Of a stretch of DNA of 50,243 bases, positions 1 to 50,243 are shown one piece after another. The notes below the pieces were generated by a model that saw only the letters and a list, made by a program, of their open reading frames with translations, was not told the origin of the DNA and ran no database searches. How positions within the stretch are numbered: position 1 is the first letter of the stretch; every line of letters starts with the position of its first letter. Source of the DNA: a virus; the IMG/VR virus record IMGVR_UViG_3300024432_001677, positions 1-50,243 of that record; one strand, written 5' to 3'. The position numbers were made by a program, and so were the translations under genes.

Positions 1-2
1 TT

Positions 3-554
3 ATACTTATTCAAAATCCGGAATGTTTGCATATTGGTGACGTAATTTCGTACGTGGTTAGTAACTTGGATGACAACAATTATCTTACATTTTCTTGTTA
101 TTCAATTAACGCTTCTATTACTGCTCAACTCCATAAAATTGATAGTGATATTCCAGATTACGTAGATAAAATTGCAGCTGTTGTTGAACCGTGTATGAAA
201 TCGCATGTAGTTATATCTCATTTTCTTGGTTGGTATAACCACCCTACAGTTCGTCCTTGTGCATACCATTTTTGTTCGGCTATGACTAAGAAAAATGTTG
301 ATGAACTAGGAGGTTTTGATGAACGTTATCGTTCAGGTTATAGTTATGATGATAATGAATTGCTAACTAGAATTAAAAGAAAAGGATTATTAGTTAGGAT
401 TGTACCCCCAGAGCCCAAAACTTATGCTGTTCATCAATTTCATCCCGTTATTGTAGACAGCCGAATTTGCAAATCAACTGCTTTACAAAGGAATAGAAAA
501 CTTTATCATACAGTGACCCTGAAAGAAACTGGATGGAGGGCTAACGTAACATGA
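3..554 (+). CDS. Glycosyltransferase family 2 (GT-A), 5'-truncated by window edge
   Basis: The reading frame is open to the left edge. Its first visible residues (ILIQNPECLHIGDVI) match the region of GT2 enzymes that includes a QNPE-type nucleotide-sugar pocket. Further on, the segment around residues 85-120 (GGFDERY, GYSYDDNELLTRI) is the acceptor-side block typical of GT2 C-terminal halves. The gene ends 4 bp inside the next one, so it belongs to the same operon. A TTG at 27 could act as a start, but homology begins before it, so the true start lies upstream of the window. Confidence 0.8.
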   Translation: MLIQNPECLHIGDVISYVVSNLDDNNYLTFSCYSINASITAQLHKIDSDIPDYVDKIAAVVEPCMKSHVVISHFLGWYNHPTVRPCAYHFCSAMTKKNVDELGGFDERYRSGYSYDDNELLTRIKRKGLLVRIVPPEPKTYAVHQFHPVIVDSRICKSTALQRNRKLYHTVTLKETGWRANVT

Positions 555-1417
555 TCCCAAAACACATGATGTTTTTTTGGGCGAATAAAGAAATGTCTTG
601 GCTGCGTTTCATGACATTATACTCGTTTAGAAAATTGAATCCTAGTTGGAAAATAACTCTGTTTTTATCAGAACCAAATAAGGTTTCTACTAAAACCTGG
701 GGAAGTTCAGAACAACAAGATTTTCATAATTTTTCTGGACGAGACAATTTTAGGAATATAGAAGATCTAGGTATAGATATCCGCACATGGAAACTTGAAG
801 ATAGGGAGAAAGCTACTTCAGATACTACGGGAGCCTCTCACAAAAGTAATTTTTTCAAGTGGCAACAAATGGCGAATGCCGGAGGATTCTACTCTGATTT
901 GGATATTCTTTATGTTAAACCTTTTGATGATTTTTATCAAAAATGTAAAAACTTTGATACAGTAATTTGCCATCATGGATATTTTTCAATTGGCTTACTT
1001 GGATCTTCAGGTAACAATAGATTTTTTAGTGATCTCTATGAGCATACTTTTAAGAGGTATTCTCCTCACGGGTATCAGTCTGCTGGAGTTATTTCTTTAT
1101 ATTCTTTGTGTGGAAAGTATGATAAAAGTAGTAAGCCTAACTGGTCAACTAGTTTTAAAGCTATGATAGACCATTATGAAGATGTATCTTTTTATAATAT
1201 TCCGATGAAATTAGTATATCCTTGGACATCTTCCCAAATGAAGCATGTTTTTGAAATAGAACACACTTCTGTTCCTAATGAATGCATTGGAATTCACTGG
1301 TATGGTGGACATCCATTAGCACAAAAGTATAATAATATATTAAATGAAGAGAATTTTCAAGATTACAAAAATACATATGGTCATTTTGTTAAGGGACTGG
1401 ACAGTGAAGAAGTTTAA
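551..1417 (+). CDS. GT32-like glycosyltransferase with DXD motif
   Basis: A 288-residue protein starting MIPKHMMFFW, the usual opening of DXD sugar transferases related to GT32 and capsular polysaccharide synthesis enzymes. The central FKWQQMANAGGFYSDLDILYVKPFDD segment carries the YSDLD motif expected to bind metal and nucleotide-sugar. The C-terminal GIHWYGGHP is also typical of this family. The start overlaps the previous stop by 4 bp, so translation is probably coupled. The sugar donor and acceptor cannot be told from sequence. Confidence 0.85.
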   Translation: MIPKHMMFFWANKEMSWLRFMTLYSFRKLNPSWKITLFLSEPNKVSTKTWGSSEQQDFHNFSGRDNFRNIEDLGIDIRTWKLEDREKATSDTTGASHKSNFFKWQQMANAGGFYSDLDILYVKPFDDFYQKCKNFDTVICHHGYFSIGLLGSSGNNRFFSDLYEHTFKRYSPHGYQSAGVISLYSLCGKYDKSSKPNWSTSFKAMIDHYEDVSFYNIPMKLVYPWTSSQMKHVFEIEHTSVPNECIGIHWYGGHPLAQKYNNILNEENFQDYKNTYGHFVKGLDSEEV

Positions 1418-2117
1418 GGTATCTGTTATCACAACACTGTATAACTATAGAAGATACGTAGAAGATTGTATCAAATCTTTTCTAAATCAAGATTTTAGAG
1501 ACTCAGAAATTATTATTGTTGATGATTGTTCCGTCGATAGTCCTTTGGATGTTATAGGAAAATATTTAGGTGAGAGAGTTAAGTATACTAAACTCCCTGA
1601 AAAAGCTAATTATTCTGTTGCGAAAAACGTCGGTATTAAAAATTCTACATCTGAGATTTTAGTGATGTTAGATGCAGATGATATGCTAACTAAAAATGGT
1701 ATATCTATTCGATATGACAAATTAATGGAAGGATATGATTTTGTACACGGACCTTGTATTGTACTAAACAAAGGAAAGCAGTACAGAGCACCTGTTTGGA
1801 AAAGATACTTACAAAATAAAAGCTACAGAAATGTTCATGCACAAACAGTTATGCTTAGAAAAGATATACACCGTAAGATAGGTTTGTATGATGAAGAACT
1901 TTGGAGTTCAAGTGATTATGAAATGTGGGGTCGAATATTTACACATGGTTTCAAAATTGGATATGTAGAAGAAGATGTAAGTTTTTATAGAATGCATTCA
2001 AAACAAATGAGTATGTCCGCTCGAAAGCTAAAAGAGTTGGCTTCGATAACAAAACACGTGAAGGGAAAGATTGAAAATAGAAAGACCGACCTATCCGATG
2101 TAGAGATGCTGATATGA
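1404..2117 (+). CDS. Glycosyltransferase family 2
   Basis: I chose the GTG at 1404 because an AAGGGA ribosome site lies 7 bp upstream and KVSVITTLYNYRRYVEDCIKSFL, the classic GT2 N-terminus, follows at once. Motifs in order are EIIIVDDCS, VMLDADD (metal-binding DXD) and a C-terminal SSDYEMWGRI acceptor block. The protein is about 237 residues, normal for a single-domain GT2. It overlaps the upstream gene by 14 bp and the downstream one by 4 bp. Confidence 0.9.
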   Translation: MKKFKVSVITTLYNYRRYVEDCIKSFLNQDFRDSEIIIVDDCSVDSPLDVIGKYLGERVKYTKLPEKANYSVAKNVGIKNSTSEILVMLDADDMLTKNGISIRYDKLMEGYDFVHGPCIVLNKGKQYRAPVWKRYLQNKSYRNVHAQTVMLRKDIHRKIGLYDEELWSSSDYEMWGRIFTHGFKIGYVEEDVSFYRMHSKQMSMSARKLKELASITKHVKGKIENRKTDLSDVEMLI

Positions 2118-3070
2118 AAGTGTATCTTCAAAATAGGCATATTAGGAATACGGGAAAAGGCTTCTTTTTTGAACGTCTTGCAGTAGCTTTGAAGAAAGAA
2201 AATATTGAGATTATCACGAATCCTAGTGTACAGCACGATATTTCTCTTCAGATTGTTTGTCTAAGAAAGGCGAATACAAAGCACTATGTTTTGAGATTTG
2301 ATGGAGTTTGGCATAATACCGATATGAATTATGCCGCAAAAAATATTCTTTTAAGGCAATCGCTAAACAAAGCCGATGGTATTGTTTATCAATCTGAATT
2401 TTCAAAAAAGATGTGTGACAAGTATCTTGGGAAATTTGAAAAAAAATGGTCAATTATATTTAATGGTGTTCGTACTAACGTACCCTTTGTAAGTATTGAA
2501 AAGAAACATAAATATGTGTTCTTAGCAGCTTCTCGGTGGAGACCACACAAGCGGTTACGCGACATAATGGAATCTTTTCTCCTGGCGGATGTGGAAGACT
2601 CAGTTCTGTATGTTGCTGGTGATGTAACCCTATCGGGGATTTCAAAACAAGAATTAGGAAAGTATTTTAGTACACCAAGAATTAAATATCTTGGAGTTAT
2701 TAGTCAAAAAACACTTTCATCTTATCACAAAATATCTAATGGGTTCTTACACTTATCCTGGATAGATTGGTGTCCCAATTGTGTTGTAGAAGCTATTAGT
2801 GCAAAAGTTCCTGTAATAACAAACAATATTGGTGGAACACAAGAATTAGTAGTTCCTAGTGGTGGTTTCGTACTTCCTTTGGATAATGAATATGATTGTA
2901 AGCCTTGTCAATTATACAAACCACCCAAGATTGATCGTATGATAGTTGCTGATACAATTAGAAAATGTTGTTATAAAGAAATAGAAATAACTAATGATCA
3001 TATTGATATCCAGAATATTGCAAGACAATACAAAAAGTTTTTTATGGGAGTTATAAGACATGAAATTTGA
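2114..3070 (+). CDS. Glycosyltransferase family 4 (GT-B fold)
   Basis: A 318-residue GT-B enzyme. The C-terminal donor-binding half shows ASRWRPHKRLRDIM, RIKYLGVISQ and the NCVVEAISAKVPVITNNIGGTQEL block. This block corresponds to the family EX7E region. The N-terminal acceptor half is short, suggesting a compact viral form. It overlaps neighbours on both sides (ATGA upstream, 11 bp downstream), consistent with a tight glycan operon. Confidence 0.88.
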   Translation: MKVYLQNRHIRNTGKGFFFERLAVALKKENIEIITNPSVQHDISLQIVCLRKANTKHYVLRFDGVWHNTDMNYAAKNILLRQSLNKADGIVYQSEFSKKMCDKYLGKFEKKWSIIFNGVRTNVPFVSIEKKHKYVFLAASRWRPHKRLRDIMESFLLADVEDSVLYVAGDVTLSGISKQELGKYFSTPRIKYLGVISQKTLSSYHKISNGFLHLSWIDWCPNCVVEAISAKVPVITNNIGGTQELVVPSGGFVLPLDNEYDCKPCQLYKPPKIDRMIVADTIRKCCYKEIEITNDHIDIQNIARQYKKFFMGVIRHEI

Positions 3071-3662
3071 GAGAAAGACAGTAATTTGGCCGTTGATCAA
3101 AAATGAATTAAAACCTGGATCTACTGTACTTGATTGTGGTTCTGGTACTGGGATAAAAGGATTACAATTTTATCTTGAGAAAGGTCTCAATCCTAAAAAA
3201 GTGGTAGCAGTTGATGGAGTAGAAAAATGTTTGAAGGTTTTAAGCGATTTTGGTGTAAAAACAGTTTGTGTTAATCTGGAAGAAACGAATCTTTGTAACG
3301 TACTTTTTACTAAATTCGATATAATAGTATGTGTTGAAATCTTTGAACATTTGACATATCCTTGTGAACAAAGACTTTTAACAGATGTTATTAAGTTATT
3401 GAATACAGGAGGATCTCTTATTATAAGTTTTCCTCGTGTAACGCCTATGGATCTAAATTTAGAAGAAACACTAAAAAGAAATCCTTTTCCACATCGTCGA
3501 CAGCCAGACTTCTATAAAATTTTAGCTGATTTAGAACCATTATTTGAGAGTTTTATGGTACAAAAACACCCATATCCTACACATTATGGTAAAGAACAGG
3601 GTACGCTTGTTTTACTTCTAAGGAAGAAGTTAGCAAAGAAAAAGGGAAATTATGAAATATAA
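3060..3662 (+). CDS. Class I SAM-dependent methyltransferase
   Basis: Residues 20-50 show the SAM-binding motif I (TVLDCGSGTGIKGL) followed by an acidic motif II (VVAVDGVEKCL). IIVCVEIFEHL corresponds to motif III and GGSLIISFPR to motif IV/V. At 200 residues it is a single Rossmann domain. In this neighbourhood it most likely methylates a sugar or lipid-linked glycan, but the substrate is inferred only from context. Confidence 0.85.
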   Translation: MKFERKTVIWPLIKNELKPGSTVLDCGSGTGIKGLQFYLEKGLNPKKVVAVDGVEKCLKVLSDFGVKTVCVNLEETNLCNVLFTKFDIIVCVEIFEHLTYPCEQRLLTDVIKLLNTGGSLIISFPRVTPMDLNLEETLKRNPFPHRRQPDFYKILADLEPLFESFMVQKHPYPTHYGKEQGTLVLLLRKKLAKKKGNYEI

Positions 3663-4551
3663 CGCATGCATTCAAATTCTTTCATCAAGAACAAAATGTC
3701 TTGAAAGTTACTTAAAAACGTTGTACAAATTTTACAATAACAAGTACGATTATCCTGTTTATATTTACTACTTTGATGATATTTATGATTCTCCTGAGTA
3801 CCGTAAGAAAATACATGAGGGCATAAGTTCTAATATACACTTTATCAGCATACCTTACAAAACACCGGAACATATTAAGGAACAAGATCTTTTTTACAAT
3901 AATAAGGATCTATGGTATGCAAGAACCCGTTTTCCGATAGCAAGAAAAGGCTATTTGCATATGTGTCATTTTTACAATAATCTTTACAAATATCCCAATA
4001 CAAAATTTCATGAATATGATTACGTTATGTGTAATGACGATGATATGGGTTATGTAAAAGAATTATCAAATGATCCTATAGAAGTTATGGCAAATCGACC
4101 TGAGGATATTGGTTCAGGCAACCTCGCTCAACGATTGAAGGATGGTAAGATTGGTCAAGGGCACCTTGATACTCGATTTGGATTATGGTCATTTGTTAAG
4201 AGTTTTATTGCTGAAAATGGTATTGAACCAAAGTCACAAAAATTGAAAGATTTGTTGTTAGATCCAAAAGGAGAGGAGAAGTTTCACTTTCTACCTTGGG
4301 GTGGCACATTCGTATTCAAAACAAGGATATTTGAAAATGATTTATGGAAAAAATGGATCTCTGCGGTGAATAAAAATGGTGGTATCTACAAATATCGTTG
4401 GGGTGATATAGAGATCATTAGTTTATTTTATCATATGTACAGTAGTGAACTTATTTATGATTTGAGATATGAAAAAGATGGGTATATTGTAACTGGATTG
4501 TTTAGAAAAATACAAAATCTTGCTCCAAATGTAAAACATCTAGAAAGATAA
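3652..4551 (+). CDS. GT15-like (Kre2/Mnt1-type) mannosyltransferase
   Basis: The 299-residue protein has hallmarks of the eukaryotic alpha-1,2-mannosyltransferase family GT15. A block with GYLHMCHFYNNLYKYP is followed by an acidic YDYVMCNDDDM. Near the C-terminus the GGIYKYRWGDIEIISLFYH segment resembles the family's signature ending in RWGD. The likely donor is GDP-mannose, which fits a GDP-mannose 3,5-epimerase gene 1.6 kb downstream. GT15 is rare outside fungi, so assignment by eye carries some risk. It has no signal peptide or membrane anchor, unlike fungal members. Confidence 0.7.
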   Translation: MKYNACIQILSSRTKCLESYLKTLYKFYNNKYDYPVYIYYFDDIYDSPEYRKKIHEGISSNIHFISIPYKTPEHIKEQDLFYNNKDLWYARTRFPIARKGYLHMCHFYNNLYKYPNTKFHEYDYVMCNDDDMGYVKELSNDPIEVMANRPEDIGSGNLAQRLKDGKIGQGHLDTRFGLWSFVKSFIAENGIEPKSQKLKDLLLDPKGEEKFHFLPWGGTFVFKTRIFENDLWKKWISAVNKNGGIYKYRWGDIEIISLFYHMYSSELIYDLRYEKDGYIVTGLFRKIQNLAPNVKHLER

Positions 4552-4560
4552 GGATTAGTA

Positions 4561-5175
4561 ATGAAAAACGAGAAAAAGATGATAAGAATTGTTCGTGAGT
4601 ACGGTTCTTATTCTGAATATACCGAACATCAAAAGACAAAAACTTTAGATCCTGTAAGAAGAAGAAAATGGTTGACTGAGGAGTGGAACCTAAAACTTAA
4701 GACCTTTAGAAACTGTTTTATAAAAACTCTTGGAGAAAACTTATCTGGTAAGAAATGTTTAGGTATATGTGCAAGAACTGGACAAGAAATACAGGCATTT
4801 AGAGATTTGGGTGCTGATGCAATTGGTATAGATATAGTTCCATGTGAACCCCTAGTCATAGAAGGAGATATGCACAGTATTCCTTTTCCGGATAATTCAT
4901 TTGATATAACTTTTAGTAATTCGATTGACCATTCACTCTATCCAGAGAAATTTATTAACGAAGTAAGAAGAATTTCAAAGCCTAATGCACTTGTTTTACT
5001 CCACCTTATGTTGCATCGAACTCCATATAGCCAGCGAAAGCAAGATTATGATATATGTGATATTGACGATAGCAAAAGTGTGATTAAATTGTTTGGGGAT
5101 GTGGAAGTTTTAAAAAATAAAACTTGTTGTTATTTTAGTTCGAATTGGGAAATTTTACTAAGGGTAACAAAATGA
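4561..5175 (+). CDS. Class I SAM methyltransferase (type 11-like)
   Basis: A 204-residue protein. CLGICARTGQEIQAFRDLGADAIGID is a variant SAM motif I. It is followed by GDMHSIPFPDNSFDITFSNSIDHSLYPEKFINEVRRISKP, the characteristic methyltransf_11 block. A methylation role on a glycan or its carrier is inferred from the surrounding glycosyltransferases. Its stop overlaps the next start as ATGA. Confidence 0.85.
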   Translation: MKNEKKMIRIVREYGSYSEYTEHQKTKTLDPVRRRKWLTEEWNLKLKTFRNCFIKTLGENLSGKKCLGICARTGQEIQAFRDLGADAIGIDIVPCEPLVIEGDMHSIPFPDNSFDITFSNSIDHSLYPEKFINEVRRISKPNALVLLHLMLHRTPYSQRKQDYDICDIDDSKSVIKLFGDVEVLKNKTCCYFSSNWEILLRVTK

Positions 5176-6125
5176 ATGTTCTTTACATTGATCCTAGAAT
5201 GCGGGTTGTTGAAAAAGAGTACTCCTTCTATTCAGGTCTTTTTGACGAATTAGAAAAGATAACAAATTGTTACCTTTTTACAGGTGTTTGTAAAGATATT
5301 GCATCCGTTATCAAAATTTGTCCATTTGATCCAGATGTTATTGTATTTGGACTTGGGTTTTTTGCCCAACACACTTTTGAGAAAATAGAAGGACTAAAAG
5401 AACTCGATATACCAGTAGTTTGTTATATGTTTAAGCACCATCTTGATATACATGAAAAATTGTATTTTTTTGAGATAAACAAAGTTAGTGTTATCTTAAC
5501 ACCACTTCCTTTGTATAAAAGTTATGAGGAACAAACAGGATGTCCTGCGAGGTTATTTCCATATGGTACTGATCCTGATATCTTTAAGGATAGGAAATTA
5601 GAAAAAGTATATGATTTTGGTTTTAGTGGAGCACTACATGATTCAAAGCTTTATGTTAATGGATCTTTTCGTTCTGCAAACCTTCGTTCAAAAATTCAAA
5701 ATTTAGTAAAACAACAAAAAGATTTGAAGTGTTTTTTAAATGGAAGTGATTCTATAAAGCCAAGGATTAATAGTAGAGAAGAATACGCAGAAAAGATAAA
5801 TCAATCAAAAATATGGCTTTCAACAACGTCACCTTTTGGTGATATACCCGGAAGATATTTTGAAGTTGGTATGTCAAGAACCTTGATTTTTACTAATCCA
5901 ATACCCTTAGAATACCGCGGTATATTACAAGATGGTGTAAATTGTATTCAATTTTCTGAAGACCTGAGTGACTTCTTAGATAAACTTTACTACTACTTAA
6001 AAAATGAGGATAAAAGACAGGAGATTGTTGACAATGCATATGAGTGTTTTCGAGCAAATCATACTTGGAAATATCGTGCAGAAGAAATGTTAAGAATTAT
6101 TAAATCACTGAGTAATACGTTATGA
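5172..6125 (+). CDS. CgeB/GT1-like glycosyltransferase
   Basis: The ATG at 5172 is chosen for its ATGA overlap with the previous gene and an AAGGG site 7 bp upstream. The 317-residue protein has a GT-B layout. The N-half has Rossmann-like strands (DPDVIVFGLGFF). The C-half has DFGFSGALHDSK and PGRYFEVGMSRTLIFTNPIPLEYRGILQDGVNCIQFSE, as in spore-maturation CgeB-like and glyco_trans_1_2 proteins. It overlaps the next gene by 4 bp. Confidence 0.8.
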   Translation: MNVLYIDPRMRVVEKEYSFYSGLFDELEKITNCYLFTGVCKDIASVIKICPFDPDVIVFGLGFFAQHTFEKIEGLKELDIPVVCYMFKHHLDIHEKLYFFEINKVSVILTPLPLYKSYEEQTGCPARLFPYGTDPDIFKDRKLEKVYDFGFSGALHDSKLYVNGSFRSANLRSKIQNLVKQQKDLKCFLNGSDSIKPRINSREEYAEKINQSKIWLSTTSPFGDIPGRYFEVGMSRTLIFTNPIPLEYRGILQDGVNCIQFSEDLSDFLDKLYYYLKNEDKRQEIVDNAYECFRANHTWKYRAEEMLRIIKSLSNTL

Positions 6126-7093
6126 AAAAAGCATTGGTTTGTGGTGCAGGTGGTTTTATCGGAAGCCATCTTGTAAAGAGGTTGAAGAAAGAAAAGTTTT
6201 GGGTACGCGGAGTGGATTTAAAATACCCGGAATTTAGTGAAACTTTTGCAGATGATTTTGTAATTGGGGATTTGAGAGATATAGCTATCTGTCAAAGAGT
6301 ACTAGGTTATCCTTTTGATGAGGTCTATCAACTTGCTGCGGATATGGGCGGTGCCGGATATATTTTTACTGGCGAACATGATTCACAAGTGATACACAAT
6401 TCTGCGATGATAAACCTTAATATAGTGGATATTGCGAGCAAGGTAGAAGTAAAGAAGGTATTCTATTCATCTTCAGCTTGTGTCTACCCCGGATATAATC
6501 AACTCGATTCTGATAATCCTAAGTGTTCAGAAGATTCTGTATATCCAGCTGCACCTGATAGTGAATATGGCTGGGAGAAACTTTTTAGTGAAAGGTTGTA
6601 TCTTGCTTACAATCGTAATCAAGGTTTGCCGGTCCGAATTGCACGTTTCCATAACATTTTTGGTCCAGAAGGGTCATGGAATAATGGAAAAGAAAAAGCC
6701 CCCGCAGCACTATGTAGAAAAATTGCTGAAGTGGTAAATGATAGTTTTATAGAGATTTGGGGGGATGGAGAACAAACCCGCTCGTTCTTATATATTGATG
6801 AGTGCCTTGATGGCATTCGCAAACTTATGGATTCAGAAGTTACCTATCCACTTAACATAGGTTCTGAAGAAATGATAAGTATTAATGAACTTGCAAAACT
6901 TATTGCAAAGATTGCTGGTAAGAAAATTTCTATAAAGAACATCCCAGGTCCATTAGGTGTTCGGGGAAGAAATTCAGATAATCATTTGATTTATAGGAAA
7001 CTTGGCTGGAGACCATCGAGACCTCTTAAGGAAGGACTCGTGAAAACATATGGTTGGATTAAGGAACAAGTAAATAATGAAGCAACAAGTTAA
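6122..7093 (+). CDS. gme: GDP-mannose 3,5-epimerase
   Basis: An extended short-chain dehydrogenase of 323 residues. The N-terminus has the NAD-binding GAGGFIGSHL. The catalytic segment SSSACVYPGYNQL is followed by YGWEK, giving the S/T...YxxxK triad. The remainder matches plant-type GDP-mannose 3,5-epimerase closely by memory: AADMGGAGYIF, RFHNIFGPEGSW, KEKAPAALCRK, WGDGEQTRSFLYIDEC, NIGSEEMISINE, IPGPLGVRGRNSDN. These enzymes convert GDP-D-mannose to GDP-L-galactose or L-gulose. The product is a plausible donor for the GT11-like enzyme two genes downstream. Confidence 0.9.
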   Translation: MKKALVCGAGGFIGSHLVKRLKKEKFWVRGVDLKYPEFSETFADDFVIGDLRDIAICQRVLGYPFDEVYQLAADMGGAGYIFTGEHDSQVIHNSAMINLNIVDIASKVEVKKVFYSSSACVYPGYNQLDSDNPKCSEDSVYPAAPDSEYGWEKLFSERLYLAYNRNQGLPVRIARFHNIFGPEGSWNNGKEKAPAALCRKIAEVVNDSFIEIWGDGEQTRSFLYIDECLDGIRKLMDSEVTYPLNIGSEEMISINELAKLIAKIAGKKISIKNIPGPLGVRGRNSDNHLIYRKLGWRPSRPLKEGLVKTYGWIKEQVNNEATS

Positions 7094-7748
7094 AAGTTAT
7101 TTGAAAAGTCTTGTTGTTCCTAATTCTATCATAATTGAAGTTGGAGCACATTATGGTGAGGATACTGTAGGATTTTTAAGAAGTTTGAATCCCTCACGTA
7201 TTCATTGTTTTGAGCCTGATCCAAGAAATATTTTTATTTTTAAGAAATATGTTAAAGATCCTAACATTTTTCTATACGAATGTGCAGTTTCAGACAAAGA
7301 TGAGAAACAAGTTGATTTTCATTTATCTTATATTGCTAACTTCAAACCAAGATTGTTTGATAAGTATCATTGGATTGACAAAAAAGAATATGTTAATATG
7401 AAACTCAATGCTTCTGGATCTTCTTCTTTTGAAAAAGGAAGAGATATGCAAGTGTTGAATACAGTAAAGATTGATACTATACGTATTGATACCTGGGCGG
7501 AAAAAAACAAAATAAAGCACGTTGATTTTATGTGGATTGATGTTCAAGGTGCAGAGAAAAAAGTTGTAGAAGGATTTGGAAAACTTAGTATTAACTGTGT
7601 GTGGATAGAGTTTGGTGAAAATACCTATAAAAGTTACTTAGGAAGGCAGGAAACCATAGACTTATTTTCAACTATCGGTTTTGAAGTAGACGAAAAATAT
7701 TCAGACAAAGACTCAAAAGGTGATTTACTGTTTTGGAAGAGAAAATGA
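7077..7748 (+). CDS. FkbM-family methyltransferase
   Basis: The 223-residue protein shows the FkbM order: IIEVGAHYGEDTVGFL (SAM motif I), IHCFEPDPRN, YECAVSDKD, ASGSSSF, IDTIRIDTWAEKN and VDFMWIDVQGAEKKVVEGF. FkbM enzymes O-methylate hydroxyls on sugars or polyketides. It overlaps the epimerase gene by 17 bp and the next gene by ATGA, so it is likely co-translated with the L-galactose branch. Confidence 0.9.
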   Translation: MKQQVKSYLKSLVVPNSIIIEVGAHYGEDTVGFLRSLNPSRIHCFEPDPRNIFIFKKYVKDPNIFLYECAVSDKDEKQVDFHLSYIANFKPRLFDKYHWIDKKEYVNMKLNASGSSSFEKGRDMQVLNTVKIDTIRIDTWAEKNKIKHVDFMWIDVQGAEKKVVEGFGKLSINCVWIEFGENTYKSYLGRQETIDLFSTIGFEVDEKYSDKDSKGDLLFWKRK

Positions 7749-8623
7749 AAACCCCCGTCGTTCATGTTACTTTTACTAATGGTATTGGAAACAATCTTTT
7801 TCAATTTATATATGCGAGATTGTTAGCAGAAAGCCATTTTGGAGTTGTATCTACTTCGATACCTGATGATGCAAAATATGTCATAAATGATTTTATGAGG
7901 TTAGGTATAAATCTTGAAAAACATCCTGCTTCTGGTTTGCCAGTTGTAGGGATAGATGACAAGAATGCATCGACAAAATTTTATACAAAGGAGTTTGATC
8001 ATAATGATTTTAAGTTAAGAGGATACTTTGAAGATTATAGGCTATATGTAAACTGGCGGGATCAAATAAAATCTTGGTTTACAACAGTTGAAAAAACTAA
8101 CAAAAATGACCTTGTCTTTCATTTAAGATTAGGAGATAGGTTATTCAGAAAAGTTCATTACCAACCAGGTATGAAAGTCAATCCATCTCAATATGTAAAT
8201 GCGATTAATAGGTTTGAATTTGACCGTTTACACGTTGTAACAGATATGAAATCCTGGGAGGTCTTAACTGAAGAAAACTTGTCAAAAATGTCTTTTCATA
8301 CACTTGGAATTGGAGGAAAAGAACTTCTTGGTACAGATAAATTTGCTGGCTATCAAATAGCAGTTGATTATTTTAACTCTGTTTTCGAAATGCTGAACAA
8401 ATTTGAACCAGTTGTGCGATACAATCAATCGTGTTCAAACGACATTAACTATATAAGGTCATTTAATAAGATTCTTTTTCAACATAGTACTTTAGCTTGG
8501 TGGGCAGCATTTATTAGTTGTGCACGTGAAGTTGGTGTTTACGGACCATGGAGACCAGCAAAAGGAAAAAGAAATAAGAATTTAAGTCAAGTAGGTTTAC
8601 CTGGATGGTTTACTTGGTTTTAA
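7745..8623 (+). CDS. GT11-like alpha-1,2-fucosyltransferase family protein
   Basis: The ATG at 7745 overlaps the previous stop as ATGA and follows a GGAAG ribosome site. The 292-residue protein opens with VTFTNGIGNNLFQFIYARLL, the GT11 N-terminal signature. It has LVFHLRLGDR, the GDP-fucose-binding HxRxGD motif. Near the end is QHSTLAWWAAFI, equivalent to the family's SSFSWWAA. GT11 enzymes use GDP-L-fucose. GDP-L-galactose differs only by a 6-hydroxyl, so this enzyme may transfer L-galactose made by the adjacent epimerase. That substrate is inference. Confidence 0.82.
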   Translation: MKTPVVHVTFTNGIGNNLFQFIYARLLAESHFGVVSTSIPDDAKYVINDFMRLGINLEKHPASGLPVVGIDDKNASTKFYTKEFDHNDFKLRGYFEDYRLYVNWRDQIKSWFTTVEKTNKNDLVFHLRLGDRLFRKVHYQPGMKVNPSQYVNAINRFEFDRLHVVTDMKSWEVLTEENLSKMSFHTLGIGGKELLGTDKFAGYQIAVDYFNSVFEMLNKFEPVVRYNQSCSNDINYIRSFNKILFQHSTLAWWAAFISCAREVGVYGPWRPAKGKRNKNLSQVGLPGWFTWF

Positions 8624-8641
8624 AATATTAAGAAAGAGAAG

Positions 8642-9304
8642 ATGAATATTATCGAATGTAAAAGATTGAGTAACCTTCCTAAGCAGGAATGGATGAAAAT
8701 CAAAGCCCTTCATGTACCTACAGAACAAGCAAAAACCTACAACTTTGAGGATCGATTACATAATTTAATTGACGTAAAGAAGGTGTTTGATGAGAAAAAG
8801 ATACCTCTTTGGTTGGATGGTGGAACACTTCTTGGTGCATACCGAGATAATAATTGGATACCATATGATAATGATATAGACTTGGCTATTCTTGAAGAAG
8901 ATTGGAAGAGTCAAGTGAAAGAATTGCGTAAGGTGTTTATTAATCTCGGATTTATTGTTCGACCAAGTATTTATCCAAAATTTTCTCGACTTACTTTGTT
9001 TAGAGAAAAAGAACAGATAGGTCTTTTTGGATGGTCTTTAGACCCTTCATACGAGGGAGGAGAATATAGGGTACGTCCAACAAATAGAATACCTATAAAG
9101 TTTTTTGAAAACAAAGAGTATATTGAATTTAAAGGAATGTCTTTTTGTGTTTTGAATCCAGTTGAAGAATACCTTGTTTGGCGATATGGTGAAAAATGGC
9201 AAATTCCGTTGGATTACCATGAAACAACTGAATGGACATCTGGAAATATGTGTAGAGATAGAAAACATTGGAAGAAAATCATGGGGAGCTATACTAAAAA
9301 ATGA
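8642..9304 (+). CDS. LicD/fukutin-type phosphotransferase
   Basis: The 220-residue protein contains IPLWLDGGTLLGAYRDNNWIPYDNDIDLAIL, the nucleotidyltransferase-fold core of LicD and fukutin proteins. It carries the GGTLLG loop and the DxDxD metal site. LicD enzymes add phosphocholine or related phospho-alcohols from a CDP carrier onto glycans. Downstream lies a remnant of a nucleotidyltransferase and then an intact cytidylyltransferase, which fits a CDP-alcohol donor pathway. The exact alcohol is unknown. Confidence 0.85.
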   Translation: MNIIECKRLSNLPKQEWMKIKALHVPTEQAKTYNFEDRLHNLIDVKKVFDEKKIPLWLDGGTLLGAYRDNNWIPYDNDIDLAILEEDWKSQVKELRKVFINLGFIVRPSIYPKFSRLTLFREKEQIGLFGWSLDPSYEGGEYRVRPTNRIPIKFFENKEYIEFKGMSFCVLNPVEEYLVWRYGEKWQIPLDYHETTEWTSGNMCRDRKHWKKIMGSYTKK

Positions 9305-9354
9305 ATACTAAACATGCGATTATTTTAGCAGCGGAAGTAGAAAGATATGAATAG
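9301..9354 (+). pseudogene. Remnant of nucleotidyltransferase N-terminus
   Basis: A 17-codon reading frame, MNTKHAIILAAEVERYE, starts with an ATGA overlap on the LicD stop. The HAIILAA stretch is the usual opening of sugar-1-phosphate or choline-phosphate nucleotidyltransferases (AIILAAGxGxR). After the glutamate the similarity stops and a TAG follows. The rest of the gene seems to have been deleted, leaving only the coupled start. Confidence 0.6.
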
Positions 9355-9364
9355 GACGTGAAAA

Positions 9365-9772
9365 ATGATTCTTGTATATTCGTACTATGTGTTAGATATG
9401 GTTCATAAAGGTCATCTTGAGATGCTTCGTAATGCGAAAGCGATAGCAGGTCCAGATGGGCGATTGATTGTAGGTATTCTAACTGATAAAGCAGCAATGG
9501 AGAAGAAGTCTAAGCCAATACTGTGCTTTGAAGAAAGGATAGAACTGGCTCGTAGTATAAGATGTGTTGATTTAGTGGTTGCTCAGAAAATGTATTCACC
9601 GCTTGAAAATATTCAGAATATCAAACCAGATGTACTATTAGAAAGTGATAGTCACGAATCGGAGTCAGATGTTATACACTTGATGTACGAGTTAGGAGGA
9701 AGGATAATAACTATTCCTTATTTTCCTGAACATTCTTCAACTCAAATTAAGAAACGGATAAGAAAGAATTGA
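9365..9772 (+). CDS. Cytidylyltransferase family protein (TagD/Pcyt2-like)
   Basis: The 135-residue protein shows VLDMVHKGHLEMLRNAK with a HxGH nucleotide-binding motif. LIVGILTDKAAMEKK and CFEERIELARSIRCVDLVV follow, matching small CTP-dependent cytidylyltransferases such as glycerol-3-phosphate or phosphoethanolamine forms. The expected ISTT-type C-terminal motif is replaced by HSSTQIKKRI. Next to LicD it probably makes the CDP-activated alcohol. Confidence 0.85.
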   Translation: MILVYSYYVLDMVHKGHLEMLRNAKAIAGPDGRLIVGILTDKAAMEKKSKPILCFEERIELARSIRCVDLVVAQKMYSPLENIQNIKPDVLLESDSHESESDVIHLMYELGGRIITIPYFPEHSSTQIKKRIRKN

Positions 9773-9776
9773 GAAA

Positions 9777-10169
9777 ATGGATAGTCACAAAAAATCAATG
9801 TTTAAAAGTTTGATTTGGCGTATCATTGGAGTGTTTTGGTTAGCCGGAATAACTTGGTTATTCACTCGAAACTGGATTACAGTTTCAGTCATAACTTTCA
9901 CACATCATGCTATTTTTCTTGTTGTATTCTATCTACATGAAAGGGCATGGATAAAATCTAAATTAAAACCAAAAATTAAGTATGCTATAAAGGCTTTGAC
10001 TTATGAAGTTATTTTGGGGAATATTATTCTCGGGTTGACTACTTACTTTATTACGGGTGATGTAAAACAAATGACTGCAGTAACTTTGACATATATCCAA
10101 TCAAAATTAGTTCTATACTTCTTCTACGATTGGTTTTGGAGCGGATCGTTTACTATGAGAAAAAAGTAA
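9777..10169 (+). CDS. DUF2061 membrane protein
   Basis: The 130-residue protein has about four hydrophobic segments arranged as two similar modules. The first contains MFKSLIWRIIGVFWLAGITWL and FYLHERAW, hallmarks of DUF2061. The second ends with FFYDWFW. It is likely in the inner membrane. DUF2061 proteins often sit near sulfate or sugar-nucleotide activation genes, but their biochemical role is not established. Confidence 0.8.
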   Translation: MDSHKKSMFKSLIWRIIGVFWLAGITWLFTRNWITVSVITFTHHAIFLVVFYLHERAWIKSKLKPKIKYAIKALTYEVILGNIILGLTTYFITGDVKQMTAVTLTYIQSKLVLYFFYDWFWSGSFTMRKK

Positions 10170-10198
10170 TCCACTTGAAGAAATGAGATCAGTTTATT

Positions 10199-11206
10199 AT
10201 GTTTACAAATAAAACACTTCTAATCACAGGAGGTACTGGGTCTTTTGGAAATGCAGTATTGCGGCATTTCTTAGATTCTGATTTGAAAGAGATTCGGATA
10301 TTTAGCCGTGATGAAAAGAAACAACATGATATGCGTTGTTTATATCAGAATGACAAGATAAAATATTGTATAGGCGACGTTCGAGATTATAGTAGTATCC
10401 GTTCAGCTTTGCAAGAAGTGGATTATGTATTTTGTGCAGCCGCACTAAAACAAGTACCTTCTTGTGAATTTTATCCATTAGAAGCAGTTAAGACGAATGT
10501 GTTAGGAGTTGAAAATACGCTAAATGCTGCTATAGATAACGGCGTTCAAAAGGTAATAGTGTTGAGTACAGATAAAGCAGTCTATCCAATTAATGCTATG
10601 GGCATGACCAAAGCGATTATGGAAAAGATTGCTGTGGCCAAATCACGTGTTTTAGGAGATAGGAAACCTACTATCTGCATAACTCGATATGGTAATGTTA
10701 TGGCTTCACGAGGATCTGTCATACCATTATTTATTGGTCAGATGGAATCTAGTAAACCAATAACAATTACAGATGGGAATATGACTCGTTTTATGATGTC
10801 TCTAGACGAGGCTGTAGATTTAGTTATGTTTGCTTTTAATCAAGGAGCTCCTGGAGATACATTTGTACAACAAGCTCCGGCAGCTACAATTGAACAACTA
10901 GCTTGTATTTTAAAGAAAATATTCAATTCAAACAGTGAAATCATAACAATGGGAACCCGTCATGGTGAAAAGAAACACGAATCTTTACTAAATCGACAAG
11001 AAATGTCTCGAGCATCTAATATTCCTCCGTACTATAAAATTCCGTCAGATGCGAGAGGATTAGATTATAACAAGTACTTTGCAAAGGGTCAGATTCAATC
11101 AGACTACGAAGATTACACATCAAAAAATACTCATCAACTTACTGATCAAGAGTTAGAAAAAATGTTGTTAAATCTTGATTATATTCAAAATAGGATGGAG
11201 ATGTAA
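10199..11206 (+). CDS. UDP-GlcNAc 4,6-dehydratase/5-epimerase (CapE/FnlA-like)
   Basis: A 335-residue SDR enzyme. LLITGGTGSFGNAVLRHFL binds NAD, and EIRIFSRDEKKQHDM, AAALKQVPSCEFYPLEAVKTNV, LSTDKAVYPINAMGMTKA and TRYGNVMASRGSVIPLF match the CapE/FnlA group. The C-terminal DYNKYFAKG...DYTSKNT region favours this group over PseB. The reaction would start UDP-L-FucNAc-type synthesis, but partner genes for the later steps are not visible. The dehydratase may instead feed another 6-deoxy-HexNAc route. No clear ribosome site precedes the ATG. Confidence 0.85.
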   Translation: MFTNKTLLITGGTGSFGNAVLRHFLDSDLKEIRIFSRDEKKQHDMRCLYQNDKIKYCIGDVRDYSSIRSALQEVDYVFCAAALKQVPSCEFYPLEAVKTNVLGVENTLNAAIDNGVQKVIVLSTDKAVYPINAMGMTKAIMEKIAVAKSRVLGDRKPTICITRYGNVMASRGSVIPLFIGQMESSKPITITDGNMTRFMMSLDEAVDLVMFAFNQGAPGDTFVQQAPAATIEQLACILKKIFNSNSEIITMGTRHGEKKHESLLNRQEMSRASNIPPYYKIPSDARGLDYNKYFAKGQIQSDYEDYTSKNTHQLTDQELEKMLLNLDYIQNRMEM

Positions 11207-11207
11207 A

Positions 11208-11930
11208 ATGATTGAAGAATACTTTGACAAATTTAAAGGTGAAGCAGCATTTGTATTGGGAGCTGGTCCATCACTTCGAAAACTGACACCAGATCTTATT
11301 TCTCGTATGCCAGTTACGATTGCCATGAATTCAGCTATTCTCAAAGTTCCAGATCCTCATTTTTATATAAGTACTGATCCACATGTGACTTTATGTAAAT
11401 CTTGGGAAACGGTGATAAATTCTACTTGTATAATAGTTCAAAGTGGTGCTAGTTTTAGGTATTATGAAAAGTTTACAGGAATAAATCCTATTGCAAAGAT
11501 TTCTAAGAGTAGAATTTTAAAATTTTATCGGGACAAAGAAAATGGTTTGGATATGATAATGAAGAAGACAGGTCTGCATATACATGGATCATCTTCAGCT
11601 TTTTCTGCTGTTCATTTTGCATATTTATTAGGTTGTAGCCCAATAATACTAATAGGGTGTGATTGTTGTTGTGAAGATGGCAAAAAACATTTCTTTGATT
11701 TTCCGGGCCAACCTCAAGAGAGTCATAAATCTGAGTATAGGAAATTTGTGTCAGTTCCTCATCCATGGCGTGGTGATACCAGTAAACATTTAGATTCCCA
11801 TTTAAAAGGTTGGAGAAAACTTAGACAGCAGAATCCAAATGTAAATATTATTAATGCATCAGGAGGTCTTATTGATGTTTTTCCTATGATGAGTATCGAT
11901 GAGGTACTTGAAAGATACTGTAAAAAATGA
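11208..11930 (+). CDS. Maf/DUF115-like (6-HMP pyrophosphokinase-fold) protein
   Basis: The ATG at 11208 has GGATGGAG upstream. The 240-residue protein has FVLGAGPSLRK near the N-terminus, DPHFYISTDP, and HGSSSAFSAVHFAYLLGCSPIILIGCDCCC. This is the pattern of DUF115/MptE-like and Maf motility-accessory proteins. In Campylobacter-type clusters Maf proteins act in transferring nonulosonic acids to flagellin. Here the neighbours (dehydratase, CMP-sugar synthetase-like, NeuB) match that arrangement, so a glycan-transfer role on a virion or host protein is plausible. Confidence 0.75.
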   Translation: MIEEYFDKFKGEAAFVLGAGPSLRKLTPDLISRMPVTIAMNSAILKVPDPHFYISTDPHVTLCKSWETVINSTCIIVQSGASFRYYEKFTGINPIAKISKSRILKFYRDKENGLDMIMKKTGLHIHGSSSAFSAVHFAYLLGCSPIILIGCDCCCEDGKKHFFDFPGQPQESHKSEYRKFVSVPHPWRGDTSKHLDSHLKGWRKLRQQNPNVNIINASGGLIDVFPMMSIDEVLERYCKK

Positions 11931-11951
11931 AAGTATCTTTTGGAGATTAGT

Positions 11952-12749
11952 ATGGGTAAAAAGAGAGTTGGGATAGCTGTGTATGGGTTAATGAGTTCCA
12001 CACGCATTAAGAAAAAGCCTATACAAATGCTTTGTGGTCGTGAAATGATAGCCCACCAGATAGATAGGCTCAAAACAGCAAAAATTCCAGAGGTTATCAT
12101 ACTTTGTACGTCTAACTTGCCACGGGATAGGGTTCTAATTGAATTAGCTGAGAGAGAAAATATTGAGGTGTTTGCCGGTCCTGAAGATGATTTGCTTGCT
12201 AGATTGCTGCAGGCCGCAGAGGAGTATGGTGTTGATTATATTACTACCTCCTCTGCTGATAATCCTTTAACATGTGCTGAACATATAGATGTTTCGATAA
12301 AACATATAATTGAAAATGATCTTGATTATGTAGATGGAGAAGGTGTTTTACCTATTGGTATATATGTCAAAGTGGTTAAAATCTCTGCTCTAAATCTTGC
12401 CTATCAAATAAAAGATGAAACGGATACTAGTTTTTACTCAGCATACTTTACAAAAACTGAAGGTTTATTTCGGACAGGTAAAATTAAAGCTTTGCCATGG
12501 GTTAAAAATATAGACTATCGTCTCACCGTTGATACACCAAAAGATTTTGAACTTGCAACCAGAATTTTTGAAAAACTATATCATTCGGGAGAGATTTTTC
12601 CAATTTCCGAGGCGCTTATCTATTTACAGCAGAATCCTGAAATTAGGAATATTAATAGTCAGGTACAACAGATACCAAATCATGTTTTTCCTTTTAAGCT
12701 AAAGAAAGAATTTGAAAAGTACTTATCAAAGAGTTATTGTAATGCCTAA
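11952..12749 (+). CDS. SpsF/NeuA-like cytidylyltransferase
   Basis: The ATG at 11952 follows GGAG by 6 bp. The 265-residue protein has VGIAVYGLMSSTRIKKKPIQMLCGREMIAHQIDRL, a variant of the xARxxSxRLPGK signature of CMP-sugar synthetases. FAGPEDDLLARLLQAAEEYGVDYITTSSADNPLT and VDTPKDFELATRI are typical SpsF blocks. It likely activates an acidic sugar with CTP. The gene overlaps the following radical SAM gene by 8 bp. Confidence 0.8.
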   Translation: MGKKRVGIAVYGLMSSTRIKKKPIQMLCGREMIAHQIDRLKTAKIPEVIILCTSNLPRDRVLIELAERENIEVFAGPEDDLLARLLQAAEEYGVDYITTSSADNPLTCAEHIDVSIKHIIENDLDYVDGEGVLPIGIYVKVVKISALNLAYQIKDETDTSFYSAYFTKTEGLFRTGKIKALPWVKNIDYRLTVDTPKDFELATRIFEKLYHSGEIFPISEALIYLQQNPEIRNINSQVQQIPNHVFPFKLKKEFEKYLSKSYCNA

Positions 12750-14235
12750 TAAAATCTTATTAATTAGACCTGAAAATATATATGACCATTATAACTACCC
12801 GCCTTTGAACCTGATACATCTTGGGTCGAGTCTAAAGTCAAACGGTTATGATGTAAAAATAATCAACTGTGGATTAGAAAAGGATTTCTTGTCAAGTATT
12901 CGGGATAATCTAAAGGATTGTTTGCTTGTAGGAATAACTTTGTTGACTTCAGAAGTTCCTGGTGCATATAAAGTAGTCAAATTCGTAAAAGAAAACTCAG
13001 TTGTTCCTATCGTTGTAGGAGGTTGGCATTGTACCCTATTTCCTAATCAGATGGTAGATTGTGAATATATAGATTATGTTGTTATTGGTGGAGGTGAAGA
13101 ATATATAGTAGAAATAGCTGACGCGCTTAGAGAAAACAAGACTATGCCTAGTAAGATATTTCAAAAAAGATGTGTAAATCTGAATAAGCTCCCAATTCCC
13201 GATTATGAATTAGATGCGAATATAGAGAACCATATAACAACCTTTCTCACCGATAAATTAGGTGAGTATGTTTCTCACCCGATACGATGGCTTCCGTATG
13301 AGACCAGTCGAGGATGTCCTTCACAATGCACGTTTTGTTGCAACGTGGTTACGGGAAATACCCGATATCGAAAGAAGAGCGCCAAGAAAGTCGTTTCTGA
13401 AATAGAGTATATAGTTAAGAAATACAATATCACCCACTTGAAAATTCTCGACGATAACTTCTTTCCTGATATTGAAAGGGTCAGAGAAGTATGTAAAGGG
13501 ATAATAAAAAAGGATTTGCACTTTACGTGGGACGGAGAGTGCCGTGCGGATTACTTTAAAGATGGAATGTTAGATGATGAAACATTAGACCTCGCAAAAA
13601 GATCAGGCTTGGTTCAGCTCACCATTGGTATTGAATCTGGGTCGTTTACGACATTAATGATTATGAAAAAGGGCATAACGCCCAATCAAGGTGAATTTGC
13701 GATCAAAAAATGCAATGACTATGGAATAATAGCTCGATGTTCTTTTATTATTGAAATACCAGGAGAAACTATAGAGGATATAAAGAAAACGATATCTTTC
13801 GTTAACCACTTAAGGAAGCAGTACCCTTGGTTTATTTGTGGTATCCAGATATTTAGACCGTATCCAAAATGTGAACTTACAGAAAACTTGATTGAAAAAG
13901 GTTATCTCCTGGAACCTAAGAGATTTGTTGATTGGTCAGATAATGAAATTCTTAAGATTTATACTGGGGTACACGATATTAGACCATGGCAAATTGACAG
14001 CAAATATTCAACCCTAGCTGCCCACTATCAAGGTGTGGAATCAGGTTTTATAAAGAAACATATGTTAGATCGGAAGGTTGATATTCTAATCAACAAGATT
14101 TTTATGGGTATTGCAAGAATAAGAAACAAAGTCAGTTGTTATAGATTTCCAGTGGACAGGAAAATGTACTTAGCATTCCAAACCAATTTTTATAAAAGAA
14201 TGAGAAAGTTAGAAATAGCTAAGAAGTTAAACTAG
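12742..14235 (+). CDS. B12-binding radical SAM protein
   Basis: The ATG at 12742 is inside the previous gene's last codons. Residues 1-130 form a cobalamin-binding-like Rossmann domain (YPPLNLIHLGSSL, VGGWHCTLFPNQMV, VVIGGGEEYIVEIADAL). The radical SAM core has SRGCPSQCTFCC (CX3CX2C) near residue 195, then ILDDNFFPDIERV and TIGIESGS. Members of this architecture methylate or rearrange unactivated carbons. In this cluster it may modify a sugar, which is inference from position. Confidence 0.85.
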   Translation: MPNKILLIRPENIYDHYNYPPLNLIHLGSSLKSNGYDVKIINCGLEKDFLSSIRDNLKDCLLVGITLLTSEVPGAYKVVKFVKENSVVPIVVGGWHCTLFPNQMVDCEYIDYVVIGGGEEYIVEIADALRENKTMPSKIFQKRCVNLNKLPIPDYELDANIENHITTFLTDKLGEYVSHPIRWLPYETSRGCPSQCTFCCNVVTGNTRYRKKSAKKVVSEIEYIVKKYNITHLKILDDNFFPDIERVREVCKGIIKKDLHFTWDGECRADYFKDGMLDDETLDLAKRSGLVQLTIGIESGSFTTLMIMKKGITPNQGEFAIKKCNDYGIIARCSFIIEIPGETIEDIKKTISFVNHLRKQYPWFICGIQIFRPYPKCELTENLIEKGYLLEPKRFVDWSDNEILKIYTGVHDIRPWQIDSKYSTLAAHYQGVESGFIKKHMLDRKVDILINKIFMGIARIRNKVSCYRFPVDRKMYLAFQTNFYKRMRKLEIAKKLN

Positions 14236-14250
14236 AAATGAAGGATACTA

Positions 14251-15306
14251 ATGTGGTTTAATAGCCCAAATAAGGTTTATTTTATTGCGGAGTGTGGTCA
14301 AAATCATAATGGAAGTGTGAAAATAGCAAAGCAAATGATTGATATTGCAGCTATGCCAGTATTTGATCACTTCTCTGGAAAAATGCTACCGGGTATTGAT
14401 GCGGTAAAGTTTTGTAAACGTGATTTGAATGAAGAGTTTACTGATGAGATGGCTAATCAATCTTACTCGTCTCCTCATTCTTTTGGTTCTACATATTTGG
14501 AACACCGCAAAGTTTTGGAATTATCAGTAGACCAGCATCGAGAGCTTGAGCAATACGCCCATTCCAAAGGACTGGATTTTATTGAGACATTATGCTCACC
14601 TAGCTGTATAGATATACTTGGTAAAGTTGAAGTAGATGTTGTAAAAATTGCCTCTCGTGATGTTACTAATATTCCTTTACTTCAGAAGATAGGAGGATCC
14701 GGAATTCCAGTAATGGTATCCTCTGGAATGTCATCTTTAAAAGAATTAGAATTAGCTGTAAAGATTCTTTTGGGCATCCCTAAACAATTAGCTATTTTAC
14801 ATTGTGTTTCCGAGTATCCGGCCCATTGTGAAAATCTTAACCTTCGTTCAATTCTATTTCTAAAGGAGCAATTTCCTAATTATAGTATAGGTTATTCAGA
14901 CCATTCAGTAGGTATTATGATTCCATCTGCGGCTGTAGCCCTTGGCGCGACTATTATTGAAAAACATATTACTTTAAATCGAACGATGAAGGGTTCGGAC
15001 CAAGGCGGTTCTTTAGGACCAGAAGGATTATGGCGTACTGTTCGTGATATTCGTAATCTAGAAAAATCTCTTGGGAGGAAAACTAAAGAGATTAGTCCGG
15101 CGGTGTTGTCTTGGAAAAAGAGATTGGCCCGCTCGTTAGCTTTGCTAGTACCGTTATCGAGGGGGCAGATAGTATTAAAGGACCACTTTTGTATGAGAAG
15201 TCCTGGGATAGGTTTGTCCTGGGATGAGCGACGGTTAGTTATTGGTAAAATGGCGAAGAGGAATATTCCTGCAAATTCTTTAGTTAAAAAGGATGATTTT
15301 GAATGA
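14251..15306 (+). CDS. neuB: NeuB-family nonulosonic acid synthase
   Basis: The 351-residue protein has the NeuB barrel: VYFIAECGQNHNGSVKIAKQMID, DAVKFCKRD, CSPSCIDIL, VVKIASRDVTNIPLL, MVSSGMSS, LHCVSEYPA, GYSDHSVGI and IEKHITLNRTMKGSDQGGSLGPEGL. It ends in a SAF (antifreeze-like) domain from about residue 290. It condenses phosphoenolpyruvate with a hexosamine or hexose to make a nine-carbon acid. It overlaps the KdsC-like gene by 4 bp. Confidence 0.93.
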   Translation: MWFNSPNKVYFIAECGQNHNGSVKIAKQMIDIAAMPVFDHFSGKMLPGIDAVKFCKRDLNEEFTDEMANQSYSSPHSFGSTYLEHRKVLELSVDQHRELEQYAHSKGLDFIETLCSPSCIDILGKVEVDVVKIASRDVTNIPLLQKIGGSGIPVMVSSGMSSLKELELAVKILLGIPKQLAILHCVSEYPAHCENLNLRSILFLKEQFPNYSIGYSDHSVGIMIPSAAVALGATIIEKHITLNRTMKGSDQGGSLGPEGLWRTVRDIRNLEKSLGRKTKEISPAVLSWKKRLARSLALLVPLSRGQIVLKDHFCMRSPGIGLSWDERRLVIGKMAKRNIPANSLVKKDDFE

Positions 15307-15848
15307 ATAAAGTTGATTTCAAGAAAAAGTGTCAAGCTATAAAATTGGTTGTTGTGGATGTTGATGGCGTTCTAACTGATGGTGGAGTTTATTATAGTAA
15401 GAACGATACTGTGATGAAGAAATTCAACATTCGCGATGGCGCAGGGGTAGCTTTGCTACAACTATCTGAAATTCGGGTTGGAATTCTTACTACAGACACC
15501 TTCGGATTATCTAGTAAAAGATGCTGGGATATTGGAGTAGACTTTATATTTGACCGGATTAAGGATAAGCTAATTTGCTTAAACGATTATCTTCTGAAAG
15601 AGAATTATAACAATCAGGAAGTCGCCTATATCGGGGATGAAATTAACGATTACTGTCTATTAAGTAACGTCGGGGTATTTTTTGCGCCGGCGGATGCTAA
15701 TATCGTTATTAAGGATAAAGCTGATTATGTTCTTCAAACTTTAGGTGGGCAGGGTGTTCTAAGAGAAGTGGCCCAAATTTTGCTCGATGCCCAAGGATGT
15801 TATCTTCAAGTTATTGACGCGTACACCAAAAATAATTGCAATAGATAG
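15303..15848 (+). CDS. KdsC-like HAD phosphatase
   Basis: The 181-residue protein shows VVDVDGVLTDGGVYYS (HAD motif I), FNIRDGAGVALLQ, GILTTDT, DRIKDKL and AYIGDEINDYCLL (motif IV). This is the small C0-type phosphatase of the KdsC/YrbI family. The ATGA overlap with neuB suggests the synthase product is a 9-phosphate needing dephosphorylation, as in KDN-type routes. KDO or another acid cannot be ruled out. Confidence 0.88.
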   Translation: MNKVDFKKKCQAIKLVVVDVDGVLTDGGVYYSKNDTVMKKFNIRDGAGVALLQLSEIRVGILTTDTFGLSSKRCWDIGVDFIFDRIKDKLICLNDYLLKENYNNQEVAYIGDEINDYCLLSNVGVFFAPADANIVIKDKADYVLQTLGGQGVLREVAQILLDAQGCYLQVIDAYTKNNCNR

Positions 15849-16507
15849 TGGAGGATTGGTCAACGAAACAGGAATATTTTATATTATGTTCTCAAGGATG
15901 TTGTGGTTCAGTACATGTACGAGATTGTCTACAGCAACCGGGGATAAATATGAGACAAACTTGGATGTCAATGTCTAAACTAAATATAATGTTTCATAAT
16001 CAACATTTTAGGAATCCCCCTAAAAGTTTCAATCGTAAAGATTACAAAGTGTTATACATGTATGGAGATCCGAGAAATATATTACTAAGTTCTCTCAATA
16101 GAGTAAGGCCGGGACCAAAACCAGGAGTAAACCGTTGGAATTGGCATCTCTATTGTAAATATATGCAAGCCGATGTCGAATACTTTGGGGATTCTGAGGA
16201 AAGAACTATAGATCGACTTCTTCAAGATAACTATGATCCTCTCAGGCTGGAAGATCATTTTTTAAGTTGGCTAAATGTGAATGCTGAATATCCGTTAATG
16301 CTGTTGAAATACGAGGCACTTGAAGAACCAAAAACGTTTCAGCACGTATTGGATTTCTTCGAAGTAGAAGGAGATTATAGTTATGGTTGGAGACCGCGGG
16401 AAACATCCTATCTGAAATTGACTTTAGAGCAACAAGTCCAAATTACTGAACTATTTAAGGATTTACTAAAAATACAAGCAGAAATTCCTCCTGTTTACAT
16501 ACGGTAG
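15848..16507 (+). CDS. Sulfotransferase-like protein
   Basis: A GTG start at 15848 overlaps the preceding TAG. The 219-residue protein has a P-loop-like YFILCSQGCCGSVHVRDCL at the N-terminus. VLYMYGDPRNILLSSLNR resembles the 3'-phosphate loop of sulfotransferases (RdPrdvavS). YEALEEPKTFQHVLDFFEV resembles the family's C-terminal helix. The match is partial and no strong ribosome site is visible. Sulfation of the glycan is inferred from location. Confidence 0.55.
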   Translation: MEDWSTKQEYFILCSQGCCGSVHVRDCLQQPGINMRQTWMSMSKLNIMFHNQHFRNPPKSFNRKDYKVLYMYGDPRNILLSSLNRVRPGPKPGVNRWNWHLYCKYMQADVEYFGDSEERTIDRLLQDNYDPLRLEDHFLSWLNVNAEYPLMLLKYEALEEPKTFQHVLDFFEVEGDYSYGWRPRETSYLKLTLEQQVQITELFKDLLKIQAEIPPVYIR

Positions 16508-16550
16508 GAAAATTTGTATTACAATTTTCATTATTGGTTGGGGAAACAAA

Positions 16551-16610
16551 ATGAAATTGAATAAGATTAAATGTCCTCTTTGTAACCTGGAAAAGAAAAC
16601 ATACCGGTAA
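16551..16610 (+). pseudogene. Remnant with N-terminal zinc-knuckle motif
   Basis: A 19-codon frame, MKLNKIKCPLCNLEKKTYR, follows a GGTTGGGGA site by about 7 bp and then stops. A CPxC knuckle at the N-terminus is common in zinc-binding methyltransferases of glycan clusters, so this may be a cut-down gene. It could also be a genuine micropeptide. Confidence 0.35.
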
Positions 16611-16651
16611 ACTCATAAGAGTATTGATTTAAGAATTGGAGTGGTAATATA

Positions 16652-17413
16652 ATGAAAGATTTCCTTAAAAATATTGAAAAAACCAGGAATACTGATAAAC
16701 AGTTTGATTACTACCAGAAACTAAATGATTTCATTGAAAATAAAAGTACCAGTATGATGGAGAAAATGTCTTGTTTTCCCGTGTATGCATCTCGTCAGGT
16801 TATTACCTCTTTCATTGAAAAATATGAAATATATAAACTTTGTATAAATATTCCTGGAAGTATCGTTGAGTGCGGAGTAGCCGGTGGTAGAGGATTGATG
16901 GCTTTTGCCCATCTAAGTTCTATCTTTGAGCCATATCATTATACCCGGAAGATAATTGGGTTTGATACCTTTGAAGGATTTCCGGAGATTTCGGATAAAG
17001 ATAAAACGAGCGCTGCCTATCATATGAAAAAAGGAGGGCTTCATTTTGATTCATATGAAATGCTATCTAAAGCCATTAAATTATATGATATGAATCGTAC
17101 TCTAGGGCATTTGAAAAAGGTCAAACTTATCAAAGGCGATATTAGTGAGACTTTTCCAAAGTATCTTAAGAAAAATCCAGAGCTTGTTATAGCACTTCTT
17201 TACTTGGACTTAGATTTGTATAAACCAACTTTGGATACCTTAAAGTTGGTTGTTAGCAGGGTTCCTAAGGGCGGTATTATAGCCTTTGATGAATTAAACC
17301 ATCCTGACTATCCTGGTGAGACCTTTGCAGTGATGGAAGCCATTGGTATAAATAATCTTCGTTTGAAAAGATTGGACATTAGTCCTATGTTATCCTACGC
17401 AATTTTAGAATAA
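16652..17413 (+). CDS. TylF/macrocin-O-methyltransferase-like protein
   Basis: The 253-residue protein has GSIVECGVAGGRGLMAFA (SAM motif I), IIGFDTFEGFPE, LIKGDISETFPKYL, ALLYLDLDLYKPTLDTL and GGIIAFDELNHPDYPGET. This order is characteristic of TylF sugar O-methyltransferases, including the DxD and DE metal-binding residues. It has a GGAGTGG ribosome site. It probably methylates a hydroxyl on the glycan made by this cluster. Confidence 0.9.
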   Translation: MKDFLKNIEKTRNTDKQFDYYQKLNDFIENKSTSMMEKMSCFPVYASRQVITSFIEKYEIYKLCINIPGSIVECGVAGGRGLMAFAHLSSIFEPYHYTRKIIGFDTFEGFPEISDKDKTSAAYHMKKGGLHFDSYEMLSKAIKLYDMNRTLGHLKKVKLIKGDISETFPKYLKKNPELVIALLYLDLDLYKPTLDTLKLVVSRVPKGGIIAFDELNHPDYPGETFAVMEAIGINNLRLKRLDISPMLSYAILE

Positions 17414-17430
17414 ATCGAAAGGAAAACGGT

Positions 17431-18612
17431 ATGGCATTGCATAATAATAAGTTTTACATCTGGCACAATAATATGTGTATCACTTATCTAATAACGTTAA
17501 AAAAGTTTGAGCAGTTTTTCATTGCCAATGGCTGGCAAAAGACTGAGGAGCCAGCAGATTCTGATATTATTGTTATTGGAGCTTGTGCTTCTTTTTTGCC
17601 GTGGTTCGATATGTACGCGCAGAAGATAAAGAGTATTGCCCCTTTAGGTAAGAGATTGGTTGTTTACGGATGTCTGCCAATAGTTAATAGGAAGTTTTTC
17701 AATCGGGAAACGTCTGATGTGGAACTTGTTATTCCAACAAAGTATCCAGAACATATTGAACAAGTAATTGAAGATCCTAAGGTGATGTGGAATGATTTGT
17801 ACGAACCTAGTGAATTTCGTAGAGAGGATATTGTAGATTATATCCCGGATAAACGGTACGTAATTATTCAATACGGTTGTAGCGAAAAATGTACTTTTTG
17901 TCCACATAGGATTGGTATAGGTCCAGAAAGGAGTCGCCCCAAGAAAGATATTATTAACCAAATTCGTAGAGATGTTACTGAAGGAGCCAAAATTATTGTG
18001 TTGGAAGGCAGCAATGCCGGCTCTTGGGGACTTGATTTAATGCCCAAGCAAACTTATTCGGAACTTTTAGGAGGCGTACTTGGAATAGCAGATGATTTTG
18101 AAATCTATATAGGAAACTTTGCTGCAAAATGGATTAATAGATATGGAGAATATTTAATACATCCAAGGATTACTGATGTTAAAGTACCTATTCAAACCTC
18201 AAGTTCGAGATTGCTGAAATTTATAGGGCGTGATTCGAATGTTAGGCATATTGGTCCAATATTAAAGAGGTTGAAGAAAGCTAATCCTCAGGTTGTACTT
18301 AGAACAGAAATTATTGTTGGGCTTCCTACTGAGACTAGACAAGAACTTCAAGAGACACTTGAGTTTGTGAGTAAGCATTTTGATAAGGTAGCCGTTTTTA
18401 GTTATGACTTCCATCCTAATACAAAGATGGCGAGGATGAACCTACCATTTTTTGATAATTCAGAGATAGAAGAGAAACTAAGGTATGCAATGGAATTTTT
18501 TAAGAAGGATTCTAATACCATAGTTCAATTTTGTTGTGGAGATGTTTGTTTTAATATGAGTGAGAACAAGTCCGCAAGGCAAAGTGTAGTAGACCGGATA
18601 ATGAGGACATAA
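17431..18612 (+). CDS. MiaB-like radical SAM (methylthiotransferase family) protein
   Basis: The 393-residue protein has an N-terminal UPF0004-like domain with three cysteines in the usual places (MCITYL, GACASF, VYGCLP). It then has a radical SAM site IQYGCSEKCTFCPHRIGIGPERSRP (CX3CX2C) near residue 150. Later blocks IIVGLPTETRQELQETLEFV and YDFHPNTKMA follow MTTases, but the TRAM domain is not obvious. True MTTases act on tRNA or ribosomal protein. Here, at the end of a glycan operon, another thiolation target is possible. Confidence 0.8.
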   Translation: MALHNNKFYIWHNNMCITYLITLKKFEQFFIANGWQKTEEPADSDIIVIGACASFLPWFDMYAQKIKSIAPLGKRLVVYGCLPIVNRKFFNRETSDVELVIPTKYPEHIEQVIEDPKVMWNDLYEPSEFRREDIVDYIPDKRYVIIQYGCSEKCTFCPHRIGIGPERSRPKKDIINQIRRDVTEGAKIIVLEGSNAGSWGLDLMPKQTYSELLGGVLGIADDFEIYIGNFAAKWINRYGEYLIHPRITDVKVPIQTSSSRLLKFIGRDSNVRHIGPILKRLKKANPQVVLRTEIIVGLPTETRQELQETLEFVSKHFDKVAVFSYDFHPNTKMARMNLPFFDNSEIEEKLRYAMEFFKKDSNTIVQFCCGDVCFNMSENKSARQSVVDRIMRT

Positions 18613-18613
18613 A

Positions 18614-18718
18614 ATGAAAAAATTCTATAATTATCTTCGTAGTGAGTATTATCGATGGCATGTATACTGGTTTGTTAGAAGATTAAGGATTAACAGGTTA
18701 AAGTATAATGCTAAATGA
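18614..18718 (+). CDS. Small basic aromatic protein, 34 aa
   Basis: It starts 1 bp after the previous stop with a GAGG site 8 bp upstream. The sequence is rich in Tyr, Arg and Trp (YLRSEYYRWHVYWFVRRL), without recognisable family. It may be a real phage microprotein or a membrane-surface peptide. Confidence 0.45.
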   Translation: MKKFYNYLRSEYYRWHVYWFVRRLRINRLKYNAK

Positions 18719-18807
18719 TATGTGAAGGAATAGAAGATGTGGGTGGTGTGTGGATATTATACAGGAACGACATTGTATATGGAGTAAGTTATCTTAAGTG
18801 AGAAGTA

Positions 18808-18897
18808 ATGGATAAAAAGAAAAGAAAACCGAAGCCGTACAAATCTCTATACGATATGAAGATGGAGGAAAAAAAGGCACGCCCAAGAAAGGCGTGA
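18808..18897 (+). CDS. Small lysine/arginine-rich protein, 29 aa
   Basis: The short frame begins MDKKKRKPKPYKSLYDMKM and ends in KKARPRKA. The composition resembles other tiny basic proteins of this genome (26885, 32515, 41708). The ribosome site is weak (GAGAAG). Its 3' end contains a 6-bp inverted repeat, CACGCC/GGCGTG, so part of the region may form an RNA hairpin instead. Confidence 0.35.
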   Translation: MDKKKRKPKPYKSLYDMKMEEKKARPRKA

Positions 18898-19113
18898 CCG
18901 GCTACTCGAGGAAAGAACAAAGGGACTGTTAGATTACTTAGGATCATACTGATGTGGATAACTTGTGCTTACTATACAAAAAATATTATATATGAGAAGC
19001 ATGCCGAGAGTTTTGTTGAATCTATAAGACAGTTTAGTCTTTTTCCTTGGGTACAATAAGTTAGAAAGTATAATTATATAAGGAATACTATCTAAATTTT
19101 GTGAGATGATTAA
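18898..19113 (+). promoter_or_regulatory. Intergenic region with candidate promoter
   Basis: This 216-bp gap holds no convincing gene. A TATAAT at 19069-19074 lies 16 bp after TTGGGT at 19047-19052 and is followed by TATATAAGGAATA. It fits a sigma-70-like promoter for the homing endonuclease gene at 19114 and the glycosyltransferase behind it. Confidence 0.45.
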
Positions 19114-20124
19114 GTGATTGAAAACTGGGAACAATACAAAGATTTAGAATACTATCCAGATAGAACTTGTGCTTGCGGATGTGATGGGAGAATAAAGGTA
19201 CAATCACATCACAAATATTACGGCATTCCTAAGTATCTTCCTGGTCATCAAAGTAGAGATAGAAAAATATCCGAGGAGGATAGAAAAAAGCAGCGAGAGA
19301 GAATGACGGGGGATAAAAATCCTGCTAAACGATCAGAAGTTAGAAGAAAAATAAGTGAATCGAAGATAGGTAGAACTAAGGATAATGATGATGGTTATAG
19401 TAAGATATCAAAAGCTCTAACTAAACCTCAAGAAAAAAGAGAATGCGCATATAGAAAATGCACTGTTATTTTTGAAGTTTCTATTACTAGTAAACAGAGA
19501 TATTGCTGTATAAGCCATGGACTTAAGGGTAAGCCCCCTTGGAATAGTGGATTGACTAAGGAAACCCACTTAAGTATTGCTAAGGCAGCAGACAAAACAG
19601 CAAAAGCCCTAATCGGTAGAACTAAAGAGAATGATTTAAGTGTTGCCAAAAGAGCAGAAAAAATAAGAGGCAGAAATAAAGAAAATGATAAAGGATATGC
19701 TGCGTCATCGAGAAAACAATCAGGAAGAACTAATCCAGAGCAGTCTAAAAGAATGGAGCAACTTTGGCAAGATCCTGAATATATTTCAAAACAAATGAAA
19801 GCTAGAGGTGTTTGTCCAAATAAAGCAGAATTATTCTTGGATGAGTTCTTCCAAGGTTTACTTCCAAATGAATATAAATTCGTAGGAGAGGGTAAGGACA
19901 GGGATTTTATCATCGCAGGAAAATGTCCTGATTTTGTAAATATTAACGGTCAAAAGAAAATTATTGAACTCTTTGGTGAGCATGTTCACGAAATAGAAGA
20001 GGAACAACAAAGAATAGATTTGTTTGCCAATCACGGTTACCAAACTTTGATTATTTGGTACAATGAGTTAAAAGACATGGACAAGTTAAAGACAAAGGTT
20101 TTAGAATTTAATAAAGTTTTATAG
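19114..20124 (+). CDS. Homing endonuclease with zinc/NUMOD modules and Vsr-like (EDxHD) nuclease domain
   Basis: A GTG-initiated 336-residue protein. Residues 5-45 (EQYKDLEYYPDRTCACGCDG, SHHKYYGIPKYLPGHQ) form a Cys/His-rich DNA-binding module. NUMOD3-like repeats follow (KISESKIGRTKDND and similar), then a C-x-C zinc segment. The C-terminus (CPDFVNINGQKKIIELFGEHVHEIEEEQQRIDLFANHGYQTLIIWYNEL) resembles Vsr/EDxHD nucleases. The N-terminal module recurs in the HNH protein at 47779, which has a different nuclease. It interrupts the glycan operon. Confidence 0.82.
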   Translation: MIENWEQYKDLEYYPDRTCACGCDGRIKVQSHHKYYGIPKYLPGHQSRDRKISEEDRKKQRERMTGDKNPAKRSEVRRKISESKIGRTKDNDDGYSKISKALTKPQEKRECAYRKCTVIFEVSITSKQRYCCISHGLKGKPPWNSGLTKETHLSIAKAADKTAKALIGRTKENDLSVAKRAEKIRGRNKENDKGYAASSRKQSGRTNPEQSKRMEQLWQDPEYISKQMKARGVCPNKAELFLDEFFQGLLPNEYKFVGEGKDRDFIIAGKCPDFVNINGQKKIIELFGEHVHEIEEEQQRIDLFANHGYQTLIIWYNELKDMDKLKTKVLEFNKVL

Positions 20125-20132
20125 GAGGCTGT

Positions 20133-20792
20133 ATGAGGTTTATTGTTTGCTCTTATTTTACGAAGGATAAAGTATATCCAAAACATGCAAGAAATTTAAT
20201 AGAATCTTTAGAAAAATTTGGCATTACTCATGATGTTGTGTGTATTGATAGTCTAGGTTCTTGGCAGAAGAACACTCATTATAAACCAACATTTGCTTTG
20301 GAAATGTTGGAGAAACATTATCCATTGTCAATCGTTGTGGTGGATGCTGATGCAATTTTTTGTCGGTATCCAGAATACTTTAACAAACTTGATAACTGTC
20401 CTGAAGTCAACATTGCTGTACATGTACTTGATCATAGTAAGTACAAACGAAACCATCTTGTTCCGGAGTTGTTGAGCGGGACTATTTTCTTGAAAAATAC
20501 GGCAAAAACAAAACAAATCATAGATAGTTGGATTCAAGAATGCAAGAAAGATCCTAAAATCTGGGACCAACGCGCATTGGATGTTGTTCTTAAAAAATGT
20601 AAATACCACTTACTCCCGGAGCAGTATTGTACAATCTTCGATTACATGTCAAGTGTAGAAAATCCGGTTATCAAACATTTTCAAGCCTCTAGAGAGAATA
20701 GAAGGGGGGTTACTACAAAAAGAAAACGAAACGTTTCTACTCCAAGAAGAGTTATAAAAAACGGTACTGTTCGTATTAGAAGAATATACTAA
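20133..20792 (+). CDS. Nucleotide-diphospho-sugar transferase (GT77-like)
   Basis: The 219-residue protein has YKPTFALEMLEKHYPLSIVVVDADAIFCRYPE with a DAD motif for metal and sugar-nucleotide binding. SGTIFLKNTAKTKQIIDSWIQ and WDQRALDVVL match GT77/nucleotid_trans families. The last 35 residues are very basic (TTKRKRNVSTPRRVI). It is probably the final gene of the glycan cluster, separated by the homing endonuclease. Confidence 0.75.
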   Translation: MRFIVCSYFTKDKVYPKHARNLIESLEKFGITHDVVCIDSLGSWQKNTHYKPTFALEMLEKHYPLSIVVVDADAIFCRYPEYFNKLDNCPEVNIAVHVLDHSKYKRNHLVPELLSGTIFLKNTAKTKQIIDSWIQECKKDPKIWDQRALDVVLKKCKYHLLPEQYCTIFDYMSSVENPVIKHFQASRENRRGVTTKRKRNVSTPRRVIKNGTVRIRRIY

Positions 20793-20929
20793 GTTTTTAG
20801 TATTTGAGGAAGTATTTTTTCAAAGGATGAGCAGGGAAGTATGTATAATAATGATGTGAGAAGGTGTAGATTACCTGGGAGTTATCCTCAAAGTTCAAAA
20901 ATAAATCAAATCTGTTAGGAGATTAACTG
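20793..20929 (+). promoter_or_regulatory. Promoter region upstream of phosphoesterase
   Basis: An extended -10 TGTATAAT lies at 20842-20849, followed by AATGATGTGAG. It resembles the TGTATAATTAYAATGA elements upstream of 28854, 34383 and 35443. No clear -35 is needed for this class. A GGAG ribosome site precedes the ATG at 20930. Confidence 0.5.
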
Positions 20930-21628
20930 ATGTCAAATCGAGTGCTTGTAATAGGAGATTTACATTTACCAGCTGTGAGAAAAGGGTATTTACAATTTTG
21001 TAAAGATTTGTACGAAGATTGGGACTGTAATAAAGTATTATTTATTGGAGACGTGGTAGATTGGCATGCTATAAGTTTTTGGGCAAAGGAGCCTAATTGT
21101 CCTGGACCAGTAGATGAATATCAATTAGCAAAACTTGAAGTAGCAAAATGGAGTGAAGCGTTTTCTAAAGCTATGGTTTGTATCGGCAATCATGATGAAA
21201 GGCCATCACGATTAGCGAAAACTGTAAACATTCCAAATTTCATGTTGAAACCATATGGTGAACTGTGGAATACTCCTAAATGGGAGTGGGATTATAGATT
21301 TATTATTGATGATGTGGTTTACCGGCATGGTACAGGTATTAAAGGAGGTATTCATCCAGCTTGGAACATGATGAACAAAATCCATATGTCTGTTACAATA
21401 GGACATTTACACGGAAGAGCTGGAGTTAAGTGGAGTGCAAATAACTTTACTAGAATGTTTGCAATGGATACCGGATGCGGTATAGATGAAAAAGCCTTTC
21501 AATTTATTTATGGCAAGGATGAAGTAGTACGCCCGATTCTAAGTGCAGCAGTAGTTCTTGATGGGATACCCTATCACGAGATAATGCCTTGTGGTAAGGG
21601 TGAGAAATACCATGATTCAAAATTTTAG
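20930..21628 (+). CDS. Calcineurin-like metallophosphoesterase
   Basis: The 232-residue protein shows all five motifs of the metallophosphoesterase fold: GDLHLP (GDxH), GDVVDWH (GDxxD), GNHDERP (GNHE/D), a histidine at YRHGTG and GHLHG (GHxH). The substrate, such as a nucleic acid end, cyclic nucleotide or phosphoprotein, is unknown. It opens a short unit that ends in convergent transcription. Confidence 0.88.
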   Translation: MSNRVLVIGDLHLPAVRKGYLQFCKDLYEDWDCNKVLFIGDVVDWHAISFWAKEPNCPGPVDEYQLAKLEVAKWSEAFSKAMVCIGNHDERPSRLAKTVNIPNFMLKPYGELWNTPKWEWDYRFIIDDVVYRHGTGIKGGIHPAWNMMNKIHMSVTIGHLHGRAGVKWSANNFTRMFAMDTGCGIDEKAFQFIYGKDEVVRPILSAAVVLDGIPYHEIMPCGKGEKYHDSKF

Positions 21629-21640
21629 GAGAAGTAAGAT

Positions 21641-22006
21641 ATGTTTAGTAGCGAATCTTTAAATAGGGTGTTTAACTCTTTAGCAAAATTTACAGGTATG
21701 TTGACTGGGAAGGAAATTCAATTTCAACAAGTTGAACATATGGAAGCAATGACGACCGCTTGTGAGAAGATGAATAAGTTTTTTGATGAGCTGGCGGAAA
21801 CTTTAAATAATCCTGCAATAAAAATGTTAGGGGTACTCGAGCCAGGAAAAATATATTGTCTTCAAGTGGATATGAATGGGATTTCTATGGATACCTATTG
21901 TGAATTAGCTGAAGAATTAGCAAAGGAAGGCATTCGAATTGCTGTTATTGACCACAATGCTAATTTCGTATCAATACCAAAAGGATACGAAGTAATTCAG
22001 AAGTAA
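21641..22006 (+). CDS. Hypothetical phage protein, 121 aa
   Basis: No family is recognised. A mid-protein helix-rich part (EHMEAMTTACEKMNKFFDELAETL) is followed by a small alpha/beta part (KIYCLQVDMNGISMDTYCELAEELAKEGIRIAVIDHNANF). It lies 12 bp after the phosphoesterase gene with a GGAG site and is the last gene before a strand switch. Confidence 0.8.
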   Translation: MFSSESLNRVFNSLAKFTGMLTGKEIQFQQVEHMEAMTTACEKMNKFFDELAETLNNPAIKMLGVLEPGKIYCLQVDMNGISMDTYCELAEELAKEGIRIAVIDHNANFVSIPKGYEVIQK

Positions 22007-22080
22007 GAAAAACAATTCATAATATGTCTCTTACTTTCTCGCTTTGGAATGGGGTTGGCAAAGGAAATGCTGGCTCCATT
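22007..22080. terminator. Convergent gap with inverted repeat
   Basis: This 74-bp gap separates convergent genes. AAGTAAGA near the end of the plus-strand gene pairs with TCTTACTT about 21 nt later, giving an 8-bp stem. It lacks a strong uridine run, so a terminator role is only suggested. Confidence 0.3.
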
Positions 22081-22350
22081 TCATCTTTTTAAAGCTTCAT
22101 CAAGACCACAATCACATGCTCGCTTTAGCCTCTCTATAGATACATCTCGATCTGGTATCCAAAAAGTCCGCGAAGCACAGTTTATAGAATGTGTACCATA
22201 CTTCCGCAAGTCCTCCTTAAGTTCTGCAATTCGAGCAACTTGATTTCTGTGTATCTCCAGTATCTTTTCTTTTGCAGATTCCCTTGCTTGATCCTTTGCC
22301 TTAACCAAATCTTCCCGAGCTTCCACTATTTCTTCACTTTTAACATCCAT
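22081..22350 (-). CDS. Hypothetical coiled-coil protein, 89 aa
   Basis: The start at 22350 follows AAGGAG by about 7 nt and overlaps the upstream gene by 11 bp. The N-terminal half is a charged helix (SEEIVEAREDLVKAKDQARESAKEKILEIHRNQVARIAELKEDL). A short segment with three cysteines (SINCASRTFW, ACDCGLDEA) follows. The function is unknown. Confidence 0.75.
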   Translation of the reverse strand: MDVKSEEIVEAREDLVKAKDQARESAKEKILEIHRNQVARIAELKEDLRKYGTHSINCASRTFWIPDRDVSIERLKRACDCGLDEALKR

Positions 22351-22714
22351 TGCTTTCTCCTTTCTTGGCTTTGGCAACAGCCGCTCTTGGAACTACAAAC
22401 CATATTAGTACGAGTTTCTCAAGATCTTCTGCAATTTCATAGGTGTCATCATCAGTTTTGCAAAACGCGATAATCTTTTTTAAGTTAGTTTCAGCCATAT
22501 CCATATCTTTACATGCTTCCAACAACTCATGCTGGGTATTATAACGATGGATAAGTTCCATGGCAGTGGCTTCATCTATAATATCTGTTGCTATTGGTGG
22601 TTGGTTTGCATTAACACGCTCCTGGGTTGTTATAAGAATATTTCCTTTATGTCCATGAAATAAGTCTTCCCGCATAGCAATTAGTTCATCTTTTGATTGT
22701 TTGTTCTCATTCAT
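22340..22714 (-). CDS. Hypothetical phage protein, 124 aa
   Basis: An AAAGGAG site precedes the ATG at 22714. The protein is acidic in the centre (TDIIDEATAMELIHRY, KTDDDTYEIAEDLEKLV) with a short hydrophobic stretch LVLIWFVV. No known family is apparent. Confidence 0.75.
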   Translation of the reverse strand: MNENKQSKDELIAMREDLFHGHKGNILITTQERVNANQPPIATDIIDEATAMELIHRYNTQHELLEACKDMDMAETNLKKIIAFCKTDDDTYEIAEDLEKLVLIWFVVPRAAVAKAKKGESNGC

Positions 22715-22715
22715 T

Positions 22716-23207
22716 TTAGCTCCTTTTAGTAGTTTTCTCAGGTAAAATTATTGGCTTCCAGTGAGTAATATCATATTGATTAAAACGCTTTTGAAAGTAA
22801 AGCCCATTTACTCTCCATCCATCAAAATTAGTGTAGTACCCTACTTGGGGCTTGCCTTTGAATACCAGCCAAACCTCTTCACTGCTTGTGTTAGGTGGGC
22901 CAAGAGGCAATACCGGCAATCTATCACTTACAGGTATCCAGTGATGCTTGTCAAGTTCGGTTTGAAGTTGCTCATAATTCTCACAGAACATACAGGGCTC
23001 ACTTGCTGTTAATCCACCTGCTGGGTAATTATCTGCAATAGTATGTTTAGATTTTGGTTTTGGCTCTGTAAGATCTATAGCAAAGTTTACTATAGCTTCA
23101 AAATTTTCAGCCATAATGTTCTTTGCTTGATGAACACAACTAAAAGAGCCATGACGAAGTAACTCATCGACTTGGTCTTTTATCTGTATCAATTTATGTC
23201 TATCCAC
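22716..23207 (-). CDS. DUF551 domain phage protein
   Basis: The GTG at 23207 is 6 nt after AGGAG. The C-terminal part has HHWIPVSDRLPVLPLGPP, VWLVFKGKPQVGYYTNFDGWRV and YDITHWKPIILPE. This is the DUF551 pattern common in phages: WIPVSERLP at the start and ITHWxPLP at the end. The N-terminal 90 residues contain a CMFC segment. No biochemical role is established. Confidence 0.85.
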   Translation of the reverse strand: MDRHKLIQIKDQVDELLRHGSFSCVHQAKNIMAENFEAIVNFAIDLTEPKPKSKHTIADNYPAGGLTASEPCMFCENYEQLQTELDKHHWIPVSDRLPVLPLGPPNTSSEEVWLVFKGKPQVGYYTNFDGWRVNGLYFQKRFNQYDITHWKPIILPEKTTKRS

Positions 23208-23277
23208 ATCTATCTCCTTTTATTGAGAAGTATTGGTCCTTGGTTTCTAAAACTCTTCCTATTCCTATATTAGATTA

Positions 23278-23577
23278 TCATCCATGGAGATGCCAAGTTC
23301 TATGCACTGGGGCCCCTTTTTCTTCTAAATTTTCTTCTTGATTGTCCAATGTATTCGTATTCTTGTGGTGCACATCCATTCCCTTCTTTGGTTGGATAAT
23401 AAATCTATGCAGATACACAGTTTTTACCTTCCCATTCTGACGAATGGAGGTAGCAACATAATACACATCTGGTCTTGATTGTTTTAGATACCATTTGAAT
23501 TTCTTTATACGAGAGTAGTTCCAATCATCAATGATTGCTTTTTTATCTGTATTTGTTAGGGTTAGTAGCATGACCAT
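23278..23577 (-). CDS. HNH homing endonuclease, C-terminally shortened
   Basis: The 99-residue protein shows LTNTDKKAIIDDWNYSRIKKFKWYL, YVATSIRQNGKVKTVYLHRFII and MDVHHKNTNTLDNQEENL, the HNH_3 layout with a His-His pair. Full-length relatives continue into an AP2-like DNA-binding domain, which is missing here. The last residues (EEKGAPVHRTWHLHG) look like readthrough into unrelated sequence. It sits just beyond the tRNA/guide RNA island. Confidence 0.65.
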   Translation of the reverse strand: MVMLLTLTNTDKKAIIDDWNYSRIKKFKWYLKQSRPDVYYVATSIRQNGKVKTVYLHRFIIQPKKGMDVHHKNTNTLDNQEENLEEKGAPVHRTWHLHG

Positions 23578-23617
23578 TTTGTTTATACTTCAAATAATGT
23601 TAAAGGTTCTTACGACA

Positions 23618-23692
23618 TAATGAGAGGAGAGCAAGCCTTCTTTAGCGTTTTCTTAGAGAAAAGCATATCATTGATAGCATCTCCTCTCATTA
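23618..23692 (-). ncRNA. Dual-guide-like structured RNA unit E1
   Basis: Read on the minus strand this 75-nt unit has a perfect 13-bp outer stem (TAATGAGAGGAGA). Inside, ATGCT leads into variable strand ATCAATGATA, then TGCT and a 6-bp hairpin closing at ACGCT. The second variable strand AAAGAAGGCT follows, then TGCT re-enters the outer stem. Both variable strands are 10 nt. The unit lies 11 nt after tRNA-His. Confidence 0.75.
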
Positions 23693-23703
23693 ATCCCAAA
23701 ATA

Positions 23704-23776
23704 GGTGACTGACGGGATTTGAACCCGCTCCCACAGGATCACAACCTGTTATGCTACCTGATTACACCACAGCCAC
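23704..23776 (-). tRNA. tRNA-His(GTG)
   Basis: A 73-nt cloverleaf with acceptor GTGGCTG/CAGTCAC and anticodon loop TTGTGAT closed by ACAGG/CCTGT. The T loop is TTCAAAT and position 73 is C, as in bacterial tRNA-His. The base at -1 is T rather than the usual encoded G, so 5' maturation may differ. Confidence 0.88.
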
Positions 23777-23778
23777 AA

Positions 23779-23849
23779 CGGGTCGGGAAGGAATCGAACC
23801 CTCGGCCGCGGGGTTGGAACCCGTGATGTTACCACTACACCACCGACCC
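23779..23849 (-). tRNA. tRNA-Trp(CCA)
   Basis: A 71-nt cloverleaf with acceptor GGGTCGG/CCGACCC and discriminator G, as in tRNA-Trp. The anticodon loop TTCCAAC is closed by CGGG/CCCG with an A-C mismatch at 27-43. A glycine TCC reading would need a worse stem, so Trp is preferred. Confidence 0.75.
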
Positions 23850-23854
23850 AATGA

Positions 23855-23925
23855 ATAGAAGGAAAGCAGAGTGCTCTTAGCATTCCTGTAAAAGGAAGCA
23901 CGTTTTGTAAAGCATCTCCTCCCAC
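23855..23925 (-). ncRNA. Dual-guide-like structured RNA unit E2
   Basis: This 71-nt unit lies directly between the DEDD-protein gene and tRNA-Trp. Its 10-11 bp outer stem uses several G-U pairs that exist only in the minus-strand transcript, so it argues for function as RNA on that strand. The variable strands are TTACAAAACG and AAGAGCACTC, each 10 nt, each bounded by ATGCT and TGCT. The inner hairpin is TTCCT/AGGAA with a TTTAC loop. Confidence 0.75.
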
Positions 23926-23929
23926 ATCA

Positions 23930-24862
23930 TCACTTCTCTACTTCTATTCCTCTTTTCCACATCTCATCCAAAAACTTTGTCTGAACAAACTTCTTAGCAA
24001 ATGCGCCCACTTTCGCAGGTCGCCAATCAGTATGTCTTTTCTTATAATACACTTTCATATCATCATACAACTTCCGCCAGGGTTGAGTTCTATTTCTGAT
24101 AATCTGGTCTGCAAAATTGTAAAGAGCCTGTTTCAGATACCTATTGTAATCAGGATTATCTTTTTTTGTTCTCATTCCAGCAAAATGACGCAGCGAATAT
24201 TTACTTGTGAATCTAGAAAACCTTCTGATACTTCCGATAATCCCTCCGGCTGTAACAGCACCGACTCCTTTTATTCCACTCAAAAGATTGATCCAAAGCG
24301 GATGTTTTTCTACTAGTTTGAGAAGCTGTCCACTTATCAGGTTAATCTCTTTTCCAAGAGCTTCAATAGTAGTTTTCCTCTTCCCTATTATCTTTGCTAC
24401 TGCTTTTTCTGATATGAGTAGTTCCATCTTGTTCCTAAAAGCGTGCAGTTGATTTTTCTTTCGAGTACTATCCTTAACAAGTTTGTTGTACTCTCTTGAA
24501 AGGATGCAAATTCTTAGAGTTAGTTTATCATCTTCTTGATACTCATAAAATTCTTGAGGTTGTTCTTTTGATAGCGAACCAATGACCTTTACATCACTCT
24601 CATCTGTTTTTTGAATTTTTAACTCTACTCTAAAGTCATGAACTTTTTTACCAGGAGTAGTAAAGACTTTATGGCCATGTTTTAGTGCCAGCAACTTAAA
24701 GGTATCACCTCCACCCTCTTCGGTATAGAAAGAATGTTTGCCAGAGAGTTTGTCAAAAAACTTATCAAAGGCTTCTCTTGTAGGAGCAATGCTTTTAAGT
24801 TTTTCAGTATTAATGTTGTAGATTTGAAATTTCTTTCGTACTGCCCAGTCTATTGCAAACAT
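23930..24862 (-). CDS. IS110-family-like DEDD (RuvC-fold) protein, candidate RNA-guided nuclease
   Basis: The 310-residue protein keeps the IS110 N-terminal DEDD catalytic set: D5 in FAIDWA, E48/E49 in YTEEGGG, then D87 and D90 in KTDESD. A long helical linker follows. The C-terminal transposase_20-like part has GIKGVGAVTAGGIIGSI and RRFSRFTSKYSLRHFAGM. Where IS110 transposases carry a catalytic serine before the GNxxLR block, this protein reads RTKKDNPDYNRYLKQALYNFA with no serine. It may therefore cut or bind DNA without transposing. Four dual-guide-like RNAs flank it. A GAAAGG site precedes the ATG. An ordinary degenerate IS110 transposase is the main alternative. Confidence 0.85.
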   Translation of the reverse strand: MFAIDWAVRKKFQIYNINTEKLKSIAPTREAFDKFFDKLSGKHSFYTEEGGGDTFKLLALKHGHKVFTTPGKKVHDFRVELKIQKTDESDVKVIGSLSKEQPQEFYEYQEDDKLTLRICILSREYNKLVKDSTRKKNQLHAFRNKMELLISEKAVAKIIGKRKTTIEALGKEINLISGQLLKLVEKHPLWINLLSGIKGVGAVTAGGIIGSIRRFSRFTSKYSLRHFAGMRTKKDNPDYNRYLKQALYNFADQIIRNRTQPWRKLYDDMKVYYKKRHTDWRPAKVGAFAKKFVQTKFLDEMWKRGIEVEK

Positions 24863-24882
24863 TCTTTACCTTTCAAAAGATA

Positions 24883-24949
24883 GGAAGAGGAGCATCTTAT
24901 CATTAGCATTACATAGATAGTAAGCAAAAAGACTTCAGCATCCTCTTCC
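24883..24949 (-). ncRNA. Dual-guide-like structured RNA unit E3
   Basis: A 67-nt unit 20 bp upstream of the DEDD-protein start. The outer stem is GGAAGAGGA/TCCTCTTCC (9 bp). The variable strands are GAAGTCTTTT and AATGATAAGA, both 10 nt between ATGCT and TGCT. The inner hairpin is TTAC/GTAA with a TATCTAT loop. Its stem sequences differ from the other units while the pairing is kept. Confidence 0.75.
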
Positions 24950-24977
24950 AGTTGAGTTACTTCAGTAAATAGAAGAA

Positions 24978-25044
24978 TAGGAGAAGAACAGTTGAACCTT
25001 AGCATCTCATAATGAGAGCACTCCTGCCTTAGTATCTTCTCCTA
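24978..25044 (-). ncRNA. Dual-guide-like structured RNA unit E4
   Basis: A 67-nt unit 8 bp downstream of tRNA-Leu. The outer stem is TAGGAGAAGA/TCTTCTCCTA (10 bp). The variable strands are AAGGCAGGAG and AAGGTTCAAC. Here the first boundary is ATACT instead of ATGCT and its partner is TGTT instead of TGCT. The two changes restore an A-U for a G-C pair. The inner hairpin is TCTCA/TGAGA. Confidence 0.75.
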
Positions 25045-25052
25045 CACCATAA

Positions 25053-25134
25053 TGGCCCAGGCAGGACTCGAACCTGCATGCCCGAAGGCAGTAGTTTCTA
25101 AGACTACCGTGTCTGCCAGTTCCACCACTGAGCC
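25053..25134 (-). tRNA. tRNA-Leu(TAG)
   Basis: An 82-nt class II tRNA with long variable arm. The acceptor is GGCTCAG/CTGGGCC with A73. Anticodon loop CTTAGAA is closed by GTAGT/ACTAC. The T arm is GCAGG-TTCGAGT-CCTGC. Confidence 0.92.
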
Positions 25135-25145
25135 ATAATATCTTT

Positions 25146-25304
25146 TCAGAGCAGTTCCTCTACTTCCTCTACTACCCAGTCTGGTAAACCTTGCAGTAAT
25201 TGTTTTTGAATCTCTGCCGTCTTTTTATTACAATACTCAAGTGCTGAAACAATGTAAACTATTATAGTCAAACAAAATAGTATGCATCTAATTTCATCAG
25301 TCAT
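25146..25304 (-). CDS. Small membrane protein, 52 aa
   Basis: GAGGGA lies 7 nt before the ATG. Residues 5-21 (IRCILFCLTIIVYIVSALEY) form one transmembrane helix. The C-terminal half is acidic and helical (GLPDWVVEEVEELL). No family is recognised. The tRNA-Leu gene lies 11 bp downstream. Confidence 0.6.
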   Translation of the reverse strand: MTDEIRCILFCLTIIVYIVSALEYCNKKTAEIQKQLLQGLPDWVVEEVEELL

Positions 25305-25347
25305 GAAATTATCCCTCATTAAAGTTCTTTTCTATTGAGCCTTGAAA

Positions 25348-25584
25348 TTATCCCATTGCAGATCTTACGATTCTTTTACTTTTTGGTACTTCACCATGAT
25401 ATCCACAAAAAATTCTTAAATCTGCAGATATTTTTGAATCACCTACAACTAAAAGTCGATGACCTGTGAATGTTCTACCATTACTAAAATGCAAAACAAA
25501 GCCACATTCATCTGATATAATTTTTACAAGTTTTGCATTTAGTAAAGGACTTAGTTCTTCTTTAATGTTTTGTATTGTGTCCAT
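25348..25584 (-). CDS. Hypothetical phage protein, 78 aa
   Basis: The start MDTIQNIKEEL is chosen because AAGGAG lies 6-7 nt upstream. The centre (FVLHFSNGRTFTGHRLLVVGDSK) looks like a small beta-rich fold. No family is recognised. Confidence 0.7.
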   Translation of the reverse strand: MDTIQNIKEELSPLLNAKLVKIISDECGFVLHFSNGRTFTGHRLLVVGDSKISADLRIFCGYHGEVPKSKRIVRSAMG

Positions 25585-25638
25585 TTTATCTCCTTCTTTA
25601 CTCTCTTTTGTCAAAATAATCTCTTCTTAAGTAACCAA

Positions 25639-25776
25639 CTACTTTTTGAGATCACAGTTAATTTTTATGAGGCCAGAAGCTATAGGTGGCATACCGTTTT
25701 TATGGCAAATAAAACCATAATAGCAATTTCTCTTTTCTTGTTTAGTACCTCTGCATTTTTTGCATTTATTACTCAT
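25639..25776 (-). CDS. Small zinc-finger-like protein, 45 aa
   Basis: An AGGAG site precedes the ATG by about 8 nt. The protein begins MSNKCKKCRGTKQEKRNCYY and has another Cys-x-His pair (FICHK) and a later Cys. A CxxC...C...C arrangement could bind one zinc ion. Such tiny zinc proteins are frequent in phages; its role is unknown. Confidence 0.65.
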   Translation of the reverse strand: MSNKCKKCRGTKQEKRNCYYGFICHKNGMPPIASGLIKINCDLKK

Positions 25777-25809
25777 TTCTGATTCTCCTATAATTCATCT
25801 TTCATTTAA

Positions 25810-25882
25810 TAGCGGAGACAAGAATCGAACTTGCCTAAACCTGCTTATGAGGCAGGTGAGTTCACCAGAACTCTACTCCGCA
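25810..25882 (-). tRNA. tRNA-Met(CAT) with 1-72 mismatch
   Basis: A 73-nt cloverleaf. Anticodon loop CTCATAA is closed by CCTGC/GCAGG, with T loop TTCGATT. Positions 2-7 pair with 66-71, but 1-72 is T-T. A weak first pair is a mark of initiator tRNA, yet the GGG/CCC anticodon stem of initiators is absent. An isoleucine (lysidine CAU) identity is also possible. Confidence 0.85.
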
Positions 25883-25883
25883 A

Positions 25884-25954
25884 AGCGGGCGAAAGGAATC
25901 GAACCTTCATTGTCTGGTTGGAAGCCAGACGTAATACCATTATACCACACCCGC
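25884..25954 (-). tRNA. tRNA-Gly(TCC)
   Basis: A 71-nt cloverleaf with acceptor GCGGGTG/CGCCCGC and discriminator T. Anticodon loop CTTCCAA is closed by TCTGG/CCAGA. The T arm is GAAGG-TTCGATT-CCTTT. Confidence 0.92.
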
Positions 25955-25956
25955 AA

Positions 25957-26031
25957 TAGCCCCAAGAGGATTCGAACCTCTGTTTCCGGGATCAAAACCC
26001 GATATCCTAGACCTGGCTGAATGATGGGGCA
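25957..26031 (-). tRNA. tRNA-Gln(TTG) with 1-72 mismatch
   Basis: A 75-nt cloverleaf. Anticodon loop TTTTGAT is closed by TCGGG/CCCGG (one wobble) and the T loop is TTCGAAT. Positions 2-7 pair with 66-71. Position 1-72 is T-T, whereas bacterial tRNA-Gln usually has the weak U1-A72 pair. Confidence 0.87.
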
Positions 26032-26032
26032 A

Positions 26033-26105
26033 TAGCCCTGCCGGGACTTGAATCCGAATCTTTGGCTTGAAGGGCCAATATCCTGACCAATTAGACGACA
26101 GGGCC
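26033..26105 (-). tRNA. tRNA-Glu(TTC), with unusual C33 and A53
   Basis: A 73-nt cloverleaf. The acceptor is GGCCCTG/CAGGGCT and the anticodon stem TTGGC/GCCAA closes loop CCTTCAA. This gives anticodon TTC but C, not T, at position 33. The T arm shows A53 opposite C61 in place of the near-universal G-C. It may be decaying or specialised. Confidence 0.75.
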
Positions 26106-26113
26106 ATGTTTCA

Positions 26114-26293
26114 CTAATCTTTATAATCATTGCGCCTTTCAAAGCCATGAACCTTTAACAGGGTTGCTAAATCAGAACAATCTGGTAAAGTAATCTTAGC
26201 AACATACTGACCCTGTTTTTCAGTTTTTGATGTATTTACTGCTACTTGTTTTCCTTCAACTCTTTGTAACAAAAGACTTAGCTTGTTCTCCAT
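26114..26293 (-). CDS. Hypothetical protein, 59 aa
   Basis: I place the start at MENKLSLLLQRVEG, 38 bp inside the end of the preceding gene, with AGAGG upstream. The frame is a small alpha/beta protein (VAKITLPDCSDLATLLKVHGFERR). It runs almost to the tRNA-Glu gene. No family is recognised. Confidence 0.5.
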   Translation of the reverse strand: MENKLSLLLQRVEGKQVAVNTSKTEKQGQYVAKITLPDCSDLATLLKVHGFERRNDYKD

Positions 26294-26450
26294 GCCTCTT
26301 TTCTGCAAGAGTTTTAGCTTCCCAAAATTTGGGTACATCAATATCCGCAAGACGCAACCTTGTATTTAAATGAATGCCAAAACCTAAATCCAAGTTAACA
26401 TCAAGGGTACTTCCATCAATGACTTTTACAACCTTTGCTAGGTAATACAT
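26256..26450 (-). CDS. Thermonuclease-like (SNase fold) fragment, 64 aa
   Basis: The start MYYLAKVVKVIDG has GAGGAG 8-9 nt upstream. YLAKVVKVIDGSTLDVNLDLGFGIHLNTRLRLADIDVP matches the OB-fold N-terminal half of staphylococcal nuclease-like proteins, including the DGDT and R...D metal-site regions in altered form. Usual members are about 130-150 residues, so the C-terminal half is lost. It is probably non-catalytic or a remnant. Confidence 0.65.
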   Translation of the reverse strand: MYYLAKVVKVIDGSTLDVNLDLGFGIHLNTRLRLADIDVPKFWEAKTLAEKRHGEQAKSFVTKS

Positions 26451-26474
26451 TGAAAATCTCCTCACAAAATTAAA

Positions 26475-26547
26475 TAAGCCTGACAGGACTCGAACCTGTG
26501 ACTAACAAATTAGAATTTGTTACTCTATCCACCTTGGATACAGGCTA
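26475..26547 (-). tRNA. tRNA-Arg(TCT)-like, aberrant D arm and anticodon loop
   Basis: The acceptor pairs at 2-7 but has T-T at 1-72; the T arm ACAGG-TTCGAGT-CCTGT is normal. The anticodon region AACAAATT-CT-AATTTGTT is a perfect even-spaced palindrome. The loop is therefore 6 or 8 nt, not 7. By alignment to bacterial tRNA-Arg the anticodon is TCT; CTA (amber) is the other reading. The D arm is replaced by the hairpin TATCCA-AGG-TGGATA. It may be a pseudo-tRNA. Confidence 0.55.
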
Positions 26548-26620
26548 TAGGCCTGACAGGGTTCGAACCTGCGACCTACCGGTTAAAAGCCGGTTGCTCT
26601 CCCAACTGAGCTACAGACCT
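26548..26620 (-). tRNA. tRNA-Lys(TTT)
   Basis: A 73-nt cloverleaf with acceptor AGGTCTG/CAGGCCT and A73. The D arm is GCTC...GAGC. Anticodon loop CTTTTAA is closed by ACCGG/CCGGT. The T loop is TTCGAAC. Confidence 0.93.
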
Positions 26621-26634
26621 TTTGGTGCAACTAA

Positions 26635-26707
26635 TTGACCCGGGAGGACTTGAACCTCCAACCTAGCGGTTATCATCCGCTTGCTCCACCAGTTGAGCTA
26701 CGGGTCA
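26635..26707 (-). tRNA. tRNA-Ile(GAT)
   Basis: A 73-nt cloverleaf with acceptor TGACCCG/CGGGTCA and A73. The D arm is GCTC...GAGC. Anticodon loop ATGATAA is closed by AGCGG/CCGCT. The T arm is GGAGG-TTCAAGT-CCTCC. Confidence 0.93.
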
Positions 26708-26857
26708 CGTTAACAAAAAGAAATAGTGAAGTGCTATCCCATAGCCTATTATCTCTACAACTTGGAAAGTTATTTTGATGAGATCCTTTTCTAAACTTCC
26801 TGTTCCTTTGATTATTATTTCAAATAGAGTCATTCTATTCAGGCCAAAAAGCCCCAT
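26705..26857 (-). CDS. Possible small membrane protein, 50 aa
   Basis: The frame MGLFGLNRMTLFEIIIKG...ITFQVVEIIGYGIALHYFFLLT has one C-terminal hydrophobic helix. Its stop overlaps the tRNA-Ile 5' end by 3 nt. The ribosome site is poor, and a 15-codon frame with better AAGGGG context overlaps it, so it is uncertain. Confidence 0.4.
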   Translation of the reverse strand: MGLFGLNRMTLFEIIIKGTGSLEKDLIKITFQVVEIIGYGIALHYFFLLT

Positions 26858-26884
26858 CTTCTTTTGTAATTGTAAATTTCATTC

Positions 26885-26983
26885 CTAGTTCCCCTTCTTT
26901 TTAAACCTACTAACAGACTCTCGGCGACGTTTTTGTCTTGCACGTTTTCTATCTTTCTGGTTTCCTTGCATTGGTTTACCCAT
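26885..26983 (-). CDS. Small highly basic protein, 32 aa
   Basis: It is preceded by CAAGAGGTAATAAA, a very good phage-type ribosome site. The protein begins MGKPMQGNQKDRKRARQKRR and is about half Lys/Arg. It may bind nucleic acid. A longer overlapping frame on the same strand lacks such a site and is less likely. Confidence 0.6.
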   Translation of the reverse strand: MGKPMQGNQKDRKRARQKRRRESVSRFKKKGN

Positions 26984-27181
26984 TTTATTACCTCTTGAAT
27001 ATCTTCTTTATCATACTTATTGGACAATCAATACTCATTGCCATTATCTATACTAAACTTAGAACAAACCAGTCAGCCCGATTAGAAAAGCCGAGCCAAA
27101 GACTAAACGGAACTGTTATTATTGTTAATAGGTTAATTGATGTTATTCTCATCTTTGTCATCCTTTCAATATCAGAATAAT

Positions 27182-27240
27182 TATTGTTCCTTATATATAA
27201 AGTATAAGGTATTTTTGGAGGAATACAAATGAAAAATTGG
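27182..27240 (-). promoter_or_regulatory. Class I phage promoter P1
   Basis: On the minus strand TTGTAT (27223-27228) is followed after 16 bp by TATACT (27201-27206) and then TATATAAGGAACAAT. It is nearly the same over about 50 bp as P2-P5. It would drive the small genes and tRNA island below 27 kb. Confidence 0.7.
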
Positions 27241-27261
27241 AAATAACCAAAAAATTTATAC

Positions 27262-27471
27262 TTAAACTATACGATATTTTTCAACAACAATACCTTTTGA
27301 ATTAACTATATCTACTTGGTCAGCCCCAGTTGGTTTTATTCTATCACCATATTTATCAGATACCTTTTGTTTTGCTTCTGCAAGAGTATCAGCTTCACCA
27401 ATTAGAATTGTTTCGTTATCAAAAGTATCCCAATGGTATATTCCAAACTCTTTCGTATGTGTTATAGCCAT
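27262..27471 (-). CDS. Hypothetical phage protein, 69 aa
   Basis: The start MAITHTKEFGIYHWDTF is chosen for its GGAGAT site. The protein (ILIGEADTLAEAKQKVSDKYGDRI, VDIVNSKGIVVEKYRIV) looks like a small alpha/beta fold of the kind seen in phage housekeeping proteins. No function is known. Confidence 0.75.
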   Translation of the reverse strand: MAITHTKEFGIYHWDTFDNETILIGEADTLAEAKQKVSDKYGDRIKPTGADQVDIVNSKGIVVEKYRIV

Positions 27472-27557
27472 AATTTTATCTCCAAGTATCTGTAAATATA
27501 TCATACCCATCCATTTTTTATAGTATGATAGTTTCAAAGTAACCATATTGATTCATC

Positions 27558-27626
27558 TATACCCCTAACACTTCCAGAAGGCTACCTAACACCGCCTACT
27601 ATGTATGTTCTGGTTAGATTAGTATA
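27558..27626. other. Three-part imperfect stem in spacer
   Basis: TATAC pairs with GTATA, CTAAC with GTTAG and CAGAA with TTCTG, nested in order around a 28-nt loop. The spacer lies between tRNA-Asn and the 27471 start. It could be an RNA leader or processing structure of the downstream gene. It does not share the E1-E4 motifs. Confidence 0.4.
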
Positions 27627-27635
27627 AAATCCTTA

Positions 27636-27706
27636 ATCCTCGAGTAGGAGTCGAACCTACAACCAAGTGGTTAACAGCCACTCGCTTTACGTTGAGCTAT
27701 CGAGGA
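27636..27706 (-). tRNA. tRNA-Asn(GTT)
   Basis: A 71-nt cloverleaf with acceptor TCCTCGA/TCGAGGA. Anticodon loop CTGTTAA is closed by AGTGG/CCACT and the T arm is GTAGG-TTCGACT-CCTAC. The D stem has only three good pairs and the discriminator is T rather than the usual G of tRNA-Asn. Confidence 0.85.
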
Positions 27707-27711
27707 AAAAT

Positions 27712-27762
27712 TAGTTGGGAGCTTCATCGAATTGGTGATAAGACGTTCTCCACTCCCAACTA
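27712..27762 (-). terminator. Hairpin with T-run between DUF932 gene and tRNA-Asn
   Basis: TAGTTGGGAG pairs perfectly with CTCCCAACTA over 10 bp, and on the minus strand ATTTTT follows. The 31-nt loop holds a small stem, CTTATC/GATGAAG. It may terminate the DUF932 transcript or mark a tRNA processing site. The 54 bp between it and the DUF932 stop hold no gene. Confidence 0.5.
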
Positions 27763-27816
27763 GTACATCTGGTAAGGCCTCCGTGCCCATTATCCTTCCT
27801 TATCGCTATTGGGGGT

Positions 27817-28854
27817 CTAGTTCATTTGTTTGTGGCATACCGGACAAAGTTCTGAATGATGAGCCAGATGTGCCGCTACGCGATCCAAAATGCCCTTTGA
27901 ATTTGGATGCTCTTCAAAAACGTTGCTGTGAGTATCCACCTTCGTCAATATATTGTATATGTCAAATAAATTCTCAGCTCCGTCATCAATTAAAGTGCTC
28001 CGAACTTCTTTTTGCAACCTTCTTGGAACTGACGACTGTTCGAGAACTGAATCCAAAACTTGAGATGTTTTGTTGTCAACCTTAATGTTGCACAGTTGCT
28101 TAACTTTGTCCATCTCTGTACTAAAGAGCTTCCTGGATTCAAGTATTGTCCTCTGAAGCCATATACCTATATCCTCTTTTGAATTTCTTCGCTTCCACGA
28201 CCCAAGCTGATGCTCAGTTGTGGCACCATTTGAACACCATTGACGGAATAAGTAGGGCGATACTCTCGTTGATGTTTCACCTGAAAGACTATGTTCTACT
28301 CGAATTCCTGAGTTGAATATATCAGGCTTATCTATATTGCTTTTCTCTATCACCACTTCTTCTGGTGTCAAAGCACTGAACTGAAACGATGCCGGGCCTG
28401 GCCATGCTTTATGATAACCAGCTATTGACTTGCCGAGCACACTCTCTACTGCATCGACAACGGCTGATATCTTTACATGTTTGAAATTAGCCTTTGGTAT
28501 TGCCGCGATGGCGTTGTTCTCTATGGTAAGAAGTCTGAGTATGTTTCCGGCCAACTCAGTTTCGTACCAATAATTAAGATGGGGTACGACGAGTCTGCTA
28601 ACTCGCTCTATTGGAATCTTCTTCAGATAAGCTCTTGGGAAACCGACATGTGCCAACAAAGTATCTAAGGCAGCAGGACTTAATGTAGTCTCACCTTTCT
28701 TATGCTGTATTGACGCATTACCCTCATCATCAAAAGAAAATCCAACTCCGTCACCCAATTCTATTTCCAACGGCTCCGCCACTTCGTAATCATTTACTTT
28801 TTGTAATAACTCTTCCCTTGTAATGACACCTTTTAGTTCTGAAACTGTACTCAT
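27817..28854 (-). CDS. DUF932 phage protein
   Basis: The 345-residue protein has the DUF932 pattern. ALDTLLAHVGFPRAYLKKIP lies in the N-terminal third. SPYLFRQWCSNGATTEHQLG is the conserved ....CSNG block. A helical region with SVPRRLQKEVR comes next, and the end is CPVCHKQMN, a possible zinc knuckle. DUF932 is frequent in phages and plasmids, function unproven. It has its own TGTATAAT promoter and a GGAGG ribosome site. Confidence 0.85.
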   Translation of the reverse strand: MSTVSELKGVITREELLQKVNDYEVAEPLEIELGDGVGFSFDDEGNASIQHKKGETTLSPAALDTLLAHVGFPRAYLKKIPIERVSRLVVPHLNYWYETELAGNILRLLTIENNAIAAIPKANFKHVKISAVVDAVESVLGKSIAGYHKAWPGPASFQFSALTPEEVVIEKSNIDKPDIFNSGIRVEHSLSGETSTRVSPYLFRQWCSNGATTEHQLGSWKRRNSKEDIGIWLQRTILESRKLFSTEMDKVKQLCNIKVDNKTSQVLDSVLEQSSVPRRLQKEVRSTLIDDGAENLFDIYNILTKVDTHSNVFEEHPNSKGILDRVAAHLAHHSELCPVCHKQMN

Positions 28855-28895
28855 TTTGTTTCCTCCAATAAAATTATGTTTGATTTTTACTTCTG

Positions 28896-28915
28896 TCTAT
28901 GTAATTATACATTTA
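28896..28915 (-). promoter_or_regulatory. Class II promoter (extended -10)
   Basis: On the minus strand AATGTATAATTACATAGA places TATAAT at 28904-28909 with a TG extension. It is 50 bp upstream of the DUF932 start and matches the elements at 34327 and 35389. Confidence 0.6.
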
Positions 28916-28986
28916 ACATGATTGAACTCTGGATAAAAAATTAAAAATTTTCAGCAGTACATACATGTTTCATTTTAGCTCTTCTT

Positions 28987-29244
28987 CTAATCCTTGTAAT
29001 ATCGGATATCTACAATATCCCTCTTCGAAATGCTTTCCTGCTTGATCGTGAAATCTTTACCAGGAGAATGTGCAGAGTTCAAATTTTTGTTTTTCGAGCT
29101 TCTTTTGGGATACTGAACTACAAGTATCGTTGGTAGATCATCACCAACAGCAACTCGGTCAAAAACAGCATTGTTGGTTTTGATCATTGCAAATTCATGA
29201 CCTGCTTTTTTCATTCTCATTTCCCATTTTTCCACCATTCTCAT
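28987..29244 (-). CDS. Hypothetical phage protein, 85 aa
   Basis: The ATG at 29244 follows AGGAG by 8 nt and lies inside the tail of the preceding gene. The sequence (AMIKTNNAVFDRVAVGDDLPTILVVQYP) suggests a short beta-rich protein. No family is recognised. Confidence 0.7.
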   Translation of the reverse strand: MRMVEKWEMRMKKAGHEFAMIKTNNAVFDRVAVGDDLPTILVVQYPKRSSKNKNLNSAHSPGKDFTIKQESISKRDIVDIRYYKD

Positions 29245-29527
29245 TTTTATATCTCCTAAATTTTTTACCGTTTCTCTTAGGCCACAAACAAGCTTTCAGA
29301 GCTTTGTATACTAAATGATAAGGACTTAAAGTTCTTCTATGGTGCTCAACTCTACCTAGCTTCCATACTCCTTTTCTATAGGCGTACTTATCACTATGCA
29401 ATAATACTGTGTCATAGTTTCCGAATTCAGGATTACCCGTACCATCATTGACTATTTTGCAAACACCTATGGTACGAGCAAGTTCTTTACTACCAAAAGG
29501 CCATATTTCTATCCGAACGACTATCAT
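29195..29527 (-). CDS. Hypothetical phage protein, 110 aa
   Basis: The protein begins MIVVRIEIWPFGSKELARTIGVCKIVNDGTG, a beta-strand-like pattern with GNPEFGNYDTVLL. The C-terminal 40 residues are basic and partly overlap the next gene. It overlaps its upstream neighbour by a single base. Function unknown. Confidence 0.75.
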   Translation of the reverse strand: MIVVRIEIWPFGSKELARTIGVCKIVNDGTGNPEFGNYDTVLLHSDKYAYRKGVWKLGRVEHHRRTLSPYHLVYKALKACLWPKRNGKKFRRYKNENGGKMGNENEKSRS

Positions 29528-29808
29528 TACTTTCTTCTCTGTATCTCCAACATTGCTTTGTGTAATGGGCAGTGTTTACAAAGTTCAGGTGTTCTATCTG
29601 CTCCTATTGCAATTAAATGGAAGCAATGCTTCTTAATAGAAAAATGTTTTGGATAATCTCTTTGATCTTTTTCTATCAAAGATGCTATGTAATAACTTAT
29701 GTCATCTTCATACAGGATTCTAATACGTTTGAACCTATGGGCAGGTGACTGATTTTCACCTCTATAAGGTCTTGTATAAGCTGCGTAAATTGAACTTTTA
29801 TCCAACAT
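29527..29808 (-). CDS. Hypothetical protein with C-terminal CxxC motif, 93 aa
   Basis: The C-terminus ADRTPELCKHCPLHKAMLEIQ has a CxxC that may bind metal with nearby His residues. No known family. It lies 3 bp after the metalloprotein gene. Confidence 0.7.
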   Translation of the reverse strand: MLDKSSIYAAYTRPYRGENQSPAHRFKRIRILYEDDISYYIASLIEKDQRDYPKHFSIKKHCFHLIAIGADRTPELCKHCPLHKAMLEIQRRK

Positions 29809-29811
29809 TTT

Positions 29812-30402
29812 TCACACCTCCACTTTCTGTTTTAGTACTCTGTCAATAAATCCTTGTCTCAACTTCTCTCTTGTTTCTTCTGAAAGTTGCCGCTTAGGCA
29901 AATATTTTACTCTACCTTTCTTGAATGCCCCTTTAAGAATTTTAGCAGCTTCCCTTCCGATTACATGCTCAACAAGTTCCAAAAATGTTCGGGCAAAAAA
30001 TCTTCCGTGATGACTTCCAGCACCCAACTTCTTGGCTATATGGGCAACTTCGTGTAGAATTATCATCATCCTTCGGCTGTCTTTTGAAAATCGAATAATC
30101 CCAGAACAAATTTGAGCAGATGCTCCACCGCAGCCTTTTTTATCTTTTACTTTAATAGAATGCTGACCAAAACGCTTTCTAAACCAAACTGATGCTACAA
30201 GCTTATCGACAAACTTTTGAATTTCTTCTAATGAGAAGAGTCTCCCAATCTCTTTCCCTATTACAGTTTCCATTCTTACTTCTGCATGCACCTCAGCATC
30301 ATAAAGTTTCTGCCTCTGTGAATCATTCTCACAGTATTGGTCAGGGTTATTTTTCCACCTCTCCGGCGGAAGTTTATACCAAGCTATGGCTTTTTGATTC
30401 AT
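29812..30402 (-). CDS. SprT-like zinc metalloprotein
   Basis: I prefer the second ATG at 30402, 7 nt after GGAG. The 196-residue protein has GGASAQICSGIIRFSKDSRRMMIILHEVAHIAKKLGAGSHHGRFFARTFLELVEHVIG. It carries an HExxH zinc site (HEVAH) and a distal HHGRFF. It resembles SprT-like and actinobacterial putative metallohydrolases. A protease role is likely but the substrate is unknown. Confidence 0.8.
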   Translation of the reverse strand: MNQKAIAWYKLPPERWKNNPDQYCENDSQRQKLYDAEVHAEVRMETVIGKEIGRLFSLEEIQKFVDKLVASVWFRKRFGQHSIKVKDKKGCGGASAQICSGIIRFSKDSRRMMIILHEVAHIAKKLGAGSHHGRFFARTFLELVEHVIGREAAKILKGAFKKGRVKYLPKRQLSEETREKLRQGFIDRVLKQKVEV

Positions 30403-30644
30403 AAACATTCTCCATCTAATGCTTGCTCATCTTGAACATGTGCTATAACAAGCTCCTTGTGTTTCTCGATTATCTCTTCTGAGATGCCTTCTTGCAACAT
30501 TTCATCTTCAAACTTCGCAAGATCAACCCGAGATTTGTAGCACGCTACGGGTTCATCTAGTCCTTCAAACCAGATGTTATAAAACCCTCCATGATAATGC
30601 TTTTCTCCGAAATCATCAATCATTCTTATTCTTCGTATTGCCAT
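30399..30644 (-). CDS. Hypothetical phage protein, 81 aa
   Basis: A TTAGGAG site and promoter P2 lie directly upstream. The N-terminus (MAIRRIRMIDDFGEKHYHGGFYNIWFEG) looks beta-rich, followed by an acidic helix. It overlaps the metalloprotein gene by 4 bp if that starts at 30402. Function unknown. Confidence 0.75.
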   Translation of the reverse strand: MAIRRIRMIDDFGEKHYHGGFYNIWFEGLDEPVACYKSRVDLAKFEDEMLQEGISEEIIEKHKELVIAHVQDEQALDGECL

Positions 30645-30659
30645 TTTTAGGTCTCCTAA

Positions 30660-30720
30660 TATTGTTCCTTATATATAAAATATAATATATTTTGAGGGAA
30701 ATACAAATGAAAAATCAAGA
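30660..30720 (-). promoter_or_regulatory. Class I phage promoter P2
   Basis: On the minus strand TTGTAT (30701-30706), 16 bp, then TATATT (30679-30684), and TATATATAAGGAACAAT. It drives the 30644 gene. The upstream TTTTTCATT block is also conserved in P1, P3 and P5. Confidence 0.75.
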
Positions 30721-30728
30721 TTTTCCAG

Positions 30729-31226
30729 TTATTTTCGTATTTTATCGTGGATACTCCTCCTCAACTCCATTTCTCTATCATATGATATCTTAAGTGTTTT
30801 TCTTACAAGTTTTCTTCTATACTTTGTTGATATGTTTATGAATGAGAATATCATTTTAACATACTCCAATTCATCAAAGGAGAAGTCATCGATGATAAAC
30901 CTTGTGGATACTATATCAAATGCATTGTGTGAAATTTTAGAGGTTTCAATTAGAAGTTTATTCCCAAGTTCTACTCCAGTTGTTTCCTTACTTCTATAAG
31001 ACCGTGAAACTAAATCCCCAAAATGTTGTCTAAGGCACCTAGTTAGAAATGACTTAAAAGAACATCCTCTATCCTCCTCATATACCTCTTTCACATTGAG
31101 AAAGACTATTGTCCCTTCTTGGGTTAAGTCTTCAATATCACAATTAAGGGGCTTTTTCATCTTTTTTAGGGCAACGCGTGCATGATTTTTAATCAAGTTG
31201 GTATAGGAATCTATTGTTTCATTCAT
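30729..31226 (-). CDS. Sigma-70-family RNA polymerase sigma factor
   Basis: The 165-residue protein has CDIEDLTQEGTIVFLNVKEVYEEDRGCSFKSFLTRCLRQHFGDLVSRSYRS, a clear sigma region 2 (core binding and -10 recognition). The C-terminal 60 residues are weaker but basic, in the place of region 4. It may redirect host polymerase to the phage promoters found here. It overlaps the upstream gene by 8 bp. Confidence 0.8.
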   Translation of the reverse strand: MNETIDSYTNLIKNHARVALKKMKKPLNCDIEDLTQEGTIVFLNVKEVYEEDRGCSFKSFLTRCLRQHFGDLVSRSYRSKETTGVELGNKLLIETSKISHNAFDIVSTRFIIDDFSFDELEYVKMIFSFINISTKYRRKLVRKTLKISYDREMELRRSIHDKIRK

Positions 31227-31479
31227 GATTAACTTCCTGAATAACTCCGAATTTATCTATGCTGAGATTCCAATCTAGATATATCTCCTCACGCGTTTGT
31301 TCAACTTCCAGGTTAAAAGGTTTAGGGGGTTCTATACCAGGAGAAAAAAGTACTCGGGTATAATCAAAACCTCCATCTATGCTAATTGTTCCACAGGAGC
31401 AAGAATGGCAATCATGGCGTGCTCTACTAAATATTACATCTCCGCACTTTGGACATTTAATGGCTGTTACTTGTGTCAT
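31219..31479 (-). CDS. Zinc-ribbon phage protein (DUF7695-like), 86 aa
   Basis: [37 protein letters not shown] gives CxxC...CxxCxC, a compact zinc ribbon seen in many phage proteins. The remainder is acidic. An AAGGAG site precedes the ATG. Its position next to the sigma factor suggests a nucleic-acid-related role, which is inference. Confidence 0.8.
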
Positions 31480-31495
31480 GTTTTATCTCCTTCAT

Positions 31496-31702
31496 TTATC
31501 CATAGATTAAACAAGTAAGGTAGCAGACTAAAACTGCTCCAATGAATATGACTAAGCCAAGTAGAAAATTCCATGCTGTTTTTGAGAGAAAGTCAGGACA
31601 CCACATCCCCGCTCCCATCATAGAATGATCCTTACATTTTCTAATACAATCGGTACAATTATGATTAAATTTCATTATTTTTATAAATCTTTCTCTCGTC
31701 AT
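31496..31702 (-). CDS. Small Cys-rich membrane protein, 68 aa
   Basis: The N-terminal half has four cysteines ([18 protein letters not shown]). The C-terminal half is one transmembrane helix ([24 protein letters not shown]). An AAAGGA ribosome site is present. The role is unknown. Confidence 0.75.
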
Positions 31703-31725
31703 TTTTCGATCCTTTCATTTTTAGT

Positions 31726-32013
31726 CTATTTCATCAACAAATTTACCGACATCCAATGCACCTTCTGGTAATTGAACCTGACCTTCAACCCAACCTTGTC
31801 AAATCCTCTAGGCAGCCCTAAATAGACTCGTCCACCAGGGATTATAGTAGTTCCAGGAACATGAGCTTCGCAGTGAAAGTACGGATGTTTAACATCATCA
31901 AACATATTTTCTTCTATAGGTTTGAATGAGGAGCATTCATCCGCAGGGTGAGTTCCACATGAACATCCTGGACATTGAAATTTTGAAATCATGTCTAACT
32001 GTTCTTGGTTCAT
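31726..32013 (-). CDS. Hypothetical Cys/His-rich protein, 95 aa
   Basis: CPGCSCGTHPADECSSF and FHCEAH suggest a metal site in the N-terminal half, followed by a beta-rich part (GGRVYLGLPRGFDKVGLKVRF). No family is recognised. GAGGA precedes the ATG. Confidence 0.75.
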   Translation of the reverse strand: MNQEQLDMISKFQCPGCSCGTHPADECSSFKPIEENMFDDVKHPYFHCEAHVPGTTIIPGGRVYLGLPRGFDKVGLKVRFNYQKVHWMSVNLLMK

Positions 32014-32016
32014 AAT

Positions 32017-32505
32017 TTATCCTCTACAAACTAATTCTTTCAATCTTTTTGGTTTGTCATCAAAGATAGCTCCCTGATGGCACTCTAAATGAATATTCTT
32101 TCCAATAATTGCAGGATTCTCATATCCATATATCCTTATTAATTTACGAATAGTTTGGACCAATGGTTTATGCTGTTGGCTTAATGCTATTCGCTTCATC
32201 TCGGGTGTTTGCCAATCACAAACTTTTATGTGGCGAGAACCTTTGAAATTTAGTGCTCTATTGAAAACAATACACCAAGTAGGAACACCAAATTTCATAG
32301 CATCGGATAGTGGTTTGTATTTTCTTGTAGCATCAACTATTGTAATCTCTCCACATTGAAGAAGATGGATAACCACTTTGATTGGCATAGCATCTATTCT
32401 GAAGTAGCCATAAGAAGCATGATGTCCGTAGCAACTCTGGAAGTAACAGATATCATCATAGGGTAGGTACGCAAGTCCGTTCATCATATTTGCAAGCCGT
32501 ATCAT
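32017..32505 (-). CDS. Hypothetical phage protein, 162 aa
   Basis: No recognised family. It has alternating hydrophobic segments (IKVVIHLLQCGEITIVDATRKY, VPTWCIVFNRALNFKGSRHIKVCDW) and a basic C-terminus. AGGGGAT lies upstream of the ATG at 32505. Confidence 0.8.
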   Translation of the reverse strand: MIRLANMMNGLAYLPYDDICYFQSCYGHHASYGYFRIDAMPIKVVIHLLQCGEITIVDATRKYKPLSDAMKFGVPTWCIVFNRALNFKGSRHIKVCDWQTPEMKRIALSQQHKPLVQTIRKLIRIYGYENPAIIGKNIHLECHQGAIFDDKPKRLKELVCRG

Positions 32506-32514
32506 TTATATCCC

Positions 32515-32634
32515 CTAACCGTGCTTCTTGTATGCTCTGGTGTAACCCGTACGAGAATCTTTGGTTAAATTTTTGATTAGTTTTCGTCTTTCCATCTTTC
32601 TTTCATGGCTTGATTTCTTTTTCTTTGCGGCCAT
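32515..32634 (-). CDS. Small basic protein, 39 aa
   Basis: It is preceded by GGAGGA 7 nt before the ATG. The sequence MAAKKKKSSHERKMERRKLI is followed by a tail with TGYTRAYKKHG. Its composition resembles other microproteins of this genome and suggests nucleic-acid binding. No family. Confidence 0.65.
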   Translation of the reverse strand: MAAKKKKSSHERKMERRKLIKNLTKDSRTGYTRAYKKHG

Positions 32635-32635
32635 T

Positions 32636-32947
32636 TTATTGTCCTCCATACATCTTTCGTAGGTTTATTGCATTAACAACTACTTTCTTTTTAAGCTCTG
32701 CGTAATTTACTTGTAGAAAACGTTCGTTAAGTGGTGATTTACCTCGTTCTCCAATAACACGTTTTACAGGAGTTAGGAGATAAACATCTTCTAGAGCGAA
32801 AACTAATTCTACATCATTAAAGTTGAATTTCTTACTAAGTAGTTTAGCAGCTTTTTCCAATATCTCAGAATTGGAAAGACCTGTTGGGTCGAAGTCTAGT
32901 ATCTCATAGTGGCCGGTTACCCGCCAACAAAATACACACTCAATCAT
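32636..32947 (-). CDS. Hypothetical phage protein, 103 aa
   Basis: The start MIECVFCWRVTGHYEIL is favoured by the AGGAG site; an earlier in-frame start lacks one. It has a small alpha/beta pattern (GLSNSEILEKAAKLLSKKFNFNDVELVFALEDVYLL). Function unknown. Confidence 0.75.
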   Translation of the reverse strand: MIECVFCWRVTGHYEILDFDPTGLSNSEILEKAAKLLSKKFNFNDVELVFALEDVYLLTPVKRVIGERGKSPLNERFLQVNYAELKKKVVVNAINLRKMYGGQ

Positions 32948-32957
32948 TTTTCTTCTC

Positions 32958-33383
32958 CTAACTATATTTTTTCTTTCGAGCTCGAGTAAGATCATTAAGT
33001 TGAGGAATAGAAAGTTTAACTACGTGTATATTATCTGTTATGGTTTCAAGAATATCCTCTTCTCTCATCTTTGGTAAGAAACGAAAGTGAATGTTCTCAT
33101 GGTTTTGATATAGAAAATGCTCTACTCCATCACTGCTCCAACAACTATCATGATAGGCTATACATTCCCATTTTCCACTTCTTTTTTGGATATATACTCC
33201 AACATAGTTGTATGGAGCATGTATTAGCATTTGCATTGACACTCTTTCTATCCTGAAAAGCACTAATAATGCTTTTCTTTCAGATGGCTTCCCATCAGAT
33301 CCAATGTCACCTTGCCATCTACCTACTGCTCGGGTAAATGATTGGCAGATAACATCTCTAAGCATATACATAAAGTTAATCAT
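32958..33383 (-). CDS. Hypothetical phage protein, 141 aa
   Basis: The start MINFMYMLRDV follows GAGGAG. The centre has ALLVLFRIERVSMQMLIHAPYNYVGVYIQKRSGKWECIAYHDS, likely a beta-sheet domain, then a helical basic tail (QLNDLTRARKKKYS). No family known. Confidence 0.75.
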   Translation of the reverse strand: MINFMYMLRDVICQSFTRAVGRWQGDIGSDGKPSERKALLVLFRIERVSMQMLIHAPYNYVGVYIQKRSGKWECIAYHDSCWSSDGVEHFLYQNHENIHFRFLPKMREEDILETITDNIHVVKLSIPQLNDLTRARKKKYS

Positions 33384-33393
33384 TTGTATCTCC

Positions 33394-33510
33394 TCAACAG
33401 CAACATGCAATAATTTGTTTAACCAGTTTAACAACTGCCATTGCAGCTGATTGCCAACCTACTATTGTAATAGCAGTGCCTGTAATTATTCCAGCAATAA
33501 ATTTTAACAT
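33394..33510 (-). CDS. Small hydrophobic peptide, 38 aa
   Basis: GGAG lies 8 nt before the ATG. MLKFIAGIITGTAITIVGWQ is one transmembrane helix, and the C-terminus has three consecutive cysteines (IIACCC). A membrane role is likely. It is too short to call a holin. Confidence 0.6.
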   Translation of the reverse strand: MLKFIAGIITGTAITIVGWQSAAMAVVKLVKQIIACCC

Positions 33511-33537
33511 AGTAAATTCTCCAGCAATTTATTCTCC

Positions 33538-33627
33538 TCAACATAATGAAATGTAAGCCGCAATAGAAAGAATCCAAATCTCACGTCTAAACGATAACGA
33601 ATAGAATTTTGTCATGATACTTTTCAT
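33538..33627 (-). CDS. Small peptide, 29 aa
   Basis: GGGGA precedes the ATG by 8 nt. Its sequence (MKSIMTKFYSLSFRRE, then hydrophobic WILSIAAYISLC) suggests a short membrane-inserting peptide. It is the first gene after promoter P3. Confidence 0.5.
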   Translation of the reverse strand: MKSIMTKFYSLSFRREIWILSIAAYISLC

Positions 33628-33647
33628 TTTGAGTTTCCCCAATATTT

Positions 33648-33715
33648 TATTACCTCTTATATTTAAAGTATAATATACTTTTGGAGAAATACAAATGGAA
33701 AATCATAAATTTCTA
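33648..33715 (-). promoter_or_regulatory. Class I phage promoter P3
   Basis: On the minus strand TTGTAT (33689-33694), 16 bp, TATACT (33667-33672), then TTAAATATAAGAGGTAATAA. The downstream block differs slightly from P1/P2 at the AAGGAAC part. It overlaps the last codons of the upstream gene. Confidence 0.72.
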
Positions 33716-33885
33716 TTTTCTTTTTCCTTGTGATGTTTCCCTTCATCGTGGTTAGGCCCACGTAATTTGAAGTTACAAGTCGGACAGTACTTTCCACTAG
33801 TTTTGCCTATGAGCGGTTGTCCTCGTAATTCCGGCCTACAATATAACGTACCCTGATTTGAGTTGTTTTGGTTTGACTTTTTCAT
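33703..33885 (-). CDS. Small zinc-knuckle-like protein, 60 aa
   Basis: KYCPTCNFKLRGPNHDEGKHH has a CxxC with later histidines, and LYCRPELRG adds another Cys. It is hydrophilic and basic. An AAAGG site precedes the ATG. Function unknown. Confidence 0.65.
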   Translation of the reverse strand: MKKSNQNNSNQGTLYCRPELRGQPLIGKTSGKYCPTCNFKLRGPNHDEGKHHKEKENRNL

Positions 33886-33905
33886 GATTCAACCTTTCAT
33901 TTAGT

Positions 33906-34214
33906 TTACTGCATCAGTTCGGCAATTGCTTTCATTCCTACTATTCTATCGGCTAATGATTGTTTGTTAAATCTTTCCGCTGTTGGGAGTTCTCGACCAA
34001 ATAGATTGTACAAATAACTGGCTTCATCAAAACTTAGTAGACCCCCTGCATGTGCCTGTGCTTGCTTATTCTGAAACATGATGATCATCTCATCATCTAC
34101 AGTAGCAGCTTCATCTGCATGGTTAAGCTTTTCTGAACTAAGAGCATCAAGCCTTTTCTGAACTGCTGGCACTGCTTCTACCAATCTATTTCTTGTATTT
34201 TTCTGTGTTTCCAT
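33906..34214 (-). CDS. Hypothetical phage protein, 102 aa
   Basis: Mostly helical and charged (NRLVEAVPAVQKRLDALSSEKLNHADEAATVDDEMIIMF), ending MKAIAELMQ. It is the first minus-strand gene after the divergent promoters. GGAG precedes the ATG. No family. Confidence 0.75.
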   Translation of the reverse strand: METQKNTRNRLVEAVPAVQKRLDALSSEKLNHADEAATVDDEMIIMFQNKQAQAHAGGLLSFDEASYLYNLFGRELPTAERFNKQSLADRIVGMKAIAELMQ

Positions 34215-34229
34215 TGCATCTCCTTTTTT

Positions 34230-34290
34230 AATTGTTCCTTATATTTAAATTATAATATATTCTTGGAGAAAAACAAGTAAAAAATAAAAA
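34230..34290 (-). promoter_or_regulatory. Class I phage promoter P4
   Basis: On the minus strand TTGTTT (34271-34276), 16 bp, TATAAT (34249-34254), then TTAAATATAAGGAACAATT. It drives the leftward set from 34214. Together with the element at 34327 it forms a divergent control region. Confidence 0.75.
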
Positions 34291-34326
34291 AGTTTTGAAA
34301 AAGTTCTGGGGGTAAAGAGTTAACAG

Positions 34327-34345
34327 TGTATAATTATAATGAGTG
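34327..34345 (+). promoter_or_regulatory. Class II promoter (extended -10)
   Basis: TGTATAATTATAATGAG with TATAAT at 34329-34334, about 48 bp before the RNase HII-like gene. It matches the elements at 28904 and 35391. Confidence 0.6.
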
Positions 34346-34382
34346 ATATTAATAATAGATCCTATAAAAAAAGAGGTACTGT

Positions 34383-35342
34383 ATGTTAACTTTAGTAGCG
34401 GGGACCGACGAATGTGGCTTCGGCCCGATCCTGGGGCCACTTGTGGTGGCTTCTTCAATTTTCTTAGTTAGAGAAAATCCAAAAGATGATATGTGGGTCC
34501 GACTTCAGGAAAGTATTGGAAAGAGCAGAAAAGGTCTTAGGAATCGAATACTAGTTTGCGACAGTAAAAAGGCCTATAGTCGACAATCTGGTCTCGGGCA
34601 CCTTGAACAAACTGTGAGAGCTTTTCTTAATCAACTCCATCTAGAAAGTGTACCTTTCTCTAGTATACTACCTTTGATATCCAATGATATTATAACACAA
34701 GCTAAGAAGTATCCCTGGTATTCACAACTATACGATGATTGCATACCAGAAATAGGTCAGTCTACTTCAAATACCTTAATGGAGAATATGAAACGAGAAG
34801 GCATTGAATTTGTAGATTTTCGTTGTTGTTGTATAGATGTTGCAGAATTCAATAGAATAGTTGGTGATACTGGAAACAAGGCCACTGCAGTAACTTCTTC
34901 AGTTCTTAAGCTAATCCGACAAATCATTGCTCTTGCCATATTTTGTAATGCAAAGAAAATTGTGATATATTGTGATAGACTTGGCGGTAGAAAGTATTAT
35001 GGAGATATGCTGGGGATTCTTCCAGGTTTCAAGATAAATGGAAGTGATGAATCAAATTGGCTTTCTAAATATAAGTTAATATCGAGTAAGCAGGAGTTGG
35101 ATATCCAATTTGAAGTTGGAGCAGATAACTTACATTTTCCAGTAGCCTTAGCCTCAATGGTGGGAAAGTACATTCGAGAGAAAGTGATGCAGCACATGAA
35201 TGAGTATTTCATAAAACTACAGCCCGGACTGAAGCCAACGGCAGGGTATTGGACAGATGGGTGGAGGTTCTTGAAGGATTTGGAAGATGAGACGTATGAA
35301 AAGTCGGGGTTACACATCCATGACATCCTGCGGATTAAATAA
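34383..35342 (+). CDS. RNase HII-like protein
   Basis: The 319-residue protein starts with LVAGTDECGFGPILGPLVVAS, the DE-containing N-terminal motif of RNase HII/HIII in altered form. CDSKKAYSR corresponds to the conserved DSK. IVIYCDRLGGRKYYGDML supplies a later Asp, and ASMVGKYIREKVM matches the C-terminal helix block. It likely hydrolyses RNA in RNA-DNA hybrids. It is longer than cellular RNase HII (about 200-220 aa). Confidence 0.78.
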   Translation: MLTLVAGTDECGFGPILGPLVVASSIFLVRENPKDDMWVRLQESIGKSRKGLRNRILVCDSKKAYSRQSGLGHLEQTVRAFLNQLHLESVPFSSILPLISNDIITQAKKYPWYSQLYDDCIPEIGQSTSNTLMENMKREGIEFVDFRCCCIDVAEFNRIVGDTGNKATAVTSSVLKLIRQIIALAIFCNAKKIVIYCDRLGGRKYYGDMLGILPGFKINGSDESNWLSKYKLISSKQELDIQFEVGADNLHFPVALASMVGKYIREKVMQHMNEYFIKLQPGLKPTAGYWTDGWRFLKDLEDETYEKSGLHIHDILRIK

Positions 35343-35388
35343 TGATGTATTCAATAGGTTTAAATATCCAAAGTAGAATAGGTAGGAT

Positions 35389-35406
35389 TGTATAATTACA
35401 ATGATA
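35389..35406 (+). promoter_or_regulatory. Class II promoter (extended -10)
   Basis: TTGTATAATTACAATGATAAG with TATAAT at 35391-35396, 47 bp upstream of the radical SAM start. It also follows the RNase gene stop by only 47 bp. Confidence 0.6.
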
Positions 35407-35442
35407 AGGATGGGTTAATTTTATTTGTGGAGGTATAAAAAG

Positions 35443-36306
35443 ATGAGATTTCCATGGGATAGGTATGAAGAATTACCATTATCAAAACGCAATACGTTGC
35501 AAATATTTATTACTAATAAATGTAATTTGAAATGTGATGGTTGTTTTGCTCGAAATATAATGGCAGAGAATGATGAAGATCTGTCTATAAGTGAATATCG
35601 TATTGCAATAAGAAATGGGATAGCAAGAGAAGTAAAACAAATAAATATCCTTGGCGGAGAGCCATTACTTCATTCTAAATTAGATTCTATGTGTCTTTTC
35701 AATAGGCGACATGAATTGAAAACAACTATCTATACTAATGGAATACGGCTTGAGAAGTATGACATAAAATATTTCCATGATGCAAAGCTCCGTGTTTCGT
35801 TGGATAGTTTCATGAGAACACAAAAAAGTTGTACAAAATTGCTCGGAAAAGGTTGGATACAATATATAGACGCTAATTTTATGACAACTACTAAAACTTC
35901 AGCTGATGAATTAGTTGCATCTGCAAAATTGTTGGAAGCTTATGGTTGTAAAGTTTTCTTTATATTTAACAAGCAAGAACTGGAAAATGAAGAGCAAGAA
36001 TTTTTCAATTCTGATGATGAATCAATTTTATCAGTGCTTGAATACAAAAAGTTGGTGCATGAATTTTTAGAGATGTATGACGGGGACATGGAGATTCACA
36101 TTAGCAAGCGTGGTGTCTTTGAAAGCACATTGTCGCTTCCGCACAATAAATGTAAATTTGCTAATTACTTCATTGGTGGGAAAATAATTCAATGTCCTTA
36201 TGATGTTGTGAACTTAAAATACCAAGATGATTATGAATTTGATAGTCGTTATTGTCAACAGAACAGTACTTGCTTGATGAGTAAAATTATTGTAAAAAGG
36301 AAATAA
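35443..36306 (+). CDS. Radical SAM protein
   Basis: The start MRFPWDRYEELPL at 35443 has GGAGG 9 nt upstream. NKCNLKCDGCF is the CX3CX2C cluster site, with NILGGEPLLHSKLD (GGEP motif) next. The C-terminus has additional cysteines (HNKCKFANYF, IQCPYDVV, RYCQQNSTCLM) in the place of a SPASM or twitch auxiliary-cluster domain. The substrate is unknown. It may modify a peptide or nucleotide. Confidence 0.82.
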   Translation: MRFPWDRYEELPLSKRNTLQIFITNKCNLKCDGCFARNIMAENDEDLSISEYRIAIRNGIAREVKQINILGGEPLLHSKLDSMCLFNRRHELKTTIYTNGIRLEKYDIKYFHDAKLRVSLDSFMRTQKSCTKLLGKGWIQYIDANFMTTTKTSADELVASAKLLEAYGCKVFFIFNKQELENEEQEFFNSDDESILSVLEYKKLVHEFLEMYDGDMEIHISKRGVFESTLSLPHNKCKFANYFIGGKIIQCPYDVVNLKYQDDYEFDSRYCQQNSTCLMSKIIVKRK

Positions 36307-36310
36307 AATT

Positions 36311-36778
36311 GTGATGGGTGAAGAAAAAGAGGTAATATCTCAATTCAAAGATGAGTTTGGATTTTTAAGTAACTTCCATACTTCTCCTTTTGTTTGGAAG
36401 GGATTTTGTTGGAATACCGTTGAGCATGCTTTTCAAGCAGCCAAAGCAAAATTAGTTAATGACCCTTGGATAATTAGAACTGCTAAAACTCCAGCCAAGG
36501 CAAAATGGTACGGCGGAAATATTAAAATACGAGAAGATTGGGAACAAGTAAAAGTTTCAATAATGACCGAACTTGTTTGGCTTAAGTTTGATTACAATCC
36601 TACATTGAAGAATATGTTATTAGATACAGATTCAGCAGAACTTGTAGAGGGAAATTACTGGCATGATAACTTTTGGGGAGATTGCTTCTGCCGGAAGTGC
36701 TTGAACCAAAAAGGGAAAAACATGTTGGGGTTTATATTGATGAGAGTTAGAGACGAGATAAGTAAGGAGGTGAATTGA
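36311..36778 (+). CDS. NADAR (YbiA-like, DUF1768) protein
   Basis: The 155-residue protein has EFGFLSNFHTSPFVWKGFCWNTVEHAFQAAKA, RTAKTPAKAKWYGG, LLDTDSAELVEGNYWHDNFWG and NMLGFILMRVRDEI. These are NADAR landmarks, including the catalytic-region WHDNFWG. NADAR enzymes cleave N-glycosidic bonds of ADP-ribosylated or riboflavin-path substrates and can reverse DarT-type DNA ADP-ribosylation. In a phage it may counter such host defence, which is inference. The start is GTG at 36311 or ATG at 36314. Confidence 0.88.
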   Translation: MMGEEKEVISQFKDEFGFLSNFHTSPFVWKGFCWNTVEHAFQAAKAKLVNDPWIIRTAKTPAKAKWYGGNIKIREDWEQVKVSIMTELVWLKFDYNPTLKNMLLDTDSAELVEGNYWHDNFWGDCFCRKCLNQKGKNMLGFILMRVRDEISKEVN

Positions 36779-37203
36779 TGGTAGATCTGAGAATAGATGC
36801 TTTACTATCCGTATTAGATTTGACTGAAGATGAGCAGAATATATTCTTGAGGAATCATTTTACAGAATTGTATTTTAATACTGATAAATGGCCATATTGG
36901 TATGGTGTTTGTGATATATTACATAGTAGTGCTTTATCAGAACGAAGAGTTATTCTTGCCGATCTTGCCTTTCGGTTGAGAGATGAACTTCATTATGTAA
37001 TTGGAATGATGGCCTGGGATAAGGCTTGTTGGGAAGTGTGGGTACACGAGAAGAAGAGACAAGATAGTAACGTTTTTGAGAGAGAACATCTATCATTGGA
37101 TTGTAGAGAAAAGTATTGTTATAGTTATATGGCTTCCTGGGCACAACCCATTCATTGGATAGTTGCAGCACTAATTGCTGAATTATTTGTAAGGGAGGAA
37201 TGA
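36778..37203 (+). CDS. Hypothetical phage protein, 141 aa
   Basis: AAGGAGG lies upstream and the ATG overlaps the preceding TGA. It is rich in Trp and Tyr (KWPYWYGVCDIL, MMAWDKACWEVWVHEKK, MASWAQPIHWIVAALIAELF). This composition fits small phage proteins acting on nucleic acid or nucleotides, but no family is recognised. Confidence 0.8.
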   Translation: MVDLRIDALLSVLDLTEDEQNIFLRNHFTELYFNTDKWPYWYGVCDILHSSALSERRVILADLAFRLRDELHYVIGMMAWDKACWEVWVHEKKRQDSNVFEREHLSLDCREKYCYSYMASWAQPIHWIVAALIAELFVREE

Positions 37204-37204
37204 T

Positions 37205-37486
37205 ATGGAAGAATATATTCCTACCTGTTTGAGAAAAGATGAACCTAAGCTACCGAGGAAAGTATTGTACGGAATTGGTCAGGATGATGGCAGGGGTGGA
37301 TATGGTATTTGGTGTGGACCTGTTTGTTTTGAAGAAACTGTATTGGAAACTGTAGGACAAGATAACAACTCTGTTATCATCCGTTTCAATGTTGATGATG
37401 TGGATAGAGTGATTTGGCGGTGGAAGGATGATCGGTGGGTGGCAGTTGGAAAGATTGGAAGTGGGAGAATAGAAGATGGAAACTAA
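37205..37486 (+). CDS. Hypothetical phage protein, 93 aa
   Basis: GGGAGGA precedes the ATG. The protein (VLYGIGQDDGRGGYGIWCGPVCFEETVLE, IIRFNVDDVDRVIWRWKDDRWV) looks beta-rich. It overlaps the GIY-YIG gene by 11 bp. Confidence 0.75.
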   Translation: MEEYIPTCLRKDEPKLPRKVLYGIGQDDGRGGYGIWCGPVCFEETVLETVGQDNNSVIIRFNVDDVDRVIWRWKDDRWVAVGKIGSGRIEDGN

Positions 37487-37925
37487 AGAAATTTTTAAGG
37501 AGATTTATCCTTTCAGCCCCCCAAAAATTCCTAGAATGTGTATATATGCACTTTTTCTAGATGGTAACATAGTGTATATTAGTCAATCTAATGTCGGAAT
37601 TCGGAGAATCCTTAGCCATGCCATTGAAGGAGAAAAAGAATTTGATAGTTTCTCCTGCTTCGAAGTTTATAAGAAAAATGCAGCGGATATCGAAGCCGAG
37701 TTGATCCTTAAGAATACTCCAAAATACAACAAAGTATTACATCCAAACAATGTATATACGTCAGTAAATGCGTTGAGAGAACGACACGGTATAAAGAGAT
37801 GTCCGTTTAGAAAAATTCTTCCGCATTTAGAATTGAAAATTTTCATGTTAAAATCAAGAGCATATTGTAAAATTTTTGATTTTGAGAGTAAACTAAAATC
37901 TTATCTTTCAAAAATGTCAACATAG
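37476..37925 (+). CDS. GIY-YIG-like nuclease, 149 aa
   Basis: CIYALFLDGNIVYISQS corresponds to the GIY...YIG strands. GIRRILSHAI gives the catalytic Arg and His. DIEAELILKNTPKYNKVL gives the Glu and the conserved PxYN. No NUMOD or zinc DNA-binding part is seen, so it may be a free-standing nuclease rather than a homing enzyme. Confidence 0.7.
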   Translation: METKEIFKEIYPFSPPKIPRMCIYALFLDGNIVYISQSNVGIRRILSHAIEGEKEFDSFSCFEVYKKNAADIEAELILKNTPKYNKVLHPNNVYTSVNALRERHGIKRCPFRKILPHLELKIFMLKSRAYCKIFDFESKLKSYLSKMST

Positions 37926-37958
37926 AAAAATTAAAAATAGGTATAAGGAACTCACTTT

Positions 37959-39215
37959 ATGGATCAAAATGACAACCGACCTAGATATTATTCTGTGATT
38001 CCTGCCCGGGTGAGATATAACAAAGCACTTCCCCCATACGCAAGATTACTTTATGGGGATATAGCATCTCTTTGTCATCAGGAAGGCTTTTGTTGGGCAA
38101 ACAATAAGTACTTTGCTAAACTATATAAAGTTACTGAAACTTCAATTTCAACTTGGATATCAGCTTTAGTAGAACAAGGTTATATAAAGATAGAGGTAGA
38201 AAAAGGAAAATCTCGACATATCTATATTAAAGAAAACTTTAAGACCTCACAAAGGGATTCTGAAGAGGCAATAAAGGAATCTTTAAGACCTCTTAAAGGA
38301 AACTTTAACTATAATAATAAAGATAATAATAAAGATAATAATAAAAATAGTAATATAACTGCAGTTCTCGATTCCCTTTCTAAAAATAAACGTCATCAGG
38401 TAGAAGATATTTTTGAGTTCTGGAATTCTTATAAGAATCCTGGAAAGTGGCAATCTCATAATAAACTAACTTCTGATATGGTATTAGCCATTACAGAAAA
38501 TCTTAAGTCTTACTCTATAGAGGATATCTGTCAGGCCATTAACAATTATGCGAAAGTTTTACAAGATGATAAGTACTATTGGACTCATATATGGCCACTG
38601 TCGGTTTTCCTTACAGTGAAGGATGGAAAGTATAAAGATGCTCCTAAAAAATGGATTCAAAAGTTTTTATCGGAAAATTATGTTCCACAGAACTGGTTGA
38701 AAACAAAAAATGGGGGATTCCAAAACTATTCAAACAAATCTTCTTCCCAGAAACAAGAAGAGCTACCTCCAGATCCTGATCCAGAACTAACCCAATTGAT
38801 TATGGGAAAATTCAAATGTAGGTACAATCCTGGTGGGGATTTCCCTAACTTTACCGCCCAGAAACATTTTCGTTTGATAAGTACTAAGGCAAAGAAAAAA
38901 TATAAACTTAACTCCATTGGTCAAAAGAAGAATTTTGTTGAGGAGTTTTTCCAGATAGCTCAGGACACCTGGTCTTCCAAGGGTGATGAAGTAATGCCCT
39001 GGGACTTATCAGGTAATCTAATGTGGGATTATAAACTGCCTCAATACTACCAGAATGTGGGCATACCAGAATCTACGATTGGAGAGATTAGTGAGAATCC
39101 ATTACCCAATTCCGAGTTGGAAGTAGAAAAACTTCCAACTTTTGGAGATACACTTAAGCATATAGAAATTGGAGAGGGAGATAATCCAGAGTTGGATTGT
39201 ATCACTAGTGTTTAG
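37959..39215 (+). CDS. Winged-helix replication initiator-like (DnaD-like) protein
   Basis: The 418-residue protein begins with a helix-turn-helix domain (YYSVIPARVRYNKALPPYARLLYGDIASLC, WANNKYFAKLYKVTETSISTWISALVEQGYIKIEV). This is the form of phage replication proteins that load helicase. A linker encodes NNKDNNKDNNK from a 12-bp tandem DNA repeat at about 38310-38350. The middle part (FWNSYKNPGKW, ITENLKSYSIEDICQAINNYAKVL) is DnaD-like. A DnaB-like helicase gene is 3 kb downstream. Confidence 0.75.
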   Translation: MDQNDNRPRYYSVIPARVRYNKALPPYARLLYGDIASLCHQEGFCWANNKYFAKLYKVTETSISTWISALVEQGYIKIEVEKGKSRHIYIKENFKTSQRDSEEAIKESLRPLKGNFNYNNKDNNKDNNKNSNITAVLDSLSKNKRHQVEDIFEFWNSYKNPGKWQSHNKLTSDMVLAITENLKSYSIEDICQAINNYAKVLQDDKYYWTHIWPLSVFLTVKDGKYKDAPKKWIQKFLSENYVPQNWLKTKNGGFQNYSNKSSSQKQEELPPDPDPELTQLIMGKFKCRYNPGGDFPNFTAQKHFRLISTKAKKKYKLNSIGQKKNFVEEFFQIAQDTWSSKGDEVMPWDLSGNLMWDYKLPQYYQNVGIPESTIGEISENPLPNSELEVEKLPTFGDTLKHIEIGEGDNPELDCITSV

Positions 39216-39300
39216 TAACAAACAAAGACACACATGGCTTATTGGCGACATGCATTTCGGCCACATTAGGAGACAGAATCAATGGGTAAAAAAGAATTGA
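39208..39300 (+). pseudogene. Truncated metallophosphoesterase N-terminus
   Basis: A GTG-started 30-codon frame reads ...QRHTWLIGDMHFGHIRRQNQW and then stops. WLIGDxHFGH is the first metal-binding motif of small calcineurin-like phosphoesterases. The rest of the enzyme is absent, and both ends overlap intact genes (39215 and 39282). It is most likely a deletion remnant. Confidence 0.65.
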
Positions 39301-39518
39301 GCAGTGTAGAAGTTATACATCTAATCCAGGAGTTAAGAAGACTAGAAAAAGCAAAAGCTTCAAAAGAAGAGAGGTGGGAAGTATTCAACAAAATACCAGG
39401 AGAATTCAAGATCAAAATTTGTCTGGGTTGTGGAGGCGATTATGAGAATTGTGATTGTCCAGCTGGTAGTGCTGAAAGATTAAGAAGTAATACTGAGATT
39501 GCGGGATTGCTGCAATAA
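39282..39518 (+). CDS. Hypothetical Cys-containing protein, 78 aa
   Basis: The N-terminal half is helical (EVIHLIQELRRLEKAKASKEERW), then KICLGCGGDYENCDCP offers four cysteines for a zinc site. GGAG precedes the ATG. Function unknown. Confidence 0.7.
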   Translation: MGKKELSSVEVIHLIQELRRLEKAKASKEERWEVFNKIPGEFKIKICLGCGGDYENCDCPAGSAERLRSNTEIAGLLQ

Positions 39519-39554
39519 TTACTGGAGATGGACGAAAGAGTCAAAAATTCTAAA

Positions 39555-39615
39555 AAATCTTGATTTTTCATTTGTATTTCCCTCAAAATATATTATATTT
39601 TAAATATAAGAAGAA
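39555..39615 (+). promoter_or_regulatory. Class I phage promoter P5
   Basis: TTGTAT (39572-39577), 16 bp, TATATT (39594-39599), then TTAAATATAAG. It is the only plus-strand copy and nearly identical to P2 through the upstream TTTTTCATTTG block. It drives the small-gene cluster from 39640. Confidence 0.75.
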
Positions 39616-39639
39616 GTTATTTTAGGGAGGAACAAAGCA

Positions 39640-39858
39640 ATGGCAAAACAAAAAAAGTTAATACCTCAATTAGATAGATTTGATGAGGAAGCCGAACGAG
39701 AAGGAGCATCAATCGAAAAGTCAAGTGAGGTTAGGCCAAAGAAAACTGCCAAGAAACCAAAAATCAAAGCCGTGGATTCGAGAACATTGGATGAGTCATT
39801 TGACAGACATTACGGATACAGCGGCTATACTGCTAAGAAGGAGGATCAAAATGGATAA
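39640..39858 (+). CDS. Hypothetical Lys/Glu-rich protein, 72 aa
   Basis: Preceded by GGGAGGA. It is charged and probably unstructured (EEAEREGASIEKSSEVRPKKTAKKPKIKAVD), ending DRHYGYSGYTAKKEDQNG. No family. Confidence 0.7.
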   Translation: MAKQKKLIPQLDRFDEEAEREGASIEKSSEVRPKKTAKKPKIKAVDSRTLDESFDRHYGYSGYTAKKEDQNG

Positions 39859-40066
39859 TCAAGTATATTATGAAAAGTCGGATGGCACTTGTTTGTGCTT
39901 CAAGCATGCAGTGAAAGCTGTTATGGAAAAGGATGAGACGATATATGCCTATGCCGATGCTGAGACTTCTAATCCTGCTGTTATGGGGAGAGTATCAGTA
40001 TCAGGAGTATGCTGTGAATGTTTTCCGGAAGAGAAGATTGAGGAAGAGGAGGAAGATGATTACTAA
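39851..40066 (+). CDS. Hypothetical Cys-rich protein, 71 aa
   Basis: MDNQVYYEKSDGTCLCFKHAV and SGVCCECFPEEK give CxCxxH and CCxC, a likely metal site. It overlaps the preceding gene by 8 bp and has GGAGGA upstream. The acidic tail EEEEEDDY overlaps the next start. Confidence 0.7.
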   Translation: MDNQVYYEKSDGTCLCFKHAVKAVMEKDETIYAYADAETSNPAVMGRVSVSGVCCECFPEEKIEEEEEDDY

Positions 40067-40229
40067 GGATGAATTTATAACAAGATTGTATGACTTAGTT
40101 GATACTGTGGAACATGCTGACCAAGAGAGTTTTGATGATGGGGAAGTAGAAGATTTGGTAGTAGAAGCGAGGATACCAATAACTCGAAGTAAGGAGGATG
40201 AAGATGAATGCCATCGAAAGAGATATTAG
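40056..40229 (+). CDS. Small acidic protein, 57 aa
   Basis: The start MITKDEFITRLYDLVDTVEHAD is after GGAGGA. The composition is acidic with a DDGEVEDLVVEARIP core. It overlaps both neighbours. Function unknown. Confidence 0.6.
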   Translation: MITKDEFITRLYDLVDTVEHADQESFDDGEVEDLVVEARIPITRSKEDEDECHRKRY

Positions 40230-40431
40230 AGTGCAGATAGTAAATTATATTCGAGCACTAAAGCGACAGCAAAGAATATACATCACTGTTGATCTTGCTT
40301 TGCAAGAGAGATGGTATAGATACTTTGTTTCTACTTGCAAACAGATGTTCAGAACTTACGGACATTTACTTACCAACAGCCAATATGAAGAGTGCTTCAA
40401 TATTCTTTATGGTGAACAATGTAATACTTGA
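40204..40431 (+). CDS. Hypothetical protein, 75 aa
   Basis: The ATG at 40204 is 6 nt after AAGGAGG; the ATG at 40198 is too close. The protein is basic and helical (VQIVNYIRALKRQQRIYITVDLALQERWYRYF). No family. Confidence 0.7.
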   Translation: MNAIERDIRVQIVNYIRALKRQQRIYITVDLALQERWYRYFVSTCKQMFRTYGHLLTNSQYEECFNILYGEQCNT

Positions 40432-40442
40432 GGAGGTAGAAG

Positions 40443-40865
40443 ATGAATAACAAAGTGAAGGATAAACCAAAGTTGTCAACAAACATTGATAGCAGTGAAG
40501 TAATCAAAAATTTGGGCAATCTATCAAAACTTATAGAAATATGTGAATCTTATCAGAAGGAGCTTGGTGAAGTCATAGAGCAAGCATTCCTTAATTGCCT
40601 GGATTTGAAGGAAAGATATGTTGAAATACAGCTCAATCTTGAAGTGATGACAAAGAAGAGGTGTGAGCTTATTGAAGTGATTAACAAAGCGGTTCTTGAG
40701 AGTGGGGGATCAATTAAGGGCGAAAAGCTGCAGGCTGTTTTCTCCAAGGGAAGAATAACTTGGGACGCAAAATCACTTAGTGGCTATGCCCTCGCTCATC
40801 CTGAAATTAATGAACTCAAGAAGGTTGGAAAGCCCTCTGTTAGTATTCGAGAGATTAAAAAGTAA
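40443..40865 (+). CDS. Hypothetical phage protein with SWDxK-like block, 140 aa
   Basis: The N-terminal half is helical. The C-terminal half (GGSIKGEKLQAVFSKGRITWDAKSLSGYALAHPEINELKKVGKPSVSIR) has a form familiar from phage and plasmid Gp157/nuclease-inhibitor-like proteins (GRxxWDxKxLxGYAxxHPE). The function is not established. Confidence 0.75.
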   Translation: MNNKVKDKPKLSTNIDSSEVIKNLGNLSKLIEICESYQKELGEVIEQAFLNCLDLKERYVEIQLNLEVMTKKRCELIEVINKAVLESGGSIKGEKLQAVFSKGRITWDAKSLSGYALAHPEINELKKVGKPSVSIREIKK

Positions 40866-41027
40866 GTTGAATTTCATAGAGTCAAATTATTATGGGGGAG
40901 ATGTTAGGGATGCAATGCTTCTCTTGCTGAGAATGCTAAAGAGCTTTTGCTCTCCTCCCAGATGGCTCTTAGTAGCTCAGGTAGTGAGAGACCTGCCCAT
41001 CAGCATTTAGAAAAGGTGAGGGAAATT

Positions 41028-41468
41028 ATGAATAAAGAAAAACCATTAAATAATGAATGGGATGAAGTTAAACGTCATCTTATTAGAAATCAAGTAAGAT
41101 TTAATAACATGAAAAAGGAAGTAGGTGAGAATATGGCTGACCATGGAAGACAGCAATATTTTACAGAGTTTGAGACTAAACTTATGGCTGATAGTGATTC
41201 ATTCATCATAAACAGTCTTTTGATGCATGGAATAGATTGGCCAACTATCTTTAGTCTTCTATGGGGAAATGATATGGCTACCAGTATACAATTTCCATCA
41301 GAACTTAGGAAGATTGCGGCTGATATCGTTCGAGAGAAGGAGAAACTTGAGCAATCTTCTGATTCTGAGGAAAAACAACTTCATAGCATCATTATTGATC
41401 TTCTAGGAGTGTTGTATGAGAAACAGGTGAATGATACAGTTGAATCTGTAAATCAGACTGAGAAGTAA
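41028..41468 (+). CDS. Hypothetical phage protein, 146 aa
   Basis: The ATG at 41028 follows AGGTGAGGGA by about 4-7 nt. The frame is open upstream to about 40905 and reads like a real helix (ENAKELLLSSQMAL). A longer product, or a frameshifted N-terminus, is therefore possible. The rest is helical (NQVRFNNMKKEVGENM, ELRKIAADIVREKEKLEQ). Confidence 0.7.
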   Translation: MNKEKPLNNEWDEVKRHLIRNQVRFNNMKKEVGENMADHGRQQYFTEFETKLMADSDSFIINSLLMHGIDWPTIFSLLWGNDMATSIQFPSELRKIAADIVREKEKLEQSSDSEEKQLHSIIIDLLGVLYEKQVNDTVESVNQTEK

Positions 41469-41480
41469 GAGAAATTATTT

Positions 41481-41711
41481 ATGCCAACTTATGATTACAA
41501 GTGCGATGGTTGTGGTCATACTTTTGAGTTATTTCAAAGTATAACTAAGAGACCTATTCGAAAGTGTCCAAAATGTGGGAAACGAAAATTGGTTCGATTA
41601 ATTGGATCAGGTTCAGGAATAATATTTAAAGGCTCCGGCTTTTACTGCAATGACTATCCGAGTGATGGACGTAAGGAAACTGCTAAAGAGAAACAAAGTG
41701 ATACAGGATGA
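41481..41711 (+). CDS. FmdB-type zinc ribbon protein, 76 aa
   Basis: MPTYDYKCDGCGHTFELFQSITKRPIRKCPKCGKRKLVRLIGSGSG is the FmdB zinc ribbon (two CxxC pairs), followed by IIFKGSGFYCNDY. FmdB-type proteins are small regulators or nucleic-acid binders. It overlaps the next start (ATGA). Confidence 0.88.
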   Translation: MPTYDYKCDGCGHTFELFQSITKRPIRKCPKCGKRKLVRLIGSGSGIIFKGSGFYCNDYPSDGRKETAKEKQSDTG

Positions 41712-41836
41712 AATTCAAAATGAAAAAGAAAAATAGAGTCAAGACGTTGAGATTGAAAGTGCAAGACGATAAGGTCGCGACTAAACAAAACGTGAAAAAG
41801 CTTGCTAAGTTTTTGAAAAGGTTGATGTGTGAATAA
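41708..41836 (+). CDS. Small basic protein, 42 aa
   Basis: ATGA overlap with FmdB. MKFKMKKKNRVKTLRLKVQDDKVA and a basic C-terminus (KKLAKFLKRLM) suggest nucleic-acid binding. No family. Its stop overlaps the GTG start of the following gene by 8 bp. Confidence 0.55.
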   Translation: MKFKMKKKNRVKTLRLKVQDDKVATKQNVKKLAKFLKRLMCE

Positions 41837-42203
41837 AAAGGATAAGAATAAACAGCATACAAAGTTAAGTCCTGAGCAAGCTGAAAAACTTAAGCCTACT
41901 TTGGATAAACTAGGTATCGAAATAAAAGTTGTTTACGAAACTAAATGTGAGCTATGTGGTAAGAAGTTCGCATCAAAAGATGAAAAACAGCTTGATAAGA
42001 GACTTGAAAAACATGTTGATGAAAAGTGTAGCGTTGCGAAGTGGATAAGAGGTGCTGAGAAGATACTGGAAATAATGGGCCTTAAAAATATCACATTCGC
42101 TGATTTAATTTATGTTCAAGAGGGCAAGTTTCCAGAAGGTTGTGAACGTAGGGATCTTTTGGAATTGGATATACTTAACAGAGCTAGAGAATTACTTAAG
42201 TAA
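41829..42203 (+). CDS. C2H2-like zinc protein, 124 aa
   Basis: GTG start after AAAAGG. KCELCGKKFASKDEKQLDKRLEKHVDEKC is CxxC with a later His and Cys, a single zinc finger. The C-terminal half is helical (ADLIYVQEGKFPEGCERRDLLELDILNRAREL). It lies just ahead of the helicase gene and may assist replication, but that is inferred only from position. Confidence 0.75.
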   Translation: MNKKDKNKQHTKLSPEQAEKLKPTLDKLGIEIKVVYETKCELCGKKFASKDEKQLDKRLEKHVDEKCSVAKWIRGAEKILEIMGLKNITFADLIYVQEGKFPEGCERRDLLELDILNRARELLK

Positions 42204-42220
42204 TAGGAAGGAGAATATCA

Positions 42221-43606
42221 ATGAGTAGTCACAAGGTGGTGAGCCAGCACTTGCAAGATTGCTTTGTTTTCTTAGCTATTACTAATACTAACTTTCTTAA
42301 GATGGCTAGGACTGCAATCAAGCCAAACTACTTTAGTTCGCAGGTAACGGAAGATATTATAAAACTTTGCTATTCTTACCATGATCAGTTTAACGAAGCC
42401 CCTGAAAATCATCTTTATGATGAATTGGTTCGGAAGTTACATAAAGGGGATGAGGATACAAAAAATAAATACTACAAATATTTAGAGCGAATACAAAAGA
42501 TGGATGCTCCAAATAAGGAGTATGTTATTTCTAGTTTCAGTAAGTTTGTTCGAGCTAGAGAGTTGGAGGAATCCTTAATCGAAGCAGCCCCACTTGTGGA
42601 AACGGGGCAGTATGACAGAGCCAGGGAATTACTTCAAAAAGCATTTAGGGCTGGGGTTCCAAGAGAAGAGGAAGGAATAGAATATCCAGATAATTGGCCT
42701 CCTACCTACTATAGTAATACAGGATTTATGGAAGTAGTTTGTCCAACAGGAATTAGAATTATAGATAGGGGAATTAAAGGACTACGGAGAACTCAGTTAA
42801 CTTGTATCTTTGCGGGTTATAAGGTCGGGAAAACTTGGGGGTGTATTCAAATTGCAAATGAAGCTCTTATGGCTGGAAAAAAAGTACTTGAGATTTCCCA
42901 TGAGGCGTCTGCTGAAGAAGTTGAGATGAGACATGATATGATGTTAGGAAGTTTAGTAAGTGAGGAAACTGAAGAGGATGTAGAGTTTTTTGAATATGAT
43001 GATCAAGGAAACAAAACGGGCACTTTTACAGAGATTAGAAATACCGTTTTTAATGAGGAAGTTGTAAAGGCGGTTCGTGATAGAATTCGAAGATTTGGTG
43101 GGAGAGGAATTATTAAAAAGTATCCTATGGGTACTTGTTCTATTGGAGAAATTGAAAGATACTTAGATTACCTTGAGATGTTTAAACATTTTGTGCCAGA
43201 TATACTTATGAATGATTATGTTGAAAAAATGAAGATGCCCGTGGCTGCCCAAGGTAGGGATCAGATAAATGAAACCTACATAAACCTTAAGAGAATAGCA
43301 GATGAACGGAACATCGCTGTTGTTACTGCAAGTCAGGTAAAGACAAAATTTTTAGAGAGTAGTACTATAAGTGAAGCTGGCGCACCTGCTGAGGATGCTC
43401 GAAAGTTAGGGAATATTGATTTGGGGCTATTCTTTGGGATGAGTAGAGTCCAAGCCAGAAGAGGTTTGATGCAAGCGTATGTTCTTGTGAATCGAAGCGG
43501 ACCTCAGAAATTTGGATGTGTGGTAAGCAGAAATTTGAAGGTTGGACAGTTAGTTTTGGATTGCTGGCCAATTCGGTTTGATGATAATGGAAATGAGAGG
43601 GAATAA
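42221..43606 (+). CDS. DnaB-like replicative helicase
   Basis: The 461-residue protein has an N-terminal helical half (residues 1-165, with EYVISSFSKFVRARELEE). The RecA-like motor follows: LTCIFAGYKVGKTW (Walker A), KKVLEISHEASAEEVEMR (motif 1a), PDILMNDYVEKM (Walker B region) and IAVVTASQVKTKFLESS (motif 3/4). EDARKLGNIDLGL and VVSRNLKVGQ match DnaB/gp41 C-terminal blocks. It would unwind DNA at the phage fork. Confidence 0.85.
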   Translation: MSSHKVVSQHLQDCFVFLAITNTNFLKMARTAIKPNYFSSQVTEDIIKLCYSYHDQFNEAPENHLYDELVRKLHKGDEDTKNKYYKYLERIQKMDAPNKEYVISSFSKFVRARELEESLIEAAPLVETGQYDRARELLQKAFRAGVPREEEGIEYPDNWPPTYYSNTGFMEVVCPTGIRIIDRGIKGLRRTQLTCIFAGYKVGKTWGCIQIANEALMAGKKVLEISHEASAEEVEMRHDMMLGSLVSEETEEDVEFFEYDDQGNKTGTFTEIRNTVFNEEVVKAVRDRIRRFGGRGIIKKYPMGTCSIGEIERYLDYLEMFKHFVPDILMNDYVEKMKMPVAAQGRDQINETYINLKRIADERNIAVVTASQVKTKFLESSTISEAGAPAEDARKLGNIDLGLFFGMSRVQARRGLMQAYVLVNRSGPQKFGCVVSRNLKVGQLVLDCWPIRFDDNGNERE

Positions 43607-43608
43607 AT

Positions 43609-43824
43609 ATGAAGACTAAATTTTTTATTCCAGTTGTAGTTGAAATACGAGGGGAAGTTGAAATAGCTGCCGATACTTATGAAGAAGCTGTTAACATTCT
43701 TGAGGGAGCATCTCTTGATGATCCTGAAGAGGTAGCCAGCTCTCTTGAGGAAGTTCAGCATATTCTTTATCCAAATATTACGTGTCTTCCTGGTCATAGT
43801 GCTCTAAACCGAGTTGGTTATTGA
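43609..43824 (+). CDS. Hypothetical acidic protein, 71 aa
   Basis: FIPVVVEIRGEVEIAADTYEEAVNILEGASLDDPEEV looks like a small beta-alpha domain. It starts 2 bp after the helicase stop. Function unknown. Confidence 0.7.
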   Translation: MKTKFFIPVVVEIRGEVEIAADTYEEAVNILEGASLDDPEEVASSLEEVQHILYPNITCLPGHSALNRVGY

Positions 43825-43832
43825 GTAGGTCC

Positions 43833-44678
43833 ATGAAAAGTTACCCTATAATATTTTATAAAATTGATAGCAATATTTCTATCTATGCTTTTGATAAGAT
43901 AGATGGGTCATGCATTCGTGCTGAGTGGATGGCTAAAAAAGGTTTTTGGAAATTTGGCACGAGAAGGAGATTACTTGATACGAATGAATTTCTTGGAAAA
44001 GCAATTGGTTTGATAAGAGAGAAGTATGAAAAGGATTTATCTAAGGTCTTTTACGATAACAAATATGGTAGAGTCCTTTGCTTTTTTGAATTTTGGGGTG
44101 AGAATTCATTTGCAGGTCAGCATGAAGAGGATGAAGATCACACAGTAACTTTAATAGATGTTAATCCTTTCAAAAAAGGAATTTTGCCGCCTAAAGTTTT
44201 TATAGATTTGTTTGGACATCTTGATATACCTAATGTGGTTTACCAGGGTAGAGTAACCAGTTCTTTTGTTGAGAAGGTAAGAGCAGGTACGATTGAAGGC
44301 ATGACATACGAAGGAGTTGTTTGTAAGGGCATGAAGAAAAAGCTCCTAATTATGTTTAAGTTAAAATCGAGAAAATGGATTGAAAGAGTCAAAGGAGAGT
44401 ATGGGATTGGTAGTACTCTTTTAGATAGAACTGAATTGACACTTGAAGGATCAGAAGGATCAAAAAGATATAGGCAGAGAAGATTTTGTCCTAATTGTTT
44501 TAGTAATGGGAGTTTGTCACCAGTTTGTAAATGTGGTACGAAAGTTTTAAGTATGCCTTTTGAGGCTCAGCCACCAAGAAAGAAAGCGTCAAAGAGTCGT
44601 TGGCGTAAGTTTTTTGAGAAATGGTATCCAAATTTAGATTTTAGATTATACTGGAGAGGGCGAGAAGATGGAAATTGA
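43833..44678 (+). CDS. RNA ligase (Rnl2-like) with C-terminal zinc ribbon
   Basis: The 281-residue protein has FDKIDGSCIRAEW (KxDG lysine for AMP attachment), CFFEFWGENSFAGQHEEDE (motif III/IIIa), YEGVVCKG (motif IV) and MFKLKSRKWIERV (motif V). A zinc ribbon follows (RFCPNCFSNGSLSPVCKCGTKVL). It probably seals RNA breaks, for instance tRNAs cut by host anticodon nucleases. The extra ribbon is unusual for this family. Confidence 0.85.
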   Translation: MKSYPIIFYKIDSNISIYAFDKIDGSCIRAEWMAKKGFWKFGTRRRLLDTNEFLGKAIGLIREKYEKDLSKVFYDNKYGRVLCFFEFWGENSFAGQHEEDEDHTVTLIDVNPFKKGILPPKVFIDLFGHLDIPNVVYQGRVTSSFVEKVRAGTIEGMTYEGVVCKGMKKKLLIMFKLKSRKWIERVKGEYGIGSTLLDRTELTLEGSEGSKRYRQRRFCPNCFSNGSLSPVCKCGTKVLSMPFEAQPPRKKASKSRWRKFFEKWYPNLDFRLYWRGREDGN

Positions 44679-44829
44679 TGCACAACCAATTTTGGTATCA
44701 GAAATACCTGAAGCTCCAAAAAGAGTAATGGATAGGTATGGGTACACTTATTTCCAATGTTGTACAATGCCTTTAAGTTTGTTAATTTTCTTACATGATT
44801 GTGCAAGAATGGAGGAAGAAAATGATTAG
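44668..44829 (+). CDS. Hypothetical protein, 53 aa
   Basis: It overlaps the ligase end by 11 bp and has GGAGAGGG upstream. The middle (YGYTYFQCCTMPLSLLIFLHDCARM) is hydrophobic with cysteines. It may be membrane-associated. It overlaps the next start by 8 bp. Confidence 0.55.
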   Translation: MEIDAQPILVSEIPEAPKRVMDRYGYTYFQCCTMPLSLLIFLHDCARMEEEND

Positions 44830-45037
44830 AGTACGTTGTAGAACAAATTTAGATGACTATCGAGGAAAGAGTTGGCCTACAATTTTTACATGTCGACCAA
44901 TACTTGGAGATTTAGTTCGAGCGGAATGTGGGGCAGTGTTAAAGATACGAGGAATTACTCATGCTAAGTGTAAGGAGGACTTACTTGATCCTCATATAAC
45001 TGGTCAAAATTATCTAATAATTGAACTCAATAACTAA
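44822..45037 (+). CDS. Hypothetical protein, 71 aa
   Basis: MIRVRCRTNLDDYRGKSWP after GGAGGA. It has a beta-rich core (TIFTCRPILGDLVRAECGAVLKIRGITHAKC). Function unknown; its stop touches the next ATG. Confidence 0.65.
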   Translation: MIRVRCRTNLDDYRGKSWPTIFTCRPILGDLVRAECGAVLKIRGITHAKCKEDLLDPHITGQNYLIIELNN

Positions 45038-45255
45038 TGATAGCAAGAGTAATGTACTATATCCGTTCAAGTTCTTTAGGTCGATTTGTAGGAGAATGCA
45101 TGGGATTAGCTTTCTTTGAATGTCACATAAAGGATGGAACTGTAGCCCCGAGTGAAAACCCTATACAATTTGAATCAGAAGAACAAGCTCAAGTATTCTT
45201 AGATAGTTGGACTGGAGGAGCTGGTGATTGCTTTGTTGAGGAGGGAATAGGATGA
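45037..45255 (+). CDS. Hypothetical protein, 72 aa
   Basis: MIARVMYYIRSSSLGRFVGECMGLAFFECH then an acidic half with QVFLDSWTGGAGDCFVEE. The 1-bp overlap with the previous gene suggests coupling. No family. Confidence 0.65.
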   Translation: MIARVMYYIRSSSLGRFVGECMGLAFFECHIKDGTVAPSENPIQFESEEQAQVFLDSWTGGAGDCFVEEGIG

Positions 45256-45494
45256 GAGAAGATGAATTGAGTAGATGTCGAAGAGAGGGTCATAGCGTAA
45301 TATTACTTGTTGTAGCCGCTTTAACTGTGTTTGAGGAAACTGGAAGAAGGGAGCAGTTTGTGGCTGCACTGGATCAGATTGAAACTTTTGAAAAGGAGTA
45401 CAAGAATCATGCATTACATACAAAGATTTCTAAGATGGTAAATGTGTATGTCAAAAGGTTGAGAAGTATGATAAGAGAAAGTGTAAGGGAATAG
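45252..45494 (+). CDS. Hypothetical helical protein, 80 aa
   Basis: GHSVILLVVAALTVFEETGRREQFVAALDQIETFEKEYKN suggests two or three helices, followed by a basic tail (YVKRLRSMIRESVRE). It overlaps the previous gene by 4 bp (ATGA). Confidence 0.7.
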   Translation: MREDELSRCRREGHSVILLVVAALTVFEETGRREQFVAALDQIETFEKEYKNHALHTKISKMVNVYVKRLRSMIRESVRE

Positions 45495-45496
45495 TA

Positions 45497-45865
45497 ATGA
45501 AAACAAAAACACAGAAAAAAGTACAAAAAAGAAAAGATGTTCACGGAGTTGAGAGAAGTAAGGACTTCTTTAGTCTTGCTCTTTTTTTAGAGACTCAACT
45601 AGTTGATTATGGTGGAATGGTTGTAACTGCCCATATGAATTCAGAAGATATGGATCTTGCCAAGGACATGGAAGGAGAAGGATTAATCATTTTTAAGAGG
45701 TTACCGGGTAGATACGTTTTTAATAGAAAGAAAAACATTAGAAAAGCCTCGTATAGGGTAGACTTTAGTGAAAAGATGTGGGAAATAGCCCATAAAGAGA
45801 GACGGGATAGAGCTACAAGACTAATTCCACAAACAAAAAGAAGAACAGGAGAGACAGATGATTGA
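45497..45865 (+). CDS. Hypothetical phage protein, 122 aa
   Basis: A basic N-terminus (TQKKVQKRKDVHGVERSKDF) precedes an alpha/beta part (LETQLVDYGGMVVTAHMNSEDMDLAKDMEGEGLIIFKRLPGRYVF). It reads like a short winged-helix domain with a basic tail, but this is not firm. Confidence 0.7.
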   Translation: MKTKTQKKVQKRKDVHGVERSKDFFSLALFLETQLVDYGGMVVTAHMNSEDMDLAKDMEGEGLIIFKRLPGRYVFNRKKNIRKASYRVDFSEKMWEIAHKERRDRATRLIPQTKRRTGETDD

Positions 45866-46571
45866 ACTGACAAAAGACAAAATCATACATACAAATCAGT
45901 ACAACCCGAACTATTACAAATACGTAAAGAAAGAAGTTGAGAAACTCTCTCCGTATTTGAATGAAGTAGTTAAGTTGAGCGATGATTTTACACTTGCAGA
46001 TTTGTTTGGATATATTGAGAGAGAACTTGATATATTTGATGTAATATTTTCTTCACAGCTTGGCCACTATCCACTTCAATTATACATTGATGAGATAAAG
46101 AAACCTGGTCCAAAAGAAGATGATGAAATAGATTATCTGGAAATTCAAAGATATGGGGAGCGTTGGGAATGGGGGGAAATTGATTTGTTCATAGATTTTA
46201 GAGGAGTGAATGAAAAGACGGATATGGGATATGCACTTGATTTCACACCGGTGAATGAATTAAAACATCTTCCACTTCGTTTGAATGAGAGTTTTGAGAT
46301 AATCGAAGCGAAAGTTCCTCCAAAGATTGTAAGGTTTGCTATTCGAATGATGAAGAAAATTGGTATTCCATTAAAAAAATGGGATAATCCTTTTTCATAT
46401 GTTTATGTTAGAGGAAAAACAGAATTCGCAGTATATGAGTTGATAGCAGCAGTTTTACATGAAATTAGTTTTGCTGGAGGTCCCGAGGAAAGGGATGCAA
46501 AATTTTCTGAAATTGTAGAAGATGTGGAAGATGCAATGAAAAGATATGGAGAATTTGATAGTGAGGATTAA
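45858..46571 (+). CDS. Hypothetical phage protein, 237 aa
   Basis: The protein is acidic with no recognised family. Segments such as YGERWEWGEIDLFIDFRGVNE and EFAVYELIAAVLHEISFAGGPEERDAKF look conserved-type. The C-terminus is a helix DVEDAMKRYGEF. It overlaps its upstream neighbour by 8 bp. Confidence 0.8.
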   Translation: MIELTKDKIIHTNQYNPNYYKYVKKEVEKLSPYLNEVVKLSDDFTLADLFGYIERELDIFDVIFSSQLGHYPLQLYIDEIKKPGPKEDDEIDYLEIQRYGERWEWGEIDLFIDFRGVNEKTDMGYALDFTPVNELKHLPLRLNESFEIIEAKVPPKIVRFAIRMMKKIGIPLKKWDNPFSYVYVRGKTEFAVYELIAAVLHEISFAGGPEERDAKFSEIVEDVEDAMKRYGEFDSED

Positions 46572-46573
46572 CT

Positions 46574-46852
46574 ATGGAAAATGAAGTCAATTCTAAATTT
46601 ATTGAGGAAATAAATAAACTGATTGGAGAATTTGGAAATTCAACTGATCCTCAATATAAAAAATTAGCTAAATTAGCTAAACAAGTGCATGACAATCAGA
46701 AAAAATTTAATGCGAGCATTGATGGTCTTGAGGATGCACTAAGTAATTTACGAATATATGTTAAGTATCTAGTCTACGATTTAGAATGTACTCGTCGAGA
46801 AAATAAATTTCTTAGGGAACGTCTTAAAGAAAGTGGAGAGAATGAAAAATGA
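46574..46852 (+). CDS. Coiled-coil protein, 92 aa
   Basis: Two long helices (NSKFIEEINKLIGEFGNSTDPQYKKLAKLAKQVHDNQKKF and LRIYVKYLVYDLECTRRENKFLRERLKE). It may mediate protein contacts. Overlaps the next gene by ATGA. Confidence 0.7.
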   Translation: MENEVNSKFIEEINKLIGEFGNSTDPQYKKLAKLAKQVHDNQKKFNASIDGLEDALSNLRIYVKYLVYDLECTRRENKFLRERLKESGENEK

Positions 46853-47766
46853 ATAATATAGCTGAAAGTGTTTGGTCGCTGGCTAATGAGTTTGTAGGTA
46901 GTGCAAAGTTGGTGACCATTAATGACGGTATGATAGACTTTACCGCAGGAAGTGTTGCAAGATGGCACAACAAAAATTCTGGTATTCTGCTGCCCTATCC
47001 AAGTTGTATTGCTCCAGATGATCCAGATGCGGTCAAAAAATTGTTTCTTTATGAGCTTATTGCTAACTCGGTAAACTACTGTTATTGGTATGGGAGGTAC
47101 GATATTCGTCCTCTTGGGGCTAACTCAACAAAGATGAGCAGTCTTTTAGATGAGAGCTTTGTTGTACTGGAGGAGATGAAGAAAACGGAAATGTTTCATC
47201 CGGATCATGAGTTGGAAATAATTATTGAGACTTTTATTAGTAAACTGAGCATGGAGCGCTTCCCTTTGATAGACTATAGAGTAACACACCTTAAAGAAAT
47301 ACTAAACAGATCTGATCTTTTGTCCGTGATTGATACATCAGTACAAAGAAAAGATTATAGTGTGGATGAATGGCTTGAATATATTATTACTTCTTTTCCA
47401 GGATATTCAAAAGATTTATTTTTGAAACGGGCCTTTTTGTTTATTATGCAAATGTATAGAAGGTGCGGAATATTTGAAAAAGAGATATCTAAAATTCTCG
47501 TTCCAGCCGATTATCAAGTACCAAGAGTGTTGAGAGAGTTAGGTTGCATAGAGTATCGTAATCCATTGGCTTTCACGGTTGATAATAATCTATTGATGGC
47601 TGAAGGTTGCGTAGCAGCATGCGAAATTCGGGCGGCCACTATAGTGGCTTGTAGACGAATAGCGGATATTGCTAATTGCACTTGTGAAGAAGTTGATACC
47701 TATTTGTGGAGTAAGAGAAATGAGTGTAAAAAGCCTTTTCATCTTTGTATAACTAGTAATTACTAA
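46849..47766 (+). CDS. Hypothetical phage protein, 305 aa
   Basis: No known family. The N-terminal half has ANSVNYCYWYGRYDIRPLGANSTKMSSLLDESF. The middle is helical (FLKRAFLFIMQMYRRCGIFEKEIS) and the C-terminal part has four cysteines (GCVAACEI, NCTC). The YCYWYGRYDIRP block resembles queuosine-salvage-like (DUF2419) proteins slightly. I am not confident of that. Confidence 0.7.
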   Translation: MNNIAESVWSLANEFVGSAKLVTINDGMIDFTAGSVARWHNKNSGILLPYPSCIAPDDPDAVKKLFLYELIANSVNYCYWYGRYDIRPLGANSTKMSSLLDESFVVLEEMKKTEMFHPDHELEIIIETFISKLSMERFPLIDYRVTHLKEILNRSDLLSVIDTSVQRKDYSVDEWLEYIITSFPGYSKDLFLKRAFLFIMQMYRRCGIFEKEISKILVPADYQVPRVLRELGCIEYRNPLAFTVDNNLLMAEGCVAACEIRAATIVACRRIADIANCTCEEVDTYLWSKRNECKKPFHLCITSNY

Positions 47767-47778
47767 AGGAGGGTTAAG

Positions 47779-48564
47779 ATGACAAAGGAAGAATGGAATC
47801 AATACAAAGATTTAGAATACTATCCAGACAGGGTCTGTAAGTGTGGATGTGATGGTAGAATAAAAGTTCAAAGACACCATGAATGGTACGGGATCCCAGA
47901 ATACATCAGTGGTCATCAAGGAGGAAATAAATCGTCTACTCTGAGAGAAATAAGAATTTGTGATAGATTTGATTGTAGTAATACTTTTGAGTGTAGGATG
48001 GGTAGTGGTCGAAAGCACTGTTCTGTAAGTTGTGCTAGTAAAGGAAGAGCTCCTTGGAATAAAAATTTAACAAAGGAGAATGATGAGAGGGTGGCTAAGA
48101 CTATTGAAAAGTCTACTAAAACTATAAGAAAACAATATGTTAATGGAAGGAAAGGAAGTACTACAGGTATGTGTTTGCCGCCACAAACACTCGAATCTAA
48201 TGCTAAAAGATCACAAACAATACAGAAACTTTATCAAAATCCGGAGTTTTTAGATAGGTTTCATTCAGCTATACTGAAAGGTGAGAATCATCCTAATTAT
48301 AAAGATGGCTCCGCTATAAGTCGGTACCACCCCAATTTTACTGAATCTTTTAGAGAGAGGATTAGAAGTAGGGATAATCATACATGTCAACTGTGCGGTA
48401 AAATTGAAGAAGTGTCAAGGCAGGCTCTATCCGTCCATCATATTTATTACGATGGTGAAACCAATAATTGTAGTGATGATAATGATTTCATAACTCTTTG
48501 TGTTTCGTGTCATATAAAGACCAATTATGATAGAGAGTATTGGAAAGAAATTTTTGATGGATGA
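47779..48564 (+). CDS. HNH homing endonuclease with shared zinc DNA-binding module
   Basis: The 261-residue protein starts QYKDLEYYPDRVCKCGCDG and HHEWYGIPEYISGHQG, nearly the same as the module of the 19114 protein. A Cys-rich segment (CDRFDCSNTFECRMGSGRKHCSVSC) and a NUMOD-like part follow. It ends in an HNH domain: RDNHTCQLCGKIEE, LSVHHIYYDG, FITLCVSCHIKTN. Its stop overlaps the helicase ATG by 8 bp. Confidence 0.9.
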   Translation: MTKEEWNQYKDLEYYPDRVCKCGCDGRIKVQRHHEWYGIPEYISGHQGGNKSSTLREIRICDRFDCSNTFECRMGSGRKHCSVSCASKGRAPWNKNLTKENDERVAKTIEKSTKTIRKQYVNGRKGSTTGMCLPPQTLESNAKRSQTIQKLYQNPEFLDRFHSAILKGENHPNYKDGSAISRYHPNFTESFRERIRSRDNHTCQLCGKIEEVSRQALSVHHIYYDGETNNCSDDNDFITLCVSCHIKTNYDREYWKEIFDG

Positions 48565-50068
48565 TTTTGATTATAAATCACTTACTGAACTTGAATTAAG
48601 TTTTGCATTTAAGGATATTGATATAGGAGTCAAAATTCCTCTGATGCGGCATCAATTAGTTTCCTTACTTTTTGCTGCTAGTAGGGCTAGAGTGGCATAC
48701 TTTCATGCTATTGGTGTTGGGAAAACATTGGCGGCAATTGCTACTCTTAAACTTTGGAATTGTAAAAAGACATTAGTAGTCTGTCCATCCTCTGCTTTTG
48801 GGTCATGGAGAAGAGACCTTGAAAACTATACAGATTTTTCTTTTACTTTTCTTACCGGAAGTACAAGAGAAAGGAAACAAAAACTCAAAGAAGAAAAAGA
48901 TGTTTATTTGATACATTATGAAGGTCTAAAGACGATATATGCCAAGTTATGTGAAAGAAAAGTTGGTAAAGAAAAGAAAAGTTGGGGAGTATTACCAAAC
49001 TCATTTGTTCATAATTTTGACTGTATCATTTTAGATGAAGTTCACAAGGTGAAGAATTATGATTCTCTCCAATCAAAGATTTGCCTTGAGTTGTCAAAAA
49101 AGGCGAAGCATTTAGTTGGTTTGACTGGTACTCCTATTGATAAGAGTTTTTTAGAATTATTCAATATTTTTAGAATTATAGATTTGGGAAAATCACTTGG
49201 AACAAACTTTTTCGCATATCGTTATCGTCATTTTGATAAGGAGGTATGTGGGAGTAAATGGGGGAGGAAATGGATCGAGTGGAATCTTAAACCCGATTGT
49301 GAGGAGAAGATATTAGATAAAATTTCTGACACCACTTTATGTTTTTCCAGAGAGGAATGTTTTGAGTTACCCCCAATTCAGGAAATTGTTAGGTACATTC
49401 ATCCATCAAAGCAGTTTCTTGAGTTTCAGAAGAACATTATAAAGAACAATCCTTTGAAGCTTCCAGAAACGAACATTTTAATTGATAAGAAAATAAAAGC
49501 GAAAGCTTTTGTACTGCGTGAACTCCCAAGTGGATTTTTCTATTATGGAGAAGATAAACAAGTTTGTAGTTTGAAGAAGAATCCAAAAGTTGAAGCCCTA
49601 ACAGATTTACTTGAGGATTCAAATTCAAAAGTAATCATTTTTTACTGGTTTGTTGAGGAACGAAATATCATAAGGAAAGCCTTAAAGAAGGAAAAGATTT
49701 CTTTTTGTTCAGCCTTTGGAGGACAAGACCTTTCTGATAGGGAGAATGAAATTAGGAGATTTTCTGAGGATAAGGATGTTAAGGTTTTGTTATCACAGGT
49801 TACGGTTGCTAGTGAAGGTTTTGATGCGTTCGTAGCAAATGTGGTCGTATTCTTCTCACCTTTATCTTCACCAAAGATGCGGAAACAATGTATTGGGCGA
49901 GCCCATCGAAAAGGCCAAGAGCGAAAAGTGTTAGTTGTGGATTTCGTTTTGGAAGATTCAATAGAGGAAAGAGTTATTGTAAATCGAGGTGAGCGGTTCA
50001 ATCTTGTAAAAGAAACTATGCAGTACATACAAGATTTCCACAGAAGTTCAGAAGAAACATTGGTATAA
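48557..50068 (+). CDS. SNF2-family helicase/ATPase
   Basis: The ATG at 48557 is used; an upstream in-frame start lies within the HNH gene. The 503-residue protein has PLMRHQLVSL, HAIGVGKTLAAIA (motif I), TLVVCPSSAFGSWRRDL (Ia), CIILDEVHKVKN (DEVH, II), LVGLTGTPI (III), SKVIIFYWF (IV), SQVTVASEGFDAFVANVVVFFSP (V) and CIGRAHRKGQ (VI). It is compact, with no extra domains. It may act in replication, recombination or defence. Confidence 0.92.
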   Translation: MDDFDYKSLTELELSFAFKDIDIGVKIPLMRHQLVSLLFAASRARVAYFHAIGVGKTLAAIATLKLWNCKKTLVVCPSSAFGSWRRDLENYTDFSFTFLTGSTRERKQKLKEEKDVYLIHYEGLKTIYAKLCERKVGKEKKSWGVLPNSFVHNFDCIILDEVHKVKNYDSLQSKICLELSKKAKHLVGLTGTPIDKSFLELFNIFRIIDLGKSLGTNFFAYRYRHFDKEVCGSKWGRKWIEWNLKPDCEEKILDKISDTTLCFSREECFELPPIQEIVRYIHPSKQFLEFQKNIIKNNPLKLPETNILIDKKIKAKAFVLRELPSGFFYYGEDKQVCSLKKNPKVEALTDLLEDSNSKVIIFYWFVEERNIIRKALKKEKISFCSAFGGQDLSDRENEIRRFSEDKDVKVLLSQVTVASEGFDAFVANVVVFFSPLSSPKMRKQCIGRAHRKGQERKVLVVDFVLEDSIEERVIVNRGERFNLVKETMQYIQDFHRSSEETLV

Positions 50069-50086
50069 TTACTTAAGGGGAAAATT

Positions 50087-50243
50087 ATGGATAATGAACA
50101 AAAATTTGAAAAGAGGCTAACTCAAGAAGAAATTGAAATAGAGATTAGCAAGATAGGGGATTTTTTTAAGCAAATTCCAGAAGAATTGCAAGCGGTATCC
50201 GCAGAAAAGTTCATCTATGAGATAGTTAATTGGGGCAGTAGTG
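50087..50243 (+). CDS. Hypothetical protein, 3'-truncated by window edge
   Basis: AAGGGGA precedes the ATG. The 52 visible residues are helical and charged (EKRLTQEEIEIEISKIGDFF, EELQAVSAEKFIYEIVNW). It lies 18 bp after the helicase and probably in the same operon. The rest is outside the window. Confidence 0.65.
   Translation, partial: MDNEQKFEKRLTQEEIEIEISKIGDFFKQIPEELQAVSAEKFIYEIVNWGSS

What the first reader, a model, noticed from the sequence alone, without database searches (positions are those of the whole stretch)
23618..25044. Candidate RNA-guided system: DEDD (IS110-like) protein with four dual-guide RNA units in a phage tRNA island
Seen: a 310-aa protein with D5/E49/D87/D90 and an IS110-type C-terminal part lies between RNA units E3/E4 upstream and E2/E1 downstream. 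All four units have an internal loop with two 10-nt variable strands. Known: IS110 elements use bridge/seekRNAs with two-strand guide loops. TIGR-Tas systems use dual-spacer tigRNAs with RuvC-type partners, also in phages. Inference: each unit programs the protein to a split target read on both DNA strands. Four different guides beside one gene do not fit a single insertion sequence that needs only its own target and donor guides.
Basis: partly seen in the sequence, partly recalled or inferred. Interest (0 to 1): 0.95.

Follow-up and report, generated by a model that had tools for sequence, protein, structure and literature searches.

The report
Phage dual-guide RNA nuclease, scattered guides
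A bacterial virus carries a compact predicted RNA-guided DNA cutter of the recently described TIGR-Tas kind, and in its family the small guide RNAs sit between tRNA genes, far from the nuclease gene, or even inside it, with paired guide halves that appear to read one shared 17-base-pair site.

Summary
Four stem-loop units, plus a fifth found 16 kb away, each carry two 9-nt guides between box C (GCUA) and box D (UGC) motifs; none appears in 30 shuffled windows. The 310-aa protein is a Tas protein, not an IS110 transposase: closest solved sequence and fold is TIGR-TasR, it falls in a Tas clade, and it lacks the IS110 catalytic serine. Its RuvC quartet is intact. RNAalifold recovers the unit structure from 16 units, with two-sided changes in 15 of 17 pairs, while the guides are hypervariable. 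The closest described kind is the 'stem-loop TIGR array' (PMC12045711). Features not found in that paper's main text: units inside the effector's open reading frame (4 of 9 loci), units interleaved with tRNA genes (2), solo units 16-31 kb away (2), and complementary last bases of the two guides in 21/29 units, implying half-targets that share one base pair. Two of five window guides then resemble tRNA genes (E1 T-arm/acceptor, E3 tRNA-Thr anticodon arm). Best reading: phage TIGR-TasR, new variant of a known kind. Expression, cleavage and targets are untested.

The parts
23930..24862 (-). tas gene (TasR-like): RuvC (D5,E48,D87,D90) + coiled coil + Nop/Transposase_20-type RNA-binding domain, 310 aa
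24977..25044 (-). guide unit E1 (stem-loop tigRNA-like); 9-nt guides A AGGCAGGAG (25021-25029) and B AGGTTCAAC (24991-24999); outer box pair AC/GU is a compensatory change
24881..24950 (-). guide unit E2; A AAGTCTTTT (24927-24935), B ATGATAAGA (24895-24903)
23855..23924 (-). guide unit E3; A TACAAAACG (23901-23909), B AGAGCACTC (23869-23877)
23620..23689 (-). guide unit E4; A TCAATGATA (23666-23674), B AAGAAGGCT (23634-23642)
25052..25135 (-). tRNA-Leu(UAG), 17 nt upstream of the E1 core; its 3' part AGGTTCGAGTCCTGCCT differs by 2 bases from the reverse complement of the predicted 17-bp E1 target
23778..23850 (-). tRNA-Trp, 14 nt downstream of the E3 core
23704..23776 (-). tRNA-His, 24 nt upstream of the E4 core

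Best explanation
This is a phage-borne TIGR-Tas system of the stem-loop type with a RuvC effector (TasR-like). Each unit is transcribed (here probably within the tRNA transcripts) and folds into an outer stem, an internal loop with two 9-nt guides, and a capping hairpin. A dimer of the Tas protein binds the two box C/D modules. Guide A pairs with one DNA strand and guide B with the other; in this family the two half-targets share the central base pair, giving a 17-bp site 5'-A-(revcomp of B without its first base)-3'. The RuvC domains nick both strands. Shown here: the protein's family, its predicted fold, the intact quartet, the unit architecture with covariation, guide hypervariability, and A10-B10 covariation. 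Inferred from published TasR biochemistry: dimer, DNA pairing and cleavage. Inferred from position only: release of guides by tRNA-processing enzymes. Natural targets are unknown; host or rival-phage tRNA genes are a candidate for E1 and E3.
For: Protein: profile search of the PDB returns only TasR (9mty, 6.9e-15) and TasH (1.2e-6) with significance, no IS110; NCBIfam best hit TIGR_Tas_endo 1.9e-21; AlphaFold model pLDDT 89.8, best fold match TasR 9mty E 1e-13 ahead of IS621; tree puts it in a Tas clade apart from IS110 (100/99), inside a six-member family (97/98), and the IS110 SG motif is absent. RNA: 5 units, 0 in shuffles; RNAalifold on 16 units gives the expected structure, 15/17 pairs with two-sided changes; units picked by their outer half alone have paired inner boxes 15/15 versus 15% expected. 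Guides are variable at positions 2-10; at a homologous site in L072 and L059 the scaffold is kept and guides match 7/18. A10 complements B10 in 21/29, permutation mean 9.7, 0/2000, and 0/5000 within-locus. L074, a TasR with a textbook 36-nt dual-repeat array, has GCCA-N9-TGC, the same box logic.
Against: No RNA-seq, pull-down or cleavage data. NCBIfam TIGR_Tas hit is below its curated cutoff (77 vs 100 bits). No convincing natural target found for most guides. A relative, L080, has lost the first catalytic Asp, so cutting may not be the conserved function. In dual-repeat TasR the authors saw no spacer covariation and L074 shows none (3/12), so the 17-bp rule is specific to this family or has another cause, such as A10 pairing with B10 in the complex.
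Confidence: 0.9

Rival explanations
1. An IS110/IS1111 insertion sequence or its remnant whose bridge/seekRNA guides recombination.
For: Pfam names the protein DEDD_Tnp_IS110 + Transposase_20; IS621 is the second fold match; bridge RNA loops also hold two split guides.
Against: Catalytic Ser/SG motif of the recombinase domain missing in this protein and all family members, present in the IS110 controls; tree separates them 100/99; IS110 HMM 66 bits vs cutoff 140; many single-loop units with different guides instead of one two-loop RNA.
Confidence: 0.03
2. The units act as RNA-guided binders without cutting: a regulator or silencer of host, phage or rival genes (TasA-like use).
For: Relative L080 keeps units but has Asp->Lys at the first catalytic position; nuclease-free TasA is the commonest Tas form (PMC12045711); solo guides placed far away look like snoRNA genes rather than a CRISPR-like array.
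Against: Quartet D5/E48/D87/D90 intact in the window protein and in the other relatives examined.
Confidence: 0.2
3. The units are ordinary hairpins: tRNA-processing signals, attenuators or terminators.
For: They lie beside tRNAs and at gene ends and have strong stems.
Against: Two internal-loop strands of fixed length, box motifs that covary, a conserved A, hypervariable guides, A10-B10 covariation, and in-frame copies inside the tas ORF.
Confidence: 0.02
4. RNA rather than DNA is the target (tRNA or mRNA recognised by the split guides, box C/D style).
For: Nop-type fold; E1 and E3 resemble tRNA sequences.
Against: TaTasR cut DNA and not RNA (PMC12045711); the shared central base is naturally explained by guides reading opposite DNA strands.
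Confidence: 0.08

Closest known systems
TIGR-Tas with stem-loop arrays (Faure et al. 2025, PMC12045711)
   Same: Palindromic outer stem, two 8-12 nt spacers between box C and box D, variable inner sequence, Nop-domain effector, phage context.
   Different: The paper reports these arrays in two clades, illustrated by a nuclease-free TasA and including CPR TasR with inactive RuvC; here the RuvC is intact, units are scattered, next to tRNAs, distant, or (in relatives) inside the tas ORF, and the two guides overlap by one base pair. Its supplement was not available to me.
TIGR-TasR with dual-repeat arrays (TaTasR, PDB 9mty; here L074)
   Same: RuvC + Nop protein, GCCA/GCUA-N9-UGC box logic, 9-nt spacers, best sequence and fold match.
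   Different: No edge/loop repeats or 36-nt periodicity here; no A-B covariation in L074 (3/12).
IS110 family transposases with bridge/seekRNA (IS621, ISCro4)
   Same: Shared fold and domain order, split-guide logic.
   Different: No catalytic serine, separate clade, no transposon, many single-loop guides.
Box C/D snoRNPs (Nop5)
   Same: Nop-type domain, two guides between box motifs, guides scattered as solo genes.
   Different: Weak fold match only (3pla 2.7e-3); different box sequences; predicted active RuvC instead of fibrillarin recruitment.

Membership tests
TIGR-Tas | Effector with Tas-type Nop domain | tested here: met
   PDB profile hit TasR 6.9e-15; fold match 9mty; Tas clade 100/99. 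NCBIfam TIGR_Tas_endo 1.9e-21 but below curated cutoff.
[quoted passage not shown]
   5 units in window, 29 in the family.
TIGR-Tas | Box motifs of the two halves match or covary to suit a symmetric dimer | tested here: met
   L001 has box D UAC in both halves; inner/outer box pairs covary.
TIGR-Tas | RNA processed into small RNAs bound by Tas | not testable with these tools
   needs RNA-seq and pull-down
TIGR-Tas | Guides bind opposite DNA strands | tested here: inconclusive
   A10-B10 complementarity 21/29 fits a shared target base pair but could be a direct A10-B10 pair.
TIGR dual-repeat arrays | Alternating edge and loop repeats at about 36-nt period | tested here: not met
   Window units are separate stem-loops; L074 control shows the real thing.
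TIGR stem-loop arrays | Palindromic stem replaces edge repeat; variable loop replaces loop repeat | tested here: met
   structure
TasR (RuvC-bearing Tas) | Active RuvC with four conserved acids | tested here: met
   D5, E48, D87, D90 conserved; activity itself untested
IS110 | Catalytic Ser in C-terminal Tnp domain | tested here: not met
   SG motif absent
IS110 | Single bridge RNA with target and donor loops flanking the ORF | tested here: not met
   Multiple one-loop units with different guides
Box C/D snoRNP | K-turn/L7Ae and fibrillarin partner | not tested
   not examined; only weak fold similarity

The most novel reading that the evidence does not exclude
The phage uses a compact dual-guide nuclease against tRNA genes of its host or of rival phages while carrying its own diverged tRNAs: with the 17-bp rule, E1 reads a T-arm/acceptor site (2 mismatches from the phage's own adjacent tRNA-Leu, 1 from bacterial tRNA-Leu/Ile genes) and E3 reads a tRNA-Thr(UGU) D-stem/anticodon site; guides are released by tRNA-processing enzymes from the same transcript that supplies the replacement tRNAs.
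Probability: 0.2. Interest if true: 0.95.

Novelty: new variant of a known kind. Interest (0 to 1): 0.77.

Why it matters
TIGR-Tas biology is open on exactly the points this family touches: the TIGR authors state that natural targets, tigRNA maturation and array expansion are unknown. Here (i) guide units are modular solo genes that can sit between tRNAs, 16-31 kb away, or in frame inside the effector gene, so they spread without array repeats; (ii) tRNA neighbours suggest a specific processing route; (iii) guide-guide covariation gives a concrete 17-bp target rule that can be tested in vitro at once; (iv) two guides point to tRNA genes as targets. It also extends stem-loop guides to a predicted active RuvC effector of 310 residues, and shows one relative that lost the catalytic Asp.

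Tried and rejected
Unit pattern in 2.9 M viral contigs: only TGCT microsatellites or chance, apart from L072. Named phages: only weak Nop-only proteins (Peregrin gp187, Morrissey gp42, Mvi-JY20), no stem-loop units found by my scanner. Plasmids: IS110 only. Self-targets in the window or other fetched loci: none beyond chance; an apparent 2-mismatch hit for L073_3524 is the unit's own 3' part. First AlphaFold run with 3 sequences was poor (pLDDT 56) and is not used. L060 and L067 are genuine IS110. E3 17-mer in 198 Bacteroidota genomes: 1 non-tRNA hit vs 5 for the reversed control, i.e. nothing. tRNA resemblance was tested for all units: only E1 and E3 stand out; E2, E4, E5 and the other loci do not. 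Rfam finds only the tRNAs. PADLOC has no model for it.

Full report
WHAT IS THERE. The window is a 50,243-base IMG/VR virus record with DnaB-like helicase, replication initiation, helicase and HNH genes and an 11-tRNA island. ORF 23930-24862(-) encodes 310 aa. Around it on the same strand the order is tRNA-Leu, E1, E2, tas, E3, tRNA-Trp, tRNA-His, E4. Each E unit reads: outer stem, one bulged base, GCU(A), nine variable bases, UGC, small hairpin, bulge, GCU(A), nine variable bases, UGC, outer stem. A custom scan finds these four plus a fifth unit at 40902-40951 on the plus strand, in a gap between genes of that strand, and nothing in 30 shuffled windows. All five units thus lie on the coding strand of their surroundings.

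THE PROTEIN IS A TAS PROTEIN. Pfam calls it IS110-like. A two-sequence profile against all PDB chains gives TasR 9mty (6.9e-15) and TasH (1.2e-6) and no IS110 chain, whereas a true IS110 control retrieves IS621 and ISCro4. NCBIfam's TIGR_Tas_endo is the best family (1.9e-21), though under its cutoff. With a seven-sequence alignment AlphaFold gives pLDDT 89.8; the nearest fold is TasR (E 1e-13), then IS621, TasH and, weakly, box C/D Nop5. A tree of the RNA-binding half separates IS110 (100/99) from all Tas proteins and gathers the window protein with L001, L071, L072, L073 and L077 (97/98); the serine motif of IS110 is present in the IS110 rows and absent from the Tas rows. D5, E48, D87 and D90 are conserved, so an active RuvC is predicted.

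RELATIVES SUPPORT THE UNITS. Protein-guided scans gave L001 (75% identity), L071 (48%), L072 (36%), L073 (34%), L077, L080 and L083 from viral contigs, and L059 from an archaeal MAG contig. Units are found at all of these loci: L071 five, L072 four plus a remote one, L073 six, L059 three, L083 two, L080 two or three, L001 one, L077 three of a compact form with a 6-nt loop. Most of these units score above anything in shuffled sequence; the L080 units are borderline by score and rest also on position and form. On an alignment of 16 units RNAalifold, unprompted, returns the structure drawn by hand, with changes on both sides in 15 of 17 pairs; 93% of cells pair versus 72% in shuffles, and the covariation score is 0.78 versus 0.33. 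Because my scanner demanded paired boxes, I also chose units by the outer half alone: their inner boxes pair in 15 of 15, expected 15%. Inner box pairs are mostly GC/GC in the window, GU/AU in L071 and GA/UC in L073, so both boxes change together. In contrast guide positions 2-10 carry little information. At a homologous site in L072 and L059 the stem, boxes and loop are nearly identical while the guides match at only 7 of 18 positions. That is what guides look like.

UNITS INSIDE THE EFFECTOR GENE. In L072 (three), L073 (three), L059 (three) and L077 (one) units lie in frame inside the tas ORF, as insertions in the RuvC half relative to the window protein, which has none. They have the same boxes as the units outside the gene in the same locus. 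The main text of the TIGR paper does not mention this. An mRNA cut to release such a guide cannot make full-length protein, so guide and protein output would compete; that is inference.

PLACEMENT. In the window three units lie 14-24 nt (core to tRNA end) from tRNA genes, and in L083 a tRNA-Glu sits between two units (16 and 13 nt). With the stems included only a few bases separate most of them. tRNA end-processing could therefore free the guides; this is inference from position in two loci only. Solo units occur 16 kb (E5) and 31 kb (L072's contig, 32381-32424, intergenic) from the gene.

A TARGET RULE. Over 29 units the last base of guide A is complementary to the last base of guide B in 21; random re-pairing gives 9.7 on average and never reached 21 in 2000 trials, nor in 5000 within-locus trials; no other cell of the 9x9 matrix stands out. 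From the TasR cut sites and 3' overhangs reported in PMC12045711 the target geometry is 5'-A-revcomp(B)-3', so A10 and B10 meet at the centre. The simplest reading is that both guides read the same central base pair on opposite strands, giving 17 bp instead of 18. The alternative is that A10 and B10 pair with each other in the complex. A dual-repeat TasR array (L074) shows no such signal, 3 of 12, as the authors also found for theirs.

POSSIBLE TARGETS. With the 17-bp rule E1 (AGGCAGGAGTTGAACCT) is the antisense of a tRNA T-arm plus acceptor strand: two mismatches to the phage's own neighbouring tRNA-Leu, and one mismatch to tRNA-Leu and tRNA-Ile genes among 198 Bacteroidota genomes (7 hits, reversed control 0; two confirmed by ARAGORN). 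E3 is the antisense of a D-stem/anticodon arm of tRNA-Thr(UGU), three mismatches, all between the conserved D-stem end and the anticodon loop, i.e. in the variable anticodon stem. Shuffled guides reach 2 or fewer mismatches in 2 of 4000 and 3 or fewer in 21 of 4000. Both fits need exactly the 17-bp spacing. This was noticed after looking at the guides, the tRNA set is 48 genes, E2, E4 and E5 do not fit, and the E3 search in genomes found nothing, so it remains a lead.

NOVELTY. Dual-guide stem-loop units with a Nop effector are known (PMC12045711), where they accompany TasA and a CPR clade with inactive RuvC. This family differs in having an intact RuvC, in unit placement (inside the gene, among tRNAs, remote) and in the guide-guide covariation. 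I file it as a new variant of a known kind. Main gaps: no expression data, unknown host, and no access to the paper's supplement, which might list this clade.

Noticed in passing
window 26475-26547(-): ARAGORN reports a tRNA with a four-base anticodon call (tcta) next to tRNA-Lys; could be a suppressor, a frameshifting tRNA or a miscall.
   Followed up: no
window 1-17413(+): About 17 kb of glycosyltransferase-, sugar epimerase-, methyltransferase-, sialic-acid-synthase- and radical-SAM-like ORFs (read from the translations, not searched), unusual as a block in a phage; perhaps surface-sugar or capsid/tail decoration genes.
   Followed up: no
L080 5449 (contig G163): Relative with units but first RuvC Asp replaced by Lys (FVKWA): loss of catalysis within the same family.
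   Followed up: partly
L074 6701-7200: A TasR gene followed by a textbook 36-nt dual-repeat TIGR array (at least 12 units) in an IMG/VR contig; some spacers recur in identical or near-identical pairs, suggesting duplication with drift inside the array.
   Followed up: partly
window E1-E5: Guide B (with its leading A) starts with AA in all five units while guide A does not, an asymmetry between the two halves that I cannot explain.
   Followed up: no
L077 6148, 6989, 7044: Compact units with a 6-nt loop (TATCTA, TATTTA, TTCTTA) between two 9-nt guides inside a palindromic stem, a form intermediate between loop repeats and stem-loops.
   Followed up: partly
PHROG 4285 / 2199 (L055, L056, L057): Phage families labelled 'transposase' in PHROGs appear to include Tas-like Nop proteins (Peregrin gp187, Morrissey gp42), so TIGR systems are likely mislabelled in phage annotation.
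   Followed up: partly
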